64,000 nucleotides of DNA, from the NCBI GenBank assembly GCA_024195265.1, contig JAJLRJ010000013.1, positions 5,692,112-5,756,111 on the forward strand, in the 5' to 3' direction. The notes beneath the pieces were generated by a model that saw only the letters and a list, made by a program, of their open reading frames with translations, was not told the origin of the DNA and did no database searches. This document shows, in pieces, positions 1 through 64,000 of this stretch (within the stretch, counting starts at the first letter, position 1; each line of letters begins with the position of its first letter). The translations under genes and the position numbers were made by a program. The DNA is from Dendrophyllia cribrosa (taxonomy: Eukaryota > Cnidaria > Anthozoa > Scleractinia > Dendrophylliidae).

Positions 1-292
1 ATAAGGTAAGAGCCATTTCAGTTTATGAGAACCTGGAGGCTGAGAATGACCAAATTTTAACACTTTAACTTCGGGTGAATGGGCTTTCCTGTTGAAAGAT
101 TGTAAGGCATGTAAAAGCTTACAGCGTGTAATTATGTATGTACCGGTAGGTAGGCTATTCAAATTTTTACAAAAAATTATTTCTCGGAAAAACTTTTAAG
201 GGACAAAAAATTTGTACAGTTTTTAAATACATGTAAGATTCAAGTTTGTATGAAAGTTATACTCAATAAAGTTTCATTATTATTATATTATA

Positions 293-485
293 ACTCCCAA
301 GAGTGCCAAACATCAAAATTCAAGAAAAATTCCAAATTTCATTTTGTAAAATATTGAAAAATAAATGGAACCATGCAAAAGTACTGCCCAAGAGGTTTCA
401 TTTGAATGGTCACACCATAGGATTTTGTTGACAGACTCAAAAATTAGAACTTCACTTCACATCTCCATTTTTGACTCTGGGAGGG
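293..485 (-). mobile_element. Family-A MITE (piggyBac-like ends), degraded
   Basis: Inverted copy of the family seen whole at 39991-40200: ACTCCCAAGAGTGCCAAAC at one end and GACTCTGGGAG at the other, with the internal block AATGGTCACACCATAGGATT. The TTAACCCT tips are lost. Confidence 0.6.
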
Positions 486-1029
486 GCCGGTAGGGGGGCG
501 GGGGGAGCAGAGCCACGGGGAGCATTTTCCTGACTTTATTTTTTATCTTTTTTAATTTTTTATTGAAACATTGACATATTAAAAGGCGCGTTTTAACTTG
601 TGTTTATATCAAGTGGATGTATCTTGCACAGTAAATTGGATGTAAGCGTTAAAAAAGCTATGTACTTGTCCTCAACCTAAATTTGAATGAAATATTAAGA
701 TAGAAGAAAAATGATTCATGTTTTGGAACGCCGACAGTAATGCTGATACAAGCTTTCAAGGCCCGGTACTCCTAAATTTGGCACGCGGCCAATTTTTTGA
801 ATTGTAGTATAACAGCATCTTTTAAGCTAAAATCCAGAGGTTTCTTTTCGTACCATTACATTTAAAATCCGTCCAAAACTCGAAGCGCTAGACCCCAAAT
901 AATATCGAGAAATCCAGCATTCGAAGCTCGATAGAGCCGCGGCTGGTAAAATGTGTGCAGGCCTCCAATGATGGCGAGCCATTTGTTTTTCAAAATTACT
1001 TTTGTCTATTGTCGGGAATTCAGCTATTA

Positions 1030-1311
1030 GAGCAGTTTTCAATTGAGTGTGGTAAAACCAAAACCAAAGTAAGTACTCTGACCAATCACAGCAGTCGTAA
1101 ACAATCCAATGAACCAATCAGAGCTCGAAGCAATTACATGTCGGCGGCGACAAGCGCGGGAAAACGCGTGCGAGCAAGTCACGATTGGTTTTGGTTTTAC
1201 TTCTGATTGGTCGAGAAAGTGGCGCGAGATTTTTTAGCCAATCACAAAGCGTAGCAATACAAAACCAAAGCAATTGTGTAATTACTTTCGATACTCAATT
1301 GAAAACTGCTC
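1030..1311. mobile_element. 282-bp MITE, family GAGCAG, copy 1
   Basis: Ends GAGCAGTTTTCAATTGAGT and the inverted match ACTCAATTGAAAACTGCTC, flanked by TA on both sides, as in Tc1/mariner-type insertions. The interior contains repeated CCAATCA and GGTTTTGGTTTTA motifs. Confidence 0.85.
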
Positions 1312-1436
1312 TATACGGTCTATAAACATGATACTGTAATTGGTCAGTTGCGTATAACTCCCTCAGTCGCCTAACATCGGCTAAGTTGTGTACTGTCATC
1401 ACTCAGTCAGTTGATCAGTATCACGTTTCAGAGCTG

Positions 1437-1980
1437 CCAACTCTCCCGGATTATCCGGGAGTCTCCCGGATACGGAACGAATCTCCCGGTCTCCCGTACG
1501 GGCCCGGGGGGGGGGGGGGGGGGGGAATCCCATACAAAAATGACGGGGGTGCTCGTCGTACCTTTTAGGGGTTAAAATTTGTAGATTGGTACCGCTTAGG
1601 GTACTAAAATCTAAAATGACCACCGTTAGAATTATCGCGGTACCTTTTAGGGTATGAGCCGAAAAATATGACAGAATATGACATGTGCTGTTTTAGAATT
1701 GGTACCTCTTAGAGGCAAAATTTTTTTTGAGCCACGCCCATCAAACGAGATTCTGGTCAACCTCGTTCCCAGGGCTTTTCCCTTCCCTTTTCCCGCCGCC
1801 CCTCTCTCAAAGGGAAAGGGCCTGGGAACGAGGTTGGATTCTGGTACCTTTTAGGGTGTTTTTTCGAAAACTTCCGACGAGCACCCCCGTCATTTTTATA
1901 TGGGAGTTCCCCACCCCCCCCCCCCCCCCCCCTCCCCCCGGGCGTACGGGTCACTAAATCTCCCGGATAAAAGCGACTTT
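1437..1980. mobile_element. Fold-back element with poly-G/poly-C arms
   Basis: Left arm: CTCCCGTACGGGCCC, then a run of about 20 G, then AAAATGACGGGGGTGCTCGT. The right arm repeats this in inverse order with a C run (about 1912-1939) and GGGCGTACGGG. In between, 1758-1836 is another inverted repeat with CAACCTCGTTCCCAGGGC ends, a motif seen again at 40479. Confidence 0.65.
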
Positions 1981-2457
1981 GGATCTTTTCTCTACAATAG
2001 GCTAAGAGTCCTAAGATTTTAACCCAAACTTTCCCAAAATCCAAAAACAAATGCGGTCTTTCATCATATCTTAACTTCATAAACGCTTTTCGGGTATCAA
2101 GAATGCAGTTTTCCGGACCCCCCTACATGCTCACGACCAAAAAAAAAAAAACGTCGCTCGATTTCCGCCTTCGGCGCGAAAACATTTCACCCTCAGAATT
2201 CACCCTCAGAAAAAACTCCCTATCTTCAATCTCCAGAGGTTGGCATCTCTGCGTTCTCGGTCGGTCAGATGTGTTATAGTTACTTGGTTGGTCTGTCGTA
2301 CGTGTATAACTCGATTGTGTTTTAGAGCGATTTTCGTATGACCTTGAAAAACGGTTCGGAGAGTGTTTGCGATTTGTTTCATCATACTATGCTTGTCAAA
2401 AAGGGACAAAACAACAAGATTCATTGCGTCGACGAAGGAGACGCTTCCTAATCTTGT

Positions 2458-2630
2458 CGGCTAGGCGGAACGAATCGAGAAAAGTGTCGGTACCAAATCT
2501 GCGCCATCTTGAAACGTCACAATAGTATCCAGAATGCTTAGCGCGTCGTCAGTCTAAGCGGAACGAATCGAGAAAAGTGTCGGTACCAAATCTGCGCTAT
2601 CTTGAAACGTCACAATAGTATCCAGCATCG
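2458..2630 (+). repeat. 93-bp tandem duplication
   Basis: GGCGGAACGAATCGAGAAAA (2464) recurs as GCGGAACGAATCGAGAAAA at 2558, with about 75 matching bases following in each copy through TATCCAG. Confidence 0.8.
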
Positions 2631-3259
2631 CGTGGAAATCAGGCATCATCCTGGGGAGCTGGGGTTCCGAAATGTCACATGTGAATAATCTATTTGTCTT
2701 GATTTAGTTTCGGATATTTTCCCGATTTTGGAATCGTACGGCTCAATATTTCAATGCCTACTAAAAGTACGCAGTGGAAAAATTGGGCTAAGGTTCTTCT
2801 CCGGACCAAGTAAGTTTTTGGGTCTCTTTGGAATCAAGCAAGAAGTTACAGATTTTCCTCGCTACCGTTCTGGTATGTTTTGAATGTTCTATCTTGATTT
2901 TGCTGTGGTTCTCTGCCTGATTTGGGAAGCTTTCACCTAAATACCGACGTCGTTCTTCGCGATGTTCTACGGTACCGTGCAATTCGCTTATGTCTTGTAG
3001 CAATATTTTAAAATTCACTGACCGGCCGCGCCAGGCGAACGCAGATTAGTTTTACAGTGCTCGAAATTGCGCCTGTATCGGGCGCATTTGCGACTAAAGA
3101 TTTCGCAGTTTTGTGACTTAAATTTGTCTAGCTAATAAAGGAATTATATTCAACAGTCTTGTGTCTTACTTTCAACTGGTATTTGTAATTTTATCCGAAA
3201 AATCCTGCGAAATTCACGTTGAATGTTGCGTGACTTAAACGTCGATTTCATGCTCCATT

Positions 3260-3443
3260 AAGGCTGGTTTTCACTAGCGCATAAGCATAAGCACAAGCCA
3301 ACATACGCAGACTCAGTAACATGCTGATCATTAGTTCCAATTGTTTGAACAAAACAGAACAATAGGCACTAATGATCAACACGTTACTGAGTCTGCGTAT
3401 GTTGGCTTGTGCTTATGCTTATGCGCTAGTGAAAACCAGCCTT
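3260..3443. mobile_element. 184-bp near-perfect palindromic MITE
   Basis: Arms of about 75 bases starting AAGGCTGGTTTTCACTAGCG and ending with its complement, joined by a short loop near 3340-3360. Confidence 0.85.
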
Positions 3444-3810
3444 TAACGCGGTGTCCAAGAACAGGCTTTCTCAGAAATTTCTCATTTCCGGTTCCGGTAT
3501 TAGTACATGTACTGAGAGTATGATTTCAGAATCGGAGAAATAACCGAAATGAAATCAAGACAAATATACTATTTATATGTCGGAAAAATCTGGGACCTTT
3601 CGGAGTACACAGCACGGCAGGATTTTGCCCGATTCCACGGCGATAGCGTGAATTTGTTTGATGACGGCCCGACTTTTTTGCCTGCGTGACATATCTCGCG
3701 ACATAGCAGTGGCTGAATTTATTCATGAAACTGAGGTACTAGGTCAAGACGAGGTGCCACGGGATAAGGAGACGCACTATAATCTATGATTACTACTAGT
3801 TATATGTATA

Positions 3811-4092
3811 GAGCAGTTTTCAATTGAGTGTCGTAAAACCAAAACCAAAGTAATTACTCTGACCAATCACAGCAGTCGTAAACAATCCAATGGACCAATC
3901 AGAGCTCGAAGCAATTACATGTCGCCGGCGCCAAGCGCGGGAAAACGCGTGCGAGAAAGCCACGATTGGTTTTGGTTTTACTTCTGATTGGTCGAGAAAA
4001 TGGCGCGAGATTTTTTAGCCAATCACAAAGCGTAGCAATGCAAAACCAAAGCAATTGTGTAATTACTTTCGACAGTCAATTGAAAACTGCTC
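3811..4092. mobile_element. 282-bp MITE, family GAGCAG, copy 2
   Basis: Nearly identical to 1030-1311, same orientation and length, flanked by TA on both sides; only a few base changes. Confidence 0.85.
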
Positions 4093-4190
4093 TATAACAA
4101 CAGATATATATATATATATATATATATAAATTCTTGAGTAGAATGGATAACGTAGAGCGCTCAACTATCGAGGAGCATTGACTATAACTT

Positions 4191-4413
4191 CATGAGAGTT
4201 CAGACTTCAGGAGTACATCTTATACATCTTATTCATCTTATACATCTTATTTTTGTCAAACGGCACGCATTTGCTGCCAGCATTCAATTTTACCGGTCAT
4301 TCGTTCAAGTTGCCTGATGAGTGTGGTCCTTTTAATTTTGGACCATACGAAACAGAGCTGTCGCAATAAAACGATGATTACTCCTGAAGTCTGAACTCTC
4401 ATGAAGTTATATA
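4191..4413 (+). mobile_element. Short one-armed Penelope-like/hammerhead element
   Basis: Starts GAGAGTTCAGACTTCAGGAG and ends with its inverse (CTCCTGAAGTCTGAACTCTC). Contains TACATCTTAT repeats at the left and a complete hammerhead at 4309-4367. The 60 bases to its left (4131-4190) recur before the larger element at 4439-4497. Confidence 0.65.
4309..4367 (+). ncRNA. Type I hammerhead ribozyme sequence (copy a)
   Basis: Stem I GTTGC/GCAAT (one G-U). Core CTGATGA at 4314-4320. Stem II GTGTGGTCC/GGACCATAC with a 10-base loop. GAAA at 4349-4352. Short stem III CA/TG with loop GAGC. Cleavage expected after TC at 4362. All invariant core bases are present. Short stem III is known for hammerheads of Penelope-like elements. 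Confidence 0.75.
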
Positions 4414-4534
4414 TATAATATATATATAAATAAATAAATTCTTGAGTAGAATGGATAACGTAGAGCGCTCAACTATCGAGGAGCATTGACTATAACTTCA
4501 TGAGAGTTCAGACTTTAGGAGTAATCATCGTTTT

Positions 4535-4593
4535 ATTGCGACAGCTCTGTTTCGTATGGTCCAAAATTAAAAGGACCACACTCATCAGGCAAC
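4535..4593 (-). ncRNA. Type I hammerhead ribozyme sequence (copy b)
   Basis: Same sequence as copy a, on the minus strand in the left arm of the fold-back. CTGATGA at 4588-4582, GAAA and the TC cleavage site preserved, with the cut expected between 4540 and 4539. Confidence 0.75.
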
Positions 4594-5343
4594 TTGAACG
4601 AATGACCGGTAAAATTGAATGCTGGCAGTAAAATACGAAAAATTCAAAAATTTAAATGGTTGCTAGGTAGCAAATGCGTGCCGTTTGACAAAATAAGATG
4701 TAAAAGCGTATCCGGTTTTGCTTTTTACAAACCGTCTATTGCGTCAATAAAATTATGGTACCTCACTGACCAAAATCCTGTAATAATGTGATTTTCAAAA
4801 ATGGATGTAATGAAGTGGTAATTGAATCGAGCATAGTGCCATTTTCGGTCCGAAATCCGCGATATCACGCTGCGCGCTCGTTCGACCCCGAGTAGAAAGG
4901 AGCTTTGTAGCCTGAACAGGCGAAACGAATTAGCAAGTTCATGCCCCCACAGAAAACGATACGTACTTCAAAACTTTAGCCGAATAACGTAATTTAATGG
5001 TAATTGAGCCGAGTGCAGTTTTGGTATGGGGTTGCACGCGAGGTTTCGGGGTCGAACGAGCGCGCAGCGTGATATCGCGGATTTCGGACCGAAAATGGCA
5101 CTATGCTCGATTCAATTACCACTTCATTACATCCATTTTTGAAAATCACATTATTACAGGATTTTGGTCAGTGAGGTACCATAATTTTATTGACGCAATA
5201 GACGGTTTGTAAAAAGCAAAACCGGATACGCTTTTACATCTTATTTTGTCAAACGGCACGCATTTGCTACCTAGCAACCATTTAAATTTTTGAATTTTTC
5301 GTATTTTACTGCCAGCATTCAATTTTACCGGTCATTCGTTCAA

Positions 5344-5402
5344 GTTGCCTGATGAGTGTGGTCCTTTTAATTTTGGACCATACGAAACAGAGCTGTCGCA
5401 AT
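5344..5402 (+). ncRNA. Type I hammerhead ribozyme sequence (copy c)
   Basis: Same as copy a, in the right arm. CTGATGA at 5349-5355, stem II GTGTGGTCC/GGACCATAC, GAAA, then TC with the cut expected after 5397. Confidence 0.75.
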
Positions 5403-5437
5403 AAAACGATGATTACTCCTAAAGTCTGAACTCTCAT

Positions 5438-5786
5438 GACTCCTCAATGCAATCCAACAATGTGTAACCGTACATCCTGTGCCCAAGTTCAGGAGTTGCC
5501 ATAAAGCCATTATGGTAACAACCGGGAGGGCACATTGTATACATAATTGTATATTTCGCTCACTGTTCATACAGTTTGAGCACTCTCTGGATTGGGTGGA
5601 GAGCCTCGTAAGAGGTGTTCACTATTGGCATATTGCTTTGCTCGCTGCTCGCAGTTTGAGCACTCTCGTGACTCCTCAATGCAATCCAACAATGTGTAAC
5701 CGTACATCCTGTGCCCAAGTTCAGGAGTTGCCATAAAGCCATTATGGTAACAACCGGGAGGGCACATTGTATACATAATTGTATAT
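5438..5786 (+). repeat. 116-bp direct repeat with 232-bp spacing
   Basis: TGACTCCTCAATGCAATCCA starts at 5438 and again at 5670; both copies run, without visible change, to CATAATTGTATA. The spacer contains TTTGAGCACTCTC twice. A (TA)n tract follows. Confidence 0.85.
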
Positions 5787-5810
5787 ATATATATATATAT
5801 TTAACTATTA

Positions 5811-6180
5811 TAGCGCGAAAGCGCGCGTGATATCGCCTAATACTTAGCCGACGAGGCCGTAGGCCGAGTCGGCTAAAATTAGGCGATATCACGCAAGCTT
5901 GAGCGCTATAATAGTTTTATAATTCAACGCATTGATAACACAAAGCACAGTTTTAAGAGAAAATATCGCCGACAAGCCTTTTATTTTAAAAAAGGCTTAC
6001 ATATGTTTTAACGCGCGAAACTTCACACAGTTCAGGAATGAACTTGAGTGGCGCCTTTGTCAATATTGCGCAAACTTGAACACTATAACTGTTTTATAAT
6101 TCAACACATTGATAACAAATCACAGTTTCGAGAAAAAAATCATTGAGATATACAACCTTTCATTAAGTAAAAAGGCTAAC
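5811..6180. repeat. Inverted repeat and diverged direct repeat
   Basis: TATAGCGCGAAAGCGCGCGTG with GCGATATCACGC... forms a hairpin at 5811-5912. The block starting GTTTTATAATTCAACGCATT (5913) recurs, diverged, near 6091. Confidence 0.6.
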
Positions 6181-7297
6181 AACAATATTTTACCTCGGAC
6201 CATTTCTTAAACAACAAACAGCGAATGCCGAAACTTTTGCCAAGCTAAAATTAATTTAGCGTACACAATCAGTTGAGAGTTTCTACGAAGAGCTTTCGTC
6301 TACTCAAAGAACGGGACAGAGTAGTGACTACAAGAATTAAAACACAGTAAAATGACATAGAATGTCTTAGTTACAAGTGTTTCGTATCTTAAAAAGTTCA
6401 ATTCAGAATCAAAACAAATTGAACAAACACACGGCTACGAACCTAAACATAGCGGCGAAAAGTCCGAAAGAACTGCAGCGTACAAAAATTCACAGCTAAA
6501 GGATACAAGAAACGGTTAAAACATCGTACCTGTAGTTGATTTGGATTTTTATTCCCTTCCATCAGCACCAAATTTTCAAACATCGAAGTACAAGCTGAGT
6601 CGATCAATGTTGTTTACAAACTTGCTCGTTTTTTAGCTCCTACAGCCGTAATGACGAGATCAGAAACTTTTCTGATAAAGCATCAAGTCTATATCATATT
6701 CCAGAGGTGATTACCAAAGGAATTTTACGAAAATTGTGCTCCTTCATTCACTCCTTGCCGAGCGGTTAAACTTTGAACCAGTTTTCATTCAGCTACGCCA
6801 AGAAACACTGCGACCGCGACAACGCGAAAATTTGGCGCCTTTTTTGTCCTGACCAATCATGTGAACAATATTTTTTCTGTTTTCTTTCCTTTTCTTTTCT
6901 TTTCTTCTCTTTTTTTTTCTTTCTTTTCCCTTTTTTAACTAATAGTTCACGCACTTTTTCGCCCAAAAACACGAAATTGCAGGCAGCAGTCATTTTCACT
7001 TTCCTTCAAAATGCCAAATTTATCGCCATCGCTGGTTATACGTCATGTGGACATAACATATATCGATAACTTTTTTACCATATTTGGGCAGTGTATCAAT
7101 GTGTTGAATTATAAATATATATATATACCAAGAGTCATATATATACATCAAGATTCATATCTATATGCGTTGATTCATATCGATATACGTTGATTTCAAT
7201 GAACGATTCATATCTCGTCGCCCGTTCCGCCGGACAACGGTAACGCGGGCTCTAGGGACGAGACTGTATCGATCGAGTAGGATCGAGTGGCACTGGA
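6180..7297. other. Non-coding DNA upstream of the CUB gene
   Basis: No gene seen. Contains a T/C-rich tract (6872-6935), an AT-rich imperfect repeat of CATATATA/TTGATTCATAT units (7118-7205) and the presumed promoter and 5' leader of the CUB gene; no TATA box could be assigned. Confidence 0.5.
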
Positions 7298-7399
7298 ATG
7301 CAGCTGACTTCGTTGGGGGTGTCGTGTTGGGTGTTGTTCTGTTTCTTTAGCATTCGCGGAAGTGTTTTCTCGAAGGAAACTTATTCGCACACTGCAGAA

Positions 7400-7674
7400 A
7401 TGGTCTTGAACAAAGGACTTCTAGTCATCTCAACACTTCTGTGTTATTCTGGCTTTATTTTTGCCGCTTGTCCACTCCCGCAGACTTACACAGACTCGAA
7501 CGGAACGATTCGTTCGCCTGGTTTTAACACGACTGGAAAATATGACCCAAACACGACTTGCACTTACCATATTCGTGTTTCTCCTGGTCGAAGGATAACT
7601 CTTGAGTTTAAAACTCTGTCTATCCTGGGAATTATGCCGAACTGTACAGAAGATTCTGTGGAAATAATTGTCGG
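7400..7674 (+). CDS. CUB gene exon 1: signal peptide and first half of CUB 1
   Basis: ATG at 7400 starts a short basic n-region and a hydrophobic core ending FAA before Cys24, a typical signal peptide. Then comes the front of a CUB domain, with GTIRSPGF, a Cys followed by an aromatic (CTY), PGRRITLEF and a second Cys. The exon ends in phase 2 at a GTAGGT donor (7675). An in-frame upstream ATG at 7298 with no stop between is possible, but the 7400 start gives the more usual signal peptide. Confidence 0.82.
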
Positions 7675-10600
7675 GTAGGTGTTGTGTTGTAAATTTTTTA
7701 GATCCAGATAGCTTCAGCTTTTAAAAATGGTAAACAAAGTTGTATTGAAATGCATGTCCGTCGGGTATGTAAGCTTACATGTATGTCTGCCAATAATTAT
7801 TTAAAGTTTACGTTAGATATTAAAACGGCTTTAAACATGTGTTTTATGTATCATAAAAAGCGGTGTCGCTTCAATTCCGATGCTGTTGCCTTTGTAAGCT
7901 CTTTTTTTAACTCACGAGTGGTATTCGCCACTTTGTCAGACAACAACTTGTACTTTATACACTGTAAATGAGTCTTTTTCCTTGTTATGTGTCCCGTGTT
8001 CAATCTATAAGTATATGTTTCTTCCATTCCAATTAGGTAGCTTATCGTAGCCCAGAACGCCTCTCTTATTCGTGTCTTAGTCTAGCAATTGCTCATGTTC
8101 ACACTTGGCTTGGACGAGCTTAGACAAAAATTAATGGGTTGCCTGGATGTCTGTTTCTTAGTCTGCTACTGCGAGTACAAAGACGGGCACAAAATGCGCT
8201 ATGCATCTATATTCCTAGAACTACTTTCTTCTGTACTTCGTATTGACCAAGAAACAGAGGGCAGTTTGCGTTAATGATAATTATTAAAAAGTTAAATAAT
8301 ATCTTGTTTTGGTCAGGTGATATCACACATGTGCCATTAATAATTAAATGTTTAATTATTGTGCTAATTGTTAATGATGTAAAAAGAAACTACAAATGTA
8401 TATGCAAAAAGAATTATCCCTGGTGGAAGTTCTCACAGGATCTTTATTAAAGGAACTTTTAAGATCTTCAAAGATCAACCTGCAAAAGATCCTCAAAGAT
8501 AAAGATCTTTCAGGGATCCTTAAAAATCATCCAGGACTTTTCATATAGACAAGGGAGTTTCTTGCGAGGATCCTTTGAGATCTTTAAAGATCTTATTAAG
8601 ACGATCTTTATTGAATCTTGAAAGATTCCTTTGAACGATTCCTTTGAAAGATCTTTACAAGGATCCTGCTGGATCTTTGCAAGAATATGCAAGATCAAGG
8701 CTGCTGCCTGAGAAAAATTTTAGGGAGCCCTTTGGGCTCCTAAAATTAAAAGTTAGGAGCCCGATCCACATTGTTAGGAGCCCAGTTTAATCTCCATTTA
8801 CTGTTTTTCCAAGATCAACACACCGGTTATAGTGGTTCTTGCACCCACATGTACTAATATTTATCAAGGGCAACTTGAACGAGAATTTGTGGCTAGTTTG
8901 TAGCCTAGTACCCGATTTCCCAACGAACTTCACAACACCATGCGGTAAAGTTATGTAAAATCAACTGTAAATTATCTATAGGATAACTTTGGGCTCATGT
9001 ACTTCATGTAGTACTACACAATCTGCATGTATAATGTCGTGGTGCAAATTTTCAAACCAGGTTGATTTTTGCTTTCATTTGTCACAATATGGTAATGAAT
9101 CTACTGTAAGTACGGACATTGCTCTCCTATGTTTTAGGGCCATTTTTGGGTGTTGATGTGGTGTAGCATTTTACTACATGTACATACATGTACTAATAGT
9201 CATAAAATATTATTTTTATTTTGCATTTCAGATGTAGCAACACAACAATTGGTAAATTTTGCTCCTGTTCAAATGTGTCGATGCCTAAGATCTATTCCTA
9301 TGATCATTGTATGACCCTGGTGTTCAAGTCTGATGGCAAAAATGAATGGAAAGGTTTTGAAGCTCAGTACACCACAGCAGATAACAATAAAACAAGACTG
9401 GATCCTAAAAACTGTAGGTATGTACATGTAACATGTATTAAACCTAAAGATGGGCTGTCTTTGGTGCACAAAGGAGTTACTAGAACAGGGCCTCTGATAT
9501 TACGCGATGGTGCGATTTCGCATAATCGGCCTCAAATCGCATCTGATCGCATAATTCACAAAAAATCGCATCATTACTCATGCGCAAAGCGCAGTGAGTT
9601 AAAAAATGCCTTTCGTTTTTCTTTTTTTTAATTTTAATTTTTATTATTATTATTATTACTTTTTGTGTCACGATTTTGCATGCAAATTTATGCACGCATA
9701 TTTTAAATTGTGCACTTCCGGTTCATAGCTTTGCCATTTACATTGTACACTTCCTGTTTAGTGACTTCCGGCTGCTCTCACTTCCAGTAAAACAGCGTTA
9801 CCTAAGTGTCACGACATCGTCTCCTACAATCCTACTTACATTACTGTTAAGAAGAATCACTGGCTTCATTGTGGTACAGCCTTTATTTACAAAACATTCA
9901 AAAAAACTTTATTATGCATGCGCATGAGTATAGGCTGCTTGAAGCCTCTTGTTCATAAAAAATCACACAAAATCGCATATTGTGAACAAACCACACGATA
10001 CACTATCGCTTTAGCTAAGAAACTTAAGCTAAAATTTGTTTTTTCTATTGAATTATCCTGTATCAAATAAACAAACCGCCACTTTCGATCAAAACTGCGT
10101 TCGTTCTTCGCCACAACAAGCTTAGTAACCACATAAATTTCTTGAGCACATGTTTTATTTAGCCTGGTTACTAAGGTTAACCAAGATGGCCGCTCGTTTA
10201 CAGACTCTTTTCTTGGATTCTGTCGTTCGTTTTGGATGTTCCTTCATAGCTAAAAGCTTCAAAATGTCCCACAAAGATAGCGAGCACCGTTTTAAAACAG
10301 GTATTTTCGTTTTCTTCCCCTGAAACCTAGTAAAACATGCATAAAAAAGTTCCAGAAAAAATCGCATAATTTGCATAATTTTCCGCATAATAGTACTTGC
10401 TTATCACATAATTTGCCACGAAAAAATCGCATAATTTCCATTTTTTTATCGCATAATATCAGAGGCCCTGCTAGAATAAGATTAATCTCAAAATGCCAAA
10501 ATGCTGTCAAGACCGTGGTATTGCGGAGGCATGATGACCGCATCATTCACGGTGGATGTTTTTATCCAGACAATTCCGTTTGTTGTACATTGCTTCCACG

Positions 10601-13600
10601 TGTCGTGACACATAAGCATTGTCTATTCTGAATCTGCCTTTTTTAGAATCATTATGGGAATGTAAATAATAGGGGAAAGGTGAAGAAATAACCACCTGAT
10701 GACTGAGTTTTCTTGAGTTGTCTTTTTTTTCTGCCTGGAAAACTGTGTCTGCTTAACTCTTTCTTTTTTTTTAACCCAAAACTTCTGCCTGTGATGAACA
10801 AAGTTTCACCTGCTGGATATTAATTTTTAGCTACAATGTACATCCCAACATAAGTTGACCCACACAAATGCAACTTCTAATAATGTTATACTCCTTTTAA
10901 TATTATAGCACTGACTCTGTGACTTCATCATATGGAACAATCTATACTCCTAACTGGCCACTTAAGTACCCTGAAAGCACTTCCTGTGTGTGGACGTTCA
11001 ATCCTCCATGGCCAACAACAACGATTGTTCGTTTTTTTTTCACTGGCTTTGATTTGGATAAAAACCCTACCTGTAATCCCAATAGGCCTCCTGAACTTTA
11101 TGATTTTATCAGCATTAGTGGTGAGTTGAAAAGCAGCAACTCAGGTTTGCGAGACACTGCTAAAAAGATTTAACTTACAGTCAAACCTGTATTATGCGGA
11201 CACCCTCAGGACCCTCGCTAGGGTCCTCTTTATATTAAAAGGATTTCACTGAATACAGGTTCGTTTTACAGTAAACATGGGAAGAAAATTTACATTGTTG
11301 GTATCCAAGCTGCCCGAGTCCACTTAATAGAGGGTGTTGCTAAATAATAATATTGCTGTACTTGGGTCCGTTTAGTACAGGTTTTGCTGTATTTAAGTTG
11401 TATTGGTTTAGACCTCGTATTCTTTAATAATTTGCAATTAATTGTTAACATTATTATTATAAACAAGAGGCTATGCATAGCCTATGCTCATGCTGGTAAT
11501 GTACAACTTACTCGCAGGGGCGTAAAATAGCAACATTCAGTCTAATTAACAAAACCAAAAAAGATTTGCTTCAGTCTGCTTGCATGCTTCTGTATTCTCG
11601 TACCCAGATTTAATGCAATATACCAAATAAGAGATGAAAATGCGAATAATAAAAAGAAAAACGGAGGGTAAATCTTGCCTCGTTGCCGTATCCGTCATGA
11701 GTAAACAGCAACAAAAAAAAAATGTTTTGCTTCTGCTTGCATCACACCATTAATCCCAGGTATCGTGGGCTCAATTATATTCTCGCAGTGCTTGCGTGTG
11801 TATTCTCATACCCAGATCTAATGCGATGCACAAAAGTAGATACGAAAACACAAAGGAAAACAAAAAGAAAAATGGAGGGCAATCCTTAACTTGTTGCCGT
11901 ACTGGCACGAGTAATAACTGTAGAAACAGTCTGTTAATATTTAATATTTATTTTGTAAACTTAGCCTAAAATCTAAAATGAATAATGCTAATTTGCCGTG
12001 AAACAATATGCACCAGGACAATAGGGAATAAAAATTCCTGGATGTGAGTAAGTCATGCCAGGTGACCTGGCCTTCCTACCTCACTTTTGGATTGTGCACT
12101 CTTCGAAGTTGACGTTTGTCGAGTTCTGCGTGACTTTTCAACGTTTGCCGTACAGCACCAGAAGCCTTGGGATTTTTCTTGGATTCTTCCATCGGTCCTA
12201 AGGGACTTTCTTCCTTCGTTCGAGATATTTGCGTTCGCTTTCCTTTTGTGTTACGTTTGCAGTTCCACGTGGCATTTGTGCCTCGCCGGTCCGGCATCTT
12301 GGTTGTTTTTTGGCGGTCTGGTGGCCTTACGAGACAGCAAGTCTTCTTCAGTTTACTTGTTTTGTCCGTGCCAGTACTTTTGGTCAAAATTTTGGACCAG
12401 GAAATCTGTTCTTAGGAACTTCAATTTGCTTGGTCGGTAAAGTATCGTGTGTTTCGATTACCTTTCTTTATCTTTTTTGCCTTTGTGGCTTATTATATAT
12501 TTTAGTTTTGGTACACGCATTCTTCGTTGCCTGTGCCCGTTCTTTGTTGACCTTGTTGTGTCATACATTTTATTTTGTTCCCTCTTTTCTTTTCATTGGC
12601 ATGTTTGCTTCAAGGGAATGAACCGTCCTCGGCAAGGCTGGTTGTTCCGCCAGAAGATTTGGAGGGTCCATCTATGGTTCACACACCATCTCTGCCGGCT
12701 GATGTCGTTTCTGAGCTGCAACGTCAGATCAAATCCAACCACGCTATTGTCCAATCCCTTAGAGAGGAATTGCGACAGGGTTAGTCATCAGGCTCAGCAT
12801 TTTCCCTTGGCCACACGTCACCTGGTGGTGTTTCCTCGGGTGGGCATACAGGTACACTTGTGGTTCCAGGAACCTCTGGGATCCCAGAGGATAGTATTTC
12901 TGTTTGCGGAAGAGTCAAACATCCAGGAGACTAATGCTCAGGGAGCCTTGTTCAGGCATCCCTTGGGCATTGATTTGGATGTGGAGCCTTACCTGTCACA
13001 GCCCACTTTGGACACTCGCACGTCAGGTTTTGTGGAGAATGTCTCTTACGTTTCAGACTTACTTCAGCTTCAAGGGAACTGAAGAGAGATGACTCTGCAA
13101 ACTTTCGTAATATGAGCGAGCAGTTGTTGTCAACTGAAGGGGAGGCACAGAGCACTACCTCCCTGCCACCCTCTCACTCACTAGTCTTGCCCATTGGCTG
13201 AAGGAAACCAACAACAGGTTACAGGGCGCTGAAGACACAAAGGGTCTTAAACAGCACAGAGACTCCCTCCAAGCGAACCACAAGGGCATGGTAGGTTTGG
13301 AAGTGTTCTCTGTCACTAGACATAATATTTTTCCATCTTTGTCATACCATATTCACGGTCACATTGTTGAGTCTACTCCACACGTGCCAGATGCTGACCA
13401 TGACCTGCTGGCCACAGCAGAAATCTTGGTCACTCTCAAGGCTTCAGAGTTCAAAGCCATCGACTCCCTAGTCAGGAGTTCCCTGAGTGCTCTGTCTTAC
13501 ATTAAGCATTTAGATGTTGCCTCCACAAAACTCCTTCAGCAGTTTCTCTTGGAGGTGGGCCAGAATAATCAGGAGTCTCGGTCACCGCGTGCCCAGATGT

Positions 13601-14162
13601 TACTCTACCTCAAGTCAGGGCTTCTGATATTACGCGATAAAAAAATGGAAATTATGCGATAAACAAGGACTGTTATGCGGAAAATTATGCAAATTATGCG
13701 ATTTTTTATGAAACTTTTTTATGCATGTTTTACTAGGTTTCAGAGGAAGAAAACTAAAATACTTGTTTTAAAACGGTGCTCGCTATCTTTGTGGGACATT
13801 TTGAAGCTTTTAGCTATGAAGGAACATCCAAAACGAATGACAGAATCCAAGAAGAGTCTGTAAAACAAGCGTCCATCTTGGTTAACCTTAGTAACCAGGC
13901 TAAATAAACCATGTGCTCAAGAAATTTACGCGGTTACCAAGCTTGTTGTAGCCAAGAACGAACGCAGTTTCGATGGAAAGTGGCGGTTTGCTTATTTGAT
14001 ACAGGATAATTCAATAGAAAAAAACAAATTTTAGCTAAGTTTCTTAGCTAAAGCGATAGTGTATCATGTAGTTTGTTCACATTATGCGATTTTGTGTGAT
14101 TTTTTACGAATTATGCGATTTTTCGTGAATTATGCGATCGGATGCGATTTGAGGCCGATTAT

Positions 14163-14193
<31 letters not shown>

Positions 14194-17100
14194 CCCTGTC
14201 AAGCTGTCGCAGGCTAGGGCCCTCTCCCATCTTGCCAACATTGAAGCTAAGCTTCTGGGTAGTGTGGTGCTGGCTAGGAAGGACTCTTTTCTAGCCCGTT
14301 CCAAAGTGGCAGGGGACCAGCAACTCAAATAACTACCCGTGGACCACTTTGACGACCCACACCTCATTGTTTGCGGGTCAAGTCACACCTGTGGCCAAAG
14401 AGCTGGCGGAGCGTAAGAGGCGCCCACCAGTCCTTCACAACAGGAAGGCCTCAGACTCTTCCACTCCTGCAAGGCAGTAGGACTACTCTCGTGTCATGCG
14501 GGCAAAGCTCAACCTGCTAAGCCCCATAGCTCAACTCAACCTCTGCGAGCCTCCTCTACTGGAGTGACAGCAAGAAAACGTAGGGGCCACCAGACCCAAG
14601 GGGGCCATGCAAAGAAGCCTAGAACAGGACCAAAAAAAAAAACTTCCTACTGGACAGGGTGGTGGCCTTCCCCTGTCCAACTCGTCAATTTACAGTAGAC
14701 CTGCCGCTTACCTCAGATCCTGTGGGTAGCTGCCTGTCCCTTTTTCTGGACTCTTGGAGGTCCATGACAAAGGACCAGTATGTCTTGCTTCTTCTTCAAC
14801 ATGGACTTCATCTCTGTTTTGAATGTCAGCCACTATTGACCACCAGCCCGGTGCCCTTCCCGCTGCCAGAGGCCAGCAGCAAGAAAGAGCATCTGAGGGC
14901 CGAGATTCTTTCCATGTTAAAAAATGGAGGCCATCGAGAGGGTGGTGAACAAGTCCTCTCCAGGGTTTTACAGCCTGTTGTTTGTGATTCCCAAAAAGAA
15001 CGTGAAACTTCCGTTGGTCATCGACCTGCGATCACCGAATCATCACTTATCAAAGGAGAAGTTTCACATGGTAACACCCACAAATCTGCGCCACTTCATT
15101 TAGAAAGGGGAGTGGGTAGTCTGTGGATTTGACGCATGTGTATCTGCATGTTCCAATCCACCCATCGTCCAGGAAGATTTTTTGGTTCCTCTATCGGGAC
15201 GAAGTATTCCAGTTTTGGGTCCTGCCCTTCGGATTGTCTGTGGACCCAAGAGTCTTCACCCGTGTCGTGGATGCCATGATGGCCCACATTCGATCTCTGG
15301 GCTTACAGACTCATTATTATCTAGACAACTTTCTTCTGAGGAACCAGCAGTTGGACCACCTCAGGACTCAAACTCAAGGCCTTCACTTCTTGCCTTGGTT
15401 GGGCACCCAGTCTGGAGAAGTCAGAGTTTCCCCAACTCAAGACTTTGTCTTTATCGGCACACATTACCAAACCGATCTAGGGTTTATGTTTCCTCCAGTG
15501 GTGCAGTTCAGAGAAGCAGCCAGTCATGCTAGCCGGGTCCTCCTGGCAAAGTATGTTACAACTCGGGACTTTCTCTTGCTGTGATGTTTCACTTAGACAA
15601 CAGCTCAGCAGTTGCCTACCTGCAGATGCAAGAGGGCACTCACTCGCTGCCCATGTTTCACCTGGCGTGGGAAATCCTCCTGAAGTACCAGCTGCAGGGT
15701 ATCAACCTGTTAGTGAGACATTCAAGGTCATCTGAATGTCCTAGCCGACGGTTTGTCGAATGCTTCTGGTAGTGCCACTTCAACATTGCCAGCCGTGGCT
15801 TCCAGTGCTATTCGGGTCGCTAGTGGACTTTCGTCGGGAGGTTCCCACATTGCCATAACTCCTGAGACAACCTCAGTCATGAGTATTTCACAGCCACGCA
15901 GAGCAGGTTCATCTGTTCGCATGGAGCTTATCAAGCGTGGCTTGCATAAGAAGACAGTTTTCTGAAGCAGTTGCCCACCGTCTCTGCCAGACAGTAAGAG
16001 CATCTAGCGCCGGTACAGTACAGCCCAAAAATAATGCACCCGCAAGAAGTGGTGCAAGAAGTTCTTGCGCTGCAAGAAGTGAAAATGCCATGTTCTGCGG
16101 TTTACTCGCAAGAACATTCGAAAAGCAAGAAGTTGAAATTCTAGCCACAAGAAGTTATTTAAGTACCTTAGCCTCAAGAACCTGCAAGAAGTAACCTGGT
16201 CCAGCCGCAAGAAGTGTATTTATTCATTTGGCTCATATCGAAGATAGGAGAAGTTACAGGCTCTAGCCGCAAGAGGTTTGTAGCGTTCGTGTAGATGATC
16301 GGAGCAAAAGTTACCAGGTCCAGCAGCAATAAGTTTATACAATGTACGTGTAGCGCTCGTGTTGATGATCCAAGAAGAAGTTACAGGCTCCAGCCGCAAG
16401 AAGCTTAAAGTATGTGTCAATGATCGGAGAAAAAATTACTAGGTCCAGCAGCCAGAAGTTTATACATGAAGCGCTCAATTGTGTCGATCGGAGTTACACT
16501 ATCAGGACTTTGTAAGCCATTCATCAGCCGTTCGAACCGCTTGAACTTGAGTGATAAAGATTGAAATTCCCCGCATAGAGCATAGATTCTAAATGCTAAA
16601 AATGAAAAAGTGATAAATTTCGATGCTGTTCATATTGATGGTTATACCGACGTTTCGATAATGCTGCCTTCTTCAGGCTACAAAACTAAACTCGAGCTAT
16701 CAGTTTAAAAGAAACGTCAGCCGTTCGTACGGCTCTAGCTATCCGCTCCAAAATAATCGTCAGCCGTTCAAACGGCTTGAGCTATATGTTAAAAAAAAAT
16801 GTCGGCCGTTCAAGGGCGCCGGCTAGTCGCCCATGTTACGAACTTTGTAAATATGCATTGTTTATAAACACCTCATGAATAGTCACGGTTCTTTTCCTGC
16901 TCCTTAGCCATCTTCGCTTTCATAACATTTGATTAACGATACGCTTTTTTTTTTCAAGACTTATTAAGTTTTATTCAGCAAGATAAAACTTAAGTTTTAT
17001 TGAACAAGTTTCCCGAAAATGTTTCAATCTTTGACGGTATGCAAATATTTGATTTGAGCGCTTTTCATCATGTTGGTTTGAGGTCCAAAGATATCTCCCG

Positions 17101-20100
17101 TGGGAATACTGTCAGCTCATTCCTAGCCTGTCAGCCTTTTTCCCGCTGACTTCAACAGCTTCATGTACAGCAACAGCAGCAGCAGATCACATAAATCTGG
17201 AAGATGTCACTGTTAGAAGATGACAAGGAAGAAACAAGTTCTGAAGAGGAAGCCAGCTCATCCTCCCACAAAAGAAAAGCCCTGGAAGATGATTTGGTAC
17301 AACGAAAAGCAACAAGGATTGCAACAAAATAATAAGAAACAAAAAGAATATAATAAAAAATGAAGCTGTCCAGAAAAAAGCAAAATAATAAAAATTAATT
17401 ATTTGACATTGATGATTATGTCTCTGTGAAGATTGATCCAGTTGACAATTAAAACATCACCGTTGCATCATAATGTACTTTTTGGCAAAGTAATCTCAGT
17501 TGAAAATAACGATTATGTAACAATTGCAAGGTCCAAGTTTTGAAAAATCTCAACACTGATATCTCCAGCAAGACTATTGAAATGCTCCAAACCCAACATG
17601 CAGTTTAAACACTACAAAAGACATAACATTCACAAAAGCTTGCAAAATGGCTCACAATCAATAAATCATATTGAACATTATTGAACAGATTTCCAGTTTA
17701 ATGCATGTCACAGTAGGACTGATATTTATTGAAGGATTAATTACTGTATTTCACTGAAACAATGTATTCCAAACAATGTATTTGACATGGAGAGTCACCC
17801 TGACCCTAATTAACCTAAACCTAACCCTAAAACTGTAACGCTCAGGCTTAATCACAAACCGAGTGGCTACAAAATGATTTGTGAACATGTAAATCACCTT
17901 GACCCCAACTTAACTCTAACACTCAGCAGGGAGAAGGGATGGCACAGTGGTGAGAGCACTCGCCTCCCACCAATGTGGCCTGGGTTCGATTCCTGGACTC
18001 GGCGTCATATGTGGGTCGAGTTTGTTGTTGGTTCTTAATTCCTTGCTCCGGGGTTTTTTCTCCGGGTACTCCGGTTTTCCTTCCTCCATAAAAACCAACA
18101 TTTTCAAATTGCGTTTCGATCTGGAAACAGTGGAAGTAAGAGCCACCTGGTGGATTCCACTGAAAATACCAATTTCTCTTTTTATTATTTTATTTAACAC
18201 TCAAACTGTAATGCTGAGGGCTAATCACAAACCCTGGCTGCAAATGATTTGTTGTATGGTAAGTCACCCTGACCCAACTCAGCTCCTGCCTTCAAACAAT
18301 AAAAATAAACTAGTTAGTAAAAATTACCTAGTTAAAAAAGTTACCTAGTTAAAAATAAAATTAACTAAAAACAAAAGTTAACTGCAACATATAAATTATA
18401 CAGGATTGATTGTACATTTACAATCTATATTCATGTATATGTAACGGCAAGTAATGTTGTGTTGTCTGGTTTATTTTACTTTAAATTTCCTATACTTGTG
18501 TCACAAGTCTTCAATTTATGACAATTCAAACGCTCAGTAATGTGTCATTAATATTTTGTATACTATTCGAAATTCATTGATCTAAATAAATGGTCAGGAG
18601 AAAACTTTCTCCGATTTGTTTTTTGCTTGAGTTTATTTTTGCAAAAAGTTTTATGCTGCAAGCTATTCCTTCCTGGAGGACCGTTAGATGATGTATACAA
18701 ATACTGGCAAACCTGTTACAGGGTTTGAGCCAGGCCGCACCAATGTGCCAATCCCACACCACAATTTCAATTGTCCCTTTAAAAAAAAAAAAAAAAACTC
18801 GAAAGAAAGCACACAGTTCAGAATAAAAATCACAAGCTGAAGTATAATTATAATGTGGAAAAAAATTTATCGTGCGTTCGAAGTTCATTCTTGGTCATTC
18901 TAAGGACACATTTCAGTCACGCTTTACTGAACACGTCACATGCTCAGCCAAGCGCGACAAATGCATCTGGGAATTGTCAAAATGTCGCATTTTAAACGTG
19001 TTCACACATTAGATAGCTTTTTCACTTCAAATTAAAGCCAGACTGAATCAGTGGAAAATGATACAGAGGTAGAACAGTTGATTAATGAGAAGGGAAGGGA
19101 AGAAGCTGAAAGGGAACCGACGTAACCAAGGGGACTCTGAGACAGAGATTCTACTCTGAAATCCTGTGAAGTACAAAGTATATCGTCATTGATCTTCAGA
19201 TTGTTCAACTATGACCAAAAAAAAAAAGATTCTTGACACCATGGCCAGTTCTGAACTTTGCTGTTAAAAAATTAATGTATTTTTTTACAAGTAATAGACA
19301 ATGTTTTAATAATAAAATGTGTTTTTGTTGTTGTGCCTGTGTCTATGCATGAACCTAAAAAAGTGTGAAAAATGGAACAAAACATTTGTCTGTCCCCGTA
19401 AAAATAAAAATGTGTAAAATAATTGTCTAAATATTTAGCCAGGGAGACAAATTGTCCAACATTGATCAAATCCTAACTTGAACCCTGCTGCCAAATTCTC
19501 ACACCTGCTACATGTACCTACAGTATGTGAAGCTGCACACAAGAGCAATCAGAATCTGTTTTTTGGATCAAGCAAGGCTTGTTTTGAACTTTGCATTATT
19601 CATCTGAATGCATTATTGAATTGAGTAATGAAATCAAATTTGCAATTATGAAGCTTAATATTTCACTCCCATCAGAGTCAATAATTCAGACATGTAATGT
19701 AGTTAACTTTTGAGTCTGTTGACTAAATCCTACGTGTATGGTGTGAACATTCACATGAAACCTCTTTGGCAGTACTTTTATAATTGGTACCATTTGTTTG
19801 TCAATATTTTAAAAATTTGGTATTTTTCTTGCATTTAGATGTTTAGCACTCTTGAGAGTTTAAGGGTTAATTCACTCTAGGCAGAAATGCTTGACAGGTT
19901 TTGAATGTCAGTTTGGGTCACATTATTCTTGCCAGTATTTGTCACAAAGTTCTGATTAACAAAAGTTGTCTCCCTAAAGGTACAAACACAACAGGTGGGC
20001 AAGAAATAATTGAAGAAAGGATTTGTACAATGCCAGCCAATGCCTTTTTCACCATCAAAGACATGAAGGCTATAAAAGTCGAATTTAGCTCTAATTCTGA

Positions 20101-23100
20101 CAGAACAAAAGACGGCACTGGTGTCATGGCTGGTTATGCCACATACATCGAAGGTACTGATAATGTAAATGTGAATGTTGTTTATAGTGGATGAGCACTT
20201 AGCTAGTAGCTAATTCACAGGCACGCCTCTCAAATATTGAAACAAATATTGCAAATAGAACATAACATGTTAAAAATCCCAACTGGCAGGAGGCAGACCA
20301 GTCGGCTATTTTTAATTACAAGCGTGGCCGAGGAGTTGAACTCGGGTCTACCGTGAAACAACTCCAGCTAGTGGTCAGAGTGTAAGTCAATTGCTATAAT
20401 GCACCTTTCAGACACATTGCTATAATTGAAGGGGTGAGTGGAATAAAGCTCTAAGTGATTTGTGATCAACTGCTAGATTCTCCTTCCAGTTTGTCTTGTA
20501 TATGCTCATGTAACAAAGGGTGAATTTGGTTTCAGATCAGGAGTCACTTAGGGCCTTATTCCAGTTTGGGATAAGGCCCTAAGTGACTCCTGATCTATGG
20601 CCAAATTCTTCTTTTGTTATATGAGCATATACAAGACAAACTGGAAGGAGAGGTTAGCAGTTGATCAGAATTCACTTTTATTACAGCTGACAGGAGTTAA
20701 CAGATTTACTGATAAGTCACACATATATGGGCTCCATTATAACAGATTGGTACCATTAAACTAAGGTCACTCTTGTTCAACAACATTCAACTAAGGGTCG
20801 GTTTCTTGTTCAGTGGCGATCGTCACTCTGAATGAAAAGGTCGTCAAAAGGCATTAATTAAAAGCAGCTCACTCGTGCCTATCAAATGTCGTATGCAAAC
20901 CAGCAAGGAGGTCGGAACTTATTTCAAGATGCAGGCATGAAAGCAAGTAGTTTTATGCCGAAAACATCAAGTTCCAGTATTCCACACAAGCTGTTACTTA
21001 GCAGAATTAGGATCGAACAGGTTGGGGGATTGCCCCGCATTTTAGAACTTTTAATATATGGCTAAATGAAAGTTAGGCTAAGTTAGACTTGTCAAATTGA
21101 GCTAATGCTGGTCAGCGGCTTCCCACGGTAGCCATGCACTCAAGGTTGCATAAACGGGGGTTTTCAGGGGCTGGATGTGATCTATGTTCCAGCTGTGTGC
21201 GGTCGTGCAGTTTGCGTTTAAGCCCTTATGCTTGTCGTTTGCTTTTCTACTCCCACGCCTCCCTCCTCTCTTTCCGTCTTGGTAAGTATTTGGGTCTGGT
21301 AAGTATTTGGGTCTGGTAAGTATGTGGGTTGGCAAGTATCTCCACTGGTTCCATCAGTGTGACGGTCCCTGGTGGTTGCCGCTCTCATGGTTGCCATGGA
21401 TACCTGCATGCTCGGCTCAAATCACGCCTGGCTCCCCCATATCTAAGGCACCTTCCCCAAGCTCATCGACAAGTTTAGTTGAACCTTTACATTCAAACTT
21501 AAAATTCAAATCTTTAATGGTATGTTTGCATATGACATTTGATAGGTTATATATCCTACATGTATAACAAAGTACATTGTAATCTCAAATTCCAAGTCAC
21601 AAATCTTGAAGCGGTTTTGTTTCTCCTGTGTAGGTTACTTGGACTCGTCTTCCTCTAGGTAAGAAATATGCATTTTAAATGAAATCGGAGATTGTATGTG
21701 ACCGGTGAGTCCTACGTGGACTTTGGGTTTTTGGCTATGGGTTTATCACACAATCTTTCAAACATTCATTATTTTTACATTAGACTACCATTTGGATGAT
21801 TACAAATTTTGTTTGGAAGTTTGATATTGAATATTGCAATCTGTTCTCGATTAATGAAAGTTATGAATTCTCAAATAATAAGCAGAGCAAAAAAGTGTAT
21901 AGTAATAAAAGAATGGTTCTTTTGTAACCCAGGTGTATTCTGCCATAACAAGACGCAATCCCAAGGCATTTCAATTTGAAACAAAATCAAAATAACATGT
22001 TTTTTTTATAGTTTTCTTTTGTGATAAATACAATGAACACTACACCCCTCCCCTTACTGAACCCTTCAAGGAAAGACTACGAGATGCCTCTAGAGTCAAT
22101 TTTCTGTGTCAATTGAATGTTTAAATTTATTTATCCCTATCAGTCATAGAACTCCTCAATTATGGAGAGATGAAGTGGCACTGTATAGTTCTAACTTCTG
22201 TGTCTGTCAACAAAATCCTGTGGTGTAACAAACAATTGAATTGAAGCCTGTTTGGCAGTACCTTTGCATGGTACCATTTGTTCTAACTTTTGAGTCTGTT
22301 GATGAAATCCTATGGTGTGACCATTCAAATGAAACCTCTTCAGCAGTACTTTTGCATGGTACCATTTGTTCTAACTTTTGAGTCTGTTGATGAAATCCTA
22401 TGGTGTGACCATTCAAATGAAACCTCTTCAGCAGTACTTTTGCATGGTACCATTTGTTCTAACTTTTGAGTCTGTTGATGAAATCCTATGGTGTGACCAT
22501 TCAAATGAAACCTCTTCAGCAGCACTTTTGCATGGTACCATTTGTTCTAACTTTTGAGTCTCCTGACGAAATCCTGTGGTGTGACCATTCAAATGAAACC
22601 TCTTCAGTGGTACTTTTGCATGGTACCATTTTTTTTTTTGGTATTTTACAAAATGAAATTTGGGATTTTTCTTGAATTTTGATGTTTGGCACTCTTGGGA
22701 GTGAAAGGGTTAAAATGCACAGTGTATTTTAAGGTGGCTCCATATATAGTTATTTGGCGCACGAGGCATGGGCACAGAAATGGCGCGAGCGCGCATTTTC
22801 AGGGCCTCCTTAAGGTCCCAAGAACTAGTTTCAAGGCCTTTGGTGATCGTGCTTTTGCTCGTTCCGGACCATTTCTGTGGAACAAACTGCCGCTTGAAGT
22901 TCGAAACAGTCAAAGTGTAGCCATTTTTAAGTTAAAGCTAAAGACGCATCTGTTCAAGTTGGCTTACAATTTGTTTTTATTAGTACTTTTAACATTTTTG
23001 TATTTTTAATATTTTATCGTTTTGTCGTTAATTGTAAAGCGCTTTAGAATATTTTTATAATTTTAGCGCTTTAGAAATGTTAATTATTATTTTGTTGACG

Positions 23101-26100
23101 TCACAAATTCAAAATAATTAAAAAAAAAGAGGTTTTTACGGGAACTAAAACGTTTATTGCGCGCATTCCACACGGTGAGTTTTTATAAAAATTGACAAAT
23201 TGGTAGGATTTCCTTTGTTCTCGATCACAAAAAAAGATAACAATTTTTGTACATACACAAACCCAATTAAAAAAAAAACAAAATCAAAATTGAGTTAATT
23301 GCTGAAGCGATTTTTTTATGGCTTTGTTTGATTAGACTTACTGAATGTTTCTTCTGTTTCACCTAAAATCGTGATTATTTACCGTGCAAAAACCAAGAAA
23401 TTAAAGATTTGCTAGCCTTGAACAACAAGCCCAACAACAAGACTGCCAGATTAGACTTCTCCGTAAAAGAGAAAGTCTATTATTAAGCTATGTGTGTGTA
23501 TATTATGCCTAGTATTGTGAAACAAAACTCTCGAAAGGCAGCAATAAGATCGAGTATTATTTTATTTGGAAGACTGGCCAATAACTATATGGAGCCACCT
23601 TAAATAGGTGATGGCGTCATTTTACCACAACTACCAGAATTCTGTTGTTTTCCCTTTCTTATTTACATGTTTTCCCTATGGAGCTTATTAATAAATAATA
23701 GAGCAGTTTTCAATATAGTGACGTAAAACCAAAACCAAAGTAATTACTCTGACCAATCAGAGCAGTCTGAACCAATCAGAGCTCGAAGCAATTACATGTC
23801 AGCAGCGCCAAGTGCCGGGAAAACGTTTGTGAGCAAGTCACGATTGGTTTTGGTTTTACTAATCTGATTGGTCGAGAAAGTGGCGCGAGATTTTTTAGCC
23901 AATCACAAAGCACAGCATTGCAAAATCAAAGCAATTGTGTAATTACTTATAATATGCACTCAATTGAAAACTGCTCAAATAACAATAGCCATAATTAACA
24001 TGAGAACAAAACTGCTTATTCTGAAAGTAACAGGGGCCGCTATTTTCGGAACTCTATGGTATATCATTAACCCTTTCACTCCCAGAGTCAACTGCCCACT
24101 CCAGAAACTATTAAAAATACCATAATACTCTTTAAAGTGCAGGTTTGGGTGGTACTTGATGTAAGCCTCATTTTTATCTCGTTAATGCGCTTGCGCGTAA
24201 ACGAGATGTGCGATTCACTACGAAAAAAAGGGGCAAAAGTTGTTAACAAAGGTTCTTTGTTTAGTTTTGTTAACATTTGTCCGGGGGGGTTACTTATTTC
24301 TTTTTTATAGAAGCTATATTAGGGCACCGAGGATATGGTTGGTTAAACAGGTTAGGATTTCAAGAAGTGCGTCACATACCGCCACTAAAATTTTTGAGGG
24401 GCACCCCCGGACCTATTGTTAATTTCCCTAGGGTATTGAATTGTCATGAACTGGTTATGTCTTACGTTACGTTACCACAAAGGTATTACAGTTCTTAGAG
24501 CTATGACCTCACCACAAGGGTATTACAGTTCTTATTTACAGTGATTTGTGTGAGTTGCGCTTTGACATTTTTCGCGTACAGTTCTTATTTACAGTGATTT
24601 GGGTGAGTTGCGCTTTGACATTTTCCGCGCTCGACGAAGCTAAGAAATTTCACCCTGTATCTTTGTTTGCTTTTTGAGGTTTATAGCTGACATTTTCCGC
24701 GCTCGACGAGGCTAAGAAATTCCACCTTGTATGTTTGCCCGCTTTCTGAGGTTTATACGCGGGTTTATAGCAGAATTGTTTTACAAATGTTTTAGAGCTA
24801 TGACCTCATCGCCTGACAGATTGTTTCTTATCTTGGATTTATTGTTTTTGTGGTTTTAAGCACTTAAATAGAAAATTGATAGAAAATTCTAGAAATTGGC
24901 AGGAATGTTCTGCGATACCTTGTCTACTCGGGAAGATTAACCACGAGGAGCGATTTTTGAAGTCGCTTAGCGAGTGACAAATGGAAATGTCGTGAAAAGA
25001 AAAAAAATTGTCAGGAATGTTCTGCGATGCGTTGTGTACCCGGGATGACTAACCCTGAAGAGCGATTTTTCAAGTCGTTAGCTAGTTACAACCGGAAAGG
25101 GATGACTAACCCTGAAGAGCGATTTTCCAAGTCGCTTAGCGAGTGACAACCGGAAATGTTCGTGAAAACAAAAATTGTGAGGAATGTTCTGCGATACGTT
25201 GTGTACTCAGGATGACTAACCGTGAAGAGCAAAAGAGTTGGTTTTCCAATTTGCTTAAAGTTAAGCGAGTCAGCTTAATTGAGTTAAACTCTAGTTAAAT
25301 TTAAGCCACCAAAGCAGGTAGCTTAAGCGAGTTAGCAATTAATTTTAGACAATAAGAAGCAACTTGTGGTCATTTATCTGACAAGGCTGTCAAATCGGAA
25401 ATAAAACACGCGTTCTATTTTCATGCGTCGCTCGTGAAGGGGCCTAATTTGACTGTATTATACAATGGATTTCATGATGCGTCACGCAATATTTATTTTT
25501 AAAATGTTTCACCAATTTATAGCACTCGTCACCACGGTTTTGAAAATTATAAAAACAAAATCTTCTGAATGCGATTACATGTATTTTTTTCTCATTACCT
25601 GTAAATTTAGGGCTTCCAAAACTTTATTGCAAATCCGGGCAGGAGAGGGGGGTCTCTCGGCTTGGAAATCGAGGGGGCAAGGGGGGGGGGAGGAAATCCT
25701 ACGATAATCTAAGTAATAACAGGCGCAGTAAGCTACATGCAGTCATAGACTGCCTATTTTTTTATTAACCTCACCTTCTAACGCATTAAAGAGCCCTTTG
25801 ATTCCAATTTCTTTTGTTTTCAGCACGAACTGCACGTGCTATGCTTCAACTTTGTGGCAATTTGCATACGGTGCACATTTGTATGCGAAGACACAATGCT
25901 ACGTCCAAGCATTCCTTCATGTACTCTGAATTCCATTGTGCCATTCTAACAAAGGAGACTTGAATAATTACACCCCTGCGAGGCTGAGCCTGCACATAAA
26001 AGAGTATTATGGTATTTTTCGGAGTGGCCAATTATGGAGACATGTAATGTACATGTATTTCTAACTTTTGAATCTGTGGACGAAATCCTATGATGTGACC

Positions 26101-29100
26101 ATTCAAATGAAACCTCTTCAGCAGTACTTTTGCATGGTACCATTTGTTTTTCAATATTTTACAAAATGAATTTTGGGAATTTTTCTTGAATTTTGATGTT
26201 TGGCACTTTTGAGAGTAAAAGGGTTAATAGTGAGGTATATTTTTTCATTGTAGTTGCACAGTTCCCCCAACTACCAGTCCTTCGTCTACCAGTCCTTTAT
26301 CTACCAGTCCTTCATCTGCAGGTACCTCAGCTACGGGTACAGGTAGTTCTACTACATCCTCTGGACTCTCTGGTAAGCCATTGAACACGTGCAAAATATA
26401 TTGTAACAGTACTTTATCTGATGGTCTGACAGATAATTGGTAATAAAGAAACTGGCTTGAGAAAAAAAATCTTCAAACTGGAAAAAAAGTTAGAAAATCC
26501 AAATTTAGAAGAAATACAAAAGAAAGATAAAATTGAAAACCTAATGAATTCTCAAAAAAGGAATTAGAAGAAATTGTTAAGAGTGCGAACCAAAGGGGCT
26601 ATCTTAAGATATAATGTAGGTGAAAAGAATACATATTATTTTCTCAATGATAATTAGATAAAAGGCACTTTAAACTCAACACGATAACTCAGCTTAAAGG
26701 GGCTATGTCACCTATTTAATTTTTGGTATCAATTTGGAAAGTAAAAAATCATTTGTTTTAATGAAAACCTACAAATAATGGTCCATTTTTGTTAACAAAT
26801 ACTCTACCAGTGCACAGAAACTAGTATTCGTTATCTTTGGCAGTAGATGGCCAGGATGGAAATGGATTGCAACTTGAAAAAAATTGGCCAGTGTCGTGGA
26901 AAAATCACAGAAAAACTTGTAATGGTTTGTTCTTCCTTAAAGAAATCACTTGATATTTTCTTCTTGGTGTTCTAAGAGCAATTTTATGTTTGAACAAAAG
27001 TAATTTGTCGACTATTTGGTGCATTTTGACCAAAACGCTGAAAAATCTGTAACAAAACCCCTTTAAGAAAAGGGACGATTTTTTTACAAACTTTGGACAA
27101 AGACATTCTTACTACTTGTGAAACTTTTTATCGGGATTTATGTAAAGGGGTTGTGGTTTAAATTTTTCTTTGGTTTGAAAATTTTCAAACCAGTTTGAGT
27201 TTTTTTTTCCTTTGTCTCAGATTAATGAAGGTAATGAATCTGAGGGCGCTTACCATTTGTCAGAACTGCCCGGCCGGACCGCTCAATTCGTAAATATTAT
27301 TCCATTATTTGCCAGAACTGGTCGGCCACACTGGTAAATTTGGAAATAGTATGCACCCTTTTGATGGACTTGTAGGAACAAGTCTTCAAAAAGATGCATT
27401 CTAGTTACAAAACGGACCGGTCTCTAGTGGCAGGCTAGTTCTGACAAATGGTAAGCGCCCTGAGACAAAGGAAAAATAAAATTAATAAAACTGGTTTGAA
27501 AATTTTCAAACCAAAGAAAAATTGAACCACAACATTTATACAAGACACGAAAGCCTATTATATTACCGGAGAATGCGAATTCTATGAAGGCGTGAACACA
27601 AAGAAGTTAGATCCAATCGAAGCCAGTTTCTGTGAAGGACCCTTAACTAAACAAGAATGACTTGTTTCGAGGCTTTAAAAGATATGGAACCAGAAAAATC
27701 TCCTGGTAGCGACGGACTTCCCGCTGAGTTCTATAAAATGTTTTGGAACAAGTTAGCCAGTCCGCTGCTTGGCACTCATTCAATTACACATACGAAGCAG
27801 GCAACCTTTCGATCACTCAAAAGCTTGGAATCATATGTTAATCCCTAAGAAAGATTCTGACCCACATCTGATAAATAACTTATTACTGGAGACCATTAAC
27901 TCTTTTAAACTATGATTATAAGATAGCAACAAAAGCTATAGCTAACCGTTTGAAGGTGATTTCAAAACTGATCAACAACGATCAAACCGGTTTCATCAAA
28001 GGACGCTAAATATAGGCAAAAACATTAATCTTAATCAACAGCGTAATGAAATACACCGCTGAAAAAAAAAAACATCTCGTGCCTTCTTCTGTTTGTGGAC
28101 TTTTGATTCGTTGAAGTGGACTTTTATTTTTAACAGAACTCTCGAAAACTTCAATGGTTTTGGCCCTTCCTTCACTGAATGGATCAGGTTATTTTATAGA
28201 GATATCGAAAGCTGCGTTTTAAATAACGGTTGGTCCAGTAGTTTTTTTTAAGCCACAAAGGGGTGTTGGGCAAGGCTGCCCTCTTTCAGTATGGCAGTAT
28301 GGCATTTTTACTGACCTCTGGTAACTAATAACAAAGAAAGCATTCAAAACTTTGGTCTAGGATAGGGTAGGGTTTTTCGGTGTTTAGTCTAGAATAGGGT
28401 TGCAAAATGCAGCTAAAATGGTCTAGTGTGCAAACATTAGTGCCAATTGACAATTAGTGCCAATTGACAATCATTTGTATTAGTGTATGTGAATTTCGTT
28501 AACGAGTTGCCGTAGCTGTTTTACGCAAGTTTTGCGGCTCTAATTTTTAACCCCTGACAATGTGCAGCTTAAAATAACAACTTTTAGAAGTTAAAGGGAC
28601 CTATATCTGTTGTTGAATGACTTGGCGAGACCCAACCTGAGTGGGCTGCCGACAAATCTATTTCAATAGCAAATTTCATCTAATTCAATACACAATTAGA
28701 TGGTTTTCACTCATATAACCTTCAGTCCTGTGGGACTCAAACGACAAAGGCCATGGCGGCCATGTTGGTGCATATATCAAGCAGTTCATTAAAATGATAT
28801 ATTTGTGCATGACCAAATGGCCGCCATGACAACATGAAAACCACCTATGGCATGAGTGTACATCTTGTTGTGCACGCCGATGATGCCAGCAAACTTGACC
28901 TGTTGCTTTACCAGGCTTAATCAGCCTTTTGTTTTACACGGAGGAGCAGTCTAGCGCCGGATAACTCTCTCAGACAAATACTGCGACTGGTTGGTATAAG
29001 GGTGCGCAATGGCTTATGGGATTTGCAATAAAATTCATGCACAGGAAAAATTAATTCGTTCGCAGAATAAATTAATTCTTGCAACGCAGAACACGTAAAA

Positions 29101-31178
29101 ATTCTTAGAGTACATTTAGTCATTTATGAAAAATACAAATAATTGCGAACACAATATTATTTCTGAAATCGGAAAAAGTAATTAGGATAATTTTGACCAG
29201 AATGGGCCCTCATATTTATATTAAGTAACGGTCCTTTTATATTTGTATTCATTTGTCTTTTAGCCCCCATAGAAGGAAATATTGGGCAAATATATTCAAC
29301 TGTTTTTTTTTATTTCACTTCTGTCTCAATGTCTTCTCCTTGCCGTAAGGATCAGTTTGCCGTTTTTACTTATAGCTATTGTAAACTATTTCAAGATTTT
29401 TACTGATCCAGGCCTACGATAGATCCGGTACTCTTCATTGGTTTGTCGCTGTGGTTTTGCTGTTATAACAGTTTTTGATTTAGTTTCATACGGGCAGCCG
29501 CTAAGTTAGACATTGTAGACTCAGCACAAATCGCCACCTATGCCCACCCCAACGAGGCAGCTAAATTTTTTAATTACTAAACGCTTCCGATTCCCCATCT
29601 TCTCGGGCATAATCTTGTATCAAATGCCCTACTACAGTATTCCCTTCTAATCCCCACCTTGTCCCATTTTTGTTGACTCATGCATAAGAGACTACTAATT
29701 GTAACAAACGCGACATTCTTTAGCGCGACAATACAAACATTAACATCATTATAATGTCCAACAAGGAGAAAGTTACATTCAACTACACGTCTAGTTAGCC
29801 TTCTATTTCCTCTCTTAATTTAAACATGGTGGTAAATCTGACTGCATCAAGCAATACCATTGTCCACATTTAGCTGCTGTGATATTTCCGATATTGTGTT
29901 GTAATGCTTGCATCAGCAACTGTCTGCTATAGTTGCCAAGAGAAATTCCTTGCCCTGTTGCCTCTAGTCTATCATTCATCTGTGCCTTTACCTCGGGCCA
30001 AAGTTGGTGGAATTTTCAGGTTGTTTTACTCATTATTTGGTCGTTTTAGTTCTTATTTCTTTGCATTCATCTCTTTTGCCGATTTTTTTTTTCCTACAGT
30101 AAAAACCCACATAAACGAACCTGTGATTTTCTGTGGCAGGGTGAAATGGTTCTTACATGTATTTATTACATGACTAAGACAGATAGCTGGAGGGCCAATA
30201 ACTAAAATCAACCAATCAGAATGCTCTATTGCCGGGCATTGTCCCAATGATCCCACCTGATCCTCTTGCTGGCAGGAGTCATGTAATAAATCTCTTATTA
30301 ACCAAGCTTCCTCGGGACCGTACTGAGAGAATATCAGCCCTTGGTCTTTTTTGTACGAACCGAGTGGCACTCCTAGAGGGCCAATAACTAAAATCAACCA
30401 ATCAGAATGCTCTATTGCCGGGCATTGTCCCAATGATCCCACCCGATCCTCTTGCTGGCAGGAGTCATGTAATAAATCTCTTATTAACCAAGCTTCCTCG
30501 GGACCGTACTGAGAGAATATCAGCCCTTGGTCTTTTTTGTACGAACCGAGTGGCACTCCTAGAGGGCCAATAACTAAAATCAACCAATCAGAATGCTCTA
30601 TTGCCGGGCATTGTCCCAATGATCCCACCCGATCCTCTTGCTGGCAGGAGTCATGTAATAAATCTCTTATTAACCAAGCATCCTCGGGACCGTACTGAGA
30701 GAATATCAGCCCTTGGTCTTTTTTGTACGAACCGAGTGGCACTCGGTCCGTGCTGTCAAGACCTAAGGCCGATATTCTCCCATGCCAGTACAGCCATCGT
30801 GCTTGGTCAATAACATATATATATATATATATATATATAAACTTGATTTGTAAAGGTCAAGAAACCAACTCCAATTTAAATTAACGTTTTAATTAGCTCG
30901 ACGTTTCGGCCGTCTCGGCCTTCCTCAGGAGCGTTATGATGATTTTACAGGTAATTCAACATAAAAGCTTCATGTAACGGAAAATAACGACTAACGTCTG
31001 TGTGACGAAAAGGTAAAACATAATTCTATTGGCCAAAACAAGGTTTTGCAACATTTAAACTAACTATTAACTATGTGTCACCGGAAAAAGCGAGTGACTT
31101 ATGTGACAAAACGGTAAAAGAAAATTCTAGAACTAATCCGCGCTTATTAAGTTAAATTGTTTATCGCAGGTTTTAATC

Positions 31179-31210
<32 letters not shown>

Positions 31211-32036
31211 GCCAACGGTTTACGCAAGCCTTACCATAGTTGTAACTCCCCTGAAGAAGGCCGTGATGGCCGAAACGTAGGGTCAATAAAGCACAATCAA
31301 GTCAAGATATGGAGTTGGAAGCTTGATAATTACAACTCATTCTATATATATATATATATATATATTGGATGAGTTGTGAAAAAACAGGCTGAAAAGATTC
31401 TTAAACAGGATCTTTCTTACAGGGTGAAAATAATAATTTCTGATATGGTGCATCTACTAAAAAACAATTTTTTAATTTTTGTTAGTGAATTATTGACCCT
31501 GACAGTTTTAATAATCACACTAAACATTAATAAACCAACTGTATAATATATTAATTTTATGTTGCATTGATTTAGTTTTTGTACTCTGTCTGTCTGTTTC
31601 CAATGCCCCTTAAAGCACACTTGGCTCTGCACCAGAGTGTTTTCTGAGCTTTTAATTAGTAATTTTTCAAATAAGAACCTTCTTCATTTGTCAGGCTAAA
31701 GTGGTTATTATATTGGGTTCTTAATTGGTCAAATTTCAGCCTGAAGGTTCTTAATCCGCAATTTCTTTTATGCGGGTTTTACCTAAGCAAACTCCTGGCC
31801 ATAATCATGAAAATACTATATTTCAACTGGGACAAAGTCCCTTTAACATGATAATAATGAGCGTTGTTGTTTTCTGTCCATTTGCAGATGGTGAAAAAGC
31901 AGGTATCGCGATTGGAGTAGTATTGGGTGTTGGTGTCCTTATTGCTGCTGTGTACCTTATTTGGAAACATGTTTGTAAGAAATCTACAACTACGCCACCA
32001 CATGAGAAAAAGGTATTCCTGGAAAGCCAGCCTTAG
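7400..32036 (+). CDS. Two-CUB-domain type I membrane protein gene, seven exons
   Basis: Exons 7400-7674, 9232-9417, 10909-11120, 19980-20153, 21634-21658, 26254-26372 and 31888-32036 join in one frame to 380 codons including the stop (379 residues). All introns start GT and end AG. Order in the protein: signal peptide about 1-23, CUB 1 about 24-142, CUB 2 about 153-282, Ser/Thr/Pro-rich stalk about 283-331, hydrophobic membrane helix about 335-356, 23-residue Lys-rich cytoplasmic tail. CUB domains are extracellular binding modules; the known family does not reveal the ligand here. The tail shows no signalling domain. An in-frame ATG at 7298 would add 34 residues, including another hydrophobic stretch. 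An AATAAA lies at 32183. The introns are filled with transposons. Predicted by eye from splice sites and frame; an alternative without exon 5 is discussed there. Confidence 0.8.
8440..8705 (+). repeat. AAGATC-rich degenerate simple repeat
   Basis: Dense variants of AAAGATCTT and GGATCCTT across about 260 bases in intron 1 of the CUB gene. Confidence 0.7.
9232..9417 (+). CDS. CUB gene exon 2: second half of CUB 1
   Basis: Acceptor TTTCAG at 9226-9231; donor GTATGT at 9418. In frame with exon 1 it gives the second half of a CUB domain: a Cys-rich GKFCSCS segment, then MTLVFKSDG and KGFEAQY, which match the usual final strands (LxIxFxSD and GFxAxY). Ends in phase 2. The following intron holds a complete TIR element 68 bases downstream. 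Confidence 0.83.
9486..10470. mobile_element. 985-bp TIR element with 6-bp target duplication (copy 1)
   Basis: Ends are CAGGGCCTCTGATATTACGC and its inverted partner (GCATAATATCAGAGGCCCTG). It is flanked on both sides by CTAGAA (9480-9485, 10471-10476). Rich in CGCATAAT motifs near both ends. The right half holds a gene-like block (10180-10310) shared with copy 2. It lies in intron 2 of the CUB gene, 68 bases after exon 2. CAGGG ends recall hAT, but the duplication is 6 bp, so the superfamily is left open. Confidence 0.8.
10909..11120 (+). CDS. CUB gene exon 3: first half of CUB 2
   Basis: Acceptor TATTATAG at 10901-10908; donor GTGAGT at 11121. The frame carries on from exon 2 and reads GTIYTPNWPLKYP, then Cys-Val-Trp, a hydrophobic strand ending FTGFDL, and LYDFISIS. 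This is the normal first half of a CUB domain. Phase 1 end. The next intron is about 8.9 kb and contains the DIRS-type element. Confidence 0.83.
11520..11930. repeat. Diverged direct repeat in CUB intron 3
   Basis: A block with TGTATTCTCGTACCCAGAT (11590) recurs as TGTATTCTCATACCCAGAT (11800), each followed by an A-rich stretch with GGAGGG and TTGTTGCCGTA. Confidence 0.55.
13616..14198. mobile_element. 583-bp TIR element, same family (copy 2, inverted)
   Basis: Ends CAGGGCTTCTGATATTACGC and its inverted partner; flanks TCAAGT (13610-13615) and TCAAGC (14199-14204) agree with a 6-bp duplication. It is inverted relative to copy 1, lacks most of the left internal part and cuts the DIRS gag. Confidence 0.8.
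14659..15584 (+). pseudogene. DIRS-type reverse transcriptase, frameshifted
   Basis: Three frames together give the RT: ERVVNKSSPGFYSLLFVIPK and LVIDLRSPNHHL near 14930-15060, then DLTHVYLHVPIHPSSRKI, FQFWVLPFGLSVDPRVFTRV and HYYLDNFLL at 15123-15350. The catalytic box is YLDN where YLDD is expected, so one catalytic Asp is lost. At least two frameshifts and a stop (near 15100) separate the pieces. Confidence 0.75.
15581..15772 (+). pseudogene. DIRS-type RNase H fragment
   Basis: Reads FHLDNSSAVAYLQMQEGTHS, then PMFHLAWEILLKYQLQGINL. The DNSSAVAYL and LAWEIL motifs are typical of the RNase H domain after DIRS reverse transcriptases. A frameshift near 15730 ends the match. Confidence 0.65.
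16020..16470 (+). repeat. Degenerate repeats of CAAGAAGT
   Basis: GCAAGAAGT recurs many times, often as AGCCGCAAGAAGT with AGTTACAGGCTC or TACCAGGTCCAGCAG, at about 60-bp spacing. It follows the DIRS remnant and may be part of its 3' region. Confidence 0.55.
17204..17640 (+). pseudogene. Decayed transposon-integrase-like coding sequence
   Basis: A 42-codon open frame at 17204-17332 encodes an acidic/basic N-part (ETSSEEEASSSSHKRKALED). Past two stops, 17400-17600 reads IDDYVSVKIDPVD, HNVLFGKVISVENNDYVTIA and LISPARLLKCS, a pattern I associate with the C-terminal part of integrase-derived KRBA2-like proteins. Frameshifts and stops make it a relic. The family name is tentative. Confidence 0.35.
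17935..18190 (+). mobile_element. tRNA-derived SINE
   Basis: The head has Pol III boxes: TGGCACAGTGGTGAGAGCAC (A box) and GGGTTCGATTCC (B box). The body includes CTCCGGGTACTCCGGTTTTCC and a TTATTATTTTATTTA tail. I recognise this as a common cnidarian SINE type. Confidence 0.75.
18200..19660. other. Intron 3 sequence without recognised genes
   Basis: AT-rich; a poly-A run at 18780-18797. No coding or structured feature could be supported. Confidence 0.4.
19660..19870 (+). mobile_element. Family-A MITE, diverged copy
   Basis: TCACTCCCATCAGAGTCAA at the left, AACTTTTGAGTCTGTTGA and GGTACCATTTG inside, and GCACTCTTGAGAGTTTAAGG with TTAA at the right. It ends about 110 bases before exon 4 of the CUB gene. 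Confidence 0.65.
19980..20153 (+). CDS. CUB gene exon 4: second half of CUB 2
   Basis: Acceptor CCTAAAG at 19973-19979; donor GTACTG at 20154. In frame it gives a Cys-containing segment (ERICTMP), then KAIKVEFSSNSD and GVMAGYATYIEG, matching the last strands of a CUB domain. Phase 1 at both ends. Confidence 0.82.
20270..20400 (-). mobile_element. Possible SINE fragment with B-box-like motif
   Basis: On the minus strand GAGTTCAACTCCTCGGCC resembles a Pol III B box, preceded by CCACTAGCTGGAGTTG. Similar segments are common in coral DNA; assignment is tentative. Confidence 0.35.
20463..20667. mobile_element. 205-bp palindromic MITE
   Basis: Ends TGATCAACTGCTAGATTCTC and the inverse; inner arms TCAGGAGTCACTTAGGGCCT and complement meet at a 12-base loop. 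In intron 4 of the CUB gene. Confidence 0.85.
21100..21440 (+). repeat. Unclassified repeat with GGTAAGTATTTGGGTCT units
   Basis: Contains three adjacent copies of the 17-base unit at 21280-21325 and the end GTTGCCATGGATACCTGCAT. Resembles dispersed retroelement ends, but no class could be assigned. Confidence 0.4.
21634..21658 (+). CDS. CUB gene exon 5: 25-base micro-exon
   Basis: A pyrimidine-rich acceptor (TTTCTCCTGTGTAG) and a perfect donor (GTAAGA) enclose only 25 bases. Joined to exon 4 it reads GYLDSSSS and puts exon 6 in its Ser/Thr-rich frame from the strong acceptor at 26252-26253. Without it, that frame is kept only by a weaker acceptor at 26260-26261. The phase bookkeeping (25 + 8 bases = 11 codons) and the Ser-rich translation both favour a real exon, which may be optional. 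Confidence 0.62.
22145..22712 (+). mobile_element. Family-A MITE with internal 88-bp minisatellite
   Basis: The right end GCACTCTTGGGAGTGAAAGGG is followed by TTAA. The internal block starting CTAACTTTTGAGTCTGTTGA is repeated: starts at 22191, 22283, 22371, 22459 and 22547, i.e. exactly 88-bp steps for the last four. Other copies of the family have one such block. Confidence 0.8.
22780..23095 (+). pseudogene. 3' end of a CR1/L2-like LINE
   Basis: Contains the RT C-terminal motif RSGPFLWNKLPLEVRNSQSV followed by FKLKLKTHLF. The tail has AAAGCGCTTTAGAA twice and ends ATTATTATT, typical of L2-like 3' ends. Only the last ~80 codons remain. Preceded directly by a family-A MITE. Confidence 0.65.
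23701..23976. mobile_element. 276-bp MITE, family GAGCAG, copy 3
   Basis: Same family as 1030-1311, more diverged, with a small deletion near the CCAATCA block and an altered right flank. Confidence 0.8.
24067..24130 (+). mobile_element. Truncated family-A MITE end
   Basis: TTAACCCTTTCACTCCCAGA with GTCAACTGCC, then the similarity stops. Confidence 0.5.
24497..24780 (+). repeat. Overlapping short tandem duplications
   Basis: ACAGTTCTTATTTACAGTGA occurs at about 24527 and 24580, and GACATTTTCCGCGCTCGACG twice about 75-80 bases apart, each followed by AAGAAATT and TTTGAGGTTTATA. Confidence 0.65.
24895..25250 (+). repeat. Tandem array of about 115-165-bp units
   Basis: Units begin AGGAATGTTCTGCGAT at about 24901, 25013 and 25180 and include AAGTCGCTTAGCGAGTGACA. 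The second unit has an internal partial duplication of GGGATGACTAACCCTGAAGA. Confidence 0.7.
26005..26229 (+). mobile_element. Family-A MITE next to CUB exon 6
   Basis: Contains AATTATGGAGACATGTAATG, AACTTTTGAATCTGTGGACG and the GGTACCATTTG block; ends GGCACTTTTGAGAGTAAAAG with TTAA. Only about 25 bases separate it from exon 6. Confidence 0.7.
26254..26372 (+). CDS. CUB gene exon 6: Ser/Thr-rich stalk
   Basis: Acceptor TTTTTTCATTGTAG; donor GTAAGC at 26373. Encodes a mucin-like stalk with repeats of the form T-S-P-S-S/L, followed by Gly/Ser/Thr. A family-A MITE ends 25 bases upstream of the exon. An internal AG at 26260-26261 is a possible alternative acceptor that skips exon 5. Phase 1 end. 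Confidence 0.72.
26694..27066. mobile_element. 373-bp MITE with TTAAAGGGG ends
   Basis: Left TTAAAGGGGCTATGTCACC, right AACAAAACCCCTTTAAG; in intron 6 of the CUB gene. Confidence 0.6.
27150..27533. mobile_element. Palindromic MITE with a second MITE nested in its loop
   Basis: Outer arms GTTGTGGTTTAAATTTTTCT ... with GGTTTGAAAATTTTCAAACC in both arms. The loop holds an inner element (about 27241-27463) with ends GAGGGCGCTTACCATTTGTC and the inverse. Confidence 0.75.
27540..28310 (+). pseudogene. L1/Tx1-like LINE reverse transcriptase fragment
   Basis: Translation of several frames gives KDMEPEKSPGSDGLPAEFYK, then SITQKLGI with PKKDSDPHLI, a QTGFIKGR-like stretch and FNGFGPSFTEWIRLFYRDI, all standard blocks of L1-type RT. 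Many shifts and stops, 5' and 3' truncated. Lies in intron 6 of the CUB gene. Confidence 0.7.
28320..28690. other. Intron 6 sequence, no gene
   Basis: Only a short duplication (AGTGCCAATTGACAATTAGT region, about 28440) and GGTCTAGGATAGGGT-like motifs seen. Confidence 0.4.
28691..28850. mobile_element. Imperfect palindrome with GGTTTTCA ends
   Basis: TAGATGGTTTTCACTCATAT pairs loosely with the right end ACATGAAAACCACCTATG. Inside, GGCCATGGCGGCCATG pairs with AAATGGCCGCCATGAC. Confidence 0.5.
28860..30190. other. Intron 6 sequence without recognised features
   Basis: Both strands read; no conserved coding motif, RNA gene or clear repeat could be supported. Confidence 0.4.
30191..30748. repeat. 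Three 186-bp tandem units
   Basis: Units start AGGGCCAATAACTAAAATCA at 30191, 30377 and 30563 and are nearly identical. Because 186 is a multiple of three, the minus strand stays open through all units. The following 60 bases (CTCGGTCCGTGCTGTCAAGA) pair partly with the end of the last unit, so the unit looks like one arm of a fold-back MITE. Confidence 0.8.
30812..31375. mobile_element. Penelope-like terminal fragments between (TA)n tracts
   Basis: GACGTTTCGGCCGTCTCGG with CCTTCCTCAGGAGC (30900) and, inverted, CCTGAAGAAGGCCGTGATGG with CCGAAACG (31251) resemble terminal sequences of Penelope-like elements. (TA)n runs at 30812-30839, 31180-31204 and 31342-31364 flank or separate them. Confidence 0.45.
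31783..31850 (+). repeat. Short dispersed repeat (CTCCTGGCCATAATCATGAAAA)
   Basis: CAAACTCCTGGCCATAATCA to GGGACAAAGTCCCTTTAA; related copies at 40262-40328 and, inverted, 60058-60120. Lies 38 bases before exon 7 of the CUB gene. Confidence 0.6.
31888..32036 (+). CDS. CUB gene exon 7: membrane helix and tail
   Basis: Acceptor CATTTGCAG. In frame it encodes DGEKAGIAIG followed by a continuous hydrophobic helix rich in Val, Leu, Ile and Gly, then the basic stop-transfer KHVCKK and a short tail ending in a TAG stop at 32034-32036. No further domain. A MITE begins about 10 bases after the stop and forms most of the likely 3' UTR. Confidence 0.75.
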
Positions 32037-32045
32037 AAGGGAGTC

Positions 32046-32529
32046 TCTTAGGGCCTGTTTACATGAAAAGCGAGATGAGTTTTGCCCCGGGATGTCATTT
32101 ATGCATGGTTTTATCTTGAGAGCCAGAGATGAAGTGAGTGTTGATCTCAGCTGAGCATAACAGACAAAACAATATTTTCTCCAATAAATTGATGTTTGAA
32201 TTGGACACACTGTAAGAAGAAAGTCATACAGAAGATTACAACTGACCATGAGGGTTGACTTTCATCAACTGGTGAAATTGAGCTCATAGCAAAATGGATG
32301 ATCAAATTTTTATCCTTGAAACACTGTTCACATGGAATGTTTCTTTGCATTTCATCCTGGGATGATATTTCATGCTGGTGCTTAGGACCAGCATGAAATC
32401 ATGCCGGGATGATCTCATCCCAGGACGAAACCATGTAAATAGCAAAAATAAAATGACCAGAAATCAAGATGAACTAATCTCAGGTCGAAAGTCATCCAGG
32501 GCAAATACTGTCATGTAAATGGGCCATGC
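32046..32529. mobile_element. MITE forming the 3' flank of the CUB gene
   Basis: Left end TTAGGGCCTGTTTACATG, right end CATGTAAATGGGCCATG. The inner hairpin GATATTTCATGCTGGTGCTT and AGGACCAGCATGAAATCATG lies near 32385. Confidence 0.65.
32183..32188 (+). terminator. Possible polyadenylation signal of the CUB gene
   Basis: AATAAA 147 bases after the stop; another is at 32447. Both lie inside a MITE, so the transposon would supply the 3' end. Confidence 0.4.
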
Positions 32530-32798
32530 AGAAAGATGTATGTAAGAAATCCTAACCTTACAGTAGATGCATAAGAAAGCATTTCAGAGGAAAGTGGCCA
32601 ACAGGGGTGTGGAAATTTCAAAAGACCACACTGGAGGCCCTTGGTAGGGGTGGGGAGAGGGGAAGAGGGGTGGGGTGGAATAATCTTCTACTTGTAAACA
32701 ATAATGTAACTCTCTTGTGTTGCATTGCATGTCAATTATGTGCATAATGTATTGCACCAGTGTACAGACATCTAGAGCCAAGAGGGTTTCCTTTGAGA

Positions 32799-33262
32799 CT
32801 TATGCTGTGTTCACATCAAGACCGAAACATGTTTTAGAGTAATTTCATTGTTCACATTAGTTGTTAATTTCAAAACATGTTGCACGTCTGGTTCTATAAT
32901 TTTTGCTGTTTCACATGCATAAGCTCACATAAACTCTTTCCAATTACACACAAACAGATAAAAATAGAGCTTAAAGTTTTCATTGTATGATATTTGTGGT
33001 TCAGTTTCACCTATCAAGCTCTTCAGGAACAAAGGGCAATGCATTATTTAACAAGGGGATGACATTTGCGCTAACATGTTTCGTCTGGCGTAGATCAAAA
33101 CTACCTTGTGAGGTAGTTTCAATTATGCTCAGAATAAACATCTTTCGATCATGATTTGTGCAATGCGCCGCCTGATGTGAACACTTTTCATAGCAAATCA
33201 TGTTTCATTTGTGATCAGACTAAACATGTTTCACTTTAGTGTTGGTGTGAACACAGCATAAG
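32799..33262. mobile_element. 464-bp MITE with TATGCTGTGTTCACA ends
   Basis: Left TTATGCTGTGTTCACATCAA, right TTGGTGTGAACACAGCATAA. Internal AAACATGTTT motifs. The same ends bound the composite at 49357-53726. Confidence 0.75.
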
Positions 33263-33269
33263 TTCACCA

Positions 33270-34030
33270 AATAAGTAAATGGTTGCAAGCTAAGTTCTCC
33301 TAAACAGGCATGATGGCCTATCCTATTTTTTAAACTTTTTTTTCTGCATAATTTTGGTGAAGAATTCATTCTCTTTAAGCTAAAATAGTTGCATTGTCCT
33401 CAGAGATTTTCAGCCACAATATATAACAAATAAAATTAAAGAGGCAAAAACTTCACTTAAAAAAATAACACTTTATAACATGATCATAAGGGAGATATTA
33501 ATCTAAACTGATTTAAAAGAGCTACTATATAATTTTAGTGACCGTAAAAATGTGAACACTTTTTAGCATCATCAAGTTAAAAAATAACACCAAATTAATG
33601 TCATTAATTAAGACTAAATAAAGCTAATTAATATAAATGATAAATGTTCATAACAATGTTCATTACAATGAAGCATTTTTGGGAAGATATCAATGACGTC
33701 ACCAATTGTTATTAATGTGCCAACCAGAGCCTTATTGGCTGCCGAAACAAAGGGTTCTTTTGTTCCAATGGTTGGCACATTTGAATAACAAAAAGAATGT
33801 TTGTAAACAGATAACATCCCTATAGAAGATTACATGTGTTCAAACCATTAGTTTAACATAGACAGAATCAGACAGCATTCTAAAGCTTTGTTTTCACTAG
33901 TGACATGAGCATAAGCGGAAGCAAAGGCTATATACAGGTTCGACTGTATCTCCGAAAGCTAATTAACTTAGATACACATATACATAAATAACCATTAGAT
34001 CCTTAATTGACTAAACAAACAAACAAAACA
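33270..34030. other. AT-rich spacer with one small inverted repeat
   Basis: AATGTGCCAACCAGAGCCTT pairs with CAATGGTTGGCACATTTGAA (33715-33785). GTTTTCACTAGTGACATGAG near 33890 recalls the end of the palindrome at 3260. No gene seen. Confidence 0.4.
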
Positions 34031-34033
34031 AGG

Positions 34034-34333
34034 TCAGCAAAAATTACAACAGGTGTTCATAAAAGACGAAGTATTAAGTAAAACTTTAAAATCTTCAAAA
34101 ACAGTAGTTGATCTAATCTTAGCTGGTAAGTCATTCCAAGTTCTAGGCACAAAGTATCTAAAGGAATGTAACCCATATGATGTCGTTGAGACCCGTGGTA
34201 TGTTGAACTTGTTTGTTCCTCTAAGTCCTGAGTTGACAGATCTTGATACCAGCAGGTCAGATAAAGTTGTGTGCATATTATTTTGTAAACAAGTGAAGGT
34301 ATTGTAGCATAGTTTTGACGAAAATATTGCCAA
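34034..34333 (-). pseudogene. C-terminal fragment of a LINE reverse transcriptase
   Basis: Reads SYGLHSFRYFVPRTWNDLPA then KIRSTTVFEDFKVLL, the conserved end of many LINE RT proteins. It is cut off 5' and stands about 130 bases from the assembly gap. Confidence 0.6.
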
Positions 34334-34463
34334 AATTCCCGTGACACTGCCCTCTGGAAACCTTCGAAATTTGCTAACCAGTTCATCCAGAAAGTGGGTA
34401 ACTAAATATAGCGCTTTGTGAAACCCAACCAGAAGTGCATAAGTCCCCTACATTTGCCCACAT

Positions 34464-34963
34464 NNNNNNNNNNNNNNNNNNNNNNNNNNNNNNNNNNNNN
34501 NNNNNNNNNNNNNNNNNNNNNNNNNNNNNNNNNNNNNNNNNNNNNNNNNNNNNNNNNNNNNNNNNNNNNNNNNNNNNNNNNNNNNNNNNNNNNNNNNNNN
34601 NNNNNNNNNNNNNNNNNNNNNNNNNNNNNNNNNNNNNNNNNNNNNNNNNNNNNNNNNNNNNNNNNNNNNNNNNNNNNNNNNNNNNNNNNNNNNNNNNNNN
34701 NNNNNNNNNNNNNNNNNNNNNNNNNNNNNNNNNNNNNNNNNNNNNNNNNNNNNNNNNNNNNNNNNNNNNNNNNNNNNNNNNNNNNNNNNNNNNNNNNNNN
34801 NNNNNNNNNNNNNNNNNNNNNNNNNNNNNNNNNNNNNNNNNNNNNNNNNNNNNNNNNNNNNNNNNNNNNNNNNNNNNNNNNNNNNNNNNNNNNNNNNNNN
34901 NNNNNNNNNNNNNNNNNNNNNNNNNNNNNNNNNNNNNNNNNNNNNNNNNNNNNNNNNNNNNNN
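34464..34963. other. 500-base assembly gap
   Basis: All N. The round size suggests a placeholder. It lies within a tandem repeat, and 3' exons of the caspase-like gene could be hidden here. Confidence 0.95.
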
Positions 34964-35240
34964 AACGTGACACTACTGGTTCATATTCCCCACCCAACCC
35001 AGGCAAAGTTCAAATTCCCCAACCCCTGGTAGAAAAGGAGTGAATCATGAGTGAAAACGTACATTTTGGTGAAAAGTGATTGTGGATTTACACTTCAACA
35101 AACCCTCCGACAACAATGACGTGTATTCCGATTCCGTCGGACATGAAAAAAAAAAAGGAAATGTTAAACGTGACACTACTGGTTCGTATTCCCCACCCAA
35201 CCCAGTCAAAGTTCAAATTCCCCAACCCCTGGTAGAAAAA
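34964..35240 (+). repeat. Direct repeat of period about 203 next to the gap
   Basis: AACGTGACACTACTGGTTC and CAAATTCCCCAACCCCTGGT occur at 34964-35033 and again at 35167-35236, almost unchanged. Confidence 0.8.
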
Positions 35241-36287
35241 AAAATTGTCAAATGTCCGGGGTATTCCCAGTGGGATGTTGAAGCTTCCAATTGATCGGCG
35301 CATAATTCCTGTACAGATTGACCAATCTGTAACAGTGTACCTTTAGCAACGAATACTCATTAACTCTAACAGTTTGTTTTTTTAGTTAAAGTCTTTAGTA
35401 AGCTGGTCATACAATTAGTCTTTTTTGGGTTATAAGCCCTTTAGCTTCGTGTTTTTTTTTTTACCAAGTGTATTTCCACCCGCGCAAACCATCCTTATAA
35501 GCTGTTTGCTAAACCTGCAAAGTGCAATCCTTTTAAGTATTCTTTTCCTATCCGGATCGTACGTGACTAGGATAGTCTACCAGGATCTGTTGTTGGAGCC
35601 GGGAGTCTGGACCAGTTCAGGAGTGGGATTAGGTGTTTCCTCAACATGAACTAGTCACTCAGCCATTGTTAGGGATCGTTGGGGTTCGTTCTTGGGCTGG
35701 TTTGGGCTGTTGGCTTCGGCATTACACCTTGGCTAATTTATATATTTTATATTGTACATAGCTCATACCTGTTTTATATTACTTTGGCCACATCATCGTT
35801 AAGCCTTTGAACCTTTTATGCACAGTCAAACCAATACATATTAAGTGTAGCTGTACTTTCCTGTCATGCTGTTTGTCTTTCCATATTTTATTGTGGGTCC
35901 TTTTTGCAGAAAAATAGTTAAAAATAACTGCATAATACAAACCCAGTTGCCTTCAAATTAGTTTACCTCTTAAGGATATTATAGGATATCCTTTTGCCTT
36001 CTCGTTGCGTCTCATCAATAACGTCTACCAAAGCGGATGTTAGACAGCCACATCTAACTCCAGTGCCGGGGCGTTTCCCCTCCCATGCCCGTTCATTGGA
36101 GCTACTAGCTGCAATGCTAATGAATTTATCATGGTCTGATGGAGTCCAACCCTGGGAAAGCAGCAATGGGGTCCAGAATTCCTGGACTGGTTTCTGTAGT
36201 CGTGTATGTTGATGCATTAGACTTGGAGACTGAGTTTCTTGACAGTGTTCATACTCCGTTGGTTGCTAATAAATCAACACACAGACG

Positions 36288-36290
<3 letters not shown>
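35240..36290. other. No gene recognised; possible retroelement debris
   Basis: The stretch contains CCAACCCTGGGAAAGCAGCA and CAGTGCCGGGGCGTTTCCCC without a clear frame. A direct (TA)n tract follows. No claim of function. Confidence 0.35.

Positions 36291-36291
<1 letters not shown>

Positions 36292-36345
<54 letters not shown>
36292..36345. repeat. (TA)n microsatellite
   Basis: About 27 TA units, directly before the hammerhead palindrome. A similar tract is at 36608-36646. Confidence 0.95.
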
Positions 36346-36348
<3 letters not shown>

Positions 36349-36380
36349 CCAAGAAGGAAAATCACTCAACTTTGATGACC

Positions 36381-36439
36381 ATAAGTTCAATACAAACTTG
36401 TTTCGTAGGTGTTGCCACCCACTCCTCAGTTAAACTTAC
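36381..36439 (-). ncRNA. Type I hammerhead ribozyme sequence (minus strand)
   Basis: Stem I GTAAGTTTAA/TTGAACTTAT. Core CTGAGGA at 36429-36423 (fits CUGANGA). Stem II GTGGGTG/CACCTAC with GCAA loop. GAAA at 36404-36401. Stem III CA/TG with loop AGTT. TA before the cut between 36391 and 36390. All invariant bases present. Confidence 0.75.
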
Positions 36440-36455
36440 CACTTACTTATTTCAG

Positions 36456-36514
36456 GTAAGTTTAACTGAGGAGTGGGTGGCAACACCTACGAAACAAGTT
36501 TGTATTAAACTTAT
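36456..36514 (+). ncRNA. Type I hammerhead ribozyme sequence (plus strand)
   Basis: Stem I is 10 bp, GTAAGTTTAA (36456-36465) with TTAAACTTAT (36505-36514). Core CTGAGGA 36466-36472; stem II GTGGGTG-GCAA-CACCTAC 36473-36490; GAAA 36491-36494; stem III with loop AGTT; cut expected after TA at 36504. Confidence 0.8.
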
Positions 36515-36605
36515 GGTCATCAAAGTTGAGTGATTTTCCTTCTTGGATTATTCTGCTCCTACACTGTAGAGCACTTTATTGGATTCGCCGGTGAATCTTC
36601 AACTT

Positions 36606-36646
<41 letters not shown>

Positions 36647-36649
<3 letters not shown>

Positions 36650-36765
36650 CAGTTTGCAAAAATTTTGACCCCCCCAAAATATGTCATTATATCCCTGCTA
36701 TATATATTTGGATATAATGATATATTTTGGGGGGTTCAAAATTTTTGCAAACTGCTGTATATATA
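36647..36765. mobile_element. Short palindromic MITE
   Basis: CAGCAGTTTGCAAAAATTTTGA at the left and its complement CAAAATTTTTGCAAACTGCTG at the right; arms about 50 bases. Flanked by TA-rich DNA. Confidence 0.8.
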
Positions 36766-36869
36766 TATGAAATAAAAGGAAATAAAAGCCCGCTATAATA
36801 AGAAACACCAGAAACTTTGTGACGCCAGGGGCATCAACGTTCTCGAGGTTAACCAGGTCACAATGAAAC

Positions 36870-37100
36870 ATCTTTATTTATATAGGCTTAGCTTTGAATA
36901 TAATCAAGAAACTTTGCTCCACGTTGTCTCTCTTCACCCAGGTGTATAAATGGGTACGGGCGACATAATTCAAGGGGGCAACATTACAATAGACTAGCAT
37001 CCCATCCAGAGGGAGTAGTAATACTCTCAGTCGCTTCATTCTACAGAAACCAGGTTAAGCTCTGGCAGTTGTGAGCCATTAGGCTTGTGAAGACTTAACG
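36870..37100 (+). mobile_element. SINE-like dispersed repeat, copy 1
   Basis: Contains ACCCAGGTGTATAAATGGGT, GACTAGCATCCCATCCAG and TACAGAAACCAGGTTAAGCT; an inverted, diverged copy lies at 43945-44200. Confidence 0.6.
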
Positions 37101-37496
37101 TTTTGAATATTAATAATGATATTCTCAAAAGTTAAAGAATTTTGAATTACGAATATGATGGATTGCTTTTAACTTGTAACACTTGACAACAGTTTTTGTT
37201 TTCTCGGGCAAATGTGGGCTATTGTTATTTGAATCTCCCGGGGATTATAAAACAAAATTTACATAAGGAAAAACGAAATGAATTCTGTTAGTTGTAGTAA
37301 AATGACGCCATCAGTGAAATGGCCTGTTAGTTTTTATCGGTAAAATATATAGTACCCTTTGTTTCATGGTTACAGCCACCTGATCATGTCGTCGCTGCAA
37401 TTTTTCCTTTCGTAAACAAGCGATGCCATTTTAGCAACACTTTTCACCAATTATCGAATTATGTTTTCTATCAGAAAAAGAAAAATGTAATTAATT

Positions 37497-37580
37497 ACCT
37501 AGAATTGAACCCGGAACCTCTGCATGCTAACACCCGTCTTTTACTACTAGACCACTGGGTTGATCCGGCAACCCAAGAAA
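37497..37580 (-). pseudogene. tRNA-like sequence (SINE head or tRNA relic)
   Basis: On the minus strand AGTGGTCTAGTAGTAAAAGAC (A-box-like) and GGTTCCGGGTTCAATTCT (B-box-like) are spaced as in a tRNA, but no closed acceptor stem forms. Confidence 0.45.
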
Positions 37581-37866
37581 AATTTAAATATAAAAAGTGC
37601 TTTTCTTAATGACACATCTATAACCCTAATCATATTCCTAGATCTAACCTAATCGCGCGCGAATCTAGCTTAGGTGTAATAATCGCTTCCCCCAGTTTTA
37701 TCTAATAATGATAGCCTACTTTCATTCCAATCCAGGCATAAACTATAGAGAAATGGCATCGACCATTACAAAAGGTTTGGTTACTAATGAATGTTAATGA
37801 TGGCATCGACCGTTAAAAATGGCATCGCTTGTTTTCGAAAGGGAAATCGGCGTCGTCGCTACAGAC

Positions 37867-38140
37867 CGTTAAGGTGAAGTTATTCCGGCAACAACATTGT
37901 GCATCTTGTCGCGCAACAATGTTGCATGGCAGATTGCAGCCCTGATGTTGCGCGTATTACCACCCACGCGCGCAACAAAGTTTCATGTTGCAGAAAGTAG
38001 AAGCGACGTCTACTTTCTGCAACATGAAGATTTGTTGCGCGCGTAGGTGGTAATACGCTCAACACCAGATCTGCAACTTGCAACGCAACATTGTTGAGCG
38101 GCAAGTTGCATAATTTTATTGCCCGTGTTACTTCACCTTA
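37867..38140. mobile_element. Palindromic MITE with GTGAAGTAATACGGGCAAC-type ends
   Basis: Starts AAGGTGAAGTTATTCCGGCA and ends TTGCCCGTGTTACTTCACCTT. The centre AGTAGAAGCGACGTCTACTT is a hairpin tip. Long arms pair with few mismatches. Confidence 0.8.
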
Positions 38141-38280
38141 AAGTGAAGTAATACGGGCAACGCAATTGTGCAGCTTGCCGCGTAGGTGGTAATACTTGTA
38201 ACATCAGGGCCGCCACTTGCAACTCAGCATTGTTGCACGTCATATGCATGAACATTTTGCCCGTATTACTTTGTCTTTAG
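38141..38280. mobile_element. Second, shorter MITE of the same family
   Basis: AAGTGAAGTAATACGGGCAA to TTGCCCGTATTACTTTGTCT, abutting the first copy. Only 100 bases from the probable exon at 38380. Confidence 0.75.
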
Positions 38281-38379
38281 GACAGGCGGCTGTATTTACC
38301 GGCTAGTGACATATGAAAGACCATTTTCATTTATTTATTTATTTGATTTAATTTACGTATTTATTTATTTGTTTATTAC

Positions 38380-38481
38380 CTCATCGTTAGGTTCAATTGG
38401 TTGTTTTTCAGACGGTTTGATCTGGCATCGGGCTTTTAATATCTTGCGATACTCTTGCATGTACTCCTTGGAAAATGAAAG
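38380..38481 (-). CDS. Probable later exon of the caspase-like gene
   Basis: On the minus strand a pyrimidine-rich acceptor ending TCCTCCACAG and a GTAATA donor enclose 34 open codons in phase 0, the phase used by the other exons of this gene. The translation (starts LSFSKEYMQEYRKIL, ends EPNDE) is charged and helix-like; I do not recognise a domain. It could belong to another gene. The link is inferred from strand, phase and position. Confidence 0.42.
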
Positions 38482-41400
38482 CTGTGGAGGATATTAAAAG
38501 CAGAAGCAACAATCGAATCACTGCTCGAAATTGAAAGCTCTGAAGAAAATAACTTGCGATTCACATTGTACAATTCGGAAGTCTAAGTTCTAAAAAACTT
38601 TTATTACTAAACTCTGACGATAGCCAGGAAAGTTATCCACTGACAAATGGCTTGATTATGAAGCTGTATCTGGCTAAAATCAAGACACATTGTCTCCCGT
38701 ATACTTGTTTCTTGTCTTCTACGCATTTACAGGTGCGTTGTTAATAGTTCCATGTTGTTTCTTCAAGAGACACTGTCCCACCGAAATGACAAAATTTCGC
38801 TTATCTTCAGTATTTCCATGTTATATCGCTAAATACTAGCAATGCACAACTTAATTGGATAAAAAAATTCCAGAGAGCAAAACAGAAGTAGTTGTTTGGA
38901 GATACAGTGTATCGTGAAGGATTGCAAGGATGGAAGTGGATTACATTTTATCAAATTTGATTTCGTGACAGGCGGTCAAGTTATCAAAATTCCCATTCTT
39001 GTTGAATTTTGATTTTTTTTAGGCGTTGTTATGTCAATAGAAAGCATAACCAGCGGACGTGAATGGAAACTTACTCCCACCGTGGCACAAGGGTGGGAGG
39101 GGGGGGGGGGGGGGTATTGTTTTGCGGTGTTACAATATTTCTAAAATAATTTACATCTAATAGATAGCCTATGATGTGCCCTACAAGATAAGGTAAATAT
39201 TATGGGTTGTAGCGCTGCTGGGGGTCCGTGACGTCATCCAAAATGGCCGACAACATGGCCGCCATCTTGGATTTTTCTAAAAATTCAACTTTATCGGGAA
39301 AATGCGGAAATTGCAATTATTTTTTGCTAGAGTTGCAAAATATGATACAATTAAATATTTCGCTGGTTTTGGTAACATTTTATATGTTTTTTTTGCACCG
39401 AAAAAAATGTAAAATACACGCATTTTTATTAAAAAATGGCATGACCTCATGCTGCTTATGACGTCATAAATTGTTGCCATAGCAACCAGTTGTCGCCAAA
39501 CATTACTATAATGTGTTAAAAGGATAAACGAACCGCTTTCGATAAAAAATATTATTTTAACGACTTGACTATTACAAATTTACAAACAGCCAGGAGCCGA
39601 TAAACCGCCAAACGACCGAGCTCATAGCTTATGCAGATTTGAAAGATTTTCGTAAAAATTGGCCAAAACATTCCTGGGATAAAGATGAATAAAACCATGT
39701 TAGTAAATTTTGATATTTAAAATATTTTTCCTGTCGCAACCCTTTATGAAACACGACTCGAATATTTTTAGCTTCTCCAAATTTAGATGCAGATATCTTT
39801 CTAATAAATCAGATCTATCCCTTGTAAATAACACTGTGCAGCTATTTCGTTCCTGTCGTGGCATTCAATCCCCGATAAAATCAATTGAACAGCCCTCGAT
39901 CGTTTGGCGGTTTATAGGCTCCAGGCCTTTTGTAAACGAAGACATCTTTTATTAAGCTTTCTATGGATATATAATTTGTCATATTACTCTTAACCCTTTC
40001 ACTCCCAGAGTCAATTCGGGAGACATGAAGTGTACTTCTAATTTTTGAGTCTGTGGATGAAATCCTATGGTGAGACCATTCAAATGAAACCTCTTCGGCG
40101 GTACTTTTGCATGGTACCATTTGTTTTTCAATATTTCACAAATGAATTTTGGAATTTATCTTGAATTTTGATGTTTGGAACTCTTGGAAGTGAAAGGGTT
40201 AAAACTGGCGTGTGTACGAATTTTATTGCGAAGGACACCCGCGAAGGTTGGAGGGACCCTTAAAGCAAGCTCCTGGCCACATCATGAAAACACAATATAC
40301 AGTATTAGCCAAAACAGCGTCCCTTTAAATTCGAATTTGTTATGTGAGTAAAGCGTATTTACTTGTATCCCGGGGACGCAAAGGGTCCTTACGTTTATGC
40401 TTTTTTTGCGCGTAAAGGCCAACCATGGTGCTGGCCAACATGTTGCCTTCGGCATGTACTGTAACAGTTGTATATCAACCTCGTTCCCAGGGCCTTCTCC
40501 GCTTTGAAATTGGCGGAGCGGGCGCAGAAACCCCTGCGTAAGCCTGCCAATATTCTCCAAGAATCGTTATGTTTTTTGTCATGTGAAACATGACGAAATG
40601 GCGTTTTCGAAGGATATTTCCAACGATTGGTAGCCATATATCTTTTCTGGTAATCTGAACCCGTTGTTCAAACGAAACGAAGACATTCCATTATGTTTCA
40701 CGCGATAAAATATGCCAGGATATTTGGAGTATATCGACAGTCTTTTTCAGGGTGTTCTTCGCCCACCCCGCCATTTTCAAAGGAGAAGGTCCTTGCATGG
40801 ACGAGCTTGCGTGCAGAAAAGCCCTTGTGCGGAGGTTACCTGTTTCACAGCTGGAGTATCGCCGTCTGATTCCAAGCCGAATCCTCGGTACATGCGACCA
40901 GAAAAACAGCAATCAAAAATGGTATTGACCAGGCAATCTTTTCTTATTAACTTCAGTAGGTGGGGCTTAAAATGTTCGCCTGTTATACACACATCATAAA
41001 TGCGATACTCGTCAACCTGGGGAATTATTATACAATAAACATTTAAAACGTGCAACAAATTTGCCATGCTGTAGATGTAATAATGACCAGTGCATTATGT
41101 CATCCAGTTGTCTCGTTTCACACCATGTATATTTATGTCACGCTAAGATGTTTTCATCGTTTTAAATCTGTTTTCAATTCTTTGACTTCAAAATTAAAAC
41201 GGATGCGTGGACTTCAAATGGATTTTTCGAGACTTAATAAAACGCTACAGCACGATAAACGTTTTTGAATGTATGAATGTGAATATACATGTATGAAAAT
41301 CATATATTTGAACTGCGGAAAAACACGAGGGGGACACTGCGAGATAAACACTGATATAAACGAGATAAACACTGCGAGAATCACAAATTTCCCTCGTGTT

Positions 41401-43586
41401 TTTATAAGTGTGGTCTGCGAGAAAGCGCTCGGGCTGAGGAACATAACATGAACCAAATTAATTTTGGCTTGAAACGCTAAATTAAATAACATGTCTTCGC
41501 GTGACTGAGAGCTGGGTGACGTAATAATTTAAATTTGTTTTATACTTGTCAATTAATTCTTTGACTGGTCTGTGAAACAACAAAAAGCTAAGATCGACCA
41601 TAAGGAACCCCCACGTTATTTGTAAACTAAAAATGCTTATTTTATATGTCTTATTCATAAAAACCTAAAACCGGATGTTTAAAAAGGAAAATATTAACGC
41701 AAACAGCAACGGATAAAATCGAAAAACCGGAAATTTTGATTGCAAAAACCCAAAACCTGATCTAAAAAATGCCGACGAAAACCGTATAACCGACAACCAC
41801 AACTCCCCCCTCTATTATCTGTCTCCGAATTTTATTTATTAGAAAGGATTCTTTAGCGAGCGCTCTATAGATTATTATTATGAGCCGTTTGAGTGAATTG
41901 TTGGGAGAGCTCCTGGGACCTTTCCGCAGATGTCCGCGTTTGTTTCTTATGGCCCTGTCACACTATTGCGTATCGTACTAGCGTATTCCGGCGTACGAAA
42001 AATATCCCTCATACGCTAGTATACGCTGACATACGCTAGGAGTACGTTAGGCATAGGTTGTATACGTTTCAAGCAGGGTCGTTTACGGTGGCATACGCTG
42101 GCATTCGGCGAGGCAGAATTTTTTTTTAAGCATGCTTAAAAATTTTGTGCGTATTCGGACGTATGGTTTATACCCTAAACATACGCTAGGCATACGCTGA
42201 ATACGCGAGAGTTACGCCAGAGGTACGTTACTCATAGGTCAGGTACGCTGGTCATACGCTGTATTCTCAAGGAAATTTTGTGCGTATGAAAATTATTTTA
42301 TAAATTTTCATACGCAACTCATACGTTTCTTTAAATAAATACGCAATAGTGTGACAGGGCCTTTACATAGATTCAATTTCCCTAATTTGGGTTCGTTGCT
42401 ATCGTGGCCGGGGTCGGGGATTTGTTACGTTCAGAATTTTACGGTATAAGCCGATATGTAAAAAAAACTTACCGTTTCCTTGGTGAGATCAGCAGGAAGT
42501 ATGCCTTGGTCAAAGTACTTGTCATTAGTTAAGTCTTCTTCTAATTGATATCCATGGCCACTAAAGTAAATGACCACCACAGACTCATTCTCTGCCATGG
42601 ACGACAGTTCATCTAACGTGCGTAATATATTGTCACGGGATGCCATATCACCCTCTAGTTCCTGCAATATGCAACAAAAACTACCATAATTAGTTTAATT
42701 TATATTTTTATTACGGTCAACTTTCAAATGTTGCTTCCTGCAACTACTTCCTCTAATCTCTAATCTTAATCTTTCTGCACACTTTCTACAGGTGACCGAA
42801 GCAGTTTCTTGTTGTAGCAAATGTATTTTGTCAGATTTTCCTAGAGAGTCACTAGTTAGTATCTACCAGTAGCATCCACACTACATCGTAGGAGCGGGAG
42901 GGGAACCTGAGTGAACAGGGGAGGCGTTTGAAACTGAACCATTTTTCTGGCCTTTCAAGCCTTAATGTTCGGTAAGATAAGCGGGGTGGGGGTGCCAGCT
43001 CCCCTGGGCCACTCCCCTGAATCCGCCACTCCCTACATGCATTTAGACACCTGGACAAAGAGACAATGTGGATCACAGTTTCTTATCTACATGTAAATAC
43101 AGGGAAGACATTGATCAAACCTCAAATTAACAATCTGATTAAGAGTCTGAAATCTTCACTAAGCCCACAATAACATAATTATCATTGTAAGCCTCCAGTA
43201 ACATCATATTAATCAAATCACAAACCATAATATTCTCCGGGTGGAGCCCATTCCCACTGAGCATGTCTCTCATAATTATCATAATTATCATTGTAAGCCT
43301 CCAGTAACATCATATTATTCAAGTCACAAACCATAATATTATCCGGGTGGAACCCATTCTCTCTGAGCACATGTCTCTCATAATTATCATAATTATCATT
43401 TTAAGCCTGCAGTAACATCATATTAATCAAGTCACAAACCATAATATTCTCCGGGTGGAACCCATTCCCACTGAGCATGTTTCTCATTAAGCGCAGATCG
43501 TTTTGGACACCGTCAAGTTGAACAAACTCGCCAAGATCTGGAGCATAGCTTGGGCCTATCAAAAGTGCACGCTTTACAGTAGACAT
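38380..43586 (-). CDS. Caspase/metacaspase-like (peptidase C14) gene, 3' part incomplete
   Basis: Exons on the minus strand: 43440-43586, 42473-42661, 40840-41016 and, less surely, 38380-38481, all phase 0 with GT/AG borders. The joined start shows the C14 fold in order: a beta strand VKRALLIG, LDGVQNDLRLMRNML, the His strand VVVIYFSGHGYQ (His about residue 85) and the Cys strand NTIFDCCFSG (second Cys about residue 149). Metacaspases usually read DCCHSG; here the residue after the Cys pair is Phe. Cys proteases of this fold act in cell death and related signalling; the substrate is unknown. Exons for the small-subunit-like half were not found and may lie below 38380 or in the assembly gap. 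The gene is convergent with the CUB gene. Confidence 0.72.
38640..39010 (+). repeat. Dispersed repeat shared with 60600-60745
   Basis: GAGCAAAACAGAAGTAGTTG, GGATTGCAAGGATGGAAGT and TTTCGTGACAGGCGGTCAAG recur inverted at 60620-60740. Confidence 0.6.
39120..39500 (+). mobile_element. Family-B MITE, ends lost
   Basis: Shares GATAGCCTATGATGTGC, GGTCCGTGACGTCATCCAAA and TGGCCGCCATCTTGGATTTT with the complete copy at 52733-53106. A poly-G run (about 39098-39115) precedes it. Confidence 0.7.
39588..39930. mobile_element. MITE with GCCAGGAGCCGATAAACCGCC ends
   Basis: The left end pairs with GGCGGTTTATAGGCTCCAGG at the right, including TCGATCGTTTGGCGG. Confidence 0.65.
39991..40200 (+). mobile_element. 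Family-A MITE, complete copy
   Basis: TTAA then CCCTTTCACTCCCAGAGTC at the left; ACTCTTGGAAGTGAAAGGG then TTAA at the right. TTAA duplication with CCCT tips is the hallmark of piggyBac-type insertion. Confidence 0.85.
40476..40830. mobile_element. Element with CAACCTCGTTCCCAGGGCC end
   Basis: Starts CAACCTCGTTCCCAGGGCC, contains TTCTCCGCTTTGAAATTGGC, and the right part has CCGCCATTTTCAAAGGAGAAG in inverse orientation. The same tip is at 1758-1836. Confidence 0.5.
40840..41016 (-). CDS. Caspase-like gene exon 3: catalytic Cys strand
   Basis: Acceptor ATAATTCCCCAG, donor GTAACC; 59 codons, phase 0. Begins VDEYRIYDVCITGEHF, then a helix and NTIFDCCFSGRMYRGFG. The second Cys of DCC is the expected nucleophile. 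A TE with the CCTCGTTCCCAGGGCC end lies just downstream in the intron. Confidence 0.78.
41947..42362. mobile_element. 416-bp TIR element in the caspase-like gene intron
   Basis: Ends GGCCCTGTCACACTATTGCG and CGCAATAGTGTGACAGGGCC. The interior has many ATACGCTAG-like words on both strands. Confidence 0.8.
42473..42661 (-). CDS. Caspase-like gene exon 2: catalytic His strand
   Basis: Acceptor TTGCATATTGCAG, donor GTAAGT; 63 codons, phase 0. Contains a helix (NILRTLDEL), the hydrophobic strand VVVIYFSGHG with the catalytic His, then YQLEED and DQGILPADLTKET. These match the large-subunit region of metacaspase-like proteins. Confidence 0.82.
42850..43045 (-). mobile_element. Unclassified DNA-transposon-like fragment
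   Basis: The minus strand contains AGTGGCGGATTCAGGGGAGT and GGGGAGCTGGCACCCCCACC, a tip motif common in dispersed animal DNA transposons. Confidence 0.4.
43190..43490 (-). repeat. Triplicated end of caspase-like exon 1
   Basis: Three units of 106-108 bp (anchors ACAAACCATAATAT at 43220, 43326 and 43434). The unit includes coding bases for LSGNGFHPENIM, the GTTTGT donor and following intron. Only the 43434 copy is attached to the exon; the two others have one or several changes. Confidence 0.8.
43440..43586 (-). CDS. Caspase-like gene exon 1
   Basis: Starts MSTVKRALLIG at an ATG on 43586, the usual beginning of a C14 core, and runs 49 codons to GFHPENIM. The donor is GTTTGT. Exon 2 then continues ELEGDMASRDNIL, matching the common pattern NI-x-V-L-x-x-x-A-T-R-x-N-I. 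The last third of this exon with its donor is repeated twice more in tandem downstream. Confidence 0.75.
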
Positions 43587-43944
43587 CTATGAGATAATAA
43601 ACATACAGTCGTGTAATTTATTATGATTAGTTGATTGAATTAAATAATAAGAAATTTGACTTAAAAAAAGTATTTCATACATTATAATTTATACCAATAA
43701 AGCATCGCACTTAAGGGTTTCATTCACAGTTAAAAAAAGTTAGAGCCACCTTGAACAGAATAATAAACAGTATCATAGATATTAAAGTACTGCTTAATTC
43801 ATGCTTTCATGCAAGTATGAATGGTCACATTTTGGTTTCGTGCATCCACATGCAGATGCAAAAGAAAGAACAATATCATAAGCAGACAGGGTAGAAGGGT
43901 AAAAAATAAACAGGAACAGACTAACACCGATCACCATCCCATAT

Positions 43945-44200
43945 AGGAATGTGCCTTAAGGTATACCTTAACCATTACACTAGCTAAAGTCACACATGTG
44001 CCAGTTAGGCATCCTACGCTGCCACAGCTTAACCCAGTTTCTGTAGAGTGAAGCAACTAGAAATATTGCTACTTAACTGTTGGGTACCCTGTTGCCAGTT
44101 ACCCATTTATATACCTGGGTGTGGAGAGACAATGTGTAGCAAAGCTTCTTGTCCAAGGAAACAAAGCAATGGTAAGTGAGACCAGGCCTTGAATCATGCG
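43945..44200 (-). mobile_element. SINE-like dispersed repeat, copy 2
   Basis: The minus strand carries ACCCAGGTATATAAATGGGT and the AAACTGGGTTAAGCTGTGGC region, as in 36870-37100. Confidence 0.6.
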
Positions 44201-44609
44201 GTGTGTTACATGTACTTCAAGGACATCGACTCTATATGTTCTAAATTAATTGCTAAATTTGGATCGTGACAGGTAACTACTCCATGTCACTGTTGAAATA
44301 TTAGAGTCAAATTTCAATTTCAATAAAAAAATTCACTTTCAATTTCATGCTGGAAAAACAAGAAATCTGGCAAAAGAATTTATTAATAATAAACGTGAGT
44401 TAATTCGAACAACTAAGGTTATTTCTTAATAGGTCTATTTCGATATATTAAAATTCTAACTTGGTTCCGAAGGTGGCAATAAAACATAAGAGATAACATT
44501 CATGGATAATGAATTTCTTTCGCTATATTCCCCTCAGCCGCGAAGGTAAGTTAGAGTTTTAATATATAAACATTGGCCTAAATGCCATTGAATTTCATTG
44601 CTTGAATAT

Positions 44610-45370
44610 TTAAACAGAAACGGATCAGTGTGGATGAGTTCCATGGCTTTTGAAAGCGAAAAATAATTGTTTTCATTTTTCAACTTATATCATCCGTGCT
44701 TAAAGTGCCTATAACCCTTAAATACATATTTTCAGAATCAACTCTACGCACATTGAATAGTTAAATGGTGAAATATTTCTTGTTTTGAACGTCTCGTTAT
44801 TGCGTTACAGAGATTTAAATTTACGAACTACTTGTTTTCACCTCCAAGTAATATTTTTTTACGAATCAATTGACTATTCAGAATGTGTGTAGAGTTGTTT
44901 TTGAAAATATGTATTTAAGGGTTATAGGCACTTTAAAAGTCTACTTCGAGCTGACGTCTTGCAGGGTAGATTTCGAAAGTTAAAATCTCCATCTCAGTTA
45001 ATCCATTTTTAATTGTTTTAGTATGGATGCAAGGCCAAAACGTATAAAAATAATGCATTTTTAAACAAAAACGGATCAGTGTGGATCAGTTTCATGGCTT
45101 CAAAAAAGTGAAAATTTATAATTTTCGTTTTCCAACTGTATATCCGGTGCTTGCAGGGTATATACACTTTTGTTGACAGACTGAATTAAAAATATATCAT
45201 CTGAGTAATTTCCCAACCGAAAAAGGCCAAAACATATCAAAAACAATGCATTTTTAAACAAAAATAAGATGAGTGTGGATGCGTTTCATGGCTTTAGAAA
45301 GTGAAAATAATTTTTTTTCTTTTTCCAACTGTAACGATCATCCTTGCTTATAGTCCCTTTTAGATCTACA
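44610..45370 (+). repeat. Three diverged repeats of ACGGATCAGTGTGGATGAGTT
   Basis: Similar blocks at about 44617, 45063 and 45250, each with ATGGCTTT...GTGAAAAT and a TTTTCCAACTG part. The first is split by the MITE at 44700-44938. Confidence 0.6.
44700..44938. mobile_element. 239-bp MITE with AAAGTGCCTATAACCCTTAA ends
   Basis: The left end and the right TTAAGGGTTATAGGCACTTT pair over about 53 bases. Confidence 0.8.
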
Positions 45371-45379
45371 GAAATTGAA

Positions 45380-46560
45380 GGAGTTTACAAGTTTACTTAC
45401 GAAGTTAACTTAATAATTTGGTGTAATGATCGTATTTAATTTGTTTTAAACTATAGCGAAATGTCTTAGACAGTGTCTTTTTCTGCTTGTAATTTTCTTA
45501 GTTTTCTTTATGTAAGATGTATCATTGCTTTTTCCTTGCCCCGCCTAGATTAGCTTTGTAGCTATTTGCGGGACAATCAATATTGTTCTGTTTTGATTAT
45601 TATCAATAAATTGCACAGGGTCTTGAAAGTTAAATTAAAACCATATGAGTAATACCCAAAAGAAAAAGAAAACAGAGGAAAGCATGCACTGCATACTGGA
45701 AACAATAGATCCAACGAGTTTGTTGTGATATTTTATTCATATCTCTAAATAACCTTGGGAGATTTGCATCTAACATAATGTCAGAGATACGAATTGTAAT
45801 ATGTAGATGTAACGCTTGCAAGTTTTACGCTGATAATTGGAATGTTCATACGCATATGCCACATCAAATCAAAGCATTGTGTTGTATTGTGAAAAAAAAG
45901 AACATTAAAAAATATATTGCGCCCAACAGAATGAACTTCCTGCGAAGGCCGCAGTAGTAAACAGGGATCGAAATTTGGCTGTTTACTTTGACATCAGCTG
46001 ATTTGTAGAGGCAAGTTTCATCAGACGTTTTTTTTTTTCTACACTAAAGTGATCTGTTATTTCACTTCCACGTTCACGCGTTGTATATAAACAACAGAGT
46101 GATGTTTCCTCAACTTGAAAACACAGCCGCTATCTTGCTACTGACCGGGTTAATCTCTCTTATCGATCTCACATCCCGCTCGGCAATTATCACTTTCCCG
46201 CCATTTTTCACGTCAGCTGAGGTTAGAATCAATTTTGATTCCAGTTCAATAATTTATTAATGGAGATTTTTACCCTTTAATTTCGTCTTTGACTTGTCTT
46301 CGCATGTGGCTAAAATTCGCTTTTGAAAACATCTATTACAAGTGAAATTATGTCCTCGGTTAATTCTAGAATAAGTTTACGTAAGGTGACTCGCTCGAAA
46401 TGTAAAATGTGCTCATCTGTGACCTGGATGCAATTCGCGGGGCGTAAATCTAACGACTATCTACTACTTACCACGCTTTGCAGTGTGTCTTCTTATTTCG
46501 TTTCAAGTAATCTGAAGGGTATTATTATAAAATTATTTTAGAAACAAAAGGCAATTTCCC
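45380..46560. other. Intergenic, no feature supported
   Basis: AT-rich. No coding motif, RNA or clear repeat recognised on either strand. Confidence 0.4.
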
Positions 46561-46844
46561 GGAAAATCTCGAGGTACAATAATTGTAAAGTATTATACAC
46601 GAATGACTTATTACCCAAAGCTTACCACTGGATCTTCCGTCAAAAATTTAATATGAGCTAAAAAAACTAATTAAAATTGTCCTGACCAAAGTTAAGTGAC
46701 GTTTTATGAACTTGAATTAGTGAGCAGGTAATGGTTAAAGAATACGTGCACCTTACATTTTTACCCATACCAAAAGCTAGACCACCTTGTACAGCAAAAT
46801 AAATAGTATCACGAAGCAATACTGTTCAATAGCTTACATCAGGC

Positions 46845-47097
46845 TCAACTAACTTTCTGATTTTTTTTTCCGGAATTAATAGTGTTAAGTGTATAGATAC
46901 ACGTTCGATAGATATTTTTCACCGATGCACAGTTCACCAGCTTAGTCAAGACGTTGTCATATTTCCTCTCTCGACATTTCCAGAATCGAAGTTCGTTACT
47001 GCCCTCAAACGCACTTATGAGGTTTAATGATGAAATTATTTTTGTAACGTCTGTCATTATTGCAGTCGAAAACGGAACATCGATCATCCTTGCCCAT
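46845..47097 (-). pseudogene. THAP-like zinc-finger fragment, frameshifted
   Basis: From ATG 47097 the minus strand reads MGKDDRCSVFDCNNDRRY and soon meets a stop. In the next frame it continues SAFEGSNELRFWKCRERKY and LTKLVNC. The C-x4-C, Trp and later Cys pattern resembles THAP-type fingers found in transposase-derived proteins. The shift lies near 47010. Upstream is an AAGATGGCGGC-like motif. Family call is by memory of the pattern. Confidence 0.4.
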
Positions 47098-47279
47098 ATT
47101 AAGCTAGAAATCCTTTGGAACTTACAGCGTAAAAAAGAAAGACCCGCTCAGAAAGCCGCCATCTTAGACACGACCTTGCCCCCAGGCCGCGCTATTATGC
47201 ATTGTGATTCAAAATGGCCGCCGTATCGCAGAATTTACATTTCAAATGCCAACAACATTACACAGACGATAAATCCTTA

Positions 47280-48830
47280 ACGAATATTATTGTTCCTATT
47301 TATATTATCGACTACTCGACAACAAGACGGGCGTGTAGCTAGAACTGTGAGCCTGAGTGTTTATTGCATACCGTCAGAGTAATGCCACTTGGTTAAACAA
47401 CTAATAACAGATTACGAAACAGAAAACTGAAAAATGCTACCAAGGCTATTTTAAGTGCCCTATGTGTCGCCCGATACAAAAACCCAAAAACCCAGTGGGA
47501 CAAAATGGGAACGTACTCCCCAACCAAATGCAGTTGTACAAACCTATGGGGGTTAAAGGGAAAGTACAATCATATAATTCTTGCGAATAAAAAAACTAAA
47601 AGTCGAGAAACACTTTGAGAGCTGAGATGAATACATTACGACCCTCTAAGCCTTATATACTTTACAACAATAGAGTCAATTAGCGTCGAAGCGGCTCACG
47701 TGCGTTACATAACAAAAGGAAAACATTTACATTCTCTGCCACTGCCACTTGCAGTTTAGCTCCGCCGAATGAAAACATTTTACCTTACAGTGATATCACA
47801 ATGCCTGCAAGTAGGCGTAGGTGTAATGAATCAGATGACGTCCATTCGATTTTTGCCAACAAGGATTTTTGGGTAGAAACGTGCGTACGCAACCCAGGAG
47901 TTTTCATACGGCGAGGCAGTTGCACCTTGGTGACCGCATGGTCGACATCTCAAGATTAAGAGGTAAGGGAATGTCTTTATATTTGATTTCCTCTTATTTT
48001 ATTCGGTCAAGCAGCCTTGAAAGACTTAAAAGGGGGTGGACATTCCTATCTCAAATAAGGGAGCAATAGAAAATTATCTACGCTGTAAGTAATATCAAAT
48101 ATCGTTCAAATCTACTAAGAGAAAGATTGACTTTCTTTAACAGAGTAATTGCGTAACTAAGCATTGCTAAACAGTGCCAATCAAAAACCTCCGGAATGTA
48201 CATGAATGAATATACAATCGTTAAAATCACAACTCAGTCGAGTTTTGTTAAATTTGAAGGTGTTTATTCAGTGAACCCCAACAAACCGTCATTGCCCTGT
48301 ATTCCAATTACTAACTCCAGTTTAATACTGTATTTAGAAACGAAGAAGTTATTTATTGATCAGCGAAGTCCGGAGTCGACGGATTGAAGCGAAAAGGTGA
48401 GAAAATCTTGCAGCCTGAGCGTTTTTAAAACTGTAAAATAACTATGATACGAAACAACTTGAGAGTCAAGGCTCAAAAGACTGATTCGAATATACAAAGA
48501 AACATCGCGATAAGTGTTTGAAAAAGTTGCGAAAATATTTCAAAAGAGAAGAGTACTTTTCTTGAAACTCGCAATGCAATATTTTTTTCGTGAGGCAAGT
48601 GACAGAGGTGATGTTACACGCATATTTTGTGTCAAACAGTGTCTGAAAATGGCGCTGCCTTTAGGTTATAAGAGAAATTACCAACAAAAAAATACCGTCA
48701 AACACTGTTAGTTTAATTATATATTCCGGGGTTTCATTTTGTTCTTTTGTTACCCATTAGTGAAATAGTATTTTTATTATTGAAGAACAAGTTCACGATC
48801 TGTTCGAAGCAGCAAAGAAGTTGACTATAA
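47280..48830. other. Intergenic, no feature supported
   Basis: A short open frame from ATG 47801 (51 codons, MPASRRRCNESDDVHS start) precedes a GTAAGG donor-like site near 47962, but nothing supports it as a gene. Confidence 0.35.
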
Positions 48831-48841
48831 TTTAAAATATA

Positions 48842-49176
48842 AAGGCTGGTTTACACTTGCGATTTTTGATGCGATTTTTGTGGCGCTCTGCAATGCAACT
48901 GTTGTCGCAAGTATAAGCTAGAGGCAATTTCTGTGCAATTCGGGTGCGATATGTATTGCGATTTGCTGTGCTTTCTCAAAAATCGCCGCCAAGTTGCATC
49001 AGGTGTCGAACATGTTCGAAAGCTCTGCGACATCGCGCGACAAATCACGCCCAAATCGCACTGTAATCGCCGCTTGTTTACAAACGCGATTTGAAGATGC
49101 AACTTGTGCGCGACAAAAATTGCATCGAAAAGTACGACAAAAATTGCATAATAAATCGCCTGTGTAAACGGGCCTT
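48842..49176. mobile_element. 335-bp MITE with AAGGCTGGTTTACACTTGCG end
   Basis: Right end CGCCTGTGTAAACGGGCCTT. Interior dense in TGCGATTT/AAATCGCA words. Confidence 0.7.
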
Positions 49177-49908
49177 CATGAAGAGGTGTCTTTTTACCAA
49201 ATGCATCATATGTGCCACATCGCCAGTGGCAAATTCATCAACTCTCTTCTTGACAAATCTGAAAAAAAATATGTATATGCGACACCCATTTGGGAATTTG
49301 AGGAACAAAGTGACCTTGTGTGTGCATTATCTGTTTCTAATTAATTAATTGCAACTTCATGCTGTGTTCACACTAAGACGAAACATGTTTAGTCTGATCA
49401 TGAACGAAATATGTCTCAATGTTTCACAATGAAAAGTGTTCATATCAAGCGTAGCATTGCGCGAATCATGATCTAGACATCTTTATTATATTCTGAGCAC
49501 GATTAAAACTACCTTCCGAGGTAGTTTAGATCTTATCTAAACCAAACGAAACACGTTACCACAAATGTCGTCTCCTTGTTAGAAATTGCATTTCCCTTCG
49601 TTCCCGAAAAACTTGAAAAGTAACATCAAACCACAAAACCAAGCAACAGTAAGTGCGAGCTCTATTGTTTTGGTTCATGTGTTATTACAAAGATTTCATT
49701 ATGGGCTATAGCAAAAATGCATTTCGACTAAATAAAGTTTTACCTCAAAAAAGTTGCATTGCTCACGTTAAGTAGTAATGTGTCTCTTTTGGTCGTTTCT
49801 ATTCATATATTTTGTAGACAAATCTTTCAAAACACTGCATTCGATTCAGAAATAGTGTCAGCATTCGTAAATCGAATCCGAGGCGCGGGCACAAAGCGCT
49901 GGGTGTTA

Positions 49909-50653
49909 CCCTATTTTGCCTGTTTTTTTTTTTTATTGAGTTCCTGAGCCTGGGGGGGGGGGGGGGGGGGGGGGGGGTCGGGCACATTGTACCCCCCTCC
50001 CAAGAACATTAAGGCTATGACAATGAAACCAAGAGGGTACATAGTACGCCCAGAACTGTCTCCTTTGCGGTCCGCACAATGGAACGATGAAGTCATATCA
50101 AATCAATCAATCATCTTTATTTTGTCACGAAATCTCATTCATAAAAATGCTTTTCCAGAGAGCCGTGCAAAAATCATGCAATAAAAAAATACAATATTAA
50201 ATAAATATGATCATTAAAATTATACTAAATTACAAATATGATATAAAGGATTTCAGGTTTGTCTGTCCTTGACGTGGTTATTAGGTAATTAGTTATACGG
50301 CCGCCATCTTGGATTTTTAAAATGTTTCAAAACCTCTTAAAAACCGTCCCAATTGACTCAAAATTAATCAAACTAATAAACGCCGAATTACGAAAATTGT
50401 AAAAGTTATACCAATAAAAATTGTTTTACTTCATTCAAAGGTAAAAATATGCAAATTTCAAAAAGCATGCATGGCTGTCAAAATTTTGTTGCCAAGGAAA
50501 CAGCAAGTCACATGATCAATAAAATGTCACATGAAATTGTTGCCAGATAAAATTTAGGAAAAGTCACAAATTTTGATGGCGTTTGAATACATATTAAAGA
50601 AGTTACTTTATCCCCCCCCCCCCCCCCCCCCCCCCCACCCAGGCAAAATAGGG
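49909..50653. mobile_element. Insert with CCCTATTTTGCCTG ends and poly-G/C inner borders
   Basis: TTA then CCCTATTTTGCCTG at the left; CAGGCAAAATAGGG then TTA at the right, giving a 3-bp duplication. G run about 49952-49977, C run about 50612-50636. The flanks rejoin to match 53373-53400 (inverted). Confidence 0.65.
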
Positions 50654-50801
50654 TTAACTCATTAAAATGACTGGGTTGGAAAAGGTTGGGCCAATGCTAA
50701 GAGATCTGGGCTGTTGGCCAATCGTTGGGCCGAAATGGAATAGCATTTTTTTTTTCAAAATCGTCTTCAGTTGGTAAGAGCAAAACATCATGTGCAGTCA
50801 C

Positions 50802-50972
50802 CTGCTTGGACAGCCAGTAATAAAACTGCGACAAAAAGGCGACTCTCCCCACTTGGATGACTTGTGGCGAAATTGTCACCGGTAGATGTTTCTTCCCTAT
50901 TTTAAAGGACAGAATTAAAAATCTGCCGGTCTTCTTCTGCATCTTGGCCTGCTGTCTCGTTTTCTTCGCCAT
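50802..50972 (-). CDS. Possible isolated first coding exon (57 codons)
   Basis: ATG at 50972 opens a basic start (MAKKTRQQAKMQKKTG), then RFLILSFKIGKKHLPV and ends YYWLSKQ before a CAG|GTGACT donor in phase 0. The composition looks protein-like and the ATG context is good (aaaATGG). No second exon was identified. It lies inside a 4.4-kb composite bounded by TIRs, so it may be a transposon exon or a captured host exon. I do not recognise it. Confidence 0.3.
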
Positions 50973-51109
50973 TTTGTTGAAAACTTTTGGGCTCTTTTAT
51001 CGACGCCTAAAACACTGTCAAAATCACACGATCACTGCATGTTCTAAAGGAAATAATAACGGACTTTACCGTTTTCGCTCAAGTTACAATACAACAAATG
51101 AAAATAAAG

Positions 51110-51820
51110 GCTAATATATATAGTTAGGCTTAGCCTAACAGCCTAACAGCGGCGCCCTCTGAAGACCCTCTGAACAAGCTTAACTAAGATGAAACTTAAC
51201 TAATAGGTGAAAGGTCGGAAGCACATGAATTAAGATTAATATTGACGACCGGGCTATTTTTCAATTTTAGCAATTCTCAAAAACTGTATTACCCGGCCGT
51301 CTGCACAGTACATTTTAGACCGTACAAAAGTTCACAAAAACAACTTTTTCTCCGTCTAGAATAACTATTACGACTATTTTCCGAAAATACAGTTGTTGCT
51401 TGTCAAAAAATGCCCGAGAAACTGATTTGGAAATCAAAATTGCAAAAATACACAAAACGCATATTTCCATAAGGCGACGCGAGTATAAAATCTAAGTCTT
51501 GTTTTGTTTACATAAAATCGCTTTTCAATCTCTGTAATGAATGAACAAACACATAAAAATGGACAACACAATCTTCTTTCGAAAAATTTTATTCAAATCT
51601 CCATGAGTTTGTTTAAAAGCAAACGCGTACCATTTATAGCGCATCGAGGCCGAGCCATGTCTTTGATGAAATTCAAGAAATTAATACAACTGAATTTAAG
51701 CTACACGTTTATAAACAATTCTCCAAAACATAACGAGAACACAAACAAAAAGTCAATCACTGATTGATATCAAGATAAATTCCCATCGAAAAATGTAATT
51801 TGTTTTACCTTTAAGTCCCT
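51110..51820 (+). repeat. 690-bp dispersed repeat, copy 1
   Basis: ATATATATAGTTAGGCTTAG to GTTTTACCTTTAAG; aligns with 59166-59855 in the same orientation with few differences. Confidence 0.8.
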
Positions 51821-52109
51821 CCGGCGACTACTGTACTTGGAAATTCTTTAAATCTCCGCTTTGGTGCTGAAATCCGTAAAACGAACCCATCTCTTCACAT
51901 TGTTAAAACCGTATATAGTTCCTCGAAGCAAGATTTTATCCCTGAAAGCTCTTCTCTTTCCACTAAAGCGGCTTCTGAGTATTCCTTAATTAGTATCCTG
52001 TCTTGAGTAGCAAACCGCCAAAAAATATGTTGGGTAATAACGACTTTAATTCTCCGCTAAAAACAGCATAAAAATCCTGCAACGGCTAAAGTGTTTACCA
52101 AGCTGACGG

Positions 52110-52345
52110 CTGTGTAGCCGCGCGAGAAACAAAGCCTCAAAGATCCCGGATGTTTTGTGGCGTCACGCGCGCATGTTTTGCGACGTCATACGCGCCAGCG
52201 AGCCAGCCCAACGCGTACGGCGGGCGTTCGGCGGGCGCACAACGCGCCCGCGAAACATTCCGTTAGCCATGACCATGAAAAATGACGGCATAGGTTCTAT
52301 GAGTATGGTGCTCCGCCGGGCCTTCGGCCTGCGGGCTCCGCTAAA
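52110..52345 (+). other. GC- and CpG-rich block
   Basis: Local base composition is far richer in CG than the surroundings (GCGCGCATG, GGCGGGCGTTCGGCGGGCGC). It contains GGGCCTTCGGCCTGCGGGCT. It could be an old promoter or a transposon piece. Confidence 0.35.
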
Positions 52346-52435
52346 AAAATGTTATCATTACTTCAAATTTTTCAATTTCTTCACATTGGCATGATCTTTT
52401 GGTTTTTTTTTGTAGTTTTTTCTTGTTTGTTTATT

Positions 52436-53180
52436 AGGGAATTTTAGAAGCCACGACAGCGACGGCAGCGAGAACGGCACAAAACAATACGTTTATTGAG
52501 CGAAAACAATGCCTCTGCACGAGCGTTTTACATTTTGGTATATTTCTTTGCCGTTCCATTCAAAACGACAACGTCAAAATGATGAAATTATAGGTTTTGT
52601 GGAGAAAGTAAACACACGACCATAAATTATCCTTTCTCTAGTTGAACTTAAATGCTATCCGTACAAAATCAGCTTCTGGACAATCCACTGAGACAAACTG
52701 AACAAATTGGAACAACTGCAAAACAATTTAACCCTCGGACGTACACGCAAACTTATACCCTCCCCCTTGGGTTTTTGCGATGTTGCAATATTTCGGAAAT
52801 ATTTTACATCTGATAGATAGCCCGCGATGTGCTCTTCAAGATAAGGCAAATATTATGGGTTGTGATGCTGCTGGGGGTCCGTGACGTCATACAAAATGGT
52901 CGCCAAGACGGCCGCCATCTTGGATTTTACTAAAAATTCAAATTTATCGGGAAAATGTGGAAATTGCAAATATTGTTTGCTAGAGTTGCAACATAACATG
53001 CGAATGTTACTTATGACGTCATATCTCGTTACCATAGCAACCGGTTATCGCCAACGTGGGGGTGGCAACCACTCCCCCCCCCCTCCCCATGTACGTCCGA
53101 GGGTTAAAATTATAACACGAATTCTTTTTTCCAAAATACTTTCTCTTGGCGCTGCCGTCGTCGTTGCTTAAACTCCCTAT
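52436..53180. mobile_element. MITE with AGGGAATTTTAGAAGCCACG end, hosting a second MITE
   Basis: The right end CGTCGTCGTTGCTTAAACTCC pairs with the left. Interrupted by the family-B element at 52733-53106. Confidence 0.7.
52733..53106 (+). mobile_element. Family-B MITE, complete copy (piggyBac-like ends)
   Basis: TTAACCCTCGGACGTACAC at the left, GTACGTCCGAGGGTTAA at the right: TTAA duplication with CCCT tips. Contains GCCGCCATCTTGGATTTT. Confidence 0.85.
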
Positions 53181-53739
53181 ACTTTATGAAAATGAAAACC
53201 GTCGCTTCGCTCCGCATAGAAACCCCCCGAACAGCTTGGTTTCTAGGTTTCTCGCGCAAATTTAGTTCCAATTTAGACCCCCAGGACTGGCCAACTTTTG
53301 CTTTTATATATGGAGATAGCCATAGATTCGTCTTACGAGCTTCGCAAGACGGTTCGGATTTGTTTCCTACCTAGTGGGTTTAATGAGTTAACACCGAGTG
53401 CTTAGCGTCCGCGCCTCGGATTCGAAAAAATCACTTTGTTACCAAGACTTTACGAATGCTGGCACAATTTCTGAATCGAATGGATTGTTTCGAAAGCTTT
53501 GTCCACAAAATATATGGAGAGAAACGACCATGAAAGACACAAGGCCACTTAATGTGAGCAATGTAAGTTATTTTTGAAATAAATAAACCAATAATTAAAC
53601 GTGTTTCGAAATTAACAATCAACGCGTGAACAATAAAACTACAAACATGTTTACAGGAAACGTGTTTCGTTGGAACATGTTTACTTTAAACATGTTTTGG
53701 TGCTCACGTGGACACAGCATAGGTGAAATATACTTAAAT

Positions 53740-54335
53740 GGTGAGCTTTACTGTTTCTTTTTTGGTTTATACTGTCAATATTCAGCCACAAAATTTATTT
53801 GAGCGTGACGACCTCGCATAAAATCCTCGCTACTGCCGACTTTATTAACTTAACTAAATCTAAATATTGGTAGATATTTATTATCCTTAAAATATAGTGA
53901 CAAAAAAACAAAGCACTAGCTTTTGGTGTTTTTGGTCCTTTGGAATGGAAAAGAACAGATATAAGAAATATACAACCTCAAAGAAAGCCGGACATTCCGT
54001 CGATTAACGTCGCTTGGAAAATTAAGTTTCATAAAAGTTTCCTATCTACAAATTTGTATTAGTCGCGGTCATACGATACAACTTTTATTAAGGTAAATAC
54101 AAAAAAGGCAATAGCCGTTTAAATTTAAATTTACCAAGGTAAAGTTATTTTCTTCGTGTAACGCCTCACAGGATTGGCTGAGAAAACAATTGAGCAAACA
54201 ATAGAACAATGGACCCTAGCCCTTAAAACATTACATCTGCGTGATACCCGGGTCCAATGAAAAAAGTAATTAAAGGTTTTGAAGAGGCGCATGGTATATG
54301 ATATTTTTAAAAGTTACCAAGTCATTCATGAAGGA
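53740..54335. other. Upstream region of the secreted-protein gene
   Basis: No repeat family or gene recognised. TTAAATTTAAATTTA near 54118 is the only notable word. Confidence 0.4.
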
Positions 54336-54340
54336 TAAAA

Positions 54341-54364
54341 TATAAATTGGATCATTCATTGTCA
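54341..54364 (+). promoter_or_regulatory. Possible TATA box and initiator of the secreted-protein gene
   Basis: TATAAAT at 54341-54347 is followed 23 bases later by TCAGTTT (A at 54364), which fits an initiator. The spacing is slightly short. The leader to ATG 54444 would be about 80 bases. TTATTACAG just before that ATG also looks like a splice acceptor, so a spliced leader is an alternative. Confidence 0.35.
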
Positions 54365-54443
54365 GTTTCTCAACGCAATTGTGTACGAAGTGAGCGAGGC
54401 ATTAATGAACTGTTTTGCCTTGTTATTTTTATTACAGGACCGA

Positions 54444-56279
54444 ATGGCTGCACCAAAGTCTCTTTTCGTGGTGGCATTGTTGGTATTGGCCGTAAACCGC
54501 TTGGAAAGTAAAAGCCTCAAGGGAGAAGCTCCAGTGAAAAGAGCGATCGATCCTGTCAGCGTAATAGGCGCAGTTGTGAAAGTTGCAACGACTATCCACG
54601 GTGCTGTCTGTTCCTTTACAGATATCTGCGGTGGAGACGACGAGCTCACACAGGCACTGGAAAAACTGGAGGAGAAGTTGGATGCTATCCATAGCGATGT
54701 CATTTCCATCAAGAAAGATGTGGAAGATATCTGGGATGAATCAAAGCGGAAATGGTACTTCAAACACATCGAGTACATTGTCGACCAGAGGAAGAAGGTG
54801 ATCCATGACTTAGAGAACAACGACAATTCTGGACGGGCTGAGCTCACACGACAACGATTCATCAATGAGGTGTTTGGTGAAGTAGGAAAAGACGAGTACG
54901 TTGAAAAGGCCCTTTTTCATATCCCAATACTGGTCACTAAAGAGGGACTTATCACCCATCACTTTGATGTGCAGATCAGAAACGGCAAATCCACCATGGC
55001 AGCTGCTAAATTGAATTGGGTTTTTATAAGAAAACTATTCCGTTATCAAGAGGATGGCTACGCGTCTGTTGTGTTGGCTGCCACCATAAAGTACAAAAAC
55101 GACGAGGCTTCTTACAAGAAAACGATGAGGGAAATCTGTTCGTGGTGGCCAAAATCAAGAGATCCTGAGTACGAAACGTTTTGCACTAAATTTAGCAAAA
55201 ACCCGGCCTCCCAAGACAGACGAAAACTCCAGCAGGACTTCATCTTTTCCATAAGAGATCTAGCCCTTGTTCCTGTTCAACTAGAACAAACTGACTGCAG
55301 TAAATTCAAGGACTCGGACACCCTACTCTTTTCAACTGGATATCTGTATGTTGCTCAACCTGACGCTAAGAAGATCTTGATCGTTAATCGAGAGACATTG
55401 GATATTGCGAAGACAATTAATGTACCTGGCTTAGAGTGCGGTGGAAATTGTCATCCATTCGGTATAGCTATCAACGCAGAGCACAAGGTGATGGCACTGG
55501 CTGCCCAAAGCAAAACGTCCGGAGGAGAAAGCAAGGTCATGATGTTTAAGATAAAGGGAAAGCTAGAAGAACCAAGCGGAATCACCATCGAGCACTACTT
55601 TACTAAGTTCCAGTTGATGCAACCTGGACCTAAGAGACCCGATGTAAGAGGCATTGCATTTTGTGGAGAGCGTTTTGCATACGCGGATTACAACGGTGCC
55701 ATTTGGAACTACAGAATGCGTTGGGATGATTCCAATCCTGAGCCAAATTTATGGGACCGCTATGACTGGGACTTAAACCGAGTGTATGGAACGTACAAAG
55801 GCAACACTTACTATCTTGGCTGCTCAAACAGCGGAAGAGACTGGGTGGTGGAGAAAACTGACTTCGGTTCTGACAGTGATGGTGTAGGAGCCGTGCCCTC
55901 TGATTCCAGTGCAAGATACACAGACAAGATTCTGGACATTGCTGAAATAGCGGTGAAGATGCCGGACTGGTACGATGTAAAGGACGGGCGCTCGCGGATG
56001 GATAAATTAAAAGGAATAGCCATGGATACCAAAAGAAACCTCTTTTATTCCTCTGAGCAGTCTTTTTATGGAAACAGCGTTAGTGGAGTCTACCAACGCA
56101 CGTACGATGGTAAACGCCACTACATAAGAGAATGGAATGCAGAAAGCAAAGTGAAAATGTTTGGTATGGCGGTGGATGACAGCGGATTCCTGTTCTCCGT
56201 GCAGAAGGATGGATCAGGTAGCAAATGCCTTCACAAGTTTCATCACGAAATCGACTTGGAAGATATCACTGTACCTTGA
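54444..56279 (+). CDS. Secreted protein with helical N-half and propeller-like C-half, intronless
   Basis: One open frame of 611 codons from ATG 54444 to TGA 56279. Residues 1-24 form a signal peptide (basic start, LFVVALLVLAV core). Lys-Arg at 32-33 may be a propeptide site. Residues about 38-62 are hydrophobic with two Cys; about 66-97 form a heptad-like coiled coil (LEKLEEKLDAIHSDV). Helices continue to about 290. From about 300 on, repeating short segments such as GYLYVAQPDAKK, PFGIAINAEHK, VRGIAFCGERFAYAD, LKGIAMDTKRNLFYSS and FGMAVDDSGFLFSV resemble blades of an NHL/SMP-30-type beta-propeller. I do not recognise the family and assign no function. An in-frame ATG at 54405 would add 13 residues. 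Codon use is even and there are no breaks, so it is probably expressed. AATAAA follows at 56347. Confidence 0.9.
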   Translation: MAAPKSLFVVALLVLAVNRLESKSLKGEAPVKRAIDPVSVIGAVVKVATTIHGAVCSFTDICGGDDELTQALEKLEEKLDAIHSDVISIKKDVEDIWDESKRKWYFKHIEYIVDQRKKVIHDLENNDNSGRAELTRQRFINEVFGEVGKDEYVEKALFHIPILVTKEGLITHHFDVQIRNGKSTMAAAKLNWVFIRKLFRYQEDGYASVVLAATIKYKNDEASYKKTMREICSWWPKSRDPEYETFCTKFSKNPASQDRRKLQQDFIFSIRDLALVPVQLEQTDCSKFKDSDTLLFSTGYLYVAQPDAKKILIVNRETLDIAKTINVPGLECGGNCHPFGIAINAEHKVMALAAQSKTSGGESKVMMFKIKGKLEEPSGITIEHYFTKFQLMQPGPKRPDVRGIAFCGERFAYADYNGAIWNYRMRWDDSNPEPNLWDRYDWDLNRVYGTYKGNTYYLGCSNSGRDWVVEKTDFGSDSDGVGAVPSDSSARYTDKILDIAEIAVKMPDWYDVKDGRSRMDKLKGIAMDTKRNLFYSSEQSFYGNSVSGVYQRTYDGKRHYIREWNAESKVKMFGMAVDDSGFLFSVQKDGSGSKCLHKFHHEIDLEDITVP

Positions 56280-56346
56280 CAAGATGTCGTAACTTTTTTC
56301 AGTAATACTGTTTACTGTGTACATGTTGACGATGAAGCATTGTACC

Positions 56347-56352
56347 AATAAA
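56347..56352 (+). terminator. Polyadenylation signal of the secreted-protein gene
   Basis: AATAAA 68 bases after the stop codon at 56279. Confidence 0.7.
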
Positions 56353-56417
56353 GATTTCGCATAAAATACGGAAAATATGGTTCCTTTTTTTTTCTTTTCA
56401 CACGCCTATCTAGACTC

Positions 56418-56762
56418 TTAACCCTTGGACGTACAAGGGGGAGGGTCTGAGAGGAGGGGTGGGTTGGGGCGTTTGCCATGTTTATCACCTTTTTTCGGTG
56501 AAAAAAAAAACTTAAAACGCTACCAAAAGCAGCAAATGTTTAACTGTTTCATATTTGTAAAAAACAAATTTGCAATTTTAGCATTTTCTTGACATATTAC
56601 AATTTTTGGTAAAATGCAACATGGTGGTCATTTTTGATGACGGCACGGACCCCATCAGCGGTACAACCCATAATATTTACTTAAGTTGTAGAGAACTTCA
56701 CAGGCTATCTATTGGAGTCAAAATATTTGCAATACGTTCGCGTGTACGTCCGAGTGTTAAAT
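56418..56762 (-). mobile_element. Family-B MITE behind the secreted-protein gene
   Basis: TTAACCCTTGGACGTACAAG at the left and GTGTACGTCCGAGTGTTAAA at the right; inverted relative to 52733. About 65 bases past the polyadenylation signal. Confidence 0.75.
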
Positions 56763-56822
56763 GGTTTGCTATATAAAGGAAAGTAATTTTGAAAGTTTTT
56801 TCTAGTCGCGTAACCGGTACTT

Positions 56823-57198
56823 AAGCCTGGTTACCATATGATCGCTACGATCGTCAAAGAACGAGACCGGCGATCGTAGCGATCATATGGAAACCACTCT
56901 GTTCGGCGATCGTAACGATATTGCAGCGATCGCGATCGGTGGGCTAGAAACAATTCTATCGTAGCGATTGTAGCGAGCGTAACGATCATATCAAAATCAC
57001 TTTCCGCATCGATCGTGGCGATCGTAACTATCCCACAAAGCATTGCAGTATCGCTTTATGTATCGCAGAGTCCCCCTGTGTTTTTTTCGCGGTCGATACT
57101 GCTGGCGATCGTTAAGATCATATGGAAACCAACACGATCGCTACGATCGCCGGTCTCGTTTTTCGGCGATTGTAGCGATCATATGGAAACCAGGCTTT
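56823..57198. mobile_element. 376-bp MITE rich in GATCGCTACGATCG
   Basis: Ends AAGCCTGGTTACCATATGAT and ATCATATGGAAACCAGGCTT; the interior is full of GCGATCGTAGCGATC variants. Confidence 0.8.
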
Positions 57199-57559
57199 AA
57201 CAGATAAATGGAGAGTGAGTTTTCAACGACGTACGGAAGAGAAGTACGCGTTCCCGATCACTCTCCCCCAGCACGCAGTTTTTGCGTCGGCTCCGTAGGC
57301 CAATACTGCTGAACCTCTCTGATACGGACACCACAGGGATGAAGGAAATTGTTCGTAACACCTCGAAAACTATAATTTAAAATTACCCTTTCTTCATGAT
57401 TTTAAAAGGTGCGGCGTAAAAAAGCATAACATTGTGAAAAGTCGTCGTATCTAGCTCATGATCCACTGAATCACCAATGCATGCATCAGTTACAGAATAC
57501 ATGCAACTCATCACAGTAGTTAAGGAAAAACAATCGAAAGTTACCTTCCTGACAAACTG

Positions 57560-57760
57560 TCAGGCATAGCTTCTGAAAAATGAGTAACACAAGAACACAA
57601 GAAAGGGAAAAGGACAGTAGATAAAGGAAAGAGGATTAAAGGCAAAGAGGATGACAGAAAAGGTAAAATGGAAGAGAAAATCAAAAGGACGGAGAAAAAG
57701 AATGTAAGAGGAGCAAAGATAAAGTATGGCGTTTAAGAGGTGAACAGATTGAAAAGAAGT
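57560..57760 (+). repeat. Purine-rich tract
   Basis: About 200 bases dominated by AAAGG, GGAAAG and GAGAAAAT words; no repeat period seen. Confidence 0.5.
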
Positions 57761-58195
57761 GAGAATGATAAATAACGGCCGCTTGCCTGGAAAGGGGTTA
57801 TCTCAAATCTTCACTATGTTCTAAACGGGGCATTTCGGGACTTGCCATGGTCTTCCTCCTTCTTTCCTTATGTTTACTTTATGTGTGCCCGACGGACTCC
57901 AAAGACCACACCTTCAATTTTACCCGGGAAAGTGGTGCTTTTTCCTGGAAAGGGAATAAAAAAGTTCCGTATGGTTAGTCCAACTAATAGACAGGCTGTG
58001 ATTGGTAACGAATCATTGCGATGTCTCCAAATAAAGATGCACTTTTGTTGGATTTGAATTTGTTATATCCAAAGACTCATTACTGATTAGTAATTTTTCA
58101 CTTGGTATCATATCATCCCAACGCGCCGTCTAAATGCAAGCGTTTCCTAATCTGGTCGTTCTTGATATCGCAGCCAGAAAAAAAAACAAATTTTT

Positions 58196-58385
58196 ATAAT
58201 GGTAATTGAACTGAGTGGAGTGCAATTTGGTCTGAAATGATACGCGTGATTTCAAAATCAAACGAGCTCGCAGCGCGAGTTCGATTTTGAAATCACAAGT
58301 GCGATTTCAGACCAAAATTGCACGACACGAAGTTCAATTACCACTTTATTACATCCATTTTGAAATCGCACAATTTAATTGCCCA
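58196..58385. mobile_element. Palindromic element TAATGGTAATTGA...TCAATTACCA
   Basis: Arms pair around GAGCTCGCAGCGCGAG. The outer words and CATTACATCCATTTT plus ACAGGATTTT match the centre of the hammerhead fold-back (4996-5168). Confidence 0.7.
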
Positions 58386-58427
58386 AATACAGGATTTTAG
58401 TCAGTACCAATATTGATGCAACTTATA

Positions 58428-58660
58428 GATGCGATTTAGAGCAAAAAATAGTGCGATTCGGGAATAAATGGCACTGCCGAGAAAAAGATGCGATTTGGAG
58501 CAAAAAATAGTGCAATTCGGGAATAAATTGCACTGCTGAGAAAAAGATGCGATTTGGAGCAAAAAATAGTGCGATTCGGGAATAAATGGCACTGCTGAGA
58601 AAAAGATGCGATTTGGAGCAAAAAATAGTGCGATTCGGGAATAAATCGCACTGCTGAGAG
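58428..58660 (+). repeat. Four-copy 59-bp minisatellite
   Basis: Units start GATGCGATTT at about 58428, 58487, 58546 and 58605; each has AGTGCGATTCGGGAATAAAT and GCACTGCTGAG. Confidence 0.85.
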
Positions 58661-58710
58661 CCAATCAGATTGCAAGGATCACCAGTGATTTCAAAATGGA
58701 TGTAATAAAG

Positions 58711-59112
58711 GCTGATATTCACCGAATGCAAATATGGCCGCCAAACAATATTTTGTTTTGACAGGTTCTCAAGAAAAGAAAAGCAATTGATTAATGGTAA
58801 AGATCAGATCAAAACAAGTCATTGTGTGCATTTTCAAGGCCATATTCTTAATTTAGGAGAAGTTAGAGGCAATCAAATGTTGGGAAAAACATGAAAGCGA
58901 GGCTTAAGTTAGGATAAAATGTCTTTTCTCATTCAAATGTTTAAAATTTCAGTGAGCCATTAAAACTTTGTAACCGTTGAACCAAAAACACTCAAACTTT
59001 GCAAGATGATACACTTAGCAGCACTTGTTTACGTGATATCATTAATTTCTCTGAAAACTTGGCCAAACAAAAAACTGCCTGACGGCCATATTTACATTCG
59101 GTGTATTACTGA
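58711..59112. mobile_element. MITE with CACCGAATGCAAATATGGCCG end
   Basis: The right end CGGCCATATTTACATTCGGTG pairs with the left. Confidence 0.7.
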
Positions 59113-59165
59113 GGCACTTGATCGATATCACCGCGGACTCCTACAGTTGTCTTACAATTAGAATA

Positions 59166-59855
59166 ATATATATAGTTAGAGGCTTGGCCTAACAGCGTTG
59201 CTCTCTGAAGACCCTCTGAACAAGCTTAACTAAGATGAAACTTAACTTAGGTGAAAGGTCGGAATTAAGATTGACGACCGGGCTATTTTTCAATTTTAGC
59301 AATTCTCAAAAACAGTAAGCTTAAGCTTGTTACCCGACCGTCTGCACAGTACATTTAGACCGTACAAAAGTTCACAAAAACAACTTTTTCTCCGTCTAGA
59401 ATAACTATTACTACTATTTTCCGAATAAAATACACTTGTTGCTTGTCACAAAATGCCCAAGAAACTGATTTGGAAACCAAAATTGCAAAAATACACAAAC
59501 ATATTTGCATAAGGCGACGCGAGTATAAAATCTAAGTCTTGTTTTGTTTACATAAAATCGCTTTTCAATCTATGTAATGAATGAACAAACACATAAAAAT
59601 GGGCAACACAATTTTCTTTCGAAAAATTTTATTCAAATCTCCATTAGTTTATGTTTAAAAGCAAAACGCAAAACTCGCGTCGAGGCCGAGCCGTGTCTTC
59701 GATGAAATTCAAGAAATTAATACAATTGAATTTAAGCTACACGTTTTAAAACAATTCTCCAAAACTAACGAGAACACAAAAAAAAGTCAATCACAGATTG
59801 ATATCAAGATAAATTCCCATCGAAAAATGTAACTTGTTTTACCTTTAAGGTGATT
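59166..59855 (+). repeat. 690-bp dispersed repeat, copy 2
   Basis: Same as 51110-51820, including AACAACTTTTTCTCCGTCTA and CGTCTGCACAGTACATTT; ends 66 bases before the tRNA-Val gene. Confidence 0.8.
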
Positions 59856-59921
59856 CCCTAGTTTTGCATTGCGCATCACTACTGCGCATAATAAATTGCG
59901 TCATTTGCGCGTGCACGAGTT

Positions 59922-59993
59922 GTTTCCGTAGTGTAGTGGTTATCACGTCCGCCTAACACGCGGAAGGTCGCCAGTTCAAGCCTGGCCGGAAAC
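59922..59993 (+). tRNA. tRNA-Val (anticodon AAC)
   Basis: 72 bases that fold completely. Acceptor GTTTCCG pairs with CGGAAAC. The D stem is GTG/CAC, and the anticodon stem TCCGC/GCGGA carries loop CTAACAC (anticodon AAC). The T stem GCCAG/CTGGC carries loop TTCAAGC. A and B box promoters are intact, and a T5 run at 59995-59999 gives a Pol III stop. It looks functional. It sits just after a 690-bp repeated segment. Confidence 0.95.
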
Positions 59994-60127
59994 ATTTTTA
60001 GTCTGTTTTTGTTTTTCTTTTTACGTAGTAAAACAAGTTAGAAATAAAAAATTCTCTGAAAGGGACAGTGTCATGGTTGATTTATCGTGTTTTCATGATT
60101 ATGGCCAGGAGCTTGCTTTCATGTTCT

Positions 60128-60510
60128 TTAACCCTCGGACGTACAAGGGGGGACCATTTATGATTAGCACATGCCGTCTCCAGTAGCTGTTCGTTTATCC
60201 TTGCGACACTTGGTAAGGTTTGGCGACAACCGGTTGCTATGGTAACAAGATATGACGTCATAAGTAGCATGAGGTCAAGCCATTTTTTAATAAAAATGCG
60301 TGTTTTTCACCTTTTTCAGTTAAATAAAAACATATAGAATATGCTACCAAAAGCATCATTATATTTAATTGTATGTTATTTTGCAACTTTAGCAAAACAC
60401 ATTTGTAATTTCCGCAATTTTTCGATAAATATATTTTTCTTATATTGTAGAGCACATCACAGGCTATCTATTAGACGTAAAATATTTGCGTGTATGTCCG
60501 ATGGTTAAGC
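60128..60510 (-). mobile_element. Family-B MITE
   Basis: TTAACCCTCGGACGTACAAG at the left and GTGTATGTCCGATGGTTAAG at the right; inverted relative to 52733; contains ATATGACGTCATAAGTAGC. Confidence 0.8.
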
Positions 60511-61305
60511 TTCCTTTAATATCTTGAAATGGGAAGAAGGATTCGCCAAGATTAAAGTGACGAATGCAAAAAAATATTAACTATATAAAGAGACAGGATA
60601 ACGGCTAAAACACTGAAAATTCTGCGAGAATGGCAATTTTGATTACTTGATCGCCTGTCACGAAACGAAATCACATTTGATGAACTGTAATCTACTTTCA
60701 TCCTTGCAATCCTGTACTTTATCTCCAAACTACTGCTTCTGTTTTGCTCTATAGAATCTTTGTATCCAATCAGTTAGTTGGTTGCATTTGGCGATATAAC
60801 ATAGAAATAAGCTACGCAAAATTTTGGCGGGACGTTCCTCATTTTTTAAGGGGAGAGAATACTATATTGACTACAAAGCTGTTGTCGAGGAAAACTTCAG
60901 TTCTGCCTTATTTTGGTTTCGCGACTTCAGCTGGCACTACAGTATCGATGTATTCTTGTTGACTAGCAAATAAAAACAAACAAAAAAAAAAATCCGTGTA
61001 CACGTGTATTTCGGTTTAAATCCTCCTTGATCGTAAGCTTTGCTTCCGGCTTAACTCCATCAACTCTTTTTGGTCAGTAGTGAACAATGCGAAACAAAAC
61101 AGTATCATTACTATGTAGCATTAAATTGACGCCAAAACTGACAAAGAAAGATTAGGCGTTTCCTATGCAAGTGATAGCTGCGCGCAGGTGTGTCGAACAT
61201 AGCGCGCGGGAAGCGAAGCATAAGCGATAGTAGAACAGAAAACTAAGATCACTAGCTTCTTGGTATAAGCAAGGCCGAAAAAATAAGCAATAAATAAATA
61301 TAATA

Positions 61306-61309
61306 TATA

Positions 61310-61360
<51 letters not shown>
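61306..61360. repeat. (TA)n microsatellite
   Basis: About 24 TA units after TATAATATATACT. Confidence 0.95.
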
Positions 61361-61362
<2 letters not shown>

Positions 61363-61364
61363 GA

Positions 61365-62460
61365 ACTGTCTGTGACTTCGATGTACGGGTACGGGTGCGA
61401 ATAAAATATTAAGCTTTTTTTACCAAGCTGTTTACCACTGTGAGATAATTTCGACAACAAGAATTACAATCAAAAAGGCATCGAGAACAAAAAGGAGAAT
61501 GTATATGGGCTCCTGATATTTTTTTAAAACTTGACTCGAACTTGATTCGGCTTAAGCCCCTTGGCTGGGATATGGAATTTGGGCAAAAATTGGGCTGGGA
61601 AATGAGATTTGTACCCCACTTCTGGAACCTCAAATAAGACATGTAAACTTAGTTACATTCAAAAACGTGCAAAAATTGACAGGCGTAAGTAAAACCGAAA
61701 TCGGGAGCACTCTTCAGTCAGTGAACTCAAACACTGGCATTGTTTGCTTCGTTTCGTTGTATCTTGATGCCAAATCTTACTATCAATTTCACAAGAAACA
61801 AAGCGTCAACCGTTTTTCTTCACAAATATTTGCACTAAAACTGACTTGAGAAAATTAACGCGTTGTCTGCTTATCATTTTACATTGTTTTGACGGAAAAA
61901 TACAAAGACAACTAAATTTGTAAAGGTTGGTACTGACGAATGTATTTATCGCTTTCATACAACAATTTTTTCAAAAATCCAAACAAAAACATGTCGGATT
62001 ATTGTTTGGGTGACATTTTCTTTTGTATGTTGTTCTTTCTAATGAACGAAAATTAAAAAGCGTTTGAACGTTTATTAAGTAATGGATTGAAACAGTTATC
62101 CAACTTCGTGGTACGACTAAAGTTCTCGAAGTTTCTTTTAATGTTTGGTTGGCTCATTACTCCTTACCGTCGCCGATTAATTGCTTTGTAAATAAATGAC
62201 TGCTGCTGAAATAAAATACATACATTTACCGTGATCAGCAAGCAAAATGAAATTTGCATACCTCTCCTCAAAATCAGAAATGAAATGAAATGAAATGAAA
62301 AGCCCACTCAGTTTGGCAACGAAGACGTCGGTATTATAATAATGATTTTTAATCTAAAAATATCAGTGTCAGCGTTCGCGAAACTCGACTTGCATCTCTT
62401 GGTCGACTGAACGTTTTTCATAAGTACAAAATTTAATGAATTAAAGACTTGGTAGGATAA
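61365..62460. other. No gene recognised
   Basis: Contains (TGAAA)n at about 62278-62300. Otherwise no feature could be supported. Confidence 0.4.
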
Positions 62461-62544
62461 AAAGTCGATAAGTAGGTTCACGTGGCAGAAATGATCATGG
62501 AGCGTATTTTGTATACATATATAAAAGACACTTACACCAATATT

Positions 62545-62955
62545 GACCAGTTGGACACCGACACTGGAATTACTATATGCGATCTCCCTAATGCTATGGA
62601 CCAGCGAAAAGGCTGGCAGAAGTTATATTCAAAGCATCTGAGCGCGATCGAACAGATGATGATGATGGAAAACGCTTTATCGACCAGTTGGAGACATTCA
62701 ATGGAATGGCTATATGCGATCTCCCAAATGCTATGGATCAACGGAAAGACTGGCAGAAGTTAGCCAAAAGCAACCGAGCGCGATCGAACAGATGGTGATT
62801 ATGATGAAAGCGCTCTATTGACCAGTTGGAGACCGACACTGAAATGACTATATGCGATCTCCCTAATGTTATGGATCAACGGAAAGACTGGCAAAAGTTA
62901 TATTCAAAGCATCTGAGCGCCATCGCACAGATGATGATAATGAAAACGCTTTAAC
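62545..62955 (+). repeat. Three tandem 137-bp units of an RTE-like LINE C-terminus
   Basis: Units start at 62545, 62682 and 62820. The first translates to DQLDTDTGITICDLPNAMDQ and RKGWQKLYSKHLSA, resembling the C-terminal end of RTE-type LINE proteins (the AMDDRDGW block). The same block recurs in other frames in the other units, so this is amplified DNA, not a repeated protein domain. Confidence 0.6.
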
Positions 62956-62972
62956 ACGTACCTGTTTACCTT

Positions 62973-63386
62973 TAACACGTACTCTTTCACTTCCAGAATT
63001 CGACCTTGGTTCGTTTAACTACTGTGATTGTAACATAGGACTCGTGACCATTCGAATGAAAACTCTTTAATAATTAATGGGGTACTGTTTATTATGCTGT
63101 CAACACAAGGCAGTTCTAGCTTTCAGGAATCTGTGCTGGATGAAACCCTTAAGTGTGACCATTCCAATGAAAGCTCTTCAATAGTATTTTGATGTGGCAC
63201 TGTTTATCGGTGGTAGTTTAAACTTCTGAGTTTGTGGATAAAACCCTGAAGTGTGACCATTATAATGAAAAGCTCTTCAATAGTACTTTCCTGTGGCACC
63301 GTGTGTGTTTTTTTATTAATTACAAAATTAAATACAATTTGCAATTTCAAATTTTGACTATGGCCACTAGGAGTGAAAGGGTTAAA
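62973..63386 (+). mobile_element. Diverged family-A MITE with two internal blocks
   Basis: CTCTTTCACTTCCAGAATTC at the left, CACTAGGAGTGAAAGGG plus TTAA at the right. The block AAGTGTGACCATTCCAATGA with AGCTCTTCAATAGTA occurs twice in good form and once diverged. Confidence 0.65.
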
Positions 63387-63399
63387 AGGTCGAACTTTC

Positions 63400-64000
63400 T
63401 TAACATAGAAGTAAAATTACAATTCATTTCCGAGTATTAAATCGAAGGAACAACATAAATACGGTACCGCTTATACTGAAATATCTTACAGTCTGAGACT
63501 TTACAGCTTCGGCCTGTCTTTACGATTATAGGGTGTATATTCTTCATTCTTTTCCCTTTTTTTGTTATTTTCTCTACTGAAATTTTGCACTAATCGGCTC
63601 TTAGACTCCTTGTTTGTAAACATCGTCAGTTTCTTTGCATAATAGTACTAGTATGTATAAGTCTTTTATTGTCTTTTGGCAATAAATCATAACATACTTA
63701 CAATGTATCAAAAAATTTTAGAAAATCGAGGAGCGATTCGTTTGTAAAATATACCAGTTAAAAAAACATTACCAGGCGCCGTTTGCAGTTTAACACTACG
63801 AAGCGCTATTTTTTTATGATCGCGATCGCGAGTTAGACTCCGTTCTAATACAAACATTTTGTTGAAATTATACATTAGCATTCTAGGTTTATAAATATAC
63901 TTGAAACAAGAAAATTCTCGATGCGGAAGTAAATTCTTAGTAAGAGTCGAAGACCATTTTTGATAGCTCAGTCTTCCTATTCTGAAAAAGGCTTTCAAAT
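63400..64000. other. Window end, no gene supported
   Basis: A 96-codon open frame on the minus strand (63708-63998) has no recognisable motif and an unlikely composition. Nothing else seen. Confidence 0.35.

Follow-up and report, generated by a model that had tools for sequence, protein, structure and literature searches.

Head-to-head hammerhead motifs in Dendrophyllia cribrosa as a probable short insertion of a young Penelope-like element

Two hammerhead ribozyme motifs lie head to head in a 64-kb stretch of DNA from the coral Dendrophyllia cribrosa (hereafter the window). The segment that holds them, 36347-36607, is probably a short insertion of a young Penelope-like element (PLE), with two cDNAs presumably primed on the two opposing strands of a (TA)n target and then joined at their ends.

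Hammerhead motifs and the architecture of the insert

Both motifs contain the catalytic core and three stems of a type I hammerhead. The plus-strand motif consists of a straight 10-bp stem I with no internal loop, the sequence CTGAGGA, a 7-bp stem II capped by a GCAA loop, the sequence GAA and a short stem III, with a GUA cut site at 36504/36505. The minus-strand motif, with its cut at 36391/36390, has the same layout except for one U.G wobble (36507 A against G). The original prediction of complete hammerheads on both strands proved exact in its coordinates, and the motif parts were found by a structural scan. The ten-base pairing that it described on either side of the core and cut corresponds to stem I in both arms, with the wobble in the minus arm, and the (TA)n tracts that it placed on both sides are present as (TA)29 on the left and (AT)19.5 on the right. 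Within the window, the scan found these two motifs and no others. Applied to 200 random 64-kb sequences from a second-order Markov model, it returned one match with a stem I of at least 4 bp and none with at least 6 bp, so that the occurrence of the motifs is beyond chance.

Covariance scoring was less favorable. The same prediction had named comparison with the Rfam type I model as a check, with scores below threshold to be taken as evidence against it. The two motifs score 22.3 and 21.5 bits against a gathering score of 34 for Hammerhead_1, which by that standard counts against them, and the E-values of 0.0009 and 0.0017 are still good (two 71-base scans, 4227 families). At the gathering threshold, the whole window gives one Rfam match, a tRNA, and no hammerhead, and a permissive scan of 36200-36850 has no hammerhead among its 81 matches. 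A search of viral contigs with the hammerhead core gave 0 matches. A weak resemblance to the arm at window positions 241-273 was set aside, given that no hammerhead is visible there by eye.

Each motif sits in one arm of a 97-bp inverted repeat with a single mismatch, the arms being 14 bp apart (Table 1), and for this reason the two hammerheads can be treated as one event. The flanking TA tracts look as if a single microsatellite had been split by the insert. The insert lacks the TATAAA box of the long element copies, and a search of all six frames of 33000-41999 gave no Pfam match that would place an element body near it.

Table 1. Features of the insert and its flanks, in window coordinates
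Feature	Position	Strand	Basis
(TA)29, left half of presumed target microsatellite	36289..36346	.	repeat call
Left arm, antisense copy of presumed PLE mRNA 5' end; outer few bases blend into (TA)n	36344..36440	-	
CTTGGAT, outer end of left arm; putative proximal reverse-transcription start site	36347..36353	-	
Hammerhead ribozyme motif	36381..36439	-	structural scan and Rfam sub-threshold score
Joint between arms, 14 bp; matched by no other fetched pair	36441..36454	.	
Right arm	36455..36551	+	inverted repeat
Hammerhead ribozyme motif	36456..36514	+	structural scan and Rfam sub-threshold score
CTTGGAT, proximal start site copied through in right arm	36542..36548	+	
56-bp tail, right arm only; separates the hammerhead from the ORF in tandem PLE units	36552..36607	+	
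CTTGGAT at tail end; putative distal start site	36603..36609	+	
(AT)19.5, right half of presumed target microsatellite	36608..36646	.	repeat call

Other repeats occur in the window. The same TA array holds a separate palindrome at 36636-36768, with 59-bp arms and the ends CAGCAGTTTGCAAAAATTTTGACCCCC, that is probably a miniature inverted-repeat transposable element (MITE) and that we take, by its look, to be Tc1/mariner-like. A 394-nt inverted repeat that is 100% complementary (4498-4891/5046-5439) is overlapped by one of 142 nt (4270-4411/4491-4632), the whole spanning 4270-5439. The reading frames at 12441-15584 presumably belong to a DIRS-type element, which they resemble in motif. A 186-bp tandem repeat at 30190-30744 has three copies, 99% alike, with one frame open, and a run of 500 N at 34464-34963 is an assembly gap or masked stretch. 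For the 646-aa frame at 54339-56279, 34 homologs were found among 7994 scored candidates; the species named for them are Oculina patagonica, Desmophyllum pertusum and Paramuricea clavata, which fits a stony coral or a close relation as host.

Copies in the genome and the link to a Penelope-like element

The exact 30-base core of the motif occurs 228 times in the genome (627 Mb, 22 contigs), and its reversed control 0 times. A 204-bp query (36346-36549, the tail being outside it) gave at least 88 matches with 40 of 242 candidates scored; the short pairs come from this query, and their tight joints are therefore partly selected. Thirty-eight loci were fetched, which together with the window supply 29 head-to-head pairs. 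The arms are 99.6% identical on average (71 arms, 29 pairs), and the joints comprise 25 distinct strings in the 29 pairs, with the two longest counted as one. Given near-identical arms and different joints, the pairs look like separate insertions; L043 and L044, which have flanks in common, are probably a single event. A near-pure TA run is found in the 20-base flank on at least one side of 25 of the 29 pairs, and on both sides of 14.

In 28 of the 29 pairs, the tail is confined to a single arm. The exception is L019, flagged as tailed on both sides, where the left side matches at 42/56 and a tandem of 130-bp units enters Ns. The rule also holds in all seven longer pairs that were read; these are close head-to-head neighbors from a probe for the PLE 3' end, with an eighth, C5, left out for its partial partner. 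Among the first 100 of the 228 exact cores, 26 neighbors within 10 kb are head to head and 0 tail to tail, and 41 cores have no neighbor. Head-to-head spacing is 47-80 bp in 10 of the 26, 151 bp in one, and 500-4390 bp in 15, with the two at 500 bp probably one duplicated event. Direct neighbors in this set number three at 2425-2460 bp and two at 130 bp.

A few loci depart from the simple pair. At L020:4839-5226, a single TA array holds three arms, of which one has a mutated core and lies tail to tail with the arm next to it. Seven lone tailless arms with identical flanks (L011-L014 and L016-L018, around 4900-5080) read as one insertion that was multiplied within another repeat. L019:4811-5289 contains a 130-bp tandem whose units, made of the arm and 34 nt of the tail, meet after TTGGATT and are then inverted, which could reflect template jumping or be a trace of RNA circles. 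The hammerhead families of L042 and of L009/L019 keep the core and differ from the window in stem II, and L042 also differs in stem I; read by hand, these changes fall on both sides of pairs. At L042:1330-1461, this third family again forms, as judged by eye, a head-to-head pair flanked by TA tracts, and just one of its sides has additional sequence.

In longer copies, the arm adjoins the frames of a PLE. At L009, the arm (5007-5102) follows a reverse transcriptase (RT) frame (2545-3960) and an endonuclease-like frame (4170-4946), and L010 has the endonuclease end, arm and tail again on the opposite strand. The tandem units (3/3 read) are made up, in this order, of hammerhead, CTTGGAT, tail, CTTGGAT and an ORF starting MERT. 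The tail matches at 56/56 (L059) and 55/56 (L061) by script, and the order in L060 was read by eye, since a substitution made the script miss the arm end. The pLTR organization with tandem units is therefore present, as the three direct neighbors at 2425-2460 bp attest, and so are inverted head-to-head pLTRs with an optional tail, as in PLEs. The original prediction of a terminal piece of a PLE or a retrozyme stands for the PLE, given that the arm adjoins PLE frames in sister copies; a retrozyme is unlikely.

The RT frame has 4110 homologs with E ≤ 0.001 among 7997 scored, the best being 90% identical. The AlphaFold model of one homolog, P0035 (90% identical over 93% of the RT ORF), has a mean pLDDT of 83.9, and its four best PDB fold matches are all telomerase (E 3-7e-8, TM 0.32-0.36). 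This predicted fold points to a telomerase-like reverse transcriptase, as expected of PLEs. Sequence profiles are less informative: Pfam names no RT family for the frame, NCBIfam gives no match above cut-off and one RT match below it, in L019 (E 0.0026), and a PDB sequence search with the frame gave nothing useful. We read YIGLTANEFKTRW, in the ORF at L009:4170-4946, as a candidate GIY-YIG motif. Pfam reports GIY-YIG below cut-off in L019 (E 0.051) and P0057 (E 0.018), with no match in the L009 ORF itself. About 270 bp at L009:3957-4225 are missing in 3/3 fetched copies that span the site (L062, L063 and L066). The PLE 3'-end probe drew 141 candidates, of which 40 were scored to give at least 43 matches. 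The family can be regarded as young, because 40 of these are near full length at 99-100% identity.

Ends, joints and rival explanations

The outer end of a tailless arm lies at CTTGGATTAT and that of a tailed arm at CTTGGAT, and in tandem units CTTGGAT followed by AU-rich bases stands at both end positions, upstream of the ORF. In six long centers (L007 and five fetched separately), the inner ends fall at different element positions in five, L007 being nearly symmetric, and the overlap is 100% identical over 34-744 bp in the five and 96.4% identical in L007. In 4/4 long copies (two from L007 and one each from L009 and L010), a TATAAA starts 35 bp upstream of the arm, and the two from L007 also have an initiator-like TCATT whose A is 3 bp upstream of it. 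In 48 inner ends of 24 short pairs (L007, L008, L040, L043 and L044 left out), the match to the usual upstream sequence ends 0-7 nt beyond the arm, mostly at 2 or 3. In L041, the match judged by eye runs past one substitution and well beyond 7 nt, and the window's own joint has no match at all to the usual upstream sequence. Given where this match stops, the short arms seem to reflect run-off of the cDNA at the 5' terminus of the mRNA. Such run-off would leave the promoter uncopied, and the short inserts are therefore probably dead on arrival. Several joints are self-complementary, and the 101-bp joint of L008 holds a 94-nt inverted copy of flanking DNA.

Both arms of several pairs derive from a common template, as seen in 4 pairs where a substitution that is private among 85 arms is common to the two arms. 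In eight further short pairs, substitutions are found in a single arm or differ between the arms, which is neutral between the models considered here. As a test of two templates, the L007 left-arm variant was searched genome-wide and has 2 matches, L007 and a locus with the same 500-bp spacing.

The main alternative to two separate cDNAs is self-priming, in which a single cDNA folds back and copies itself into a palindrome, as proposed for rotifer Penelope elements, there on the antisense template (PMC3846280). Substitutions private to a pair and found on both arms are what this predicts; self-complementary joints and the near-symmetric L007 also fit, and a fold-back with a large loop could yield unequal inner ends. 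A self-copy, however, would reproduce the tail state of the first arm, such that pairs should have two tails or none, whereas exactly one tail is found in 35/36 pairs, the other being L019. The second copy would also have to halt at the same CTTGGAT nearly always. Self-priming explains the shared substitutions and not the tails, and we consider it unlikely.

Corals are known to have retrozymes that carry type I hammerheads (PMC7229834). A non-autonomous retrozyme, a small repeat moving via ribozyme-made RNA circles, is a further alternative, and the 130-bp tandem unit at L019 speaks for it. That spacing is seen in only 2 of 31 close neighbors among the first 100 of 228 cores, both at L019. Non-LTR retrozymes form tandem repeats of about 150-450 bp with loop-loop contacts, whereas stem I here is without an internal loop, and the arm is joined to PLE coding sequence. 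On these grounds, this reading was rejected as very improbable. A palindromic MITE, meaning a TA-inserted DNA transposon with long inverted repeats and a hammerhead by chance, would account for a near-perfect palindrome beside TA, with another palindrome next door. It is contradicted by arms that are continuous with PLE frames in other copies and by joints that vary while the arms hardly do, rather than uniform copies with a fixed center. In addition, only one side has the tail, and the window's TA tracts flank the insert beyond it. The copies largely refute a MITE and leave it barely credible. Plain chance was rejected on the random-sequence control.

Paired priming and its relation to known elements

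For the insertion of two cDNAs, the following steps are proposed as the most probable. The PLE mRNA would start about 3 nt before the hammerhead, as the TATA box and the arm end positions suggest, and CTTGGAT would mark two reverse-transcription start sites, 38 and 99 nt past the cut site and both before the first in-frame ATG. The element RNP would nick both strands of a (TA)n microsatellite. Extension of one strand would begin at the proximal site, whereas extension of the other would begin at the distal site and so include the tail. After about 100-150 nt, each cDNA would reach the 5' end of the RNA, which is where the hammerhead lies, and joining of the cDNA ends would leave a head-to-head hammerhead pair that has a tail on just one of its sides. 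We infer the transcription start, the start sites and the dual-strand priming.

There is biochemical precedent in the lizard, where purified PLE protein is reported to cut and extend both target strands and to start internally at two adjacent RNA sites, which define the tail (PMC11167929). In the account of Anolis Poseidon PAc given there, a hammerhead near the ORF start, two adjacent internal RT starts, a tail, an AT-rich target, and cutting and extension of both target strands all have counterparts here, those of the RT starts and of strand cutting and extension being presumptive. In PAc, the hammerhead and the ORF start overlap, and RT begins about 111-118 bp into the ORF (PMC11167929), whereas here the hammerhead and both putative start sites precede the first in-frame ATG. 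Also, the PAc start site is described as not homologous to the target (PMC11167929), whereas here the AU-rich bases after the sites could pair with (TA)n. Penelope of Adineta vaga, as described in PMC3846280, likewise has head-to-head inverted pLTRs with palindromes at the joint, a tail that is optional on one inverted pLTR, and AT-rich targets; the word hammerhead is absent from that text. The present case differs from Adineta vaga in that the shortest, ribozyme-only form (97 and 153 nt) is common and that dozens of copies were counted for the one-tail rule.

PLE hammerheads are already in print, as noted in PMC7761336. In Acropora millepora, more than 6000 type I motifs are reported, 1508 of them canonical and the others minimal and PLE/Terminon-like (PMC7229834). 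The minimal hammerheads are of the same class as those described here. That study, as far as its available text goes, follows canonical tandem retrozymes, whereas the subject here is paired PLE ends. A literature search found nothing that joins a hammerhead with a palindromic inverted-repeat transposable element, and the accessible part of PMC12910113 has nothing on the paired arrangement. Hammerheads, inverted ends and an optional tail are thus established features of PLEs; relative to the literature as searched, the additions are this family, the counted one-tail rule, the frequent ribozyme-only pairs and the place of the hammerhead at the presumed mRNA 5' end.

Self-cleavage of the window motifs is doubtful, because their Rfam scores are below cut-off and a read-through RNA would form a long hairpin, predicted at -169 kcal/mol for RNA crossing the palindrome. 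For the monomer, a misfold (-17.3 kcal/mol) is predicted to be slightly favored over the catalytic fold (-15.8 kcal/mol). A two-copy cofold gives a double hammerhead with a 10-bp stem III at -39.4 kcal/mol versus twice -17.3 kcal/mol, a comparison made with no shuffle control. The earlier proposal of self-cleaving RNA from either strand holds only at the level of sequence, and is opposed by the missing TATAAA and by the preference of palindrome RNA for a hairpin. The lizard PLE hammerhead is reported to cleave only when its protein is present, and mutating it left insertion unaffected (PMC11167929). Under the paired-insertion reading, a hammerhead on each strand of the same locus needs no function there to be explained.

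More generally, and more tentatively, paired priming may be the rule for PLEs, a proposal that we hold at slightly less than even. A single RNA would offer two start sites, and each of these would prime exactly one of the two strands of the cut target. Every complete event would then be head to head with one tail, and when the 5' UTR copy of the sites is used instead of the post-ORF copy, the cDNAs would run off at the cap to give a ribozyme-only pair. Paired priming, if true, would replace the self-priming model. In a young family with hundreds of near-identical copies, the origin of PLE inverted ends becomes countable, since self-priming can be told from dual-strand priming by the tail state, inner end points and joint of every pair.
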